Shown here one piece after another: positions 1 through 64,000 of a stretch of DNA of 64,000 nucleotides. The notes under the pieces were generated by a model. That model made no database searches. It was not told the DNA's origin and was given only the letters and a program-made list of their open reading frames with translations. The first letter of the stretch is position 1, and the number at the start of each line of letters is the position of its first letter. A program made the position numbers and the translations under genes. The stretch is from Isoetes taiwanensis (taxonomy: Eukaryota > Streptophyta > Lycopodiopsida > Isoetales > Isoetaceae). Location of the stretch: assembly GCA_021234155.1 (NCBI GenBank), contig JAJEKV010000036.1:3251070-3315069 (forward strand). The letters run 5' to 3'.

Positions 1-243
1 TAGGGCAGCCAACCTAGGAGATGCAAAATTGTGAGAGCTACCTGTATCTATGAGGACTACATATGGATTATTATCTATAATCCCATCGGCCGCGATGACG
101 GTCGACTGACTCTCAATATCATCTGACTCAATGTTTGCACATATGTGGCACTCACCATCTATGAAGTCCTGGGCCTCCTGCTGGTCGTCGTCTTTATCCG
201 CTTCTGTTGGGGAATCCCAATCCATAAGGGTAAAAGCATGCTA
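1..243 (-). pseudogene. Ty3/Gypsy aspartic protease, partial (runs off left edge)
   Basis: Read on the minus strand, this stretch is open without a stop and contains the retropepsin active-site signature VLIDTGSSHNFAS, with the catalytic Asp in DTGS. A short CHIC/acidic linker (residues such as EADKDDDQ) precedes it. This is the start of the protease of a Gypsy polyprotein, which would cleave Gag-Pol inside the virus-like particle. Reverse transcriptase and integrase should lie beyond the left edge. It follows the gag segment at 533-1765 on the same strand and is separated from it by a small inverted-repeat insertion. It is labelled a pseudogene because the polyprotein frame is interrupted. 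Confidence 0.8.
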
Positions 244-244
244 C

Positions 245-532
245 GGTGTACCACTTTTGGAACCCTCAAAAGTACCTACACTGGGTACTTTTAAAACAGG
301 TACTTTCTGTTTTTTCTTTCCATTAAAATCAATCGAAGTTTTTTGAATTGAAGATCAATAACATGCCAATCTATAGTAGTAAAGGATAACAATACTCGTA
401 GGGACTAAAATAAATGAATTAACTTTCAAACTTATTTTTTATTGCTGCATGTATATAAGTTCCCAGTACCTAGTGCTGGGTACATTTTTGGGTAGTTTTG
501 CACTCCCTAAAAAGTACTTTAGATGGTACACC
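245..532. mobile_element. MITE-like inverted-repeat element inside Gypsy gag-pol
   Basis: A segment of about 288 bp is bounded by GGTGTACCA at the left and TGGTACACC at the right, which are inverted copies. Subterminal AAAGTACC/GGTACTTT and CCCAGTA/TACTGGG motifs also repeat inside. It interrupts the retroelement reading between the zinc knuckle and the protease. The flanks both contain GCATGCT, so the exact target duplication is ambiguous (TA, or a longer palindromic site). There is no coding capacity. The superfamily is not assignable from this copy alone. Confidence 0.6.
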
Positions 533-1765
533 CTAGCATGCTTTCACCCATAAGCTCTGCCAAGGCTGACTGCATGACAAATGGACAATCATGTGTTCGG
601 TGCCCTGGCTGGAAGCACCTGAAGCATAACTTTTTCTCAATGCATTCCTGTCTCTTCTCCTTCGGCAGACTATCTAGGAGGCGCTTAAGAGCACTGCCCC
701 CTGATGCATTCTGTGGCTTACGGTCCCCAAAAGCTTTGTTCTGACTCTTACCTTGCTGCTGGCCTGCTGATGGTGTAGCTGCTGATTGCTTACCCCGATC
801 ACGCCTACGATCGCCTGAACTCTTACCCCTGAAAGTTGACTGCTTCTCTGCTGGAGTTGCTGGTGCATCCTCCAAACTGATAGCTTTATCTTCAGCCTCT
901 GCAACTGACCTTGGGTTGATTGCTCTAACAAGCCTCTTGATATTGCTGTTCAACCCCTCAATGTAGGTATCTACTGCTTGCCTTTCTGAGACTCCCGGAA
1001 CATGCAGCCTGAGCCTCATAAATTCTTCGGTATACTTAGCTACTGATAAGCTACCCTGATTCAACCTGTAAAACTGTTGGATCTGTCTACTAGTATGAGA
1101 CCTTGGCACATAGTGCTTGCGGAAAGCCTTGCTGAAGGTCTTAAACCTGCAATTGTTCCTCTTGGCTTGTTGGACTTAGCATATCCCTTCCACCGCATCC
1201 TTGCCGGTCCAATAAGGTTAGGTAGCAACTTTCCCTATATCCTTGTCTTTCATACCGTGGGAGTTGCCAAATTCTTCCATTTCATCAAGCCATGCTTCGA
1301 TTCCATGCGATCTGTCTTTCCCGGAACTGGCCTAGCTTCCTTGTCTTCCACACATTGCTCATAGCACTATCCACCTTTTTACGGTAGTCATCTGTCTTTC
1401 TTTGCCCTTTTCCTTGCCTTTTAGGTGTGCGGTATTTTGTCGGGAGCTAGAGCCGTCCTCAACCGGAAGAATTATCGATGTCTTTGGAGCTAGATGGCGA
1501 TGGGCTCCTGGTTCTCTTCTTCCTTCTCCTATCCCCTGTCGTGCCCCTGGTTGCCCTCCCCTTCCAGCTGAGGGACTTCGTCACCACGTGGAAGGCAAGG
1601 TGGAGGTGGAGGTAAAGGACCATCTTCCTGCTCATTCATCAGAGGTGCCGCCCAGTTGATCGGGTTACGCATCGGTTCCTCATCACGTACCAGCCTTGGC
1701 GTTGATTGCCTCCGGTGACATATCACGCTCAACGTCTTCTTATTCTCGCCAAACAAATTCCTTGG
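533..1765 (-). pseudogene. Ty3/Gypsy gag (nucleocapsid/capsid), frame-shifted
   Basis: On the minus strand the parts of a plant Gypsy Gag follow in order. A proline-rich N-terminal region lies near 1756-1560. The capsid segments WLDEMEEFGNSHG (about 1300) and ARMRWKGYAKS (about 1200) follow, then KHYVPRSHTSRQIQQFYRLNQGS, here cited by position 1110-1040. A CCHC knuckle comes last, with CFRC, then GH, then DC (Cys-x2-Cys-x4-His-x4-Cys), near 590-640. Gag would package element RNA. The segments lie in different frames, with shifts near 1140, 1215 and 1400, so the copy is broken or carries consensus errors. Its protease continues at 1-243. Confidence 0.8.
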
Positions 1766-2045
1766 AACCCAATTAGCGTGGTTTAGGTGCTGGTCACGAG
1801 ATCCACTTGAGTTCCTTGCTGCAAGGGTCGATCATCAATACATGTTATTAAGTTAGATAATAGTCATTTGTGCTTACAATTGAATTGTTGTTAGGTACAA
1901 AAGAAATCACATGAAAATTTCATTTATAAGTCAAAATCATGGTAATACATTAATTCGCATATAGGGGTACACTTAATGAACTACATGATAATACTTAAGA
2001 AAGAGTTACAATGTACTTTAATTAACTTAACAAACAAATCTTCCA

Positions 2046-2990
2046 TCAATGATGTCGCTTGAAGAAGTTCTTGATTTTCTTGAATGTTGTGCCCTTGCCC
2101 ATGTTCTGCAGTATTCTGGCCGCCGATCCTCCCTCCAATGCTCTTGCCACCTGTGGTGCTGGGAGTTCTGGTGCCGTTGCTGCCACCACTGACAAGTGCG
2201 CATCCCTGAGGTGGCCCCTTGCGAAGTCGAGGGCATGAAGGGCTACGGATCTCTTGAAGAGTATAACATGGTCCATTCCGACATCTATCTTGGCATGCTG
2301 CCCAAACCCTGTAAGTGCTATAAGGAGCGCCACTGATTCCTCACCCCTTGGGCTGAACTCCTTGTGAAAGACTATCATCTGTCCCTGGCTAAGGGCCGGA
2401 AGATAGTACCTGAGTGATTTACCCCTGTGTGGCCCCGTGGCTCCCGTGCCTCTCCTGCGAGCTGCCTGGCCGAAGATATCTATTGCTGTAAGATCTTCGT
2501 GGTGCCTCCACATTGTTGCTGCGTTTTCCAGATTAATGCTGCTAGATGCTTCACGCACGCTCATGGAGCGGACTGGTCGGCTTGAACTTGGGCCTCTTCC
2601 CGGCTTGTACAACCTGCTTTGGATCTCCTGGAATTCCTCTTCTGGAATGTCGGGTTGCTGTTGTTGAAACATCTGCCTTATCTGCTGGTATGCCTGGATA
2701 TCCGACATAGTTTCCCCTGCATAGGAGTGTCGCTCGGCTACCTCCCTTGGGATCTCCTGGTAGGAGTAGTCGATGAAGTCGCTACCCTGTTCCTGTGCAA
2801 TTAGGCCTAGGAGCTCGTCCATCCTGAGGTTCTCCTCTTGGCAATAGGGAAGGTTAAGGATGCCTTGGCGAATATGTACTCCTTTGCCGTCGATGATCAC
2901 CGGGGTGAGGGGCGTGATACCTATTGGCTCGAGTCTCGGGTCTTTAGGACCTCCCTTCGCCCCCGAGCTAGACGCGCCTCTCCATCCTTC
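2046..2990 (-). CDS. Unrecognised ~285-315 aa protein, upstream of the gag segment
   Basis: This is an open minus-strand frame of about 314 codons from the previous stop. The first GTG lies at 2900 and no convincing ATG is seen, so the true start may lie in an upstream exon; an acidic frame with EEEEEE lies just upstream near 3030. The product is Gln-rich around QIRQMFQQQQPDIPEEEF, Ser/Arg-rich in the middle (PSSSRPVRSMSVREASSS), and ends with a very basic tail, KKIKNFFKRHH. No domain is recognised. Because it precedes a same-strand gag it could be an extra ORF of that retroelement, as Tat/Ogre elements have an ORF1 before gag. It could equally be a separate host gene. Confidence 0.4.
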   Translation of the reverse strand, partial: EGWRGASSSGAKGGPKDPRLEPIGITPLTPVIIDGKGVHIRQGILNLPYCQEENLRMDELLGLIAQEQGSDFIDYSYQEIPREVAERHSYAGETMSDIQAYQQIRQMFQQQQPDIPEEEFQEIQSRLYKPGRGPSSSRPVRSMSVREASSSINLENAATMWRHHEDLTAIDIFGQAARRRGTGATGPHRGKSLRYYLPALSQGQMIVFHKEFSPRGEESVALLIALTGFGQHAKIDVGMDHVILFKRSVALHALDFARGHLRDAHLSVVAATAPELPAPQVARALEGGSAARILQNMGKGTTFKKIKNFFKRHH

Positions 2991-5900
2991 TTGCCTCCCT
3001 TATCTCCCAACTTGGGTTCTCTTCCTCTTCCTCCTCGTAATCTGTTCAATCACAGCGTAGGTGTTTTACGATGTGGAGCCGTGGTATTAAGTACTCGCCG
3101 TCGATCTCGTGGATACCTATCTGGCGCCTTTCTCGAAAGTGTCGAGGGTGCTAAATCAAGGGTTGAATCGAATGGCTCGCTTTGGTTGGTTGGATGGCCC
3201 TTTTCTTTGCATGAACAAGGCTAAAGCTGCCTTGGTTTGAGGCGTACCTATGCCTATGGTGCTTACGGTCATAACCATCATCAATTAAATTGGGATTATG
3301 TCAACTCAAAATCACGCCAACCTGCTATTGTCTTCTAGGGGTTTTGTTTTTTTAATCTTTTTTTGGACTTCAAAAATAACATAAGGTTCGCGATTCACGT
3401 GTGACTTTTCATATCTCAATTGAAATATGCAAAAATGAAGAGCAAGTTGCTAACATAGATGAGACAAATATTGCTTGCTCAATAGATGATAATATTAGGT
3501 TTGATAATAACAAATTGCATTATTTGGCAGGCAATTCCGGACTTCGAAATTATCGATACATGGCACAAATATCATACAAAAATATCATATATTCCAATAA
3601 AACATTAAAAGGATCAATCCATGTTTTTCCACATATTTAACAAGGTGTGGTTCCATGTCGGCCGTTCTATCCAGGTTAAAGTGCGAATCTAACACTTCAC
3701 CCACCGTCATCCCCATAGCCAAATTATGCATAATAGACACAAACTTCACCCGGAAAATCATCTGTCCCAAAGTTTTTTGGATGTTCGTAAGATGGTGGAT
3801 TCGGGGCTGTGTTTGATTGTAGAAGCATTTGAGAGCATCATCATCCACTATGATTATATCATCCTTATTCTCGATACCAAGTTAAGGTCCATCATGTTAC
3901 TCAAGTGTTTGATGAAGATAGGCTTGTTGTTGGATCCTTGGGATTAGTGAACTTCACACATTTGTTCGATCCCAAAGGGTCAACCAATTTCTACGCATTT
4001 CCCCGGTGCCTCCAAAGTATCATTGATGTTCCTTAGTTCCATGGATGACCAAATACCAACTCGAAATAACCTGAATGCCTCTCGTCTAGCATCTCCTTCA
4101 AGTGCGGCCATGATAGATCCACTTGGTGTTTGATTCTACGGGTGTCGATGAAACCTGTTCTCTAGCCACTTTATTTTTGGAAAAGTCTTGCAAAGGACTC
4201 CGTTTAGGTCGAACACCACAACCTTCTTAGAAACGCAATGGAAGCTGAAACATCAAACATGTATCCGGTCAATAAGATACGATAACACAAACAATACAAG
4301 CGCCAAAGCGTGATTTGAAATAGTCATAACCAAATCGGCGTCGCTTGATTTAGTTTGACAACGAAAAATAATCAAAGACGCTTGGCGCGATTTAATTCAA
4401 AGGTAATACAAATTAAATCACGGCGTGGCTATTTATTTGGGCAAGGCCATACCTATCATCTTCGGTTTATTTGCCGTCATCGGCGTCATTCTCCCCTCAT
4501 ACACCCTTAATCTTAGTCTTCTTATTTGTTAGAATTGTTATTTTCTATTAGTTCCATTGCTCTTCCTTCTGGCCCGACATTATTTTACTATTGATTTGGC
4601 AAACGCATGAATCACTAGAGCCGCCGTTGCCTTCATTTTGGTTTCCACATCAATTATTTCATTGTTAACTGTGAATCTACTCTATTGTTGCTTGCATCAC
4701 CCGCAATGTGGGCAAGGATATTTCCCTAAGTTAAGCCGCCATCCGCGATTACTTTGAGCAACCAGGTTTAGCGGCTATTTGTTCATTCTTGCTTTCCTTA
4801 TCGGTACCGGTTACTAGTTCCCTCTCCGGAACAACGTCCACTTTCGAATTGGACAAGTCTCTGAGACTTTTTGATTCTTGATGATTTCAGGTTGCCATAA
4901 GGGCCTTTAGGAGACTTGGCAAGCACATGCATGAGGAATGGTTCAAGAAAGTCTTTGGCCTGCTCATCACTCACAAAGCGGTGACATCTTCTTGCACCCA
5001 TAAGAGCCTCTTGGGCAATATAACCTCCAACATGAAGCTCCAAGCGGGGTTGTATCAATTGGAGCAAATGCCTCGGCGAGGTAAGCGACCATAGGCGGGG
5101 AAATCCATTTTATTTAAGGGGCCCTTCTCCTTAGTTTGTAGCTTCGTGCTTGATTTCCCCACTTAGGAGGGGTCCCATCCTCATCCTCTTGACTCATCAC
5201 GATTACGGATCCCCGATCCGTATGAAAGAATATAGTTCTTAAGTCCGGATCATCTAGAAGAAAACATTCCCATGCACGCTATTGTCACCCTTGGCCTTAG
5301 CAATATCATATTCCTCGTCGGCGGACATGGATATCATAATAAAGATCACATGTGCCATCTTCCGATTACGTTAAATGACTCATTATCCTTAACATCATAT
5401 ATTAGGCATCCCTCCCTAATAACTTTTGAGGCACTCCGGATCATGGCGGCCGAGATAGTGCATGCAGATGTGACTCACGAAGGACAAGCGATGACAATAG
5501 TGAAGGACCTCGGTTTGTCAATCCTATCTGGTGGTAAAGAAGCTCTTGTAGTCCTTGGTTCATGCCCATATCTCCTCTCCCACCCTGGCTGTCCAACACA
5601 AAAGAGTGATATATTTTTAAGGCCGGAAGTTGAATCGGCAAGAGACCTTTGTACCCAATGGGTGAATCTTTGGCCGATTAATGTCGTCTTCTCCGGTAAT
5701 CTTCTTCACAAGGGCCACTTTTCTTCTCAACTCGGCCCGGTACCTTAGGGGTAGAGTCTCCTTATGTTTTGTATTTTTAGCCTTCCAATTCTTTAGGAAG
5801 TCCTTTGACCGAATACAAACTTCTTGATGTCATCATTCTTGACCTTGTATTTGTCCGGCAATCCAATTTCGGATAATGCCACATCCCAGATAGCCTTTGT

Positions 5901-6560
5901 AACTCAGCTCCTGGTGACTTCATTTATCGCGTTACATCCTTTACATGGTACGCGGCACTCAGCGAAGGACATCCTATCCTTGGTGAAAGCACCCTTCTTG
6001 TATAAGACTTCCTTCTTTAAGCGGGTCTAAAACCCAAATGGTCACCGTCGTCTAGCCCACGAGTCTTTCTCATCTCTGTCACATTCAAGTCAAAGATGCT
6101 TACATCAACGGGAGGCACCCTACCCATAGTATCGGCGGCTTCCCTTGTGCATAAAGCGTCCCGAATTCATTCCACTTGAGCCATCTTGCCTCCTTACAAA
6201 ACACAATCTTATCACGAGTGCGTGGTCGACCTGCCGGATGAGCTTTTCGAAGGATGCGCAATGTCATCACCACCTTTTTTCTTTGATTTTCTTGCGGTCT
6301 TCTTCTTCTCTGTATAATTGTTATGCGGCGACGAGTCCGCTCCGGCGGCTTGAATGCCTCGGACTTTGACCATACATGCGGTGGGCAATGGGCAACCATA
6401 TTCCACCCAATCGTTGGCGAGCGGCGCGGTTGTTCAACGTATGGACTGCAATAGATACGAACATTGAATCGATATCATAGAATAGAAACACGCGGCGGGC
6501 GATTTGAATAGAATTGATGAAGAGAAAAATCACGCTGGCGTGAAATGAATAAAGTTACTA
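2991..6560. other. Unassigned, mostly decayed sequence
   Basis: Only short frames occur: 87 aa on the minus strand at 3585-3848, 89 aa on the minus strand at 4798-5067 and 158 aa on the plus strand at 5272-5748. None has a recognisable domain. The minus strand around 5300-5470 gives conserved-looking pieces such as IREGCLIYDVKDNESFNVIG, broken by stops, so an old minus-strand gene or element may lie here. GCGCCAAAGCGTG and CACGGCGTGG motifs near 4300-4440 belong to the palindrome family described at 6566. Confidence 0.35.
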
Positions 6561-6565
6561 ATGCA

Positions 6566-6745
6566 ATTCCGCGCCCGGGCGTGCTTTCAAATCAAACCAA
6601 TTCCGCCCGGTGTTTTCAAATCAATCAATTCATGCGGTGTTTTCAAATCAATTGGTTGACTTGAAAACACGCTGGCGTGAATTCGATTGATTCAAAACAC
6701 GCTGGCGTGAATTGGTTTGATTTGAAAGCACGCTGGCGTGAATAC
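6566..6745. repeat. Foldback of 3+3 ~30-bp palindromic units
   Basis: Three units of about 30 bp (GC-rich core, then TTTCAAATCAA) are followed by three inverted units (TTGATTTGAAA, then CACGCTGGCGTG). The right arm has perfect CACGCTGGCGTG cores, nearly self-complementary. The left arm has degraded versions such as CGCCCGGTG. The centre is near 6650 (AAATCAATTGGTTGACTTGA). The block could form a cruciform or long RNA hairpin. Single cores recur at about 4.3, 6.5, 8.0, 10.0-10.3, 10.9 and 12.1 kb. Confidence 0.7.
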
Positions 6746-9230
6746 AATTTATGAAACCAGGTTGATTACCTTTTGTATAGAAATGTCTTCCCCATTTCAT
6801 TCAAAGTTGCACTAATCTCGACCAAATCTGCGGTGTGAAGTATTGGCATCCAAGATCTGACACCTCCTATAATGCATAGTGATTGTAGAACACTTTTGGC
6901 TTTGTTTGTTACTTTTTGCTGATGATGGCCTTTTGTGCCTCAGCGGAATGCTGCCCGTCGATGATGACATATTTAATATCATCACTTGATAATAGCTCTG
7001 GGCGTTCGTCCACCGCAAAGAACTTGTTCGAGATCATATCCCAAGGTAGCACATCCGGGGCATAGGCATTTGACTGGATTACTAATCATGCTCGAACAAT
7101 CTCCATGGCATGTCTTTGGATCATATCTCCTGCTAACATAAATGGAGCTTGGTGAACGGATGAGGGACTTCACATGGATCGCAAAAGTTTCCTTAAGACC
7201 CAATGGATAATGGTCGTGACGTACTTATTCAGCTTGTTCATGGCCTCTAGGCTGCGCCACTCTCATCTGTTCATTCTCAAAAAGCGAAGCCTCCATGCCT
7301 TCGACAAGCCGCCGGGTTGAACATTCTTCCCTAGATCTAGGACCCTTTTAGAAGCTTTCAAATTCGACTAATTCCCTAACTTGCGCAAATAGTGACTTGG
7401 TGTCGGTTTAGTGAACATGCCTCTACGCATACCGTAACCCCTTGGCAAATAGATATTGGCGTAAGCGCTACATTGGTTGGCCAACCATATTTAAAACATG
7501 TCTCACCATTCACATCTGTCTTCATGAGCGTATCCTTGTATCACGATAGCTCTGGTGAGTAAGTCGAGCAGATTTTTTCTTACGCTTACGTGTAATCTCC
7601 AAGAGCAATTTGCGGTTGGTGTCATCCTCTTCCTCACAAGAGATTAGGATCCCTTGTTTGGCCATCTTATGCGCTTCCTTTTTCCTCGAGAGAGAGTTAA
7701 GTCGAGCTTGCCATTTGTCTTGGCAAGGTCAGCGTATTCCCTCGGCACCCTAGATCCATTTCCTCTTGAGGCGGCGAGGGTCGATTGGTTGCTATAAGAA
7801 TCGGCCCTTCATCATCTAAGGTGAGATCATATGGTGCTTGCATCACGGTTCGTCACGCCCTTGCTTTCTTGGCGAGGATTAGAACCGAATTAGTAGGGTT
7901 TTCTTCCTCTTGAGCCTTTGCAAATGAAGATGAGCACTTTTAGAGTACTTTTGAGAACAAGAGATCACGCTTGGCGTGCATTTAAACCTAAATTAGTACA
8001 AATCACGCTTGGCGTGTTGGTATCTCCTATTATTGACCATGCTATGCGTTAATTTGAAACTAAATTATTTTGCATCCACATTTTAAGCTACATACCCTTC
8101 ATGAATCCATATTTCACACTATTTAACCTCATTGAACATTGCTATCTCCAAGCTGTCTAACACCGCTATATTCTATATATAAAAGCGAGCAAAATTATGT
8201 TCTCTGAGAATGGACAATCGAGCATTAACGATGTTAATACTTAAAATTCATGCAAAGCATAATAACTCAAACTCATGCAAAGCATATTAAGTGAAAGGAA
8301 ATATCTCAAATTCATGCAAGCATAATACTCTCCACCACGGTGTGTGATACGTGGCAAATTAAATACCTTGAATAGGGTTACGTGTATTACGTATTATTCG
8401 ATCAACGTCCTCTGAAACTTGAGAAGAGCGGGTTTAGAGATTCCTCTTCCACCGCTTCCTCTGCCCCGTCAGCCTCGACCTCGATTAAGCTTTAGAAGAC
8501 ATCTCGGGAATTAAGCCTAGTAGCAGTCGGAAGGTCATTTCGGATCTGGCGCTTCGGACTTTCGAAGAAATAGCTTTTTCTACATGCGAGAAATAGAAAT
8601 TTGAATTTCAAGAAAACACAAAATCTTGTTTGAAATATTCTTGACACATACAAATAATAATGGCGAAGACCCGTCCGTGACTTCTTTCATTAAGTTTTTA
8701 AAATCCAATCTACCCAAAAAGTTTATCCCCCGCCTAAGCGTGGTTAACCTAATCTTTCTTCTAATTCGAATTTTCCCGACCGCTAGAGTTTCCATAAGCG
8801 CCTTCAAATCTCAAATCAACTTCTCAAATCAACTTCTCAAGAATGGCTCTGAATTACGGTACTCATCTCATTCAATAGCTTGAACATTAATTTCCAATAG
8901 TAGGTGTCTGAATAGCAATTTTCTGCGATTAATCGAAGATGAATGTTTCATGTTAACTACAAATCGAGAAAAGGAAAGTAGGATTATGCAAGATCGACTC
9001 CATCGATCCGGTATGCTTGTCATGGAATTCCGCTTTCGGGGATAAGTATGTCCGGAATTCTGATGATTAATCTTCTTTGCGCTATGGATGAAGCTTTACC
9101 TCATGAGACACCCCGGTGGGGATACGGTTGGAGAAAGTGTTGGAACATTTGTTGCATGGCCAAGAAACCGCTTAAAAAGGTATGTAACATGTATTACATT
9201 GTAGAAATATAGAAGTAGACAAAATTTGTT
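6746..9230. other. Unassigned sequence with scattered CACGC palindromes
   Basis: No supportable gene is seen. Frames are at most 85 aa and overlap on both strands (for example 8580-8807 minus and 8626-8883 plus). Two TCACGCTTGGCGTG copies lie near 7966 and 8003. A minus-strand Glu-rich or Arg/Gly-rich snippet near 8440-8500 (EVEADGAEEAVEEES or RGRGSGGRG, depending on frame) resembles one near 10460 and may be a decayed exon. Confidence 0.3.
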
Positions 9231-9234
9231 GTAT

Positions 9235-9958
9235 TCATTGGAAAAAATTACAATTGTATATAATCTGGATAAACCGGATAAACCGGACAAAATCCCAGAC
9301 TCTTGTTTCAAGCCCAGTCTTCGAGTAGGCTGGGCTATCGATACTCCCATTTCCATTGCAGGGCATAGTGAATTCTTCTGGTAAAACCCCAGCAAAAACA
9401 CCAGGCTCTAGCTCCACCACCCCCGCCTGCTCCACCTCCACCTCCTGCTCCTCCTCCTGCTCCACCTCCTGCTCCATTGGTTGAACCTCCAATGCATCGT
9501 ATAGCGCCTGCGGTAGTGGTTCCATTGGTTGAGCCATCTCCATTGCATCGTATACCGCCTGTGGTAGTGGTTCGTGTTGGGGCATCCGGGCATAGAGGCT
9601 AACCACTAAGCCTTGACTCCTCATTTTGAATCTCGAGCTGACGGATGCGAGATTCACTCTCGATCAATGCATGTACTGCATTCTCGAAGTGATTAGATAA
9701 GAGGGCGAGCCTCCGTGCGATTGCAAGGGCCCCAGAGCCCAGATCTATCATTGCCCTGCGCTCTGCTGCCATCATCATTACTTGATCCAAGTACTCCAGG
9801 GGTTGCAAGACTGGTGCTCCAGCCGAACTGGTGCTCGGCTGCGGTTCAACCGGACTGGAGATTGGAGCCGAAACTGGAGCTGGGCTGTGTGATTGCTGGC
9901 CCAAATGTAATTCCAATCCATCTTCGTCACCAACCGGGTGATTAATGTAACCTGGCAT
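9235..9958 (-). CDS. Unrecognised acidic repeat protein with one frameshift
   Basis: The first frame starts at ATG 9958 (MPGYINHPVGDEDG) and runs 119 aa: a Ser/Pro-rich segment, then a helical stretch (AIARRLALLSNHFENAVHALI), and a stop at 9599. The overlapping frame below 9657 continues with two copies of a PLPQA.YDAMEM.QPME unit and a Glu/Val run (EVEQEEEQEVEVEQ). The repeats and biased composition suggest one protein of about 235 aa with a single-base frameshift near 9600-9650. A TATA-like TTTATAAATAAAG and a CACGCCCAGCGTG palindrome lie upstream, near 9990-10025. No known family is recognised. Confidence 0.4.
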
Positions 9959-9984
9959 CTATCAATAGGAAGTGGCGAATATCG

Positions 9985-10305
9985 GTATTCACGCTGGGCG
10001 TGTTATATTTCTTTATTTATAAACTTAGAAACTAAGAACTTATGGCGTGTTTAGCATAAAAGTTGAAAGTAGGGATACAATTGTTTGCACGCTCAGCGTG
10101 TAAACTGCTATATAGGAAAAACTATACACGCTCGGCGTGCATTCAGTAGCCAGCGTGTAAATAATTGCCTGGCCTTTATCTATTTACTTATCTATCCAAT
10201 ACAGGTTTTTTTTCCCCTCCTGGCTGAATGCACGCCGAAATGCGTGTATTCATGTTGAAAACTAAGGTTACCCTAAAACAAGCTTAGCGTGTTTCAAATA
10301 TTATC
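9985..10305. repeat. Cluster of CACGC...GCGTG palindromes
   Basis: At least five short palindromes occur in about 320 bp: CACGCTGGGCGTG, CACGCTCAGCGTG, CACGCTCGGCGTGCATTC, GCCAGCGTG and CACGCCGAAATGCGTG. They lie upstream of the ORF that starts at 9958. They belong to the same word family as the foldback at 6566. They could be protein-binding sites or remnants of a foldback element. Confidence 0.5.
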
Positions 10306-10399
10306 TTTCAGATTTTTCTAATGCTTTCTACTACACTTATTCATAATAGAAACTTGCATGCAATAGCATGATTAATTCGGATGAGAAACTCAAGAATTT

Positions 10400-10860
10400 T
10401 CGAAACAAAAAAGCGGATGAAGTTTATAAAAACTATTCTGGTTTTCATAAACATCATCTGCTTCCTCTGCCTCGAGCAAATGCAAAAGCTGCCATTGAGA
10501 TGCAACTTAAAACTAAATGAAAACTAACCTTGAGTTATGAGGCTGGAAGGATTCGAAGAACGGAGGACTATGCTTGTGGTTTTAATTCGAGGCTTTTCGA
10601 TTCGCGAGACCTTAGTCCTCTGCTTTTGGTTTTAATTCGAAGTCTCCGATTTCCTCACTACTGGATGCTTTCTGAGAACAAAAGGCGAGTCTTTTAGTAA
10701 GTTAGGAATTGCCGAAACCAAACATCTAACATTGATGAATATAAATCGCTCACCAAGATTTCCGGATGGCGGATCAAAACACAACAGAAGGCAACCGCAA
10801 ATCGTATGAAGGAAGGAAGAAAATGTAGGAACTTTGAGGCGTAAAATGGATTTATATAGG
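10400..10860 (-). pseudogene. Decayed small gene with TATA box, promoter paralogous to the 11.5-12.0 kb gene
   Basis: A minus-strand CCTATATAAA box lies at 10851-10860. The 85 bp around and upstream of it closely match the promoter of the gene starting at 12026. Downstream, a GGTGAGCG donor-like site (near 10750) and a TTTTGTTCTCAG acceptor-like site (near 10680) suggest a short intron, followed by ASSSEEIGDFELKPKAED. No initiator ATG survives at the expected place (CGCCATCC instead of CGCCATGA). I infer a degenerate sister of the acidic gene next door. Confidence 0.35.
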
Positions 10861-10920
10861 CACAATTAGAAAAAGTTAAGCGTGAATAATTGATTGCTTG
10901 AATTAACACGCCTGGCGTCT
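10836..10920 (-). promoter_or_regulatory. TATA promoter, copy 1 of a duplicated promoter
   Basis: This stretch shares with 12067-12148 the order GAGGCG, TTTATATAGG (a TATA box read on the minus strand), TTAAGCGTGAATAATT, ATTGC and AACACGCC(T/C)GGC. The conserved AAGCGTGAATAATT block and the CACGCC core sit 20-60 bp upstream of the TATA box in both copies. Confidence 0.55.
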
Positions 10921-11531
10921 GGTCTTCCCCATGACATGACATGTATATGGTATATATGGAGAATATTGCATTTCATGCAATAAATTCTCCATGACATTTT
11001 ATTCCATTTATTGCATTGAAAAAAATAGAATTTAGAAATTTTATATAGGCTACATTAAAAATGATTTTAAAGGCAAAATTATGAAGGCTAAAAATGACTT
11101 GTAAGGTTGGGGAATTGTTTTTAGGTCGTATAGGAAAATTTCCTATGGTTACTGTGATGCGAATCAGAGATTTCTCATGTGGTTGATTTATAGTGTTCCC
11201 GAGACTTTGTTGAGACAAAATTTGCAGATACAAAATTCTAGAGAGACAAAATTTTAGAGAAAACAGCTTGGAGCCAAAATAATTGGAGAATACAGTTTGA
11301 TTTTATCCAAAAAATTTATGTACGAAAAAAGCGGTTTGAAGAAAAACTGTTTGAAGACAAAGTTTATGAAGAAAAACTGTTTGATTTCATTAAAAACAGT
11401 TGTATGTACGGATGCCCGGCTTAGGCAGTTGCCCTAGAAGGCTTTTCACACAATTCTGAGAAAAAAAATGCGGGGCGTGTCCAAAACTTCTGTAAGAATG
11501 GAAACAAAAAATGGGCCGCCCGGGATCTGCA

Positions 11532-12026
11532 TCACTCTTCTTCCACGCCTGCAACAAAGAAGAAAGAAAGGTGTTAGAAAAGAAAGAAAGGTGCAAAAAC
11601 AAAAAACAAAAAGAAATCACATGCAAACCTGGTTCATCTCTTAACCACTCCAAAAACTGGTCGAATTGTCGACCTTCTTCCGAATCCTCCTCCTCCTCCT
11701 CCTCCTCCTCCTCCTCCTCCTTTCATTTCTTGTTTTTCTCGTGGGGGTCAAGCCAACCCTGAAGCAGAGCGGTTTCATGCTCTTGGGAGGACATCTCCTC
11801 CTCTTTCTCCAACTCCTCCTCTTCCTCCTCTTCCTCCTCTTCAGAATCAGAGGAGCTCAACTCCTCCTCTTCCATAACGAAATCAGAATCATCCTCTGAA
11901 TCGGAATCAGAGGAGAATTGGGAAAGAAAATCAATGAGGGGGGATTGAGGGTTCTTCAACCCGACGTCTCTTTGAGGAGACCTCGGGTTCTTCATGAAGG
12001 TCGAGCGCTGAGGCTGAACGCTTCAT
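11532..12026 (-). CDS. Acidic nuclear-type protein (two exons, ~137 aa), damaged
   Basis: ATG 12026 follows a TATA box (CCTATATAAA, 12081-12090) by about 55 nt. The N-terminus, MKRSASALDLHEEPEVSSKR, carries a basic nuclear-localisation-like SSKRRRV. The frame breaks in a run of six C near 11940. Removing one C joins it to an Asp/Ser/Glu-rich body (SSDSDSEDDSD, EEEEEEEEEE). One in-frame TGA (11723-11725) precedes another Glu run and EGRQFDQFLEWLRDEP. An 80-nt intron at 11549-11628 has GT donor and TTGTTGCAG acceptor, and exon 2 adds VEEE and a stop. The intron phase fits the one-base correction. Acidic low-complexity nuclear proteins are often histone-binding or scaffold proteins, but no family is recognised. 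Confidence 0.5.
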
Positions 12027-12066
12027 GGCGGGCAGAAAAAAAAATTGGGACCAGAATGGAGGTCTT

Positions 12067-12148
12067 GAGGCGTGAACCGGTTTATATAGGGTTAATTAGC
12101 TCTTAAGCGTGAATAATTTATTGCCTCAAATAACACGCCCGGCATTTG
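12067..12148 (-). promoter_or_regulatory. TATA promoter, copy 2 of a duplicated promoter
   Basis: The minus-strand TATA box CCTATATAAA lies at 12081-12090. The conserved block TTAAGCGTGAATAATT and the AACACGCCCGGC core lie upstream. It matches 10836-10920 and drives the acidic gene starting at 12026. Confidence 0.55.
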
Positions 12149-12728
12149 CAATTCCATTGACTATATTATCTAGTCTAGGGTATATTATTATGGATAATAA
12201 ATTCTCCGCCTATTAGTTATATGTCTTTTTTAATCATATATCCAATTTTTCGATAATTAAAATTTGGATATATTTATATAAATGTCATTTCCTTGTTGTT
12301 GCCATGAAAATTCTTGTTTTAAATGATTTCGTTCGCCCATTGTTATTATTATATTAAACCTATTTCCAAGGAATTTCTTGCTTTTAAAAAAATTTGATTT
12401 ACCTCTACATATTCCATAAATGTAATTACTTTTTTTATCTTATGGTGTAATAATTTTTTTCTTACTCATTGACTAAAAAAGGGTGCAATTTGCCTAGGTC
12501 AATGGTGCCCCTCAACTCAAGATGGTGAAAACAACAATATCAATGAAAAACCAACTCCTAGCAAGAATGTTGAAGAAAAACAATTAGTCCTCTATAGTAG
12601 GGTGCAATGGAGGAACAAGAAGGTGAGAATCATGCACAAGTGCAACAAGGAAATAGTAGGCCAAGGAGTCATTGTGCTAGCGGATCCCAGTCAAGCCATT
12701 AATGATGAAAGGCTAGGGGAAGACAATA
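12149..12728. other. AT-rich spacer
   Basis: The stretch from 12170 to 12470 is AT-rich with no frames and no obvious sites. From about 12480 the base composition changes and the decayed 5' part of the DUF7869-like relic may begin (for example DGAPQLKMVK-type frames near 12500-12700, all broken). Confidence 0.3.
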
Positions 12729-15330
12729 TTGGTATTGCAATTTCGATGTTGGAAGACAACCTGGAAAGGTAAAGGTTTGGGTGACAAGGAATGTTTTGGT
12801 TGTGTCAAGCAATTGGAGGTTCCTTGCATCATGGCATGGCCTATAAGTAGTGTTCAATTTGTGGAGGATTATATTTTTCCGAGCTTTGAGGTTGTTGGGG
12901 ACAATGATTGTCTTGATATTGATCCATTGGCGCTTGGAACTCTAAACCTAGGCAAAAGGGGAGAAGTATCGGTTACCGGACATTATCCTAGCAAAAGAGC
13001 CAAGTTGATTAGTGACACCAAACGTGAGACAATGGTGAAGGTTAGGGGCCTCAGTTGTTGTTGGAGTGATTGTATGCAATTCTTCACAATAGAACAATTG
13101 GTGGAAGCAAGAGCCACTTTTCAAGAGTACACTGTTGATGAGAGGACCTACATGTACACAATCTTCGAGCATGCACTTCAAGGTGAAAGAAACCCAAACA
13201 AAAAAAAAATACCCTTTGCTAGGCAAATGGATATGTGCAAAAGCATGGCAGAAAATCCATGCAATTCCAACTTCTTCATGGCATAATTGGCAAAAAAAAA
13301 ACAGGCAGAGGGGAACAGGATTGCTTTACATGGAAATAATGGTTTGTTGAGACCAACAAATAGGACCCCAGCTGCCGGGAGATATTTTGAAAAATATATT
13401 GATTTCAATGCAGAGTCTATGCCACACAAAAGCAGAAGGGATGAAAAGGGAAGAGCAGTTGTTGAGAAAAGGTTGCCATCACATTGTACTCAAAAGAGTA
13501 TTTTGGAAGAAGTGAATTCCCTACTTCGAGAATTGGGAATTCTTCCAATATCCCAACCTAGCTTTAGTAGGTTATGGAAGAAGCATTTCAATCATGTCAC
13601 CATAGCAACTTCAAACAACTTTGCAAAGTGCAATTTATGTGCTAAGTTGAAGGAGACTCTTGATAAGACTCAGGCAACCTAGTCAAAGGGCTAGGATAAG
13701 GGAGCATATGAAGGACCATATGACTGACCAACTATCATGTAGATCATGTTATTGGATGTGGAGGACTTTATCTGCATTGGAACCCAATAACTATTTATGT
13801 ATTATACATGACAAGATGGACCAGCAAAAGACTTGTCTTCCACAATTCAAGTACATACCAAAGTCATGTGGAAGATCATACCCTTTACAGGGGCAATCTT
13901 GCATGGGCAGAATCAAACCTACTATGGCCATTTTAGTTTGGAGTTGTGGAGTGATGGTCCAGATTTTCATATTGGGAGTATCATGAGGTGTTTGAGAAAC
14001 TATGAAAATGGATACAATGGTCACCTCCGTGACCTTACAAACTAGCCGTGCACTACATAGAGCATTGTTAGATGGAAACCCTAACAATATTGAAAAGTTC
14101 AAAGAAGGCAAGGTTTAGGAAGCATGGGTCTAATGAACATGTTGGAGCTTCAACTTCACGTGCTAAACCTCAAGATCTACCCAAAAGGTTTCTCTTGCAA
14201 CTTGATAATTGTGCCGGGCCAAAATAAGAACAATGGATGTTTTCTTTCCTATCCTACTTAATGTACTGTGGGGATATTTGAAAGAGTTAATTTAGGGTTT
14301 CTTATGCCCGGCATACCCATGAGGATGTGGATGCATTATTTGGCAAATATAGTTGTATAATTTGGCAAAGAACAAGGACCAACTTTCCTAGGCTAATGGA
14401 AATCTTGCATGAATGCACTACTCCAAACCCTATAGCTTCTCTCATAGAAGAAGTGCCCGATTGGAAGAGCTTTGTGGATGGTTATACATTGGATCTTGAA
14501 GGTCATTCCAGGCCTCTGCAGTTCACTTTTGGGTGAGAGATGGGATTCCAATCTTCCAATGGAAGATGAGACCTTCAGAGGATGAGTGGAGAGGAGGGGA
14601 GGAAATATGGCGTAGAGATGAGAATGGCAAGCCTATGATACCTCTAGGTCAACCAAAAGCTTTAAAACCCATCAAGAAGTGTGAAGCAATTGGGATTGAC
14701 TAAGGAAGGAATCCAAGACTATATAAAGCATTGGCAAACCAATCCAGATGACACCAACCGCCTTGGTGGCTTCATGGAAGAAGGTGATTAACCCGTTGGG
14801 GGGAGATAGACACATCCTCGGATGAATTGAAAGAAGGGTGGTTGCCTAAGACTAGGTGGAAGACCTTAGGGTGCCGAGGATTTTGATGACACTGTAAGTA
14901 GCATTCAAGTAGCAATATGCTCCTCCTCCTTCCTCGACAAACACTATGTTGGTCCTAAGAACAATAGGCCAAAGTTTCTAGGCATGGATGCTTATGAACC
15001 TTCCAATCGACTTGGAATGCCACCAATTTGTGGTAGTAAAGCCATCAGATTTAGATACATATCCAAAGGTGGTTGGGGTTCACTATCTCTCGATATTTGC
15101 AAAGAAGAAGGTAATATTAACTTCAACCATGTGCGGGTGGAATGGTGGTGTCCAAAGTGCATCGGGTTGACCAACGTGTTCGGATAAAGAAAGGTACTCG
15201 ATTGTTGGACAAAGAGATGGAGGAGAAATCCAAAGTGATCCTGATCTTTGGCTAGACTATGAAAGTGTTTTGTACTCATGGACTCCAAACACTATTCCAA
15301 AGAAGAAATGCGAGAATTACAATACCCTCG
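12729..15330 (+). pseudogene. DUF7869-like (RNase H-fold transposase-like) gene relic
   Basis: Plus-strand frames follow each other with many shifts: 12729-13286, 13287-13682, 13660-14045, 14140-14230, 14312-14536 and 14984-15187. Family-like motifs appear in order: KCNLCAKLKETLDKT (a possible zinc site), YLCIIHDKMDQQKT, WSDGPDFHIGS, KRFLLQLDNCAG, HTHEDVDALFGKYS and PDWKSFVDGYTLDLEGHS. From memory, this order matches DUF7869-type proteins that are multicopy in mosses, ferns, algae and some animals and are probably transposon-derived. The Asp of LQLDNCAG and of HTHEDVDALF would be the acidic catalytic positions (inference). The gene is broken and likely inactive, unless many indels are sequence errors. 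Confidence 0.6.
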
Positions 15331-15565
15331 TGATGTCAGGAAGAAGGCTATGATATCATTGGGGGTGCTTGAAGAAAGTTGAATAACTATGTAAATTTTT
15401 GTTATCACGTTTTTATGATATGGTGCTATATTGTGAAATATTGACTATTTTGTAAATAACATGATATTACGTTTTCATAATTTTGAGGTGAAATGTGTGA
15501 ATTTGAATATGCTACTAAAAACATGCAATATGAAATTTGTCCCAAAATTAAGACATAAACCCAAT

Positions 15566-15883
15566 TTAATTGAATGATGGTTTCATGTAGTCTGGCATGT
15601 TTCTGGTTCTATCCCACAGCCTACTCTTGCCCCTGGATCCCCCACCTACGGCTTGGGCAAGAGTGTCTAAGGAAACCCATTTCCCTCCCCTAGGTGGCAA
15701 GCTAACCTCCCCGGGTAGAATGTGCTGATCATATTGACAGATGATGTCAGTGTAGTAAGGAGTTCTGGTTAAGGTGGCATGAAGATCAAAGAGATGATCA
15801 AAGACATGAAAGGCTTGCTCAGCAGGAAAATCACGGATGTGATTGGAGTCATTATACCATCTAACAAAGCTTGATGGTGCCAT
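15566..15883 (-). CDS. Unrecognised 105-aa protein with TATA promoter
   Basis: This is an uninterrupted minus-strand ORF from ATG 15883 (MAPSSFVRWYNDSNHIRDFP) to a stop at 15566. It has mixed, protein-like composition (AFHVFDHLFDLHATLTRTPYY, ILPGEVSLPPRGGKWVSLDTL), no membrane segment and no low complexity. A TATA box CTATAAAAAGGG lies 109 nt upstream. Its VSLDTLA and FDLHATL pieces faintly echo the SLDPWL small genes at 52.5 and 53.5 kb, but that is too weak to claim homology. It lies downstream of, and on the same strand as, the H3-like gene. Confidence 0.5.
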   Translation of the reverse strand: MAPSSFVRWYNDSNHIRDFPAEQAFHVFDHLFDLHATLTRTPYYTDIICQYDQHILPGEVSLPPRGGKWVSLDTLAQAVGGGSRGKSRLWDRTRNMPDYMKPSFN

Positions 15884-15991
15884 TGAGCAGAGATGGCTAT
15901 GAAAAATAGCTGATGGGGATAAGCAAAGAGCTAGAAAATCGCCAAAGGGGCTGAGAGCGCTTTTGGTGGGGAGAAAATGACAAATGAGGGC

Positions 15992-16004
15992 CCTTTTTAT
16001 AGAC
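15992..16004 (-). promoter_or_regulatory. TATA box of the 105-aa ORF
   Basis: GTCTATAAAAAGG on the minus strand, 109 nt before ATG 15883. Spacing and context fit a plant core promoter. Confidence 0.5.
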
Positions 16005-16160
16005 TAAGGTGCCTCGGGTTCCGTGCACAAAGGTTCTTGATAGGGCAGACTTCGAATCTATGGCCATGGTTGTCCAAATGAGCTATCATGAAGTGCGATT
16101 CTAAACAAAACAAAGCAAGAAACACTACATGGCAGTTTGTTGTGTCAAAATTGGTCAATC

Positions 16161-16457
16161 TGGGCAAAATTAGGTGAAATCGGGTGGCATTGCGCAGAAT
16201 GGCTCTGCGTCGCGGGCGCAGGTGGGTTTTGCGCGACGCGACCCGATTTCGGGTTATTTCCCCTTTTGTGAAGAGTTTTAGGGAGTTAAAAGATCCTAAC
16301 ATGACTCTTAGCATGATTCTAACTTGATTAGCAACTTTTGTTACTTAATTTGGACATGGATTAGCTATAGAATGGCGAAATCGGGTGGCGTTGCGCAAAC
16401 TGGCCCTGCGTCACGGGCGCAGATGGGTTTTGCGCGACGCGACCCGGTTTCGTCAAT
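16161..16457. repeat. Two direct copies of a ~95-bp palindromic unit
   Basis: Copies at about 16161-16255 and 16363-16457 share GAAATCGGGTGGC, TTGCGCA, CTGCGTC, GGGCGCAG, TGGGTTTTGCGCGACGCGAC and CCGRTTTCG. Within each copy GAAATCGGGT pairs with ACCCGATTTC, and TGCGTCGCG pairs with CGCGACGCG, giving a nested hairpin. They lie between the H3-like gene's 3' end and the 105-aa ORF's promoter. Confidence 0.65.
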
Positions 16458-16665
16458 TTTTGCAATTTTTTTTTGACTAATTAAGTTAGGATTTTTAACT
16501 AACCAATTTTTCTTTCATCATCCCCATTTTAATGGTCAAAACTAAACTAAAATTTGAGCTACTTAAACACATTTTCATGCAAGAATTAAAATCAGTTTAC
16601 AACAACAAAATTTTGTATCTATATAGAAAAGTTAATAAGTACATTAATTCAACAAAATTGCATCT

Positions 16666-17761
16666 TCAAGGGTATTCCTTGCGGATGCGACGCGCCAAGT
16701 GTATATCCTTGGGCATCAGGGTCACCGTCTTCGCATGGATTGCGCAGAGGTTTCCCTCTTCGAACAACTGGGTGAGCTCGGCCTCAGCAGCTACCTGCAA
16801 CACCCGAGTTGTGAGCGACGTCACCCTATAGTCGGTGACGAATTCCTGCATCACCTCCCGCATGAGCCGCTCAAACGGTGCCTTCCTAATCAGGAGATTA
16901 GTGCACTGTTGAAAGTGCCTAATCTCCCGAAAAACTCGGGCGTGCGGGGAGTTAGGCCCATGGTGGACCTTCTTCGGCTTCTCGGGTTGTGGCGGCGGCG
17001 GCTTGGGCTGCTTCTTTGGTGGCCGGCCCCCCTCCACGGTGCGTTGGACGTTTTGCCGGCAGTACCAATCATTATACCTCGTCCACTGACGGAGGTATTG
17101 TTGGTACGCCTTGAGGCGGCGTTGGTAGAGGCGGTCCTCCTTCAAGGCGAAGGCTCGCTCGCCCGCCTTCTGCTTCTTAACCACCTTAGGTGGTTCGGGC
17201 CACACTGGGTAAGGTGGTCTTGGGTCCGCGCCCTCCTCCTGCTCTTCTTCCTCCTCTTCGTCTTCATCCACCTGCTCTTCCTCCCGCCGGGGAGGCTCCT
17301 CGATCACGACGGTCCGGCGAGGGCCGTCGTTTCTTCTCTTTGTCCTTCGCTCCTGCTGCCGCAGCTCCCGCTCCCGTTCCCTCTTCTTCCTCGCGGCCCT
17401 CTCTTCTGGCCACTCCGCAACCTTCTCTTTGCCCTTCTTCTTTGGCGCCGAAGGCCCCGCTTCCTCTACCTGCTGCTGGACCTGCTCTTCCACCTCTTCT
17501 TCTACCTCGGTGTCTGAGGGCCCGAAATGGCGAGACTCGCCGGTTCTCTGAGTACCTGCCGACGGGGAACTGCTGCTGGGGCTCTCCTCGGCATCGTGAT
17601 AGGTATCGTCGCTGCTGCTGCTGCTGGGGGGAGGCTCCTCTTCCCCCTTCTTGGGTCGAAGGTGCTCCGGGACCTTCTTCGTGTGGCGTCCCGCTGCTAC
17701 CTGCGCCATCGAGAGGGTGGGTCGCTCGCTACCTCCTAGCTGTTTGCTTGGTTCTTGCCAT
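16666..17761 (-). CDS. Histone H3-fold protein with ~250-residue N-terminal tail
   Basis: The ORF from ATG 17709 to the stop at 16666 encodes 347 aa in one exon. Residues 257-347 are a histone H3 fold: [19 protein letters not shown] (alpha-N/alpha-1), [34 protein letters not shown] (alpha-2, with the H3 Cys) and [15 protein letters not shown] (alpha-3). Loop 1 has canonical length, unlike typical CENH3, while the HFQ..TNLLI..APF pattern resembles CENH3. H3 K56 and K79 positions are Gln and Val. The tail (1-250) is Ser-, Glu- and Pro-rich, with an acidic run at 147-159 and an aromatic helical module at 184-225. Upstream, ATG 17761 encodes [10 protein letters not shown] then TAG, a canonical H3 N-terminus in another frame; removing one base near 17735 would join the two. 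A TATA-like box is at 17847. Confidence 0.85.
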
Positions 17762-17846
17762 ACTTGATGGTGGGAAAAACAGATGACGTAAGGCTGACCA
17801 AGAGAGATACGGTGGAGGAAAGTTTGGAGGAAAAATGAGGTGTCAG

Positions 17847-17860
17847 GGATATTTAAAGAG
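17847..17860 (-). promoter_or_regulatory. TATA-like box of the H3-like gene
   Basis: CTCTTTAAATATCC on the minus strand, 86 nt before ATG 17761 and 138 nt before ATG 17709. A TTACGTCATC (CRE/bZIP-like ACGTCA) lies between it and the start, near 17783. Confidence 0.4.
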
Positions 17861-17869
17861 GAGGGTCCC

Positions 17870-18317
17870 TAAGAATATTCCCCTACCATAAATAGGCCTA
17901 CTTATTAGCCCCCCTTATTGATTACTCTATAGTACCTTTATTATTAATGTATATTTTAAACCTATATTAATTTGTATTATACTTTAAATTTTCGAATTTT
18001 TCTAATGTTTGAGGTGCTAATTATGGATTTGCGCCATTTTTCACCTGGGTCTCCGATTGGTATGATTCTTCGACCCATTTTAGGTGAAATTTGATGCAGA
18101 TGCATAATTTTCACTCCAATTTTACTAGAAGATGAATTTGACTTACTCTTTCCTTCGTCTAACACTTAACCTAATTCCTGACCCACTACCCAGGAGAAAA
18201 AATTTTCCCCTATTTTCGCGGTTCAATGGTGGAAATGTTTATTTCACACCCCTATAGGCCTGTTAGACTACTTTCATGGTTATGGTCAGTGCTAGTTCTT
18301 GGTCAACCAAGAACATC
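17870..18317. other. AT-rich spacer between H3-like promoter and primer-binding site
   Basis: No gene is seen. The minus-strand 62-aa frame at 17977-18165 has Ser/Lys-rich low complexity and no support. If the LTR at 18331 belongs to an element extending left, this is its untranslated leader. Confidence 0.35.
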
Positions 18318-18330
18318 GCTCTGATACCAT
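18318..18330 (-). other. Primer-binding site, initiator tRNA-Met
   Basis: Minus-strand ATGGTATCAGAGC directly abuts the LTR end. TGGTATCAGAGC is the standard complement of the plant initiator tRNA-Met 3' end used by many plant LTR elements. It shows that this LTR is a 5' LTR with its internal region to the left. Confidence 0.85.
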
Positions 18331-19973
18331 TGTGACGCTCCCTGCTAAACATACGGCGCCCAGCCGTACACTCGGCAGGAAATCCCCCGTCCGGCTCAAC
18401 AACCGCACGGGCCCTTCGTCTACCCCGTGCTCCGAGGTGACCCCTAGTGCGGGGAGGGAACACGAAGGTGTCTTGCGCGCCCTTCCCCTATGGGCTCCTA
18501 TAACAGCGGAAGCGATAACACGTCAGAACTAGCATCAAACATATCAATACTACCTCGAAGGGTAGTGCATCCCACATATATCAATACAAAGATGATAAAC
18601 ACAAACCATAAAACATGAGAGCTCCTACCCGTGCTCGGACTCATAAGGAGGATGACCCGGCCGGGCCGGGTCTCAAGGTAGAGCGCATCGAAGTCATGGC
18701 AATGGCGGGGGCGGCATAGAACAATGGCTAGGGTTGACCACTCCATCCGCCCCTCCTGTGCATACTTTGCAGATGGGCTAAATCAGGCTCTGGCATGACT
18801 CTAGCCTTCCGGAGACGCAATCCCATGGTATCACCCATCAGGACTACTCCAGGTTGCATCTCCCTCAAGTCCCGATGAGGCGGAAGGGTTGCATCTCCCC
18901 TTCCCGGGCTCTAGAGGTTCCGTGGCGGCTAGAGAATCGTGGCGACACACACGATTGTACCGACTTAACCCCCAAAACGAGAGCCAAGCCAACACTTGCA
19001 GCTCTCTCGAGGCGGCGACACCATTGCCCCGAGGTGTCGGGACCCATGCTCGCCCCCACCTGCGACCCGACCATAAGCCTAGCCCACTATGGGATCCCCA
19101 AAGCCCCCACTCGGCGGGGATCCTCCCTCCACATTCCCTCTAGCCCCCGTTATGTGGTGCCGAGTCATATCATAGCCTCGATAGCCCGGTGGGCTCCTAT
19201 GCACAAAGGGCGCAACTAATAGGAACTAAGGGATCTACTCTAGGGCATACTACATATGGCTCTAGGTCTCTACCCCCCTTCCCAATACAAGAGGAGCAAC
19301 ATGATCAACCATCATCACATAATCATCACATCATGAGAATAATCATAAGAAGAACATCTTAACCTAATCATACAAATCTAACTAATTGGTTAGGGTTCAT
19401 TGATTAGGGTTCAAGATGTTGAATCTGAGTTCTAGGATGGCTCTACTCAAGATACAAGATACTAGCATATCGGAATGCTAATTCCGGATAAGCTATCACA
19501 ACTACTACCCTACATACCTGCTCCCCGGCTCTCCCCTCCGATCCGCGGCGCCTCCATGGTCTTCGACTCACGTGATGCTGCTCTTGCTCCAAGAACGAGT
19601 CTACCCTGCTGGGGCTGCTGCACCAATCTATGCCACAGCAAACGATGTTCGAAACGGAGTTTCGAACGAGTAGGTGAGTCTCTGGGTGCTAGGGCTGGAA
19701 AGAGGCCTAGGGTTAGGGTTTAGGCCTATATAAGTTAGGTCCACCTAGGATGCCACGTGGCACCAATCGGGTGAGGCCTGTGTGGCGGGTGCCCAATAGG
19801 TTAAGGCCACGTGGATAATGGTCTTACCCTATGGTTGGCTAAGTTATGAGAATAACTTGGCCATGCCCCCTAGTGCCACAATCTATGGTATACAAGGCTA
19901 TAAGGATAGACTTGTATAGTGGCGGATCCAGGAATATACGTATTTATGGCGTATATTCCCCTGGACCGTCACA
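18331..19973 (-). mobile_element. 5' LTR (1643 bp) of a minus-strand LTR retrotransposon
   Basis: The ends are TGTGACGCTC...GGACCGTCACA, inverted terminal TGTGACG/CGTCACA as expected for an LTR. The primer-binding site is adjacent at the left. A minus-strand TATA box is at 19725-19736, within a gene-like GC-rich segment. No second LTR copy is seen in the window. The internal region should extend left. The only same-strand gag and protease lie at 1-1765, more than 16 kb away. Either one very long element with nested material is present, or a truncated element lies beside another one. Confidence 0.7.
19725..19736 (-). promoter_or_regulatory. LTR TATA box
   Basis: AACTTATATAGG on the minus strand inside the LTR, followed by CCTAAACCCTAACCC, a telomere-repeat-like (telo-box) stretch sometimes found near plant transcription starts. 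Confidence 0.5.
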
Positions 19974-20330
19974 TGCGGGCTCCAATATGCCAAGATGGCT
20001 AAAACATGCCAAGGTGGCTCAAACATGCCATGTGGCCCCCAACATGCCACCTCGGCTCCAACATGCCAAAGTGTCTCAAACATGCCACGTGGCTTCAACA
20101 TGCTAAGATGGCTCAAACATGCCACTTAGGCTCCAACATGCCAAGGTGGCTCAAACATGACATGTGGGCTCCACCATGCCACCTAGGCTACAACATGCCA
20201 AGGTGGCTCAAACATGCCATGCGGGATCCAACATGCTATCTAGGGGCTCAAATATGTCACGTGGACTCCAACATGCCACATCGGTCTAACATGCCAATGT
20301 GGCTTGCCACCTAGGCTACAAAATGCCATC
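19974..20330 (+). repeat. Degenerate minisatellite, unit ~25-50 bp
   Basis: About 15 variants of AACATGCCA(A/C)(G/C)(A/G)TGGC TC are strung in tandem, alternating GGCTCAAACATGCCA and GGCTCCAACATGCCACCTAGG. The ORFs across it (86 and 102 aa) are artefacts of the repeat. Confidence 0.7.
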
Positions 20331-20463
20331 TCGAATGATCCCAAACAATCTTGCTACTGCAAAAGGCGCCCTTGAATTCTAATTGCCACAACGAGAGGAG
20401 AATAGATCCAAACCCCTGTTCACCAGTTCCTATTGCTTCGTCTCTTCAGCTGCAACTTCTTGA
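20331..20463 (+). repeat. Dispersed repeat, copy 1
   Basis: From GAATGATCCCA through TACTGCAAAAGGCGC, TCTAATTGCCACA, GAGGAGAATAGATCCAAACC and TTCCTATTGCT to GCAACTTCTTG. The copy at 34097-34235 has the same order in the same orientation, with about 75-80% similarity by eye. The two copies flank the CACTA-like element. Confidence 0.65.
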
Positions 20464-20511
20464 CCACGTCCCAAGTGCAAATGGCCAAAACTCGATCTCC
20501 ATAACATAAAC

Positions 20512-21040
20512 CACAAAAGAGAATGGACATTTAGCGACGTGGGCTTGCGACGTCTGTGCGACGTGACGTCGCAAATAACGTCACCATCACGGCGATCAAT
20601 GCGGCGTCCGTTGCGCGGACTGCGTCGCATCACGGCGTGTGTGTATGCGCCGTCGACACCGTGGCGTGGCGGTCTGTCATGCTGGTGGGCGCTTGCGCCC
20701 GGTGGGCGCAGTGTCACTTGCCAGTGGGCCGCTTGCGGCGTCGGCGTCGCATCGACGATACGGTGCCAGCCCATCATCTCGCCCGGTGGGCTTGGGCGCC
20801 CCAGTGGACGGCAGTGTCACGCCCGGTGGAGTGTTCTGACGTGGCCGCATGCGGCGTCGTATATGTGACGTATGCTTGGCGATGCGGTCGTATATGACAC
20901 GTCGATGCGTATATATGACGTATGTGACATATATGACACGTCGATGCGGTATATGTGACGTATATGACACGCCGGTATGTATATGTGACGTATATGACCG
21001 TCGATGCGTATATGTGACGTGGGTGGTCGCGTGTGACGAT
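20512..21040. repeat. Left terminal and subterminal repeat array of the CACTA-like element
   Basis: The terminal repeat is followed by GCGACG/CGTCGC words to about 20860. A minisatellite then runs to 21040 with units like TATATGACACGTCGATGCG and TATATGTGACG. A second terminal-like GAGAATGGTCATTTAGCGGC lies at 21588, which suggests an internal duplication or nested relative. Confidence 0.7.
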
Positions 21041-22650
21041 ATTTTTATATACGAAGGTTAATGGTTTTTAGGATTACAAATTCAATAGCCGCCTGATTGA
21101 TACCTGTAAAAAGACTCGGCGACCAACCCAAGCTTCATTTAAAGCGTGTTGCCTGCGCATGCATCATCACGATGATATGCTACCGCTATAAATTGTTCAT
21201 TATAAAATCACGTTGTTACATGTCAAAATCTAGTTGTTCCAAGTTTACAATCCTTGAAGGTAACTTGACAATAGGCTTGTTGTCAATCATTGTTCTTGTG
21301 AGAAGAACATGATAAAGCCTTAAAATTTGTGCAAGAACACAAGAAAAAATCACACTTTTTACCTTTTGTCCGCGGGAAGCATTATAGTGTTTAATATGAC
21401 TTGCGTACCGCTTGTCCCGGACGCCCTAATGGCGGATTCTAGGTTTAGGTCGATGGCGAATTACAAACATAGCGTTAATTTCAAAACATCCCCTGCAAAA
21501 GGGATTTATTGATTATTGGTGATTGATCTCGTCCACATCAATGCGCTTCATCGGTCTTTTCGAAGTAATCTTATCTCTAGATGTGAAAGAGAATGGTCAT
21601 TTAGCGGCGTGGGTTTGCGACGCCCGAATTACCTCCTTCATCTAGACTCTTCGAAACCGAATCGGAAAAATGGTTTTTTTGGGGCTTTGAGAGCTTGCAA
21701 GAGCTTGAAAAATATTGTCCAGGAACTATATCAAGAAACCAAAGAAGCACATATGGATACGCCAATACAGGGGAAGAAGGTTATGATCTAAAATCTCATC
21801 TTTGGGTATACAAGTAATTCTAATGGCACTATGGAAGTTGAAAGATCAACATCAAGGTTGGAATCCCCAAGACAATGCTTGAACTTGCAACTTTACCGCC
21901 AAATGTCCGGATGATTTTGTGATATATGATGGTGGAGGAATTTATGCTTTCAATTGCACAAGTTCCATATGAAGCCGACCCCATTGATGAGGATTTTGAA
22001 AAAGCCGGAGATACTATGTGGCTACACCTGTTGATGGCCTTGTTTTAGATCCATACATGGAAAGTGGAATTGGAACATAGCTCGCCGCTATGCCGCGAAG
22101 AGTATCTAAACTGCCAAATTGTTACCTTTGAAGTCTTCAAAGCGAGCATGTCATGGTGCAAAGGAAAATGGGCTTCACACGGGCTTAGGGGATCACAAGG
22201 CGGTTGAGCTTGCCGACATCGCCTGGGTTCTTCCACACCCAATACCAAAAAACAAACCTCTCTTTCCGCTCCTACATGCCAAAATTAGATCCTTTGGTGC
22301 GGTTTTTTAACGCCATGCTCAGTTGTTTTAAGCTTCATGACTCATGAACTTGTTCCTTTAGTTTGAGCGCCAAGATTTTTATGGGTTCTTCGCCCGCGCA
22401 TCGATTGTATGATCCAAGCAAATCCAACATCTGACAAAAAAAAATCATGCTTTTTAAAAATCTCTTTAACCTTAATCTTTTTAATTTCTTCATTATGGCC
22501 ATTCTCGAGGTTGTGGAGGCTTGCCTTCTTTGGACAAGTTTGTTCATCGAAAATCAAAGAGAATTGTGGAGTTGGTTGAACCCAAATATTTTAATTGGTC
22601 ATCTAGCAAAATGCTTTGGGAAGAAAATAAGTGTATTCTCTCTCTAACAT
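21041..22650. other. Decayed interior of the CACTA-like element
   Basis: No supportable gene is seen. Plus-strand frames at 21516-21791 (91 aa) and broken pieces to 22310 have protein-like fragments (QELYQETKEAHMDTPIQGKK, HGLRGSQGG) but no recognised domain. The internal terminal-repeat relic is at 21588. Confidence 0.3.
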
Positions 22651-22653
22651 TCA

Positions 22654-22760
22654 TTCTAGAACTTTCTACAACATTTCGGAATTTTCTAGAAGGATTCCTT
22701 AGGCTCATCAAGATTCTCTTATATTTTAAAACTTTTAAAACTTTCTAGAACATTCTAGAA
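22654..22760. promoter_or_regulatory. Array of four TTCTAGAA heat-shock-element-like palindromes
   Basis: TTCTAGAA occurs at 22654, 22684, 22743 and 22753, with further partial TTCTA/AGAA modules between. Contiguous inverted nGAAn/nTTCn modules are the binding site of heat-shock factors. There is no intact gene directly adjacent; the SNF2 fragment points toward this array. It may be a simple A/T-rich repeat. Confidence 0.4.
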
Positions 22761-22814
22761 CTTTCGTGATATGTGGACGTATGTGACATATGTGTCGAAA
22801 GGTCGCATGTTCCG

Positions 22815-23027
22815 AAAAGGCACCATCTTCATTGTGCCCTTAAGCCCCAAAGAAGCACATGAACTTTTAGTGTGAGCATTTCTAATGGATTGAGCTTCAT
22901 CCAGAATAATTCTAAACCACCTAATGTTCGACAGTGTGCCCCTTAGCCTGGGGGGCTGCTTCTTTTCATCCTCTTCAGATGGCTTTCTGTAATTCAGAAC
23001 AAATGGTTCCATATGTAGTAAGCACAA
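22815..23027 (-). pseudogene. Captured SNF2-family helicase exon fragment (FRG/CHR28-like)
   Basis: The minus-strand frame contains SEEDEKKQPPRL followed by IRWFRIILDEAQSIRNAHTK, the Walker B-region box of SNF2 helicases. In plant CHR27/CHR28-type (FRG) proteins this box reads similarly, with DEAQ rather than DEAH. Upstream NYRKPSEE also fits. The match is lost after about 22840, where the LTGTPIQN motif should follow, so only one exon-sized fragment is present. Its position inside a CACTA-like element suggests host gene capture. Confidence 0.75.
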
Positions 23028-23289
23028 TGTCGCTTACAAAATTCAACACAATTTATTCTTCTCTCGATCTTCATGGTATATGTACAATGATAGCTTGACG
23101 ATGGTACTACTTTTTCCTTCAATTCATGTTCCCATTGTTTTTAAAAGCGATTTAGGGCAAACAATCAAGGTGCAAACAATCAGGGTTGGCAAGGAGTATA
23201 GAAAATGATGCGCGTCATCTTTTAAGAGAGCTTGGATTCACGTTTGATACTGAGCCATGCGTGCCACAAAAGTTCAGCCTAGAGGATAT

Positions 23290-25060
23290 TATGCTAGACC
23301 TTCCCCGGCGGGATCCAAAAAGTTCCCGAGGCCCTTCTTCGGCGGCGCTCCCCCTTTCGCGCTAATGACCACCCTCCCGAGCCCTGTTCCCCTATCCGTG
23401 GCCCAGATCCTCCATTCGGGGCCCCCTCTTCGAAGGCCCAAAAGATTCCGTGACGGCCCCGAGAACTTGTCAAAACCATGGCGCCCCCCGGTCGTCGACC
23501 TTTGTAGAAACCGGGCAGCAGTCTTGTCGCTTCCTCGCACCGGAGGTTCCAGAATGGCAAATCGACCGTCCCAAATCGGGTCCTAATGGCTAAATTACCC
23601 TAGGGAGCAAGTTACAAGGTCGGTTTTGGTAAAAGAAAGAAAACACTCCACGCTTTCCACGACAAGATCCCGCGATCCACATCCTAGGCCAATTGACTAC
23701 GAGTGTGATGGAAGTGAGCTACTTTGGCGCTTCGAGGTCGGTGGTCTTTCCCCGCCACGGAACTTGGTTCCCGTGGCAACGCCGACGCTCAGTCCATTGG
23801 CAGAGTCAAATCGCATTCCTGAGAGGGAGGTCGCCTGGTCCGGCCCCTGTGGCCTGGGAGAGGAAATTCGCAAGCAGCCTTCGGGATTTAGGTCCGGTGG
23901 CTCGGGCGCCAACACCCCACTCCACGCCAAGTCACCTACAAGTAAGGTCCCCCGACCGGACAAGGAGGGCCTCCAAAACGAACCCGCGGCTGCTGTGTTC
24001 TAGAAGGGTTTGCGCTTTGGGGGCCGAGACTTGGTCTGTTGCACTTGGGACCCGGCCGAGAAGCTACAGCCGAATACGGAGAAGGGGAACCGACGCAGCG
24101 GAGTTTGGGCCTGTCCTCCTCCGATGTGGCAAGTAGAAGTCTGGGGCTTTTGCAAAGGGCAAGACATTCATAAATTCGCAATTAATGCATTGTACGAAAA
24201 ATAAATTCCTGATTTTTTGCCAGGCGATTCCTAACCCATCTCCAAAGACACACACCCCAATTTTCAAATTTTCTGAGAAGGTCTAGGTCAAAGGGTTAGC
24301 TAAGGTCAAAGGAATGGAGTTTGTGGGATCGTTGTACTTGGGGTTGACCTTTGGCTCATTTGGACGCTATACTTGGTCTAAGATTGCATTGACGAAACCC
24401 GTGGACTTTGCCGATTCTAGAAGGGTTTTGTTTTGGTTTTTCTGCCTCCCTAAAAGCTATTTGACATGGATGGCATAACTAACTTGTAATGAACTGGTTT
24501 TGTTTCTAAAACAATTGTACCTTTGATGAAAGATTGCTTCATAGTTTCCAAGTGAAAATTTTTTAATGTGTCCGCACCGCCTTTGTTGCCCCCGGTCAAA
24601 GACTCGCTTTTTCGATGCACACTTTTTAGTTATGTATTTTATTGCATTTATGGTTTATAAATTCATAGTTAATGCATGGCATGGAATTAAATTATGGTTT
24701 TTGGTCAGCTGGCTTCCATGGTCATCACCAAAGATACAGAAAATTTCCAAAATTTTTGATAAGGTCCGCACCAAGCGCTGGGGTTAGAACGGTCCGGCAG
24801 CCTGTTGTTGGGCAAGCATGACCGCACCCTTCCCCAAGTCAAACAAGGCTTACTTTGAATGGCCACCTCAAGAGGGGAGAGTCCCGCCCCCCCAGAGATC
24901 GGACCCCAAAAATGTTCTCGAGGCAGCCTGTCCTGGCACCGCCCCCTGGGGGGACTGTATGCTAATGAACACCCTCCCGAAGCTCAGTTCCCCTATATAT
25001 CCGACCGCTGAATCCTCCGCTCAAGGATCCAACCTCGATCGCTCAAATAAGCCTAGGGGA
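23290..25060. other. GC-rich segment with a ~130-bp duplicated block; no clear gene
   Basis: The block at about 23300-23420 (CTAATGACCACCCTCCCGAG, CCTGTTCCCCTAT) recurs at about 24890-25020 (CTAATGAACACCCTCCCGAA, AGTTCCCCTATAT). Frames up to 147 aa overlap on both strands and have biased composition. A real exon cannot be excluded, but no domain is recognised. Confidence 0.35.
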
Positions 25061-25099
25061 CAAACTTTAATGAGCTTCACATTAAAAAAGATGCAAAAC

Positions 25100-25260
25100 A
25101 ATAACGCCGCTATAACAAAATACGCCGCGGACGCCGCGCGGCGACGCAGATTTGAAATAACGCCGCGATAAGACGGGACGCCGCATGACGCCTCGAATAT
25201 TTTGAAACCGCTGGCGGCCGGGTTTTTCCCGAACTTTTTGCCCTACTTCTTCGAGGTTCT
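25100..25260. repeat. Internal CGACGC-rich patch resembling CACTA subterminal repeats
   Basis: ACGCCGC, GGACGCCGC and GCGACGC words are clustered in an otherwise AT-neutral region. This matches the subterminal arrays at both ends of the 20.5-33.96 kb element and suggests a nested or rearranged end. Confidence 0.5.
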
Positions 25261-25369
25261 TGGGCTTATCCAAGGGCGCTAGTACTCGATCTACTCTCGT
25301 AGCAACTATTCTAAGGTTAGTATATCATGTTTTTTAGATTGAATAGGTTTTTGGATTGAATGGTGCATG

Positions 25370-26110
25370 CCCAACCTTCCTCTTTTTTGGTTTCCTTTCC
25401 TTCCTCTCTTCTTTGTTCTTCTTTTTTTTTTCTTCCCATTCTTCCATGCCTCGCTCATTCTTCCTCCTTCTTTTCTTTTCATGCTTCATTTCTTCCCATT
25501 CTTCCTCATGCTTCATTTCTTCCTCCTTCTTCCATGCTTCATTCTTTTCCTCATTCTTTCTTCCCATATTTCTTCTTTTCCTCATTTCTTTTCTCATTCT
25601 TTCTTCCTCATTCTTTCTCATTTCTTTCTTCCTCATGCTTTCATTCTTTATTCCTCACTCTTCTCATTCTTCCTCATTCTTTCTCATTTCTTGTTTCATT
25701 TCTTTTCATTATGCTTTCATTTCTTTCTCATTTCTTTTCTCATGCTTTCTATTTGTTTCTCATTTCCATTCTTTCTCATGCTTTCTCATTCCTCATTCTT
25801 TCTCCCTCCCTTTCCTCATTTCTTTTTCTCTTCCCTTCCTTATTCTTCATTTTTTTTTCATTTCTTATTCTTCATTCTTTTTAATTTCATTTCTTCATTC
25901 TTCATTTGTTTCTTATTCTTCATTTCTTCCTTACTTTCCATTCGATCCTTTTCTTTCCCTTCCCTTATTTCTTCCTTCCATTCTATTCCCTTCCCTTCTC
26001 TCTTATTTCCTTTTTTTCTTCATTCTTTCTTGTTTCTTCTCTTATTTCTTCTCTATTCTATCCTTATTTCTTCTTCTCATGTTTTTCTTTGTTCTTATTC
26101 TTTCTAATGC
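25370..26110 (+). repeat. Polypyrimidine tract 1 (TTCTTCCTCATT-type)
   Basis: About 740 bp of the plus strand is nearly all C/T with scattered A, built from TTCTTCCTCATTCTTTCTCA-like words. The long frames across it in all three phases (up to 275 aa, Ser/Phe/Leu-rich) are artefacts of composition. Such tracts can form triplex DNA. Confidence 0.8.
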
Positions 26111-26237
26111 TTTGTTACTTCGCTGCCCCTTTCATTACGATTTGGACCCATGTGATCTTGTACACGTTGATTTTGGTAAGTAGTTGATCATTTTTTATTT
26201 TTATAGTTTTAAGTAGGTTAAAAAATTGATGGAGTGG

Positions 26238-26655
26238 TTTTGTTCAAGGGCACGGCCTCGGCTTCCACCTAGAGTGGGAGGACCATGTACCCCGGTTCAA
26301 GTCCACTTTCACTACAATCATAAATGTTTCTAGGTTAATGAGTGGTTTGTTCAAGGGCACTGGCCGGGCTCCACCTAGAGTGGAGAGGACCACGCACTGT
26401 TCAAGTCCACTTCCAGCCCACTTGTTATTTTTTTAGGTTTAAAATAAAAATTGTAGTGGCTTGTTCAAGGGCACTGGGCCTGGGCCCACCTTGGCGGGAG
26501 AGGACTAGGTGTCCCGGGTCCAAGTCCACTTTTCTTCTCATTCTTAGGTAGATGTGGCTACGCAAGGACATGGTCGGCTCCACCGCTGAGTGGGGAGGAC
26601 CAGTGTTCGGCCTTAGTTCACGCTTATTGTCGGGCTTTAGCTAGAGGTAGCTAGG
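26238..26655 (+). repeat. Tandem array of four ~105-bp tRNA-like units
   Basis: Units start near 26238, 26346, 26460 and 26559. Each holds TTGTTCAAGGGCAC, a CCACC..GAGTGGGAGGACC segment and, at a fixed distance, GGTTCAAGTCCAC. GGTTCAAGTCC fits the RNA polymerase III B box (GGTTCRANTCC). The unit looks like a tRNA-derived SINE head repeated in tandem. The fourth unit is degenerate. No intact tRNA cloverleaf is claimed. Confidence 0.5.
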
Positions 26656-27169
26656 CTAGGTTAAGTTAACAAGAATCGATGATTCCCTTCACACCCGCAT
26701 AGTTAAAAAAAAAAAATAGGTTAGGCTAACTTAATGTAGTACTAATTCACACTAAAAGCGCTTGGTAAAAAAAAAAAAAAAAATAACTTAACTAATTAAC
26801 TAAATTATTTCAACATGTCTAGTTGGTAGTCAAAGGCATAAAAATTATATGTACAATTAACTAAACTTAAAGTGACCTCTATAGTGCTAATTTCTAATTT
26901 AGTTAATTTTTAGTTAATTTTGCTAACTAATCCTAACAAGGTGCTAAGATAAGTTTAGGTAGTGTTTTTGGTTAAAAAGTTAACTAAATTTTGGGACTAT
27001 CCGCTAACTAATTAACTAGTAATACGAATGTAAATTGACCGCGGGTCCAATACCCTAATCTAACCTATTTAGTTCTTCTTGTTTCTTCTTTTTTTTTCTT
27101 GCTTTTGGGGGAGGGGAGGGGTCTGATAAGGTATTAGTCGCCATAGGGCTGTTATAAAGTAATGATTAT
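26656..27169. other. AT-rich spacer with poly(A) runs
   Basis: Poly(A) runs lie at about 26706 and 26768. TTAACTAA/TTAGTTAA words recur to 27020. No gene is seen. Confidence 0.4.
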
Positions 27170-28795
27170 ATGGTCTCCATATACATGTTTGATATTGTCA
27201 GATTATGTTGCATTTACTTTGTGCATGCTTGGCTTTTGTATTCATTATTTTGTTTTGTTTGTAGGCATAAAATGGCCTCAAGTAAGGACAGATGCTTAGT
27301 GAAATTAGGGCGATCCTCATCAATCACATATGCTATTGATCGACTCGAATCCATATATGCAAACCGATGATCGAATTAACCGCTTTGTAGCATCGCTGAG
27401 AAAGAATGTCGGGCCTCAATTATGTGGGAGGTGGCCGAGCATGAGTCCGAAAGTTGGAAGATATGATGAGAAAGAACTTAAAGTCTTGGGTTTGCAATCC
27501 TGAGCCAGAATTGAGGATGCTACTTAAGTATAAAGTGCCACTTATGAGCCCCTATGCCGAGGCATAATGCGGACGAAGCGGGCTAATTCGCATGCGGCGC
27601 AAAGGTCCGACGCAAAGATCACAAGATGGCCGAGAGCCCCAATGATGAACATGTGAAGGAGTTAGATAGTCTTATCCATGGTGGGAGCTCTATTGGTGCA
27701 GGGCTAGATTATCATTACATGCTCATGATAAATGTGTCGTGATGGCTCGACAAAGATTCCCGTGGATGCCGCTGGAGTTGTAAAGTGCATTGGTAGTAAA
27801 CAAGACCGCCAAATATACCAAATCCGATTTGGGAACCCCCAGACTTTAATCAAGATGATTATTATACCGGCATTATGTGGAGAGGCCAAGATAGAGCTGC
27901 ATCATGGTTGTTGGTCGACAAGTATATCCGCTTTCAAGAGCCTAAGTCCAAAGATTGGCCACACCCCTGACTTGCCCCCCGAGGTCTTTTGTGGAGATGA
28001 GCCATTGTGGACCAATGGTAGTCCCGCCATTCATGAATGGAGGAACCTTGTAGTAATTACTTGACCATCTTCCAGCCAATTCTCTTCTTATAGGAGATGG
28101 TCAAATGCAATGCATAGTGCTCCAAGAAGGGCTGGATATGAAGATAAGTGCGAGTGGAAAGCCAAAATGAGACTCGTGTATAAGTACGCCCCTGTAATAG
28201 CCTCGCCTGCGTATGAGTCTATGCCATCCACGCCCAGGTTGACACACACAAAGCTCAATTGCAAAAGGGTCAAACTCCATTTTGATGACTCGCTACAAAT
28301 GTGTGGGTGGCTATTGGTGATTGGGACACGGCCCTCCTTTTTGCAAGGAGCTTAATGCCCAAATTGAAGAGCCGCTATACACTACAAAGATGGAACCAAG
28401 GGCAAGATATCCTTGGTGGGAGAAGAGAGTTTTACATCATCATCGATGACCAAGCATCATGGGGCATGAGATATCTGACATATATTCCCCGGGCTACATT
28501 TTACGAGATGCTCCTTGATTTTGTCCGTGCAATGCGCTTATGGGGTTGTGTGTTGAGATAAACCCAACCCATCGATACTCTAGCACATTGGACATCATCC
28601 AACATATGAAGGTCCAAATGATGATGGATAGAGAGCTGGTGCACATGGATCGCCCATCTATTGCTCGCGTACGCCGATGTGTTCAAAACAATGAGGGCTT
28701 TCTTCCTGATATAGTTGTGAGAGAGAGACTACATATGAAGTGTGGTGATCCACTTGAGATGGCTAAGCCAATGTTAAATGCTTGCAAGAAGTGAT
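27170..28795 (+). pseudogene. Unrecognised plus-strand gene relic inside the CACTA-like element
   Basis: Consecutive plus-strand pieces in changing frames look protein-coding: MASSKDRCLVKLGRSSSITY (27272), MWRGQDRAASWLLVDKYIRF (27870), WVAIGDWDTALLFARSLMPK (28302), IDDQASWGMRYLTYIPRATF (28442) and VQMMMDRELVHMDRPSIARV (28610), ending at 28793. The pieces may be one gene with introns or indels. No domain is recognised and it does not resemble a TNP2 transposase. It could be a captured host gene. Confidence 0.35.
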
Positions 28796-28939
28796 TAATA
28801 TAATTTGTCTTCCTATTTGAGGCTTGTTGCAACCAATAAATGTTTTTAGTCAAAATTACTAATGAAAAAGTAATTTATTAATCAAAAAATTATTATTAAT
28901 GGTAAATAAATTATTAATCATAACTTGTAGATAAAGTGT

Positions 28940-29200
28940 CACAGGCAGACGCCAAACCCCTAGTTGTGTGCTACATCATCAAACCCTAGATTGTAAATGC
29001 CATGTGGCACAATCTAGGGTTTGATGATGTGGCACACGCAAGCTAGGGTTTGATGACATGCACTTACTATGATGTGGCAATAGGGAAGTCATGACGTGAC
29101 ACAACCTAGGGTTTGATGATGTGCCACCGCAACGTAGGGTTTCATGATGTGGCACTAAAAATGCCAATGGGGGATAATTTAGGGTTCTGCATGACATGAT
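28940..29200. repeat. Tandem repeats of AGGGTTTGATGATGTGGCAC
   Basis: At least six variants occur in both orientations (CTAGGGTTTGATGATGTGGCA and TGCCACATCATCAAACCCTA). The inner pair forms an inverted repeat around 29000. Confidence 0.65.
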
Positions 29201-29401
29201 ACATGGCCCCGATAATATGGCAACCCTAGAGTCTCGATATGCACCCCATACCTATATACGAGATACTTTTCTAATATGAACAAGAATGGTGCCAATATAA
29301 CTGAAAAGATTAAATCAAAACGAAAACCTATTCACCGATTCTTTTTCAAAATCTAATATAATTAGAAACTAAGCCCAAGATTCTCGAGCTTTAAGAAGCA
29401 T

Positions 29402-30615
29402 TTGACACACTTCCTCTTCCCTTTGCCTTTTGTTCTATCCAAAGATTTCCCCTTTTTTCTCATTTCATATACACTTTCCTTTTCCTTTTTGCCCTTTTCT
29501 CTTTTCCATACACGCCTTCCCTTGTCGACAGACTTTTTTCCTTCTCTTTTTATCCTTTCCCCGTCCTTCCCATTTATCCTTTTCCTTTACCTTTTCACTT
29601 TCCCTTTTCCCACAGTCCCTTTTCCCCACCTTTCATGTATCCCTTTTCCCTTTCCCCATCCTCTTCCCGCTTTATCCCTTTACCTTTTTCCACTTCCCTT
29701 TTTTCCATTCCCTCTCCTCTTTTCCTCTTGCCCATTTTCCCTTCCCTCCCCCCCCTTCGCCTTCCTTTTCCTTTTCCTTTTCCCTTCCCTTTTCATTCTT
29801 TTAGCACACCCTTTTCGAGTACCCTTTCTCCCTTTTCTTTTCCCCTTATTTTGTTTCTCTTTCCATATGCCTCTTTCCATTCCTTTTTCTCTACCTTTTT
29901 TACCCGCCCCTTTTCCCTCCTTTTCCACCCCTCCATGTCTTTTTTGTTGCTTCCTTTCCCTTTTTTCAGCCTTTCGCCTTCCCTTTTTTTCTCCCTCGCC
30001 TCATCCCTCCCCTTTTCTCAATTCCACTTCCCTTTTTCTAATGCCCTTTTTTCCAAGTTCTATTTCCTTCTTTGCCCCTCCCCTTTTGTTTTCCTTTCAC
30101 TTTCCCTTTTTTCATACTCTTTTTCTCCCCTTTTTTCCCCTCCTTTTTTTTATTCCTCCTTTTCCCCTCGCCCTTTTCCTCATTTTCCCCAACCACCACT
30201 CTTTTCTTTTTCTTAGTGCCCCTTGCCCTTCCTTTCTCTCTCTCTTTTCCTTTCCCATGCCATTTTCCCCTTCCCCTTTTCTTTCTTTCCTCATACTTTC
30301 CCCTTTTCTCCTTTTTCCTTTCCTTTTCCCATGCTCGTTTTGAATTCCTTTTCCCATTCCACCCCTTTTCCCCACTTTTTCCTTTTCCCATGCCATTTTC
30401 CCCTTTCTTTTTTCCTTTACCTCTTTTTTATTTTCCTCGTGCCCTTTTCCGGGTTCCTTCCCCCCCCTTTTGATTTTCTCTATCCCTTTTCCCATGCATT
30501 TTTCTCTTCTCTTATCCCCACCCTTTTCCCTTTCTCCTTTTCACTTTTCACGTGCCCCTTTGCCCCCTCCAGTTCTCTCTCTTTCCTCCTTTTCTTTTTT
30601 ACCCTTTTCCTATAA
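29402..30615 (+). repeat. Polypyrimidine tract 2 (CCTTTTCCC-type), 1.2 kb
   Basis: About 1.2 kb is almost wholly C/T on the plus strand, dominated by CCTTTTCCCTTT with occasional CATG. All long frames (313, 193, 133 and 130 aa plus; 127 and 117 aa minus) are compositional. The minus-strand readings are Lys/Glu/Gly/Arg-rich because the complement is pure purine. Confidence 0.85.
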
Positions 30616-33429
30616 AAGAGATCAAAACATGACCCGAAATCGGTGGTAGGAAGTTGTGCAAGAAATTTGCGGCCTTTGGATGCACCTAGATGATCTCGAT
30701 AATACATTCAAATTGGGGCTTGATCCAATCAAAATTCTACGGTATAACATTATAATATAAGATAAGAAGATAAGAATATAAATTTAGGTATTTATTCAAA
30801 GACACTTTGTACAAGCTTTTCTCTCGCTAATTCGTTATGTTCAAATTAATATATATATAGTATGGGGGAGGCTCAATTCTTAAGCGGTTTTTCCTCATTG
30901 TGGCCCTCTTTTTACGCGATGCAATATTCATGGCATTATCGTCTCCCCCTCAGCCCGGTCAGGGGCCAGTCAAGGCTGCAAGTAATGCTTTAGGGGCTCA
31001 TTAGTGGTACATTCGAACCATAAAATACTATTTTTCATCTCTATGGTTTGTAAGTATCATTCTATTATTGCAACCAATATCATTCATGGTTATCAAATGT
31101 TTCTCTCACAATTTCTTTTGATCTAGGTGTGCTCTTTTTCTCGTGATGAATAGAGGTAACGCAATGCCAGGAGAATGAGCAAGGCGAAGGTAAAATATTT
31201 ATATATTACCCTCTAATTAGGTATGTGAGTTTATGCATGGGTTTTAATTTGTTGTGTAGAGGGAAGAGTTTAGAAAAATAGGAGGAGGACTCCACGAGGT
31301 AGGGGCAATCGTCTTGATGTTCCTCTAAGGCGCCAACCTCCACCTATCACTACACCCGCCAGTTTGGGTATTAAGATAGTTTTATAAAAATAATAAATAA
31401 ATGAATTGTTTTTTGCATGATATTTGTGCTTCGCAATTTCCTCCGCTCCCCGTCCCTCGCAAACATGTCCCCGCCGAGAGACCAAATTGAAAAGATATTT
31501 TACTTTCTTTGACACTAACGCCCGGTTAGGCAGCCTCCCGCCCTATTCCCCAACGACATAGTGCTGATTATCGGCCTCCACGCTCGCGAGAATATTGAGA
31601 ATGCTAGATCGTATGGACTCCCCGCTCTAGGCAAGAGATCGGAACAACATTTTTTTAATGCAAGGAACTTGAGGAAGATTTCAACATGTAAAATATATAT
31701 CCACTACGCACCAAACATTTCTTTGGTTGTGATGTTAAAGATGCTCATTCTCTCATTACTTCCCAGGTCAAGAAGTAGTGGAGCAACAGACTCATTAACG
31801 CTCAAGATCCGCGGCGACATCACGAGGTTCGGATCCTAAGAACATGGTCGTTCACCGAATTTGAGAGGGGAAGGATCCCGACGACGCCCACGTGTCGAAG
31901 AAGCGGCCCATTTCGGGCTTTGTTTTGAACCACGTAAGTCTCGGGTGAATTATTTCCTAATATGCCCGACTATCATAATAATAATTTTTGATGTAAGTTA
32001 TGTGAACATATTATTTAAGATATCAACCTTAAATATTAGTACTTTGTCATCTAAATTTGTTGTTTTGTTCATTCTCTTCACTTAGAATACATTGTAAAGT
32101 GCTCAAAAGGTTCTTAATCGGATAGGGGATATGTATATTGACGCAGACATAAACACGCTTTATATACCCACCATTTTGTAGCCGAGGGGGACGCTCTTCC
32201 TAAGAAGGATGATGAGGGAAGTGTCTTTATACTACAATCCAGGGACGGTCACAAATAATATCTCGTTTATGGCCTCCCCAGCGGTATAGGGGTGGCTGCG
32301 TCTTATGACCAACGCTAAATAGAGAGCGTCAAAAATAAAATGAAACAGAGTTTCCGAGAGATAGAAAAAGCAAAGGCAACTGGAAGAAGCTCACTTGATG
32401 ATGGGCGAGCTTATCTGAAAAAGGAGGTACATGACCTAGTCATAGTCTTGTTTTATTATTTGATATTCGCGTTGATCTATCGATGTGTATGTCAAAGGCA
32501 CAATGTGGTCAAGGAACCGGGCGGGACTTGCGAAGAAGGGGAGGCGATTGGTCAAAAGTCCTTAAACCACTTAATCTCACAAGGAAGATATCAAGGTATT
32601 TCTTATTTTTTTTTGTCATTCGCTTCACTTTAACTTGTGATAATGTTGTGTGCCTTGCAATCATTGCATCCGAGCGTCAAAGGATCGAGAAAAAAACATA
32701 GAGCTCTAAATCGACAAAACAACTAAAAGCTAGCAATAAATCTCATTTGGGCTCCGGCCGGAAGGGTTTCATTATAGATTCGTAAGAGCTATATTAGTTC
32801 ACATTAATTTTAATAAGAACTTTAAATGTCACTAGCTAATACTCGTTATATTGTCATAGGAATATCTATCTGGGTTTGCCCCTAGCAAGCGTGGCCAGTA
32901 CAAGTAGCCCGCGGAACGTGGGCTGTTTATCTGTATCAGCATTATCTGACGAGGAACTCTCCCAATTCGCGGGAATGCGGGGAGTGCGTTGTAGAAAATT
33001 ATTATAATTCTATGAACTACATTAACGCCATATTCTTTTTGGTTTTTTATAGGAAGCGATGGCGGATATGAATGAAGGTCTAGAGCATGACATGGGGCTC
33101 TCGAGGGATTCGGGATCGCAAGCGTCATTTGGAGAGCCATCCATCATACCGGGCGGTTCGAGGCGTTCTCTAACTACGATACTCGGATGACTACTCAATT
33201 TGAATCGAGAGAGTAGCTCTAGGCTAAAAGGGTGGATACTCCTCTTAACGAGTCTTTTGTGATTATTTAAAATATAAATACAATTCACTTTTGTGATTAT
33301 TTAAAATATAAATATAAAAATAATTTTGTGACTATTTAAAAATATGAATATAAAACACTTTTGTGATTATTTAAAAATATTTTTATATTTATATTTTATA
33401 TAAATATTTTTTATTTTTTTTGTTTTTTC
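30616..33429. other. Decayed right interior of the CACTA-like element
   Basis: Plus-strand fragments such as RGRRRTPRGRGNRL (31280), SFREIEKAKATGRSSLDDGR (32345) and QRHNVVKEPGGTCEEGEAIG (32495) look coding but are broken. They could be remains of an En/Spm-associated ORF; I could not establish that. AT-rich direct repeats of TTTTGTGATTATTTAAAATAT lie at 33255-33380. Confidence 0.3.
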
Positions 33430-33955
33430 CTACACGCCGCATGCGCGTCCACCATGTGGCTTTTTTTTTTTTGCCACGGGCTTTCTATCTGCCGATTTTC
33501 GAATTTTCCGTGTATATTCCATCGTGTCACGTCGCGATAAGCGACGCCGCCACGCGGGCTTTACGACGCAGGTATATTGCACGGTATATTCCACGCCAGA
33601 TATGCCACGGTATATACCACGGGTCATTCCACGTGTCACGCCGCGATGAATTTATACACGGGCTTTTACTTCGCGACGCTGGATTTTGGTGATGTTCCAC
33701 GGTATATTCCACGGTATATTCCACGGTATATTTCACGCGGTCACGCGGCTATGCGACGCCTCACATGACGCTCGTGGTTACCGCCTCAGCGCTGACGTCC
33801 GCGCTGACGACGCCAACGTCGTGATAGCGACGACGCCGTGATGCGACAGAAACCGCGAAAACGACGCTCATGCCCGGACGACGGACGCCGACGCCGTCAC
33901 AGACGTCGCGCCAGACGCCGCTATTACGCCGCTAAATGCCCCTTTTCTTGTTGTG
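33430..33955. repeat. Right terminal and subterminal repeat array of the CACTA-like element
   Basis: CCACGGTATATT is repeated at 33577-33735, followed by dense GACGCC/GGCGTC words (33770-33930). The terminal repeat ends TTTCTTGTTGTG at 33955, inverted relative to the left end. Confidence 0.7.
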
Positions 33956-34096
33956 AACCCTTCAATAACCTAGCAACACATAGGGTTTACGTTTCGGAGG
34001 TTGAAACATGGTCGTTTTCTTGGATAACTAGGTGCACCATTTCTAAACATGCACACAGAGCATGGCAACTGAAATAATAGAGTTTGGATCTATCGG

Positions 34097-34235
34097 CCAT
34101 TCTGAATGATCCCAGACAAACCTACTACTGCAAAAGGCGCTCTTGACTTATAATTGCCACACTGGGAGGAGGATACATCCAAACCTCTTGTCCACCAATT
34201 CCTATTGCTGAATTTGCCTAGCCAATTTGCAACTT
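34097..34235 (+). repeat. Dispersed repeat, copy 2
   Basis: Same order of blocks as 20331-20463: GAATGATCCCA, TACTGCAAAAGGCGC, ATAATTGCCACA, ATCCAAACC, TTCCTATTGCT, GCAACTTCTTAG. Confidence 0.65.
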
Positions 34236-35090
34236 CTTAGAAGAAGCATATTCACCATAATGATGTGGCATTTCTTTGGCATGTCACATTAAATGACTAA
34301 CACATTTGGTATGGCAAACTGAATAGGGTTTCAAATTGGGATGTCAATATGTGATGTGCCAAGTATCCTATGAGATTTATATTCATTTGGGTAAGACAAT
34401 CATCTGTTGTCCTTTGAGCTTCTTAGAACATGCTAATCATACGAGTAGCTTGTAATGCACCAAATGATTTACAGAATGTGAGATGTGTGTCTCTGCCAAG
34501 AAATCTCCAACGCCAAGCCGCCTTGTTAGGTTGAAATCTGCTTCGTTGGAGCAGAGTGGCAATGTAGGAGTGGTGGCACATAAGGTGACATGACAATGAT
34601 ATGGCCCTAGAAATAATGAGATGGCATTAAAAGAGCAAACAAACTTCTTTCTTTGCAAAAATCATGGGAGATGACATGGCATGAGTATGGTGAGATGGCA
34701 AAGATGAGTGGTGAGGTGGCAACAGATGAAGGGGTGGAAAAACACAGAATTTGCCTAGACGTGATGACTAAGCATTTTATGCACTTCAGATAAGAAAATG
34801 ACTAGGCCAATTAAAAGAAAAGGGGGATTAAAAGATAAGTAGGTTATAGTGGCAAGCAAGGTGACTAAGAATGAGGAGGTGTTAAAAGAAAAAGAAACCA
34901 AACTTCTTTCTTTTTGAAAATGTGACTTTTACAAAAATTATGGGTGATGATATGGCATGAGCATGTGAGGTGGCAACTATGAGTGACGACATGGCAAAAG
35001 ATGAAGGGATAGAAAAATAAAGAATTTGCCTAGTGCAACCTCTTAGAAGAAGCATATTCACCATAATGACATGGCATTTATTTGTAAAAT
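34236..35090. repeat. Imperfect direct duplication with GATGTGGCA-type minisatellite
   Basis: AAACTTCTTTCTTT, ATGGGAGATGACATGGCATG, GAGGTGGCAAC and AGAATTTGCCTAG at 34640-34760 recur in order at 34895-35030. The flanking AGAAGAAGCATATTCACCAT occurs at 34237 and 35045. The same style of GATGTGG repeats is found inside the LTRs at 42.5 and 51.1 kb. Confidence 0.6.
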
Positions 35091-35640
35091 GCATAACACA
35101 TTCGCAAGCGCCTCCTATTCTTGCAATGATCGCATTGCACAGAGATCGGGAATCTGATATGGTATTTGTTAATCCGCCAAGATTTGCAGGTTTGAATTGA
35201 TGGGTACATGCCGATCCCGTGCAGACGAACCTCGGTGCTATGCTATCCCAGAACATCATGCATCGGAAGTGCAGAGGCCAAATTGCTCTATGCGGCAAAT
35301 AATATTAACCCTCCATCCTGATCTTACCTGCTGAAGCAAAAAAATTTCCCGCTTCCATGTCACAACCATTTCTACAACATGGTTCCTAACGACATATTTA
35401 TATTATATGAAAGTGATATAAGCAACATCATGCTTCAGCAAGACATATGTTCTGAGGCCATGTCTTTGTAATAGTGTAAAGTAACAAAATTTGATGATAA
35501 AAACCAACTAAAAACCTTTAACATATCATAAGCTACAACGTTTAAAATTAATAGAGATGGACGGTCGAGATGATTTCAGAGATGACGGTCGAGATCGTGA
35601 TCTCCGTCCTAACATTCTATTGGTTTATACCGAGCTATTA
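35091..35640. other. Unassigned spacer
   Basis: One minus-strand 138-aa frame (34882-35298) partly overlaps the repeat and shows no domain. No other signal is seen. Confidence 0.3.
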
Positions 35641-37846
35641 TCTTATCTATTAAAAAGCGAGGGCTTTGATTTTCGTAAAAGGGAAAGCCGCATGTAACGC
35701 CACATGCGGCATTCCCTCTCCCCTTCCGGGACAATTTTCATTTGAATGAGGCTATCTGGCAACTGAGATAAGATAAAGATAAAGATAAAATTTTAACGTC
35801 CACTGGAAGCTCCACTACCATTCTACTAAAAGGCGCTCCTTCTGGGCGGTGAAGATCCATCATAGCATTCCTCAATATGGAAGCTTAGATATCTGGAGAT
35901 TACATGTCATTTTCTTTAGCAAAGTCTTCTACGTTGTAGTGTCATCCGTTGTTATTTCTTCAGCCTGTCTCCTTGCCTTGGATTTTCCATTGCCCTAGGT
36001 ATCAATTGCATTCTCTTTCTCATTCACGAAGCTTTAATCCAGCATCGATCTGCTTATAATAGCAGCACCTATATCATCATCAGAATATCCGTTTGGTACA
36101 AGACCAGAAAGGTATGTTTATGAACAAAAAAACGAGTCTTCATATTCTCATTCTCAGAACTAAAGTGGAGCATCCATCACTTACTTTGATTGCCTGATAT
36201 TTTGCAGTTGAAAATCAAAACATATGATGCTTTACAAGATTCAGAACATTATTGGTAAGTTCTGCATACAATGCCAGAGTTACAGTATACACGAGATTTC
36301 TCTTTTTCAATGAGTGTGTATAAATAGGAAATTGAGTACAGCTGGGCTTGGCTCTGTTTCAGATAACGAGATGTGTATGATGGACTAGGAGCTCTAGTAG
36401 AGATTGCAACATATTTTTGCAAATGCAGCACTATTTTACAAATGCTATCAGGTTTCCAGACATATTACTCAGCCAATTCTTGCATGGTTTGTGTTTAGAT
36501 TATTTAGTGGAGATGGTTCTTTAGATTCTTTATTAGGGAAGAAGAGCATGAATTATGTTATCCTAGGCAGCTCATAGAGTTCATAGTGTATTTGATGTCT
36601 TTGAAAAAAAAATTCTTTTTTTACTTTAGCAAATCATCTAATCTGCACTGGTGATACTTTTCCCCTTCTTTTCCCATTTGTTTTGCTTTTGTGCGCTGAT
36701 ATATTTTGAAAGCTTAAATTGTTTTTACTATGGAGATGATCCTCCATTTAATAAAGTATACGTTTATTTGATTGACGATGTTTCATGCTCACCGAGTTAT
36801 GGTCAATAATGAGACACTTTTCATTTTGATTTTTGCAAGTTTGTATATTGTCTCATACTGTCGTAGCATTGGATTGCAGAATAAGAAAAAGATCCATCAT
36901 TCGACTACCATACATGCGACTAGAAATCGTTCTAAGGTTTGAAGCAGCAATATCCATATTTCGTATTCATGATTTTTTTTCTTAAGTCAAACATATGTAT
37001 TGCTCCGAATTAAGCATAGAATTTGGTAGAGCATAGAATAAAAAATTATGGCCTAAATGATAACCCATTTTGCAATAGGTGGTATAAATTAGTAAACGAG
37101 ATTGGCGTTAGCTTTGTCTAATGACTCCATTTCTTAACTGAAAAACGTTCTGTCAAAACTCAGATTAATGCAGCCCATTATGGGACATCGAGGCCCATAA
37201 TACTTGACTGGATTGATAAGTTCATTGCAGAGTGCAGACCTGGCTAGAATGTTTTCGAGTTTATCATGAAACTCACGTCCAATGTGTTGGGATTTGGTGC
37301 AATCTACAATTGTTGGAAGCGCATTAATCAGCTGTCTTCATGGTTTGGTACAGTGATGATAATGATACAGGTAATGGAGTATTAGTATGAGAGAATTGAG
37401 TTTATGAGTGAATGTTATGTCAAGGATAGCAAAGATTTCCCTTACATTTGTAATGTTCTAGCGATATTATAATGTTTAGGATGAAGGTTCAATTTGGTTT
37501 GATTGCACAAACATAAACTTAACAAGGTTTGGCAAAGCTTCTAATGATGTATGCCCCTCCTTATCAAAGTTGCCCAGCATATGATCAAATTCGGACACGA
37601 TATGCTAAGTTGGTCAGGCCTGGCCAGCCGTTACATGTGACATTGAGCACAGCATCCGTACGGTGCTGGGATCATATCTTCAGGAGGTTATGGACATGGG
37701 AGATCAGCTATGTCCTCGGGCACACACTTGACATGTATATAAACATTGATGTATACTTGTACAGTTTGACAGCATTCTTATTACTGCCACGGTTTTTCCC
37801 TCGAAAACCCTTCGGGGCGGGGGTTTTTTAACCCGGACAGTAATAA
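35641..37846. other. Unassigned segment bounded by hairpins; possible Helitron-like insertion
   Basis: Near the left end TCTATTAAAAAGCGAGGG precedes a 15-bp stem (GGGAAAGCCGCATGT / ACATGCGGCATTCCC, 35681-35715). At the right a 65-bp imperfect hairpin is bounded by TTACTG and CAGTAA (37782-37846). The interior is AT-rich and has no supported gene; the plus ORF at 37529-37831 (100 aa) has no recognised domain. There is no clear 3' CTRR end. Confidence 0.3.
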
Positions 37847-37849
37847 GTT

Positions 37850-40330
37850 TGCTGCGCTCCTTATGGGTCCCATAGGCCGATTGGCCTCAGTGGACGATAA
37901 AAAATCATTCTCATTCTCATTCTCTTATCTAAATTCTCATTGTATGTAAGCCCATTTACTTTAGTTGGAAAGGGTTCCACATATGTACATTTTTTGTTTT
38001 TAGTTTTACAAGTTTTTTTATTTTAGGTAGTTCCTTATGCCTAACTTTTATTGAAGTCCTTTGAACATCTAAGAAAGAACAAGTAGTGTGATATGCAACC
38101 CATGTTAGGAATGTAGTGGATGCATAGTGATAATAAAAGTTGGTTTTGACCTCTTTCAACTTTGTCATGTGCACTGAAAAGGATCTCAATCCTCTTATAG
38201 GAAAGAGGGAATCTTGGTTTTATCTATCTATTTATTAAACCTTTTATTTTTGAAGCAGATAGGTTATTGGGACTTAAAGCATTACTAACATTGGACGACC
38301 TTTCCTTCATTTGAGCCAAAGTAAAGATCAAGAGAATATAAATACACGTGCACAAACATACTCACAAACATCTTTCGCCACACATATCCATTACAATCAG
38401 ATGTGTCTACCAATTTTCTACTACCCTCAAATTGCCTTCGTCTAGCCATTCTATGTTGCCCTTGCATTATCAAATTTCTACCCACTCTATGTGCCTACTG
38501 TTAAGGCCCAACCTCTCTCACATTTGGCATTCCATTGCACACGTTTCTATTATTTATTGTTTTGGGAAGGAAGTCTGGCGCCTTTGCCTTGCCACCGGAA
38601 TTCAAGCCTCCATCTCTGCGGCCAGATCCAGCTCCAGCTCTCACCATTGCGACCAAAACTTCTGTTCCAGCTTGGATAGCAGCCACTGCCGCCTCCATCT
38701 CTAGTTCGGCCATTTCCACTGCCATCTCCATCTCCAGTTTGCCTTCGTCTCTAGTCTGAAGCATTTCAAAAATAGAGGAAGAAGCTCCGAGAAGCGAAAA
38801 AGACCATTTTTCCCTGTTTCAGACCATTTTTGTAGTCAGACGTTTTGCAATTAGATGAGATGCTTCTGGATTTTGGCCTTGGGGTTGGGGCTTTTCCAAT
38901 CTTTGTTGAATTACTCTTGGATATTGGCCTGTGGGTTGGGGCTTTTCCAGTCTTTGTTGAATTACTTCACAAGAGAGCAGTACATTTGGCTGCACATTTC
39001 TGAAGTTTCTTTTTGTCTGTTTAAACCCTCTCTGAAGTACTTCATACAAGAGGATGGCAGTTTTGCATGAGAAGGGCCTCTATTCAAAGTCGTCTTGAAA
39101 TGTACTTCTTGATATCATGCTAGCTAAAACAGTAAGTGATGATCGAATCATTGTATTTTCTGGAAATTTTAACTCCATTGTTTTGCCAGCCATACATGGT
39201 TTCTTCTTGTAACATGTTTATCATATGTTGCTTTTCATGTACTATCTTCAAAAGTTCAAAACAGAAAGGTTTAAGCAACTCAGAATCCCTACAAAGCACT
39301 AGCAATAAAAGATTGGGCGCTGTTTTGTTAAGTTATTGAATAGCAGGGTTCGAATAGCCAGTGGGGATTCTTGTTTCTCTAGTTCTGTACTTTGCAAAAT
39401 GAACTAGTCACTATGGAAATGCAGTATAAATAAATGCAATGTTCCTTGACAAGCCAACAAGTAAGAATCATTTGATGTGGTAATCTAAACATCCCTGCCT
39501 AGTATCTTATTTCAAATTCAATTCAGATCTCAACTTACTATCCCGTGAGGGACTTGGCCTTAGGTACAGGGTCTTTTTTTATTGGTGGTGTACAATAAAG
39601 TACTCCAGGACATAGGGTGCTTAATGGGTGCTGATTGCCCTTCAAGCTACCCTTCATTGCCCTTCCCTTGCCCTTCATTGCCCTTCAAAAACATAACATA
39701 ATGAGCATAATGAGCATATAACATAATGAGCATATTAGTAATGTGAAGTCCCGATCACACATGTTATCTATGAAGGTGCTGATTTAGTGCTTGAATTTCG
39801 TTTTTTGGTACACCACCAACAAAAAAACACCCTACAACAATTGTTGCACTACAAATCTACCTTCTACGTTTCGAGGGATCCCTTGTATTATGATCACTTT
39901 AAAACCTACTAGTTCATTACAAACGTTTTCATATTTTCAACATGCTGTTGTTTTTAAAATCACATTTTTTCCTTATAAAAAAGGAACCAGAAAAACAACC
40001 CATCATGTTATTTTTTAAACCATGCTGTTGTTTTTAAAACCACCTTTTTTCATTACAAAAACAACCCAAAATGACAACGCATCATGTTATTTTTAAAACC
40101 GTGTCATTTGTTGTTTTGAAAAGACAACACTTAAAAACATCTATTTTTATAAAACTACAGTTGATATTTATGTAAAACTATATATCAAAAAATTTCTTGG
40201 GAGAAAAACAATACTAAGAAACAACACTTATTTTTGAGAAACCATATATTTTTCTTAAGAAACACATATCATTTTTTGTAAAAATCAACACTTAGAAACA
40301 ATATTGTTAAGCATAATTTCATTAATTGTG
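37850..40330. other. Unassigned, AT-rich, with small tandem duplications
   Basis: A duplication of about 60 bp (TTGGGGCTTTTCCARTCTTT) lies at 38860-38975. GCCCTTCATT and ATAATGAGCAT repeats lie at 39640-39740. CATGCTGTTGTTTTTAAAA is repeated at 39940-40130. The minus-strand frame at 38501-38764 (Met/Glu/Ala-rich) is low complexity. Upstream exons of the split gene at 40434 could lie here but none is recognised. Confidence 0.3.
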
Positions 40331-40433
40331 GACTTTGCCTAAGTCCATATGACTCCCAAATGGACCCGATTTTTTAGAATATAAGGGCTTTTTTTGGTGG
40401 AATGATGCAAAATTTTGAAATGCATGCAGGTAG

Positions 40434-40900
40434 GTGAGTTGGCAGGCCTTTTATCTACTTTGCCAAAGAAGTGACATCCGAGTTTGTTTCCCGTCCAAGC
40501 GCCTTCACTGGACGTGGTCTCGCCGCACCAACCGGTATTCGCAAATCTGCACATTCAGAATGGTCCGAACTAGGCGCAGCGATGGATTCACAATGAGCGA
40601 AATGCAGTGCCATATCTCCAAGCCAATATTAGCTCATGCGAATCAGCTTCAGTTTGAGGTGTAGAACGAGATAAACAAAAATGGCACAGAAGAAATGAGA
40701 CACCAACTGATGAAGCTCCTTCGTCGTGGAGAGTTGATGAAGGATGGTGATGAGCCGGATCACCTCAGCAGGGTAGAGCTGGAAGGCTGTTTGATTTCCT
40801 TGAAACGCCATATTTACAGGGCAGAAGCTCTGAAGAGGTTGCTGAAAATGGACGACGTTTGGCTGCACAACAGGTTCCGGTCCATATTTAAGAAGCTTTA
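40434..40900 (+). pseudogene. 5' part of an unrecognised host exon, interrupted by a Gypsy element
   Basis: One plus-strand frame runs from 40434 to the insertion point. It contains a single TAG (40662-40664) that would be Gln if CAG. The product is helical and charged: MSEMQCHISKPILAHANQLQ, then NEINKNGTEEMRHQLMKLLR, HLSRVELEGCLISLKRHIYR, and FRSIFKKLY at the break. It continues in the same frame after the element (51811-51973). It resembles a coiled-coil or K-box-like region only vaguely, and no family is assigned. The start is uncertain because an upstream exon is possible. The acceptor-like GAGGTGTAG at 40664 offers an alternative in which the exon begins at 40665. Confidence 0.55.
40896..40900 (+). 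other. Target-site duplication CTTTA, left copy
   Basis: CTTTA directly precedes the left LTR. The identical CTTTA follows the right LTR at 51806-51810. Five bp is the standard Ty3/Gypsy duplication. Confidence 0.9.
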
Positions 40901-43228
40901 TGTTGATGGCAAACCTGGCTAAGCCACCAACCTCAGGTCAAAGAAGCACTAATCTTGGTCTAGGACCTCCAGATCACTTGAGGTGATCACTCTGTGCTGA
41001 AATATCTGTTCTTAAACTTCCAGAAAACAAGATTTCACTAGTTTCCCAAAAGCCAGAAAAACTAGTCTTACTCTAACAGGCACAGAGATCAATGTGCTCG
41101 ACATTCTGAACTCAAACAAGCATTGCATGCCACTATGATATCTGAAGAAAGCGCTGTAGAAAGTCTATGCATAGAAGCTTCACGGTTGGTGAGAAATAGT
41201 GATTCTTGACCAAGTCAGAAATTGGTCAATGGACTGGACAGTGCACAAAATTTTGCCAAATAAGAATGGTGATGAATTCTTTATGCAACTAAATTCAGAC
41301 AGTGAACACGAAGTCTGCACAATAAGAGCATGCTATTTTCAAGATCGAAAAATTCAGTCTGCAATTTGGGAAGCATGTCTAAGCATCTAATGTTCATGAA
41401 GAATGAAACAGACTATAAAACATCAACAGGTTGATCTTTCTTCTCTTTTTTCTTAGCTTTTCCTTTCCTGAATGGTCGTACTAATGCAGCTAGAGTTTTG
41501 TATGCAACTAGGTGCAGAGGTATGGCTTTTTCTTCCTATTTATGGAGTTGATTCAAATATAAATGCATCAAACGATATTTTCCAAGGTCAGATTTTCATT
41601 AAACTGGAATCAAAGTCATCACATTTGATATCATGTCAATGATCAAGATGATCAATCAACAGGACATCTCTAAAATACACAAATCATGAAGTTTTGGATA
41701 CAAATCAATCATAATGTGCCTCAGGATCAATCTCTTAAAGGCAGGGAGGAACTCTCAAAGATCAATTCCGCTTCACACTTCGGTACTTCGTCTTTGAATC
41801 GCCGCAAAAGCCCAATGAAATTTTTCATCGAATGAATCCCCTTTTAAAAAACTCGTTTCCGGCCGGATCTTGGCAAATTCGGGATCTTGGCCATGTTTTT
41901 TGGTTGGTTTAGGTACTTCTTTGGTCAGTAGCGGGGACGTATGGTTGGCCACCGCAATGATTGTTCGGTTTTGATCGAAGAAAAAATCAGTTCTTGGCAA
42001 GCTAGGTTTTAGGGTTCAAGTTTTCTTGAGAACAATTATCCCAATAAAAGCAAGAATCAAAAAAAAAATAGGCCAAGGTATAAATAGAGATCTATTTTCA
42101 TCTCTCTTGATTACGTGTCTTCTCCACGCCAAGCTTCGGCTCGTGTTTTCGACTTGGCATGCCGGGGAGGGCATACTTGGCGAGGGATGAGAGGGTAGAT
42201 AGATGGGGGTAGATGTAGGTAGGTTTTGCCATTTTTTAAATGAAGCACGCTTCCCAAGAAAACCATTTAGAAGACCAATGCACACTCTTTTTCAAAATTT
42301 TTGTGCCACCGGCATGACTTCATGAGGGCTATCGTGTGGTATCATCAAACTTTCAAATGCAATACTTTGATTTTTGTGGAAAAATTAGTAGGTATTAGAC
42401 ATGGGATTTGGTGAGGTGGCATGGAGGAAAAACAAGGCTAATGGGCACATTTGTCAATCATTTCAATCTTATGGTTGACCATCTTTTTGGGTTTGGTCAA
42501 CATTTGCCTAGTCATCATTTGATGATGCAAGGTGATGTGATGATTTGGAATGATGTAATGGTGTTAAGTGATGTAATGGTATGGAGTGATGTGGTGATGT
42601 GGACACTTGTTGCTTAGGTGGCAACTTGGTGAATGACTTGTGGAAGTGGCAAATGATGAGTGGACCAATGTGGCTTTGTAAGTGATGACATATGTATCTA
42701 GTCATCATGCCATGTCACTTGGAGGTAGTGACTAGGCAAGCTCGTGTTTAGCTTTTCCTTTCTTTCCCTTTTTTTTTTGTATAGCATAAAATGCCCCCCC
42801 ATTTTGCCACATGGTATGGAGTGTGTGATAGTGGAATGATATGATGAAAAAGATGATGTAGAACTTGATGCTTAGGCAATCCTTTGGTGTAACAACTTTG
42901 CAAATGTGCCCTAGGTAGTGGTAGGTCAACTATGGAACAACAGGCTATGTGTGAGGTGTATGATAGTATGGGGTGTTGGAATGTTGGAGATGTGGAGTAT
43001 AAGGTAAGGGAATAGAAATGACAATATGAGGGAGAAAAGATACCACTTTAATAGCTTGCAAACTTCATAGGGGTCTTCCAAACTTCTAGATGCTTAGATC
43101 CTCTCAATGTGTAACCTTGATTCCAGTTCAATGTCTTCACTTGGTTCTTCAATATAGTATCTTCTTTTCCCTGCAACATAAATAAGATTTGTTTGGCACT
43201 TTGCCATGTTGCCATAGCGGTGGCAACA
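40901..43228 (-). repeat. 3' LTR (left copy, 2328 bp)
   Basis: Starts TGTTGATGGC and ends TGGCAACA. It aligns along its whole length with 49494-51805. It contains a GATGATGTG-type minisatellite (42520-42610), a minus-strand CTTGGCCTATTT-like AT segment near 42070, and a CTTTCCCTTTTTTTTT run near 42770. It yields no genuine ORF. Confidence 0.9.
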
Positions 43229-43992
43229 TCATGCTAAACAAGGAAAAGGAATGGCTGGTCCCCTCAGCCTTATGAGCAAAATATGACAGAAGAATGGTGA
43301 TGGTGATGCAAGAAAATGGAGATTCTGAGAATATGAGTAGCAAGGGTGACAAAAAGAGAGAAAAAAATGGAGATGATGTTGGGGAAAGCCTGAACAGCTG
43401 GAAATAATGATGTGAGTGATGTTTGAATGGATGTCTTCGGATAGATGCTCATATGGAGTTTGGAATGTTGACTTGACTCCCGAGTGAGTTGACTCATGAC
43501 CTCGACTTGACTTGCTTGACTTCTTTCAAAATATGTGTGGAGCAGGAACAGTGACTTGAGTTGGGAGTGTCTTTTGACTTCTTCTAAAGCTTGAGCTACC
43601 TTTATGGAAGGCTGATGGAAGGTAGCAGGTTGTGTTCTCTCTTCTGAAAAAAGATTTTGGAAGCAAGGGCTAGATGAGAATGGACCAAAGGCAGATGATC
43701 ATGAATGGAATGTATCAAGTGAACCTGCAAGTATGGAAAAAATATGATGTTAGTACCACGTCCTCCCAAATAGTTGTGATAATATTTAGTCGTTTGGGAT
43801 CCCCATCGCTGAAGAATTGGCTGATATGAATTGGATGGCAACTGTTTGCTCAGGTGGAGATTATTCAGACTGATGAACCTGTGATGACAAGTTTTATATA
43901 TGTTAGGAAACAACTCCTCTTATGCTTTCATGACTGTGAACTCAACCTGCAACACCATAACACACACAAGATGTCAAAGTTAAACCTATTTT

Positions 43993-43994
<2 letters not shown>

Positions 43995-44030
<36 letters not shown>
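43995..44030 (+). repeat. Poly(T) run
   Basis: About 40 consecutive T in the retroelement interior between the integrase end and the 3' LTR. On the element's sense strand this is poly(A), which could mark an internal insertion of a polyadenylated sequence. Confidence 0.6.
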
Positions 44031-44034
<4 letters not shown>

Positions 44035-44222
44035 AAAGCAATTCCAAAAATAATACTAAAAGAGCACAAGCATCCACATCTTCAAGGAACATGCCTATTA
44101 ATTCTAAAAGCTAGTGTCTCTAATAACTCAAATGACTAACTATCCAATAACTATTCTATTCAAACAAACTCATACAAATATGTTGTTGCCAATACCTTTT
44201 CGATGCAATGTGTTTATAGGGT

Positions 44223-45332
44223 TCATGAGCTGTTGACTGTTGTGATATCTTCTAGGAAGTAAGAATTTGTACACCGCTTGTCCACGATTTTGTATGGCCC
44301 TTCCCACAAGCAAACAAATTTACACAGCGTATTTTCCTTTGCCTTGTCCCATTTGAGAACTAGCTCCTCTTTGAAACTTCCTTGCAATTTGTGGATGGCC
44401 TTGAATGTCATTGCATCCTTTGCTTTCTTAAGCAACATGGTATTCTCCGCTTCAAGCCTCTCCTCTTCCATGGATGGAGCAACCTATCAAACCTTTCCTC
44501 AGATGCTTCCTCTATATCTGCATTTTGAATCTTTAGAGCTAACCTTAATGAGGGCAACTCCAATTCCATTTGAACAACAGCCTCAACACCATAGACAAGA
44601 GCAAAAGGTGTATGATTAGTAGCATTTTTAATTGTGGTTCTATATGCCCGTGAGTGCATCATGTAATTTAAGGTGCCAATCTTTTTATGCACCTCTATTG
44701 TTTTCTTGAGAATAGCTTTTAGCACCTTGTTGGTAGACTCGGCACCGCCATTGCCTTGAGGGGTAGTATGTCGAGCTTTTCACATGCTTTACCTTTAAGG
44801 TCTTTAGCGGGTTGCTGATCACATCATTCATGAACCGAAAGTGCCCCGCCGAAACTATTTTCGAGGGGATGCCAAACCTAGTGCATATGTTTTCATGTAG
44901 GAACCTAGCAGGTTGTTAGAGCATTTGCTTGTCTCAATGGGACAGCCTACGCCCACTTGGTGAAGAAATCAAGGCCACTAGTATGTATTCATGTCGAGAG
45001 GGAGAGTTTGGATTTATAGGACCTATGAAGTCTAGTCCCCAAGTTTGGAATGGACCTGGAGACGTGATGCTAGTCAAAGCAGCAGGCTGAAGAATTCTTC
45101 TTCCATGTATCTGGCATTTATGGCATCTCCTGATGGTCTCATAACAATCTTTAAACAAGCTAGGCCAATAGTATCCAGACCTGAGTATTTTCTTTGCAGT
45201 TGTGTCAGCTGCATAGTGGCCTCCACAAATTCCTTCATGACAAGCCTCCAGTATCAACTCATCTTCTGACCTGTCAACACATCTCAATAAAACACCAGAT
45301 TGATCAATTTTACATAGTACATCTCCAATCAT
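44223..45332 (-). pseudogene. Integrase of the 10.9-kb Gypsy element
   Basis: The minus-strand frame at 45332-44934 carries the zinc-binding HHCC module (EACHEGICGGHYAADTTAKK through RRCHKCQIHG) and the start of the catalytic core, TWGLDFIGPI with its first Asp. Later pieces at 44725-44408 contain the AYRTTIKNATNHTPFALVYG segment of the core's end. The piece at 44471-44223 (WEGPYKIVDK) is the C-terminal GPF/Y-like module. Frameshifts near 44930, 44750 and 44450 break it. Integrase would insert the cDNA, producing the 5-bp duplication seen. Confidence 0.85.
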
Positions 45333-45339
45333 TACGTAT

Positions 45340-45842
45340 GTTTTGCTCTTTCTTTGAATCTTCTCAACTGACTGCTTGTGAAGTTTTGTGGTACCTCTTC
45401 ATGTTTGAGAAACTTGATGATTTCATCCTGCCAATCTTCTTGCATCTTACTGGATAGCACAAGGTTAGTAGCAATTTCACACCCCTCATCAGTATTCAAA
45501 CCATTAAAATCCTCAAACTCAAACACCTTGTTGGTCAAATAGTCACTAGGACTCTTGATTGTTTTGACAGTTCCGAACTTTTAGATTATAATCCTCAGTA
45601 TCTTGCGTGCCCATCTACACAACTTAGCCTTTTACTCGAAGTTTTTGCGAACAAAGATGGGAATAGGATTTTGATGCATCATTATTTTTACTTCATTGTG
45701 CCGACTACTATATGACCAAGCCTTTGTAAGAAAAACATTATTCCAGCTGCACTTTTTTCCATTCTTGGGTACCTGTTTTCAGCCTCAGACCAAATTTTGC
45801 TGGCAAAAGATATTATCCCATGTTTCTGCATGAGTGCTATGC
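45340..45842 (-). pseudogene. Decayed RNase H and linker of the Gypsy element
   Basis: Between reverse transcriptase and integrase the minus strand gives VGIALMQKHGIISFASKIW, AENRYPRMEKSAAGIMFF and a linker with FEDFNGLNTDEGCE. The first parts match the RT-proximal RNase H of Gypsy elements (the IxFxSK..w...E..Y...EK pattern). Several stops and shifts are present. Confidence 0.65.
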
Positions 45843-46674
45843 CTACAAATTTGCTAGTGACACCGATGTATGCCCGGAATGGTTGAGCAAGGTCCGGTGG
45901 TTTAAGAATCTCCTGATTGGCATATGGAGGTTATCAACAGTCAAATGCACCGACATTCCTTTTGTCCATTCTATTGCAATAAATTTGCTCTCATTCTTGT
46001 TATACTTTGCCAACACGTGTCGAGCTGCCAAAGGACTTATGATGTGTGAAAAGTTAGGCACATACATCCTCAAAAAACTTGTCAACCCCATGAAACTTTT
46101 CACCTGCTTTAAGGTTTTAGGTGGAGCTAGTTTCTTCAGGGCTTCCATTTTTCCTTCAGACACTTTGATCCCTTGAGTAGACACCTCATGACCTAACAAT
46201 TCACCTTTAGAACAGAGAAATACACACTTCTTTGGATTCAAGCACACTCCACCCTTCCCGCACAATTCCATTGTCATTGTTAGCAACTCCATATGTTTAC
46301 ACGGAAGATCCTAGGCATAAATCATCTAAGAAAACTCTAAAATTTGACATTGGCATGCTTTGGAATATTTTATCCATTGCTCTTTGAAAGGTAGCAGATG
46401 CATTCATCAAGCCAAAAGGCATTTTCATCATGGCAAAAGTACCCCAAGGGGTTATGAAAGAGGTCTTAGCTTGATCTGCCTCTTTTATCTTGATTTGATT
46501 GAAACCTGAGAATCCATCCAGAAAAGAATATATTTCTTTCCCCTCGCAGCTGCATGTAACACTTCTTCCGTAAAATGGTAATGGATAACAATCTTTAATA
46601 GTGGCCTTGTTTAAATCCACGTAATCTATACAAATCCTAATGCTTTTATTTTTCTTTTCTATCGAACAATGCAA
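45843..46674 (-). pseudogene. Reverse transcriptase of the Gypsy element
   Basis: The minus-strand frame at 46674-46297 contains IRICIDYVDLNKATIKDCYP, SFLDGFSGFNQIKI, FITPWGTFAMMKMPFGLMNA, ATFQRAMDKIF and VFLDD. The LDD acidic pair stands where most Gypsy elements have (Y/F)xDD. The next frame (46292-45843) continues with LNPKKCVFLCSKGELLGHEV and the thumb/connection KTLKQVKSFMGL. Two frames are needed, so one shift lies near 46295. Confidence 0.9.
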
Positions 46675-47134
46675 GACAAACCAAATCGATTTGTTATCTC
46701 TTTGATAACTTCAGCTTCCTTCATCTTCAATAATTCCTCTCGATCGTGGTAAGTAGTGATGCATTTATTCTTCCGAGTTTTGCATTACAGGTTTAGCATC
46801 TTCTTTTATCTTTATTTCAAACTCACGATATCGTCCCCTCACTCCCACTAATTCTCAGATAATCCCGTGCAAAACGTCCTTCCGCTCTCAAAGAAAATTT
46901 TTAAAGAAGCCTCATCTTTGCTATCAAATAGGTCTCCAAGAAAAAGTGTTCTTACCTGCCCATTTTTGTTGATGGTTAACTCTTTTACCTCTTTTTTTGC
47001 CGTGCATCTATCACCGAATAGGATATAGTCGTGTTGCATCTTCCTTGTCCAATTCATCTTCATTTATAGGCTCCCTCACCAAATAGTCAAGGAGCACAGT
47101 TCAAGCAAGTGCATCCGCCTCACAATTCTCCTCC

Positions 47135-47700
47135 CTAGGTATATGTTTGATCTCCCAAGCCTTGAACTTGCTCAAAGAGTTGCAATACCCTTTCTTTGAG
47201 TCCCGACATGTCTTGGTTTTGGTCCGATACTCTCCGGTCACCTGTCACGCAAATCGGTTGAGAGTCGCCAAAGATAGATACATTAGTTAAACCCAAAGCC
47301 AAAGACTCTTCTAAGCCAGCTATAAGTGCCTTATATTCAGCCATGTTTGAAGTGATTCCTTCATGTACTCCGCCAACTTTGGATAAGAGTTTATTGGCGA
47401 AGTTTCTTATTACACACCGCAGAAGATGCTATATTCAATTTGATTGAAATTCCACCATCAAACCATAACACACCTTTTATTGAGTTTTGCTTCCATACCA
47501 AGGTCATCTAGACAGGTGGGTATGACTTCTATTGGTTTATATAGGCGAAAAATGGCATTTTCAACACACCGCTCATCTTCAATCAACATGTCTTGTTCTA
47601 TAAAAGTTGCAATGATTAGCATCACCGCTTTGTTGTATAGAGTTACATTTGCTCCATTTGAAATAGTACACTTTGCCCCCTTGGACCGCATTGTGTCTAG
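47135..47700 (-). pseudogene. RNase H-like module located before the reverse transcriptase
   Basis: The minus-strand frame at 47344-47135 has MAEYKALIAGLEESLALGLT followed by VSIFGDSQPICV. These are the helix with catalytic Glu and the GDSQ strand with catalytic Asp, as in the additional archaeal-type RNase H of Tat-lineage elements. The preceding stretch (47703-47345) is degenerate and includes CLDDLGMEAKLNKRCVMV. In most Tat elements this extra module follows RT and RH, whereas here it lies upstream of RT. Confidence 0.65.
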
Positions 47701-48581
47701 CATCTACAATGAGACAACCACCTCCTTCCCAAAGAACAAGTCATATATGTCACCACATCACGCTTATCTTCAAAAGCCACAACTATGAAACTTGCCTCAA
47801 CAATTATACCTTCAATTTCTATTGGCACCTTTGTTACTAGTCCTATAGGTTTTATTTTTAGCATTGAGAATGACCTCAATATGACAGTGATGGTTGAGTG
47901 ACAAACAAGACCACATTTCTTCATCACATGTTGAGGCATGACATTTAATGGGGAGCCTCCATCTAGCAAGACCCTAGACAAATGCAAGTTACCTAAACTA
48001 GCTGAGCAAGTAAAGGCACCTGGATCTTTTTCCTCTTGAGTTAATACCACTTTCTCTGTCTCATGCACATCAGTAAATGAAATCTGTTCGACATCATTAC
48101 ACTTTAATATTTTCTCTCTATAGCTAGGTGCAATTCTGAGAAGCGTGAGAAGATCTATGCTCACTTTAGAACTTTTTAGGATCATATCTAGCTCATCTAG
48201 CTCTTTGTCCTTTTTATTAAACTTCTCAAAAGGAAGTGGAGCTATTACCTGAACTTCTTTGTTGACAGGGATGTTCTTGCTTATACCTTTATCTGCAGGT
48301 GTTCCATTTTCCAACATTTTTCTTGTTTGCACCACCATGATCTCTTCCTGCTCCTCATATTCCTCCACAAACCTAATGGCAGATGTTCCTTCCAATTTCT
48401 TGCCTTTGTCCTGCTTGTCAAAGTATTCTTTGACAAAACATTTGTCTTCAAGATGACCTATTTCCTTGCGTAAATTGCACACAGGCGCATCTTTCCAAAA
48501 TGACCTTTCTTTCCACATTTTAAGCATGCCCTGTAATAGCAAATATCGGAAGGATGAGTATCTTTGAAACAATGTGCACAA
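47701..48581 (-). pseudogene. Gag C-terminus (second knuckle) and aspartic protease
   Basis: A 294-aa open minus-strand frame. It starts with a knuckle-like segment ending GHLEDKCFVKEYFDK, followed by an acidic linker (VEEYEEQEEIMVVQT). The protease core follows: GAFTCSASLGNLHLSRVLLD, then GGSPLNVMPQHVMKKCGL, with Asp in LLDGGS as catalytic residue, and later IPIEIEG-like strands. Thr or Ser normally follows the Asp; the DGG variant occurs in some Tat/Athila-like proteases. Confidence 0.75.
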
Positions 48582-48589
48582 GGAGGATA

Positions 48590-49448
48590 AGTTTTTGTTC
48601 TTTCAACTCCAAAAGTTGTTTGGTCGGGGGCTTCGCAATGGTCTCCCTTTATATTTTGGCCATCTCACTCTTGGATTCATTGATTTTAGGTGTAGCTTCT
48701 TCATCTTTGGATTTTCTTCTTTCTTTTTTTTTGCACTTGCATACAGGGCACATGCTCATACTCCCCGCTCATAATCTGGATAAAAAAGGGTCAAGACAAT
48801 GGTTTACATGGTTATCGCAAAAAAGACATATCATTAGAGATTTTAGTTGCCTTTTCAAAAGCTTTGTGTATGGTATCAAAACCTTCCCGATTTTGAATTT
48901 TAGCATCTTCCGTGCACCTTAGGTCTTGGTGACCAGTCCTTTAATGAAAGCAGCCACAAAATAGAGTGTGGGAGTAGGTACCGACTCTTTTTGGCATTTC
49001 CTCGTATGCACTAAACCTTTCCACATAGTGGTTGATACTTTCACCGCCCTTATACAAAAAGTCTCAGAATCTGCGTTGCTAGCTCTTGAGGGGCGCATAC
49101 TTACCAAACCTAGCTAGAAATTGCTGCACAAGACTCTCATATGTGTCGGTAGCCCATAACCCAGGTCACATGCTCACACCAAGCATATGCCTCATCAGAT
49201 TTCATGCATCTTTTAAACTCAAAAAACCTACGACCCTTTTACAACCATAATCTCTATAATATTCATCAAATACCTTGAGGAAAATGGTTAGCATTCATAG
49301 TTGGTTCAAATATGGGTGGAGTAATGGGCAAACTTAGCTCAAAATACTGTGGGATTGCACAATTTGGTTGTCCCACAGCCACAACAGGTACTCCTTGTGG
49401 TTCCAATGGTTCTGGAGCTTCTTGCTGTTCACTTCTTCTAGGAGCCAT
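48590..49448 (-). pseudogene. Gag of the Gypsy element
   Basis: The likely start is ATG 49448 (MAPRRSEQQEAPEPLEPQ), 26 nt past the primer site. The capsid pieces YESLVQQFLARFGKYAPL, YKGGESINHYVERFSAYEEM and the knuckle CLKCGKKGHF appear in successive frames down to about 48490. At least five frameshifts are present. Confidence 0.75.
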
Positions 49449-49473
49449 GAGTTCTTTGTAAACCAGGTGGAAA

Positions 49474-49490
49474 TCTCGGTAGGACCTCCA
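49474..49490 (-). other. Primer-binding site, tRNA-Gln
   Basis: Minus-strand TGGAGGTCCTACCGAGA lies 3 nt inside the 5' LTR. Its complement TCTCGGTAGGACCTCCA matches the 3' end plus CCA that I recall for plant cytosolic tRNA-Gln. Confidence 0.75.
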
Positions 49491-49493
49491 AAA

Positions 49494-51805
49494 TGTTGAT
49501 GGCAAACCTGGCTAAGCCACCAACCTCAGGTCAAAGAAGCACTAATCTTGGTCTAGGACCTCCAGATCACTTGAGGTGATCACTCTGTGCTGAAATATCT
49601 GTTCTTAAACTTCCAGAAAACAAGATTTCACTAGTTTCCCAAAAGCCAGAAAAACTAGTCTTACTCTAACAGGCACAGAGATCAATGTGCTCGACATTCT
49701 GAACTCAAACAAGCATTGCATGCCACTATGATATCCGAAAGCGCCAGAAAAGTCTATGCATAGAAGCTTCCAAGGTTGGTGAGAAATAGTGATTCTTGAC
49801 CAAGTCAAATTGGTCAATGGACCGACAAGGCACAAAATTTTGCCAAATAAGAATGGTGATGAATTTTTATGCAACTAAATTCGCATTAAATGAACACGGT
49901 GTCGCACAATAAGAGCATGCTATTTTCAAGATTGAAAAATTCAGTCACGCAATTTGGGAAGCATGTCTAAGCATCTAATGTTCATGAAGAATGAAGATGA
50001 CTATAAAACATCAACAGTTGATCTTTCTTCTCTTTTTCTTAGCTTTTCCTTTCCCCGAATGGTCGTACTAATGCATCTAGAGTTTTTGTATGCAACTAGA
50101 TGCAGAGGTATGGCTTTTTCTTCCTATTTATAGAGTTGATTCAAATATAAATGCATCAAACGATATTTTCCAAGGTCAGATTTTCATTAAACTGGAATCA
50201 AAGTCATCACATTTGATATCATGTCAATGATCAAGATGATCAATCAACAGGACATCTCTAAAATACACAAATCATGAAGTTTTGGATACAAATCAATCAT
50301 AATGTGCCTCGTGATCAATCTCTTAAGGCGTGAGGAACTCTCAAAGATCAATTCGACTTCACACTTCAGGTACTTGCCTTTGAATCGGCGCAAAAGCCCA
50401 CGAATTTTTCATCGAATGAATCCCCTTTTTAAAAAACTCTGTTTCCGGCCGGATCTTGGCAAATTCGGGATCTTGGCCATGTTTTTGGTTGGTTTAGGTA
50501 CTTCTTTGGCTGTAGCAGGACAGAAGTGGTTGGCCACTGCAATGATTGTTCAGTTTGATCGAAGAAAAAATCAGTTCTTGGCAAGCTAGGTTTTAGGGTT
50601 CGAAGTTTTCTTGAGAACAATTATCCCACAGGCAAGAATCAAAAAATAGGCCAAGGTATAAATAGAGATCTATTTTCATCTCTCTTGATTACGTGGTCTT
50701 CTCCCACGCCAAGCTCGGCTCGTGTTTCGACTTGGCATGCCAGGGGGGACGCCACTTGGCAGAGGATGAGAGGGTAGATAGATGGGGGGTAGATGTAGGT
50801 AGGTTTTGCCATTTTTTAAATGAAGCACGCTTCCCAAGAAAACCATTTAGAAGACCAATGCACACTCTTTTTTCAAAATTTTTGTGCCACCGGCATGACT
50901 TCATGAGGGCTATCGGTGGTATCATCAAACTTTCAAATGCAATACTTTGATTTTGTGGAAAAATTAGTAGGTATTAGACATGGGATTTGGTGAGGTGGCA
51001 TGGAGGAAAAACAAGGCTAATGGGCACATTTGTCAATCATTTCAATCTTATGGTTGACCATCTTTTTGGGTTTGGTCAACATTTGCCTAGTCATCATTTG
51101 ATGATGCAAGGTGATGTGATGATTTGGAATGATGTAATGGTGTTAAGTGATGTAATGGTATGGAGTGATGTGGTGATGTGGACACTTGTTGCTTAGGTGG
51201 CAACTTGGTGAATGACTTGTGGAAGTGGCAAATGATGAGTGGACCAATGTGGCTTTGTAAGTGATGACATATGTATCTAGTCATCATGCCATGTCACTTG
51301 AGGTAGTGACTAGGCAAGCCTCGTGTTTAGCTTTTCCTTTCTTTCCCTTTTTTTTTTGTATAGCATAAAATGCCCCCCCATTTTGCCACATGGTATGGAG
51401 GGTGTGATAGTGGAATGATATGATGAAAAAGATGATGTAGAACTTGATGCTTAGGCAATCCTTTGGTGTAACAACTTTGCAAATGTGCCCTAGGTAGTGG
51501 TAGGTCAACTATGGAACAACAGGCTATGTGTGAGGTGTATGATAGTATGGGGTGTTGGAATGTTGGAGATGTGGAGTATAAGGTAAGGGAATAGAAATGA
51601 CAATATGAGGGAGAAAAGATACCACTTTAATAGCTTGCAAACTTCATAGGGGTCTTCCAAACTTCTAGATGCTTAGATCCTCTCAATGTGTAACCTTGAT
51701 TCCAGTTCAATGTCTTCACTTGGTTCTTCAATATAGTATCTTCTTTTCCCTGCAACATAAATAAGATTTGCTGGCACTTTGCCATGTTGCCATAGCAGGG
51801 CAACA
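49494..51805 (-). repeat. 5' LTR (right copy, 2312 bp)
   Basis: Full-length counterpart of 40901-43228, with ends TGTTGATGGC and GGGCAACA. Differences from the left copy are mostly small indels and base changes concentrated in the first 1.3 kb. The part from about 50960 to 51760 is almost identical. Confidence 0.9.
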
Positions 51806-51810
51806 CTTTA
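51806..51810 (+). other. Target-site duplication CTTTA, right copy
   Basis: Matches 40896-40900 exactly and abuts the LTR end CAACA. Confidence 0.9.
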
Positions 51811-51973
51811 CAAGAAGGAAAAAAGGGAGCGTGTGGGTTTGGTAACCAAACTCATCCTCAGCACTCCCTATCCAATGGGAGAATTAGATGACTGGCTGGA
51901 TCTGTATAGTAGACAAGGCATAACAGAGTTCGATCTGGGGGATCTAATTGCGGTGGAACTGGATATTGACTGA
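51811..51973 (+). pseudogene. 3' part of the split host exon
   Basis: After the right target duplication the frame resumes in register with 40900: CTT TAC AAG AAG. It encodes KKEKRERVGLVTKLIL, then STPYPMGELDDWLDLYSRQG and an acidic end DLGDLIAVELDID with a TGA stop at 51971-51973. With the left part (and the TAG read through) it gives roughly 200 codons. An AT-rich 3' region follows with repeated TATTATCTATT, and nothing else coding appears until 52.45 kb. Confidence 0.6.
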
Positions 51974-52184
51974 AACGTCCATGTTTAATATTATCTATTA
52001 TTATCTATTATCTTTCTGTTCAACTATCTCTTTCGAGGCATGATGTTTAGTTGATATTATTATCTATGTAATCCATCCATGTACTCCATTCCTATATGAA
52101 TAGAATGGTTCTTGTCTACATTGAGAACAGCCCATGACGTGCAATTTTTGAATAGTAATATCTTGTTTCATCGAGGCCTCCAGA

Positions 52185-52330
52185 GGAAATTGGGCGCCCG
52201 CCCACTTTCCTTCCAGAGGAAATTGGGTGCCCGCCCAGTTTCCTTCGGGAATAGTCTCGGGAAACTGTCCCAAGAAAGCTTTCTCGAGGCCACCCCCAGA
52301 AATTGGGCGCCCGCCCCCTTTCCTTCTTGT
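52185..52330. repeat. Three GAAATTGGGCGCCCGCCC palindromic units
   Basis: Units at about 52188, 52218 and 52300 share AGAAATTGGGCGCCCGCCC then TTTCCTTC; the first two are 30 bp apart. Cores are self-complementary (GGGCGCCC). This is the first cluster of the family spread across 52-63 kb. Confidence 0.7.
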
Positions 52331-52451
52331 AGGCAAAAGGAAAACGAGAAAACGTAGATCAGAACCGAAGATAAGAACTGAAAGATAACAACTGAATCAT
52401 GCACAACACAGTTACATCATCATATCATTATAAAGTTATGAAATACATGAC

Positions 52452-52685
52452 TCATAGATTGTAATTATTGGTGATTCTATTAATCTCAAAAGCTTCGCAC
52501 TCCGGAACCCACACAATATGGATAGTAACATGATACTCGCCGGGGAAGTCTTTCTTTCGACAAGTAGCTATACCATACAGCCAGGGATCGAGGGAGATCC
52601 CTTTGAGCTCACAGGCATGAAGATCGTCAAAGGTCATAAGGCAAGTGAGGGTGTCAAGATGGGGCCTCTGAAGACGGCGAGACAT
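52452..52685 (-). CDS. Unrecognised 77-aa protein with TATA promoter
   Basis: ATG 52685 follows a near-perfect TATA box (GCTATAAATATAGC, 52717-52730) by about 32 nt. An upstream in-frame ATG at 52751 lies before the TATA box and is unlikely to be used. The product begins MSRRLQRPHLDTLTCLMTFD, continues ELKGISLDPWLYG, and ends with a beta-like segment HVTIHIVWVPECEAFEI. No domain is recognised. A diverging gene at 53429 shares G(I/V)SLDPWL at a similar distance from its start, so the two are likely distant paralogues. Confidence 0.5.
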   Translation of the reverse strand: MSRRLQRPHLDTLTCLMTFDDLHACELKGISLDPWLYGIATCRKKDFPGEYHVTIHIVWVPECEAFEINRITNNYNL

Positions 52686-52716
52686 GGCAAAGGAATGTGC
52701 TGTGCCCTCAAATGCG

Positions 52717-52730
52717 GCTATATTTATAGC
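52717..52730 (-). promoter_or_regulatory. TATA box of the 77-aa ORF
   Basis: GCTATAAATATAGC, a palindromic TATA element about 32 nt before ATG 52685. Confidence 0.55.
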
Positions 52731-53394
52731 CATGGAATTATTGATGACCATCAGAGAAATTATTGGGTGTATATACTGGTAGTATGTATATCCAATAATC
52801 TTTTATGCATAATACCATCAATAATTATGGTGGGTATAAATATATCTCAAACCAATTTTTTCCATCAAATTTGGCCTTCGTCTAGCCATGTGGTCTCATT
52901 CTGGTCCTGAACGTGATTCCATCACCTGCAAGATGAATCACGAAAACTTCAAGCAGTCCGCGAGCGAGAGATACCCATGGAAGACCGGATGACCACAAAT
53001 CGCTTAAATCCTCGCCATTATCCCTGATCCCTTCGATGTTATCATCCATCCGATATGGAATAGAGCATCAAATGTACATGATAGAGAAGATCACAATACC
53101 GCCTTTGTGAAAATGACTCCTAAGAGTCCCCCTAAATGAACGCTTGTCATCTTGTTGTAACATTTTGTGAATCATCTATGAGATAAAGTATTAGTATAAC
53201 TTGTCTCTATATGTGCAACTTGTCCAACATGTCCCGCGGAAATTGGGCCCTTTGCCCTAGAATGGTTCCCCTTGAATGCGATAGTGAATGGTACGAAATT
53301 ACCAACATTTCAAGGGGTCATTATTGTATACCGTGATACCACCAATACTAGCTTAGAATGTACGCCAATAATTGACATCAATAATTTTTCACCA

Positions 53395-53403
53395 CTATAA
53401 AAG
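53395..53403 (+). promoter_or_regulatory. TATA box of the 53.4-kb small gene
   Basis: CTATAAAAG, 26 nt before ATG 53429. The short leader resembles that of the 77-aa gene. Confidence 0.5.
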
Positions 53404-53428
53404 CAAAATCCAATCGCATTCATCTCTC

Positions 53429-53633
53429 ATGGCTTCCTTTGCCGGATCGTCCAAGAACATCCGGATCCTTCAAGTGCTACTTGAGCTACAAACGATATTA
53501 ACCGGGCTATATGAATGGTGTTAGTCTTGATCCATGGCTCCAGTCCAAAAGCAGATGGACTGCGAGTGCTTGCGTGAAGCTCACTCGTGTTGTGGTCCAC
53601 CAGATATTGGCTTTTCCGACGTTGCATCTTTGA
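53429..53633 (+). pseudogene. Small gene, frame-shifted paralogue of the 77-aa ORF
   Basis: ATG 53429 begins MASFAGSSKNIRILQVLLEL and stops at 53519-53521. A second frame starting near 53512 gives MNGVSLDPWLQSKSRWTASA and ends CVKLTRVVVHQILAFPTLHL at 53633. Joining the two frames would give about 67 aa, with SLDPWL placed as in the minus-strand gene at 52452-52685. A true frameshift or a consensus indel near 53505 would explain the break. Confidence 0.4.
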
Positions 53634-54099
53634 GCCGAATGGCATGGCCTTGGCAGCGTTGACGACGCAGTGAATCGTTGTAGACTCATCAGACTGACAA
53701 GGATATAATAATGATGTGAGGATGTAATAAGCATAGTCAATATTATATAATGTAACGCACTGAAAGTAATTCACGAGGGTCTCTTTGATCTCCACTGCTT
53801 TACGCATTCCACTTCACTTCACGCTTGATGACGTTTCCTCACTTCTAGTAATTGAGCCCGCCAATTTACGCCGAGGATAGCTAAGGTCTCAAGGTAACAG
53901 CAACAAGATTGGTCGTGAAATAAATTAAATTAAAGGTTTTAGTTTCTCACGGTTTAGCCAAATTGATGCCAAGTTGGTTAGCAAAAGTAAACTAGAGAAA
54001 TTTAAGACAAGGAAATGAGGGCAACATTATCATTTAAAAAAAAGTAATTACAAATGTTCATAAAATATTTCCCATATTTTGAAATCATAAATCGCTCAT

Positions 54100-54520
54100 T
54101 CGCCCTGAGGGCACCTCTTCCAATGATCCTTGGCGGGTTCTTCATCTTTGGGCGGAGGTTGTTGTCTTTGCCTCTTTGATCTTTTCCATTCTTTGCCTAA
54201 AATCTTCTACCCCGGTTCCTCATTCTCCTCATCTCGCACCCCCGATTGTTGTTCTCGTGGTTCAAGCGACGCCTTCCTCTACATCTTGATCATTCAATGT
54301 GTTGGGGACCACATCCTCTCCATCCCGATTGTCCCCTTCCCGTGTTTCCATGACAACGGCATTGACTTCGGATCCCTAGCAACCTCTTCCTCGAACTTTG
54401 AGGTCGCCTCAATCATGTCCTCGAGTATTCACCGGTCGCCCCCGCCGGTCACGTTGATGTTCTCTTTTCTTCTCCCTAAATAGTGGCAAATCCACGAGAG
54501 CCAAGGGTCGCCTTTTTTTT
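54100..54520 (-). pseudogene. Charged C-terminal gene fragment, unrecognised
   Basis: On the minus strand pieces such as EDVVPNTLNDQDVEEG, GKEWKRSKRQRQQPPPKDEE and HWKRCPQGE follow one another with shifts. The composition is alternately acidic and basic, like a nuclear protein tail. The plus-strand 117-aa frame at 54130-54483 is probably its shadow. Confidence 0.25.
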
Positions 54521-55580
54521 GAGCTCTAGTCAATCGAGCTCTTGTCCCGCCTCGTAATGGATTGCACTTCATTTATGGTTGTAGAGGAGAAAAGGTGTTT
54601 GGAAGAGCGAAGTCAGGTCAGGATCATTTTGGAAGCTCTTTGACTTTTTCTCGCCTAACATGACATCGAAGTTGCCGAATATCTCAGACAAGCTTAATTT
54701 CCAGCTTCTCGTCTGTCTCAAAAGACAATGTTTTATAGCCCTCGACACCGCAGCTCGGGCTTAAAAGCACCACCGAAAAGAAGTCAAGAACAATGCAACC
54801 TTCCAACATCAACTTCTCAGACTAGATAGGTGCACGCCCTACTTTCCAACCGATTACGCGACGAAATATTCCTCCCCACTGGCCGACCCTTGTCGCACTA
54901 AGGACGATCTGACCAATAAGTCATAGGAAAACAAATGTTAGAAACATTCATAGTCAACAACAAAAATTGGGTGGGCTCCCAATTTGAAATGCATACCGCC
55001 GCACACTCATGATCGCAAATTCTTTTCGATGTCCCTCGCTTTTCTCAGAAATGCTTGGGAAACTTAGCATATTGCTTAGATGGTCTGAATTGGCGAAGCA
55101 AAATATTTATTTCCTCAGACAGATGGCGAGAGCCAAGGCTGCGTCTCGGGCAACATACATTAGCGTGACAAGACATTGCAACTCTCGAACTCTAGAGGTA
55201 GAAGGCTTCGCCGGTGTCCTCCCAAACACTACCGCCACCGCCTATTGTCTTCATATGGATGATAGGCACTCATTGAGGCGATCCGCATAATAAATATAGC
55301 TATCCAAGAAAGTCATTGCCATCATCGCAAAAATCGGGTCAAGGAATTTTTCATAATCTTCCTTTGGCCATTTCTTTGTGTATATCTGAAGTCGATCCAA
55401 TGAAGGGCGTGTTGTTCACCACGCCCACGCACAAACCTCGCTGGACTAACGCGGAAACACTTGAACGGTTTGCCACCCTCCTCAACCGCCCAAGAAGATA
55501 TTCGCTTCACTTTGTTGTAGAGGGGACTCGGGAAGCTTTCCTTCTCCATCTCTTCAGCGTTCTCGCCCATCCAATCGATA

Positions 55581-56075
55581 CTACCGGGCGAACATAAGCA
55601 TCGATTCTCTGTGAATATGGGATGAGCTTGCCTCAAAGGCAACCATGTCTTGAAAAGGAAGTTTCTTCACTTCCTTCATGTATCTAATAAGGGCCCGCTC
55701 CATTGTTCCAATCTTCTTCAGCTCTAAGGCTCTGAATTTCATGGTACATCTCCCAGTATAATCCTTGCTTCCCTTCAGGAATGTGGTGCCATCCTTGATC
55801 TCCTTCATCAGCCTTTGCAGATCTGGAGAATGCATGGACTTTAATGGGCGACAGGAATTGTTGGTAAAAAGTCTGAGCCTATCTTTCACTTTAATTCTTT
55901 CTCCCTTCTCATCCTTCAATCGGTCTTCGTAAAATAACTGGGCAACTTCTGTGCACATTGACCACGATTCGTTATCAAGATATACAAAGTAGTCGTAGTC
56001 ACGCATAGTTGACTTTTTAATTGTTTGCAGCGCGGCAGCTTTCCAATCCTGCATGACACAGAAGGCATTAGACAA
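55581..56075 (-). CDS. Unrecognised 164-aa basic protein
   Basis: The uninterrupted minus-strand frame has natural composition: DYDYFVYLDNESWSMCTEVA, YEDRLKDEKGERIKVKDRLR, SPDLQRLMKEIKDGTTFLKG and ALIRYMKEVKKLPFQDM. Below 55650 another frame carries on with WARTLKRWRRKASRVPSTTK and VVNNTPFIGSTSDIHKEMAK to about 55330, broken by stops. Above 56075 the piece QANYDDVYGPCLMPS may be an upstream exon. It is probably part of a larger minus-strand gene, with family unknown. Confidence 0.45.
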   Translation of the reverse strand: MSNAFCVMQDWKAAALQTIKKSTMRDYDYFVYLDNESWSMCTEVAQLFYEDRLKDEKGERIKVKDRLRLFTNNSCRPLKSMHSPDLQRLMKEIKDGTTFLKGSKDYTGRCTMKFRALELKKIGTMERALIRYMKEVKKLPFQDMVAFEASSSHIHRESMLMFAR

Positions 56076-56159
56076 GGCCCATACACATCATCGTAATTTG
56101 CCTGCACTAGCAAAGCCAAATTAAGCTTGCAATTTCGTACCATCTGCACATCGAAGGAA

Positions 56160-57300
56160 ACCGGGCGGGCGCCAATTTCCTAACGGATCCCCAAATTGGG
56201 CTACCAATTTGCACTGCTCGCCTAATTGCCCTTAATTTGAATCGTAGTGTCAACAACAAATCCCAATTTGGCACCGGTGGATAGCAATTTAACCGCCAAA
56301 AATAATGGTGGTAGTGCACTCCGCACGTTAATAAGATCCACCACCTGAGTGCCCGTTTCCTTCTTAGGCTTCCCAGAATGCCCACCGGTTTCGGTGCCGT
56401 TGAATTTCTTCAAGAATACTTCTTCGTATAGTTTTCTTTGTTATGTCATTATTCTCCGGGTCGCATTACGTAACGCATTTCGATTGTTGTGAGATTTCCC
56501 CGCCAGACTCGGTGATTTCTTTTGGCATAAAAAAAGAATATCGGTTACGCCAAGTGCTTCCTTTCAGAGGCCATGCCAAAGCTTGTATGACAAGCTTGAG
56601 CAACCGTGGTCGATGGTTGCCATTTACAATCAAAATTTCGCCAAGATTTTGTGGTCCTCCTTCTTCCACTTAATTGCTCGCCTGCCCCTGTGGATCGAAC
56701 GGCATGACATCGCCATTGTGGAGGGTGCATCGATGGTTGATAAACGATTCGTAGAGAGTGTTCAAGTGTTTCCGACTTATGACCCTACAAGTCATATTTG
56801 CCTGGCTTTATGCATCTTGAACACATCGACTTCAATCTCAAGCCCACCCCCGAGGGTAGATTCTCTCCTTGTGCTTGATGCTTGCAATGGCGCCTGTGAC
56901 AACTCATGTTCCCTTCTCTCTCGTAGGACGCCGCCACCGATGGAGTGAACTTCACGACCGCCGGGCTAGTCTCCCGCTCTTCGCTTGAAGAACCGTATTA
57001 AAGACTCCCTCCCAACTATTTGGGCTCTGTGGTGAGATGTCCCGCCATGCCTCTTGGACGGACCAAATAAATGTTTTCCTCTGCTGAGAGGGTTCCCTCT
57101 TGACGAATCGTTGTTCTCCTCGCACTCACCGGGGCTTAATTCTTTGTCGCTCTACATTCCACCCAATACAAGTTTAGGGGCTTTATGGGGAATAAATAGC
57201 TGTAGCAGGTATCCTATCCTTCTTTGTTTCTTGCTCTCGGTCTCCATGGGGCGCTGGCGCTCAAGGCTTTGGCCGCCTCCCTCTTCTTGTATCTAGACTT
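56160..57300 (-). pseudogene. Unrecognised minus-strand gene fragments
   Basis: Frames at 56669-56466 (NLGEILIVNGNHRPRLLKLV, then YSFFMPKEITESGGEI) and near 56690-56730 (HNGDVMPFDPQGQ) look coding and adjacent. Palindromes of the AATTGGGC family lie at 56160-56230. There is no domain and no clear start. Confidence 0.3.
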
Positions 57301-60290
57301 TGCCACTTAGTATCATATACTTTAGGTTGGTTTTGCCTTGATATTCCGTGAACGGTGATTTACTGCTCGTTCCATTTGTGTTCTAATATCCATTTACGAC
57401 AACAGTAGTAGCCATCCAAGATATCCAGCTTCTTGACTTGATGCTCGAGCGCTAAACTTTCATATGAGTCTAAGCCCCATCCTCTATGAGTAAGAATGTG
57501 GGCTTTCCTTTATACTTGCATCATCATACATGGCTCGTAGCTAGAAAGTGGAACCTTATCACTAGACCTGTCCCATGATGGACCATTAAAGGGCATTTTG
57601 AAGGTTTACAAAAAATCATATAAAATCAAGGGCACAAAAACGCCAAAGCCTTCTAGGAGTTCATATATGGCGCTTATGGTTCACATAAAAATACACAAAA
57701 ATATATCAGCTCCCGCTCTGTGAGTTATGCACTAGCAAAACCCAAGGGGGTCAAGTACCAAAAGCTTCATGTTCACACAAAGTAAAACTGTCTTAACGAA
57801 AAGATTTTTTTTTGATTTTTTTGGCTATAATGTGATTTTTCTACACGAGATATAGAGCAAGACACAAAAACTCGCATCTCAATCCTAAGTCCAGGAAGGA
57901 AGATATAGCCATTCAAACATGATGGTCGGGACCGTTTTTCCGCTTTCCGAAACCAGATCGGTTCCTGTAAAGCTTGTGGTATAAAACAACAACTTTTCAA
58001 GGAGATAAATTTTGAGCTCAAATTTGGCATATAAGTAGTTCACGAGGTCCTCCATCCTAGAAAATGTTTGTTGAGTTTGAATTTGATGTTTTGACTTTTA
58101 TTTCTAATTTTAATTTTAGGGAATTTATACAAATGGGCAACATTGATACATATGACTCTAGGTTGTCCTCCAAAAATCACATTATGAAAGTTTATAAGAA
58201 TATGAAACCAATGCAAAAACAAGCTCGTGAAAAGAGTAAAAGACATGCTAAATAAAAAAAATAAAAACGATTTACATTCCTGCCCATTCTTGTCCACACC
58301 ATTTAAAAATCAATAATATACTTATGTTAGTCCATCTCACGCTGAGTTTTGGGACATGAGTAGCTCCCCTAACCACTTTGTTCACAAAAATATCTGTTGG
58401 TCATTATCTTGAGGATTGTATTAAAATAAATAGCATCAATTATATTATGTCTTCAATGTTTATTCTAGATTTGTGCCTTAAAGGTGTGACTTTACAAAAT
58501 CACATCCTCAAGTATCTCATATCAAGAAACAAATGCAAAAGAAGAACCAAGGAAAACTATGAAAAACTTTTCTATAAAACATCAAGATAGATCACATATT
58601 CAAGCAGTCTGATTCGTAATTCATCATTGGTCCAAATGATTGAAAGTTTAAAATCAATAATGGCATCACTTTAATCAATTTTGATCTCAACTTTGATATA
58701 GTTTACTTGTATGATTCTCTTGTAGGAGAAAATTAGTTGACTATGTGAGCTTGCGAATTTAAGGGTAAGATTGAAGCACAAAGAATTGAGAATTTATGAG
58801 GTACTTATGACCAATTGAACCTACATGGACCTCCACTTACACCTTTCAAAATCATGTGATCGGCTAAAAAGCCATAGTATCATTCTATGGGGCAAAATGG
58901 ATAAGACTAGTGAGAGATATATGCTCTATACAATTGGTCTCATGGACCATAAATGGTGATGCATGCTTATATAAATTGAAACCTTAGAAATAACATGTTA
59001 CTTTAACATGCAACTAGATTGTTAAGAAAGGTATGCATCTATGAAAAATATAATATACATGAAAGATAACCTATATGTAACATTATTCTACTTAGATGAC
59101 AATGCTTTATAGCAAACAACACATATATAAAGTTTACGCTAGTAAGAAATAAACAGATTTCTTTGTATTTTTTTTTCAATAAGGACATACAACCTATATA
59201 AGAGATCTCCATATAAGTCAATGTTCACATTTTCAACTATTTTATAGGCTTATATGGGAAAGGTAGTGTCTCTTCCATGAACTAAAGAACCATACATATA
59301 ATGTCATATATGGTCTAATTACATATTGTCATGGCTAAACTTCACAACATTCACTTAATTCATCAATAAACATCACTAAATATGACCATTGTGGAGTTTT
59401 GGAGCTATAATTGTGGAGTTAACTCAACTTTTATACTCTAATGTGTTAATCCCTAAATTGCATCATGTTTTAATCCCAAAAATTGCATGGTTACACTCTA
59501 GTTACCCTATATGTAAGTTGATAAGAGTTATATTCTATGTAGATATAAGTAGAATGCATCACTTATTACCCTTCATGGTATTATGGATGGTTGTTATTTG
59601 AGCATTTTAACATATACTTGGCTGTCACAGATTACGTATCGTAGATTCTTTTAGTAAATTGTGAGGTTAACATGACTTATGAACACTCCAAAAATCATGA
59701 GACTATAGTCGTATAGTTAGCAACTCATGGCCACAAGAATTAAAGTTAAAACTTGTTATAAATAAGAGAAATAATTCTCGAACCGCGTTTTTAAAAAATA
59801 GGGTTTGGCGGCTTCCACCAATGTTAGATAATAGCAAGAAAATATGGGAACATAAAACTCAATGTGTTCTATGATAAACAAGCAAATACCTCCAACTTTT
59901 AGCAAGGTTTAGGTCACTTTATGCTGAAAAATTCAGTTGCGCCGACTGGTGCAGAAACCGCCAAATTCTCTAATGTTTGAGCAATCACCCCCAGGTAGAG
60001 GTAGACCCCATTGGTCTTGAAATTCTCGAGGTCATTAAGAACAAGTGAAGACTCAAATGGTGCATGGCAGTTCAAAATCGGAATTTCGTTATGAGTTACA
60101 TGGGTTTATGGCGAGGTCATGTGGGCCGCCTGGGTCCATGATCGTGAATGGTTCCGTAGACGTCTAGTGTTATAACGGACGAAAAGCCCATCACTTGGGT
60201 TCAAACATCGATGAGGAAGTCATGATTTTCGCGACCTCTCCATGTCGATGACGATGTTCACAGTTCATTTTTCCTCGCCCTCTCTTCCCA
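57301..60290. other. AT-rich region without supported genes
   Basis: Frames do not exceed about 85 aa and show no motifs. From 58060 to 59800 the sequence is strongly AT-rich and looks like decayed intergenic DNA. No repeats beyond short words were noticed. Confidence 0.4.
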
Positions 60291-60589
60291 AAGAAAGCAA
60301 AGATCCTTGAGGTGGTTTGTCCGGGACCTGTGGTGAATATTCCCCATTCTATGCACCAGTACCATTCCTCAGCAAGCAACCGTCAAACTTCATGGGGCAG
60401 TCACCTGATGCCAGCCAACAGTTCTTTCTCTTCTTACATTTCTTGCATCTCTCTTGCTATAGCCTCTGCAAATGCAGGTGCGGGACCAGAACCCAAGCAC
60501 CGCTTTGTTCACGCCATTATAATTCACCAAGGCGGAGAAGTAGTGGTGAACTTGCAGGAAACTTGGGCGATGATTATCTAGAACAAATT

Positions 60590-60870
60590 GGTGGCAGCCC
60601 AATTTAGTAGGATCCTAGCATCGATTGGGCGTCAGCCCAATTCTCCGCTCAATTCATGGTGGGACTTGAGAGAATTTGAAGGAGGCAGTTTTCCTGGGAG
60701 CCAAATTGGGTGCAGCCCAATTTGGCGGATCTATGCACACCAAATTGGTGGCACTTATTTCTCCAGCTCAATTAATGGTGAGACTTGGGGAAATTTGAAG
60801 AGCGGACACATGGAATTAAGTGGGTGCCGCCCAATTTGGCGGACCTGAATTAGGCGCCCGCCCAATTTAC
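60590..60870. repeat. Tandem ~130-bp units with AATTGGGC...GCCCAATT palindromes
   Basis: Palindromes lie at 60593, 60623, 60702, 60740, 60812 and 60847. Between them ATGGTG(G/A)GACTTG(A/G)G, then GAATTTGAAG, repeats with a period of about 130 bp. A 70-aa minus ORF ends just upstream. Confidence 0.65.
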
Positions 60871-62670
60871 TCTACCAATCTACCACCATCCAAGGGAAAT
60901 CGTGGTATCGCCAAGTAAATTCGTCACTTCAGTAATCATAGAAAAAAGGATTAAGTTCTATTGCCCATGAGCGTAGTTAAGGTCTGAGAGGGCCTCTTGG
61001 AGAAAAAGGCCAATGTGCAAAATAAAAGCCCCTCAAGGAAGCAATTGATTGCCTATCTGAGTTACTTTACGGATATGCATTGCTGTGGGGACCGTAAATA
61101 GAAGAGGTTAATTGGTCGGTACTTTTAATTTCCTCCAAAGCAAAGTGGGATCTCCGGGGTTTATGATATGGCATACTCAACTGTGACATCAAGTTTATAT
61201 TAGATAGTAGTCAAACTTTGCCTCATGGTGGGGCGAGATGCCATCAGCCCCACTAAGATTCCTTGGTGCGAGAGTTTGAGCGATAGGACAATGAGCGGAG
61301 GAAGCGCCAGCAAGGATGGTGACAAGCGGCCGAAACACAAAAGGCGCCAGTGCTCGATCAGGCCAAGCGGCTGGTTGGGAGTATAGTGTGGCAGCAGGAT
61401 AGGGATAAGGCCAGTTTCGTGCGGTAAAAAATATATAGAGAAAGCGTGATGTTAAGCGAGCCAAAAAGCACAGAATTTTCTAAACTACGATCGAGGAGAA
61501 TGAAAGGCCTTTAAAGGTTATGGACCTTTCATGAGCGGAAGACAAGTGTCGGCATGTGAGAGTTTAGCCTTTTCAAATAAAAATGGGCCGTTGATGGGTT
61601 GAGTGTGAGGAATTAATTGTGGACCTTATTAATAAATGCCGCGGAGATTTTAAATTTCAAATCCGTCATTTAAAAGCCCTTAAATTTAATTGAGAGACAT
61701 GCGCATGTCGCCGCGATGTTTTAAGCGGGAAGTTGTGTTTAAAAGTTAAAGGCGGGACATATTACCCGAAATTAGGGGAGACATTTAATTTCAAAATAGG
61801 GAAATTACATTCAAAATTTTGAGGGAATTTGTGTTTAAATGTAGATCTTCAAACCTTTGTTTTTACAGCCTTTCACATTTTATTTCTATCTTTTTCTTCA
61901 AGAGCGCAAACATCTTGACCTTCATACTCATTGCCACCAAATCTCCAAGGTTTGTCTCTTGCTCCTCGATTTTATTCGCCATAGCTCGATGTGTATTCTT
62001 GCCAAATAATACCAAAGGATGTAATCATTCACGCCTTTTCATTCAAAGTGAACATTCATCCTCTTCCCCTCTTCATTCCACTTTGTTTATTCCACCTCTT
62101 CATTCCACGCCTTTTCTAGGTAAACACATTGATTTCCTCCTCATTCAAGATTTAGTTCGGTCACATTTTTTGAAGTTTGGACTTTGACATCTCTTTATCA
62201 CATTTACATAAACTCTAAGTTTGATCGATCCTTCCTTTTCACGAGGTGGTTATGCGAGGAATTGGTGTGCTATTTCCATTTTTTCTCCATGGTCGTTTGT
62301 TTGTCCCAGGCTGCCCTTTTTAAGTCCACCACCCTTGTGTGATCGAGGCCCTTCAATGCTCGATTGTATTTGTTTTGGTAGCTCAATGATAATTCCACTT
62401 GGGTATGCGGTCCAACCCCTCGTCCTTCAATCGATAAGGGGTTCTTTTTTTAGTGTCTACCTCGTTCGGTTTCATCTACACAAAGGGACAAATTGGGCGG
62501 CCTTGGTTTGTCCTTTGTGCTAGATAACCCGAAGATAGGTGAATTAGTAGGTTGACAGCGTATCTCAAGTTGTGCCTATTGTGCCTATTCTCATGTTGTC
62601 ACTTCCGAATGGGTTTCTCTCATAGCTAAATTGGTAGGTGCAGAGTCTGCCTTCTTCTGGGTTCTTCTAC
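60871..62670. other. Unassigned region
   Basis: Frames are short: 89 aa minus at 61195-61464, 122 aa plus at 61819-62187 (Ser/Phe-rich) and 100 aa plus at 62221-62523. No domain is seen. TTCATTCCAC repeats occur near 62070-62105. Confidence 0.3.
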
Positions 62671-62674
62671 AATC

Positions 62675-62820
62675 ACGACCAAATTGGGCGGGCAATTTGT
62701 CATGGTCATAACATTCGGGCAAGAACCTTTATTTGTACGGTGTGAGGCCCGCACGCATCTATACTAACCTCATATAAGCGCCTCATTCGGTTCAAATTGG
62801 GCGGCGCCCAATTTGCAACA
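62675..62820. repeat. AATTGGGC palindromes, distal cluster
   Basis: CCAAATTGGGCGGGCAATTT at about 62679 and the near-perfect 23-bp palindrome CAAATTGGGC/GCGCCCAATTTG at 62793-62815. Confidence 0.65.
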
Positions 62821-62829
62821 AGAGAATCT

Positions 62830-64000
62830 AAGGAACAAGATGGAATTTCATTGTCCGTCTACCCATTGAATGGCATTCCCCCATGTCCCTTTGCATTGCT
62901 TTCTCGTCTTCCTTACTCGATTTTAACACTACTAAAATCCTTGTATGAGGGGTTGTGTATCCTCTTTTAATGAATATCTAGTAGCAAAGGGAGTTGTGGG
63001 GCCAAATGACACGTGCCACTTCAAGGAAATATCGAATGGAGTAGTGGCGTACAAATTGTGGAGGAAGTGTTAGAAGGCCACCATACCACCCTTCCTTGGC
63101 CAGCTCGGATGCAAACACAATAGCGAAGCGGGGGCTCATTAGATTTCTGGAGAAGTGAAAATTAGCGTAATTAAATCTGGTATGCGTCTGACGGAGGTGG
63201 GAAAAGGAGACTGTAATAATTACCCTTCTTGAAAAGGATTGTAGTATGGCACTCTGCGACTCCATTATCGCCAGGAAGAGTTCATATCTGCTTTTCTTGG
63301 CCCCAGGTGATGCAGTTTGTGACCCGGTTTAAGGTTTCAAGTTTGTAGGGTATGCATGGCTGAAGGTTTCCCTCCCTTTAAAGTGAACATCCGTTGCGGG
63401 GGTTGCTTGTTGTTCTGCCGAAGCCAAGGATGCTCGTGAGATGGAACAATGACCTCGTCCCGTGTTGATGGAAGTGGAGTGTGAAGATATTGGCCCGCAA
63501 CACATAGCAGAGCCCGGAGATATAGTGTCGGCCCGGAGGCCTCGAGCATCAGAAGCACCCAAATTATGAGAAAGCGACATTACTTTTCATTCCTAATGCC
63601 CGGGAAGGTTGTAAGACCACAAATATTGCTCATCTCACCACTCGGAATGCTATCCTCGATTCTGAGGGACCTTGTGTTGCAAGAATAGGTGTTGCCTCAA
63701 GTTCTCTGAATCAAGTTGTTAACATGCGAAAGAATTCCTTGCCATGAAATCAAGTGATAAGGGTTACTTTTGTTTTAATGTTAGCCAACAACATGAAAGG
63801 TCCCGAAGAGTGGGACGACTAGTCTTTTAAGGGAATCTCGTTCTTGGGGCGTGGTACCCTTGGTCTTGGGATCTCAAAGGTCGGCATGTCTCTGAAATGG
63901 AAGGCCAATTTCTTGAGAGGATGCATGCAAGGCGGGACATAGTAGCGTAGCGCAAGCCTCGCTCCTCGGCGTTGGCATGTGAGGGGCGAGTGTTTTTCCA
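62830..64000. other. Unassigned right end
   Basis: Plus-strand pieces after 63580 (NIAHLTTRNAILDSEGPCVA, VASSSLNQVVNMRKN, FKGISFLGRGTLGLGISKVG) look weakly coding in shifting frames and run off the right edge. Minus frames at 63329-63580 are alternatives. No domain is recognised. Confidence 0.25.

Follow-up and report, generated by a model that had tools for sequence, protein, structure and literature searches.

A histone H3-like open reading frame with a foreign N-terminal part beside a single LTR in Isoetes taiwanensis

Introduction

Histone H3 is among the most conserved of proteins, and its tail bears the marks by which transposons are silenced. The locus described here raises the question of what an H3 fold represents when it is preceded by some 220 foreign residues and lies downstream of an LTR. 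It was found in a window of 64,000 nucleotides, i.e. the whole stretch of DNA analysed (Isoetes taiwanensis assembly GCA_021234155.1, contig JAJEKV010000036.1, positions 3,251,070 to 3,315,069, forward strand), and had been singled out in an earlier note made from the sequence alone.

Histone H3 variants and mobile copies are known from other organisms, here as described in the available text of the sources. The H3-like (HTR) genes of plants are heterogeneous as a class, their N-termini being degenerate and K4, K9 and K27 changed (PMC4357034). The hAT transposons of Dothideomycete fungi have captured and amplified histone H3, and P. fijiensis holds 784 H3-like copies, of which most are truncated and only the original has escaped inactivation by RIP (PMC6710886). 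The retroelement Retrosat2 has an extra ORF0 upstream of its gag-pol ORF (PMC3485330).

Results

The ORF is a relative of histone H3

A 347-codon ORF with an ATG start was identified on the minus strand (Table 1). The Pfam profile Histone (PF00125) matched residues 231–343 with an E-value of 3.9e-29 (101.8 bits, cut-off 26.4), and the top PDB sequence matches obtained by phmmer were canonical H3 chains (108 bits, residues 222–345). The H3 homology claimed in the earlier note, for which an HMM search had been proposed as a check, was accordingly found to be significant. The upper boundary given there, 17761, had to be corrected: the ORF does not start at this position, where the ATG of another frame, 10 codons long, is found instead.

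Residues 261–347 correspond to H3 R49–135 with 55/87 identities to plant H3.1. All 87 positions from alpha-N to alpha-3, complete to residue 135, aligned gap-free by sequence, and the C-terminal end of the ORF coincides with the end of H3. Two single-sequence AlphaFold2 models (mean pLDDT 46.4 and 53.6) were too poor for judging the fold. The profile and alignment matches mark the ORF as genuinely related to histone H3.

Table 1. Features of the histone-like locus and its upstream LTR, in window coordinates.
Feature	Position	Strand	Basis or remark
ORF (insert and H3 fold)	16666..17709	-	ORF calling, Pfam and PDB sequence matches
H3 fold, ORF residues 261–347 = H3 49–135	16669..16929	-	alignment to plant H3.1
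H3-tail-like stretch, ORF residues 223–234 = H3 R8–Q19	17008..17043	-	phmmer alignment; weak alone
Foreign part, ORF residues 1–222: acidic, basic, strongly acidic and proline-rich stretches with aromatic segment	17044..17709	-	
Aromatic/basic segment, ORF residues 184–221	17047..17160	-	one helix in low-confidence single-sequence AlphaFold2 model
Canonical H3 N-terminus, in a frame other than that of the ORF	17729..17761	-	six-frame motif scan
TATA-like TTTAAATA	17850..17857	-	96 bases upstream of MARTKQ ATG; putative function
Primer-binding-site motif TGGTATCAGAGC, one base after LTR	18318..18329	-	12 bases
Single LTR, 1643 bp	18331..19973	-	motif-called ends, terminal inverted repeats

Stop-free runs of at least 347 codons occurred in 0/500 mononucleotide shuffles of 16666–17761 (mean 122, maximum 273). 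The reverse strand over the ORF region is likewise open for 289 codons, and because G+C-rich DNA tends to stay open on both strands, openness alone is no argument. When the canonical H3 fold was left to decay neutrally to the observed identity in 5000 simulated copies, 18.8% were stop-free, and missing stops alone are thus no proof of constraint; with 0.1 indels assumed per substitution, 0.04% had neither stop nor indel. Of the 35 fold columns that do not vary among five further H3/CENH3 sequences, 27 were kept, and of the 52 that do vary, 28 agreed with H3.1 (Fisher p 0.04), a marginal test that depends on those five sequences. The decay simulation and the column conservation together suggest that the fold probably diverged under some past selection. 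Among listed positions, 6/7 DNA-contact, 7/9 H3–H3′ bundle and 19/25 core positions were unchanged. K64, K115, T118 and K122 were kept and R116 was replaced by T, and the positions of K56 and K79, read before as other than Lys, are indeed Q and V.

A long N-terminal part foreign to H3

The long non-H3 region described in the earlier note was recovered as about 220 foreign residues ahead of the fold. Residues 1–220 gave best E-values of 0.74 against PDB and 0.091 against Pfam, neither significant. The net charge was −10 over residues 31–100, +8 over residues 101–135 and −14 over residues 136–160, after which the sequence is proline-rich (161–183) and then aromatic and basic (184–221). A helix was drawn for this last segment, in agreement with the aromatic helical module suggested before, although the confidence of the single-sequence model was low. 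Two candidate H3-tail matches within the foreign part were rejected, i.e. one across residues 1–220 (equalled in 1352/2000 shuffles, not significant) and a second at residues 1–60, with KKVPEHLRP picked by eye (equalled in 1624/2000).

A canonical H3 start out of frame

The 10-codon frame at 17761, absent from the earlier note and new here, lies 52 bp upstream of the ORF ATG on the same strand. It encodes MARTKQTAR in another frame and ends with a stop 19 bases before the ORF ATG. The match to the canonical H3 start was 9/9, the runner-up in six frames of the window being 5/9 at three positions. Out of frame as it is, the canonical tail start is not part of the unspliced ORF protein.

H3-tail-like sequence resumes at residue 223, where phmmer aligned residues 223–234 to H3 R8–Q19 (RKSTGGKAPRKQ), in the correct order ahead of the fold; alone, this stretch is weak, as 51/2000 shuffles scored as high. 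The K9 position is Thr in this alignment, and no counterpart of K27 was seen. At the putative split point after R8, the G+C content per 30 bases shifts from 0.33–0.50 to 0.57–0.70. These features are consistent with an H3 gene into whose tail, directly behind R8, about 690 bp (17734–17044) of foreign coding sequence, charged and rich in proline, have been inserted.

With the H3 start in another frame, the beginning of this copy may already have suffered damage. That MARTKQTAR has stayed exact points to a recent frame break or else to continued translation of these codons through splicing. The context is better at the MARTKQ ATG, with A in position −3 and G in position +4, than at the ORF ATG, with T at −3. 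At least eight ATGs precede the ORF ATG from 18330 down, the scan being started below the LTR; in a transcript begun at the TATA-like box, the only preceding ATG would be that of MARTKQ. Translation of the ORF from the ATG at 17709 is a real problem, given the upstream ATGs and the MARTKQ context.

LTR, primer-binding-site motif and surrounding sequence

The LTR upstream of the ORF, on the same strand, reads TGTGACGGTCC...GGAGCGTCACA and has terminal inverted repeats matching at 10/11 positions; its ends were called by motif, because the window has no partner LTR. The motif that follows the LTR occurs once in the window, and we take it to be the usual plant primer-binding site of the tRNA-Met type. 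The MARTKQ ATG lies 557 bases and the ORF ATG 609 bases past it. With LTR and primer site just upstream on the same strand, the ORF takes an ORF0-like position. A search of 1–18330 for a 3′ LTR found none, down to word size 7 (the strongest match of the LTR had E 0.31); a partner may have been lost or may lie beyond the window. The element is therefore incomplete or much longer than usual, which leaves the cargo status of the ORF as plausible only. A tandem repeat of 19/57-bp units (19978–20304) adjoins the outer LTR end.

Downstream of the histone ORF, a GC-rich repeat at 16164–16463 consists of two direct copies 90% identical, with mutual inverted repeats at 72%. A 105-aa ORF follows (15566–15883, minus strand), with a TATAAAAAGGG stretch seen by eye about 0.1 kb before its ATG and no Pfam match at E 0.05. 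A broken transposase-like gene lies at about 12.5–15.4 kb (12473–15383, plus strand), of which 14291–14533 matches Pfam DUF7869 (E 4.5e-13). As for a DNA transposon carrying the H3, 24 inverted-repeat pairs were listed within 9000–22000, and none was seen to bound the DUF7869 relic together with the ORF.

At the edge of the window, the region 1–1175 holds a Ty3-type gag with zinc knuckle (522–1109, minus strand, Ty3_capsid E 4e-8) and an aspartic protease piece (1–240, minus strand, RVP_2 E 9.9e-5), the whole running off the window. The gag remnant is preceded by a 284-aa ORF (2046–2900, minus strand) without a convincing Pfam match. A second LTR element occupies 40900–51805, with 2.3-kb LTRs (40900–43228 and 49493–51805) that are 95.6% identical and enclose broken retroelement-like ORFs on the minus strand, as judged by eye. 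Rfam at gathering threshold and ARAGORN returned no matches and no tRNAs, respectively.

A viral source was rejected: in single queries of the ORF and of canonical H3 against viral contigs, no relative was obtained, and a query with the H3/CENH3 alignment returned one contig at 35% identity. This contig has a 356-aa ORF at 379–1449 containing the H3-like part, and an adjoining 90-aa ORF that is H4-like by eye; the two are perhaps fused histones of a giant virus. The first 16 LTR bases matched three viral contigs, and nothing else was shared with the window at E 1e-5.

Discussion

The reading preferred here is that the ORF is a chimeric H3-like gene, derived from the canonical H3 lineage, which an LTR retrotransposon carries as cargo in its leader region; we assign this reading a probability of roughly 0.4. 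The suggestion of a mobile-element chromatin protein in the earlier note gains from the LTR and primer site 0.6 kb upstream, and loses from the missing 3′ LTR and from the lack of an element protein that can be tied to the ORF: the gag and protease remnants in 1–1175 cannot be connected with the LTR at 18331–19973, and the DUF7869 transposase-like relic at about 12.5–15.4 kb, on the downstream side, is on the other strand.

Nearly as probable is that the ORF belongs to a host H3-like gene that stands alone under a promoter of its own, or to such a gene only recently turned pseudogene; the truncated LTR element would then end about 0.5 kb upstream by chance, and the frame break at the start would mark a recent loss of function. 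The TATA-like TTTAAATA at 17857 followed by a native H3 start, the missing 3′ LTR in 1–18330 and the presence of several unrelated transposon remnants in the region all suit this explanation, as does the heterogeneity of plant H3-like genes, whose N-termini are described as degenerate (PMC4357034). It would have to treat the shared strand and the leader position after the primer-site motif as coincidence, and the ORF is open across 347 codons. The ORF resembles those HTR variants in its H3 fold, its degenerate N-terminal part, its K4, K9 and K27 substitutions and its departure from the H3.1/H3.3 signatures; it differs from them, as far as the available text of that source goes, in the roughly 220 foreign residues before the fold and in its place beside an LTR and primer site. 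An unlikely variant is a spliced gene in which MARTKQTAR(AG/GT) is exon 1, joined in frame to the ORF, so that the protein starts with the tip of the H3 tail. AG/GTAGCG directly after the H3 start would provide the donor, in-frame phase-2 acceptors exist (the best being a CAG run 109–115 nt downstream), and splicing would account for the nine codons staying exact. Yet the intron would be 67% G+C with a single T in the last 14 bases, a base composition poor for a plant intron. Only three in-frame acceptors have at least 9 pyrimidines in 14, and intron models for the ORF were rejected, the in-frame acceptors being GC-rich and T-poor.

That the ORF is a divergent centromeric H3, as the earlier note had considered, is very improbable. 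Like CENH3 it joins an H3 fold to a long tail, unalignable here and fast-evolving in CENH3, and it has a few CENH3-like residues, RHFQ..TNLLI and VTLM occurring as in Arabidopsis CENH3. The likeness of HFQ..TNLLI pointed out before is real as a local one, but over the whole match H3.1 scores higher: BLASTP against the ORF gave 112 bits for Arabidopsis H3.1 and H3.3, 111 for human H3.3 and 102 for yeast H3, against 83.6 for rice CENH3, 82.0 for human CENP-A and 70.1 for Arabidopsis CENH3, which places the ORF 28 and 42 bits nearer to H3.1 than to the rice and Arabidopsis CENH3, respectively. Loop 1 has the same length as in H3.1 in the alignment, i.e. it is not lengthened, just as had been noted, and the adjoining start is the canonical MARTKQTAR, not MARTKH. 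A tree of eight sequences agrees in placing the ORF outside the pair of rice and Arabidopsis CENH3 (96/96), although it is weak: three of its five inner forks stay open, and human CENP-A likewise sorts with H3. The identity as CENH3 is disfavoured on scores and loop length.

If the ORF is retrotransposon cargo, the fungal hAT elements offer a parallel, an H3 that a mobile element has taken along and multiplied (PMC6710886). In contrast to those DNA transposons, as they are described in the available text, the putative carrier here is an LTR element, one copy was seen, the insert is long and the frame is open. Like Retrosat2 (PMC3485330), the putative element would be a plant LTR element with an additional ORF at the leader end, ahead of gag-pol. 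The ORF0 of Retrosat2, though, is not described as a histone in the available text, and for the element here neither gag-pol nor a 3′ LTR was found. Among the literature matches listed, judged by titles and abstract starts and with subscription papers largely outside their scope, none was a plant retrotransposon-borne H3.

In mechanistic terms, we propose that an LTR retrotransposon now harbours the split H3 in its leader, most probably as cargo at an ORF0-type place. Were it translated from the ATG at 17709, the fold would most likely pair with H4 and enter nucleosomes, and the long charged tail would replace the modifiable H3 tail. The resulting nucleosomes would be without methylation sites at K9 and apparently K27, would have Q at position 56 and might, speculatively, blunt the silencing of the retrotransposon. 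In its strongest form, the proposal is a long shot: members of a plant LTR retrotransposon family would make an H3 of their own, in which a charged tail stands in for K9 and apparently K27, and would assemble on their own DNA nucleosomes that cannot take the silencing marks at H3K9 or H3K27.

If an H3 split at K9 does reside in a retrotransposon leader, the use of histones by mobile elements against silencing would become directly testable. Even as a host gene or a recent pseudogene, the ORF would show how much remodelling the tail of H3 can undergo with the fold preserved.
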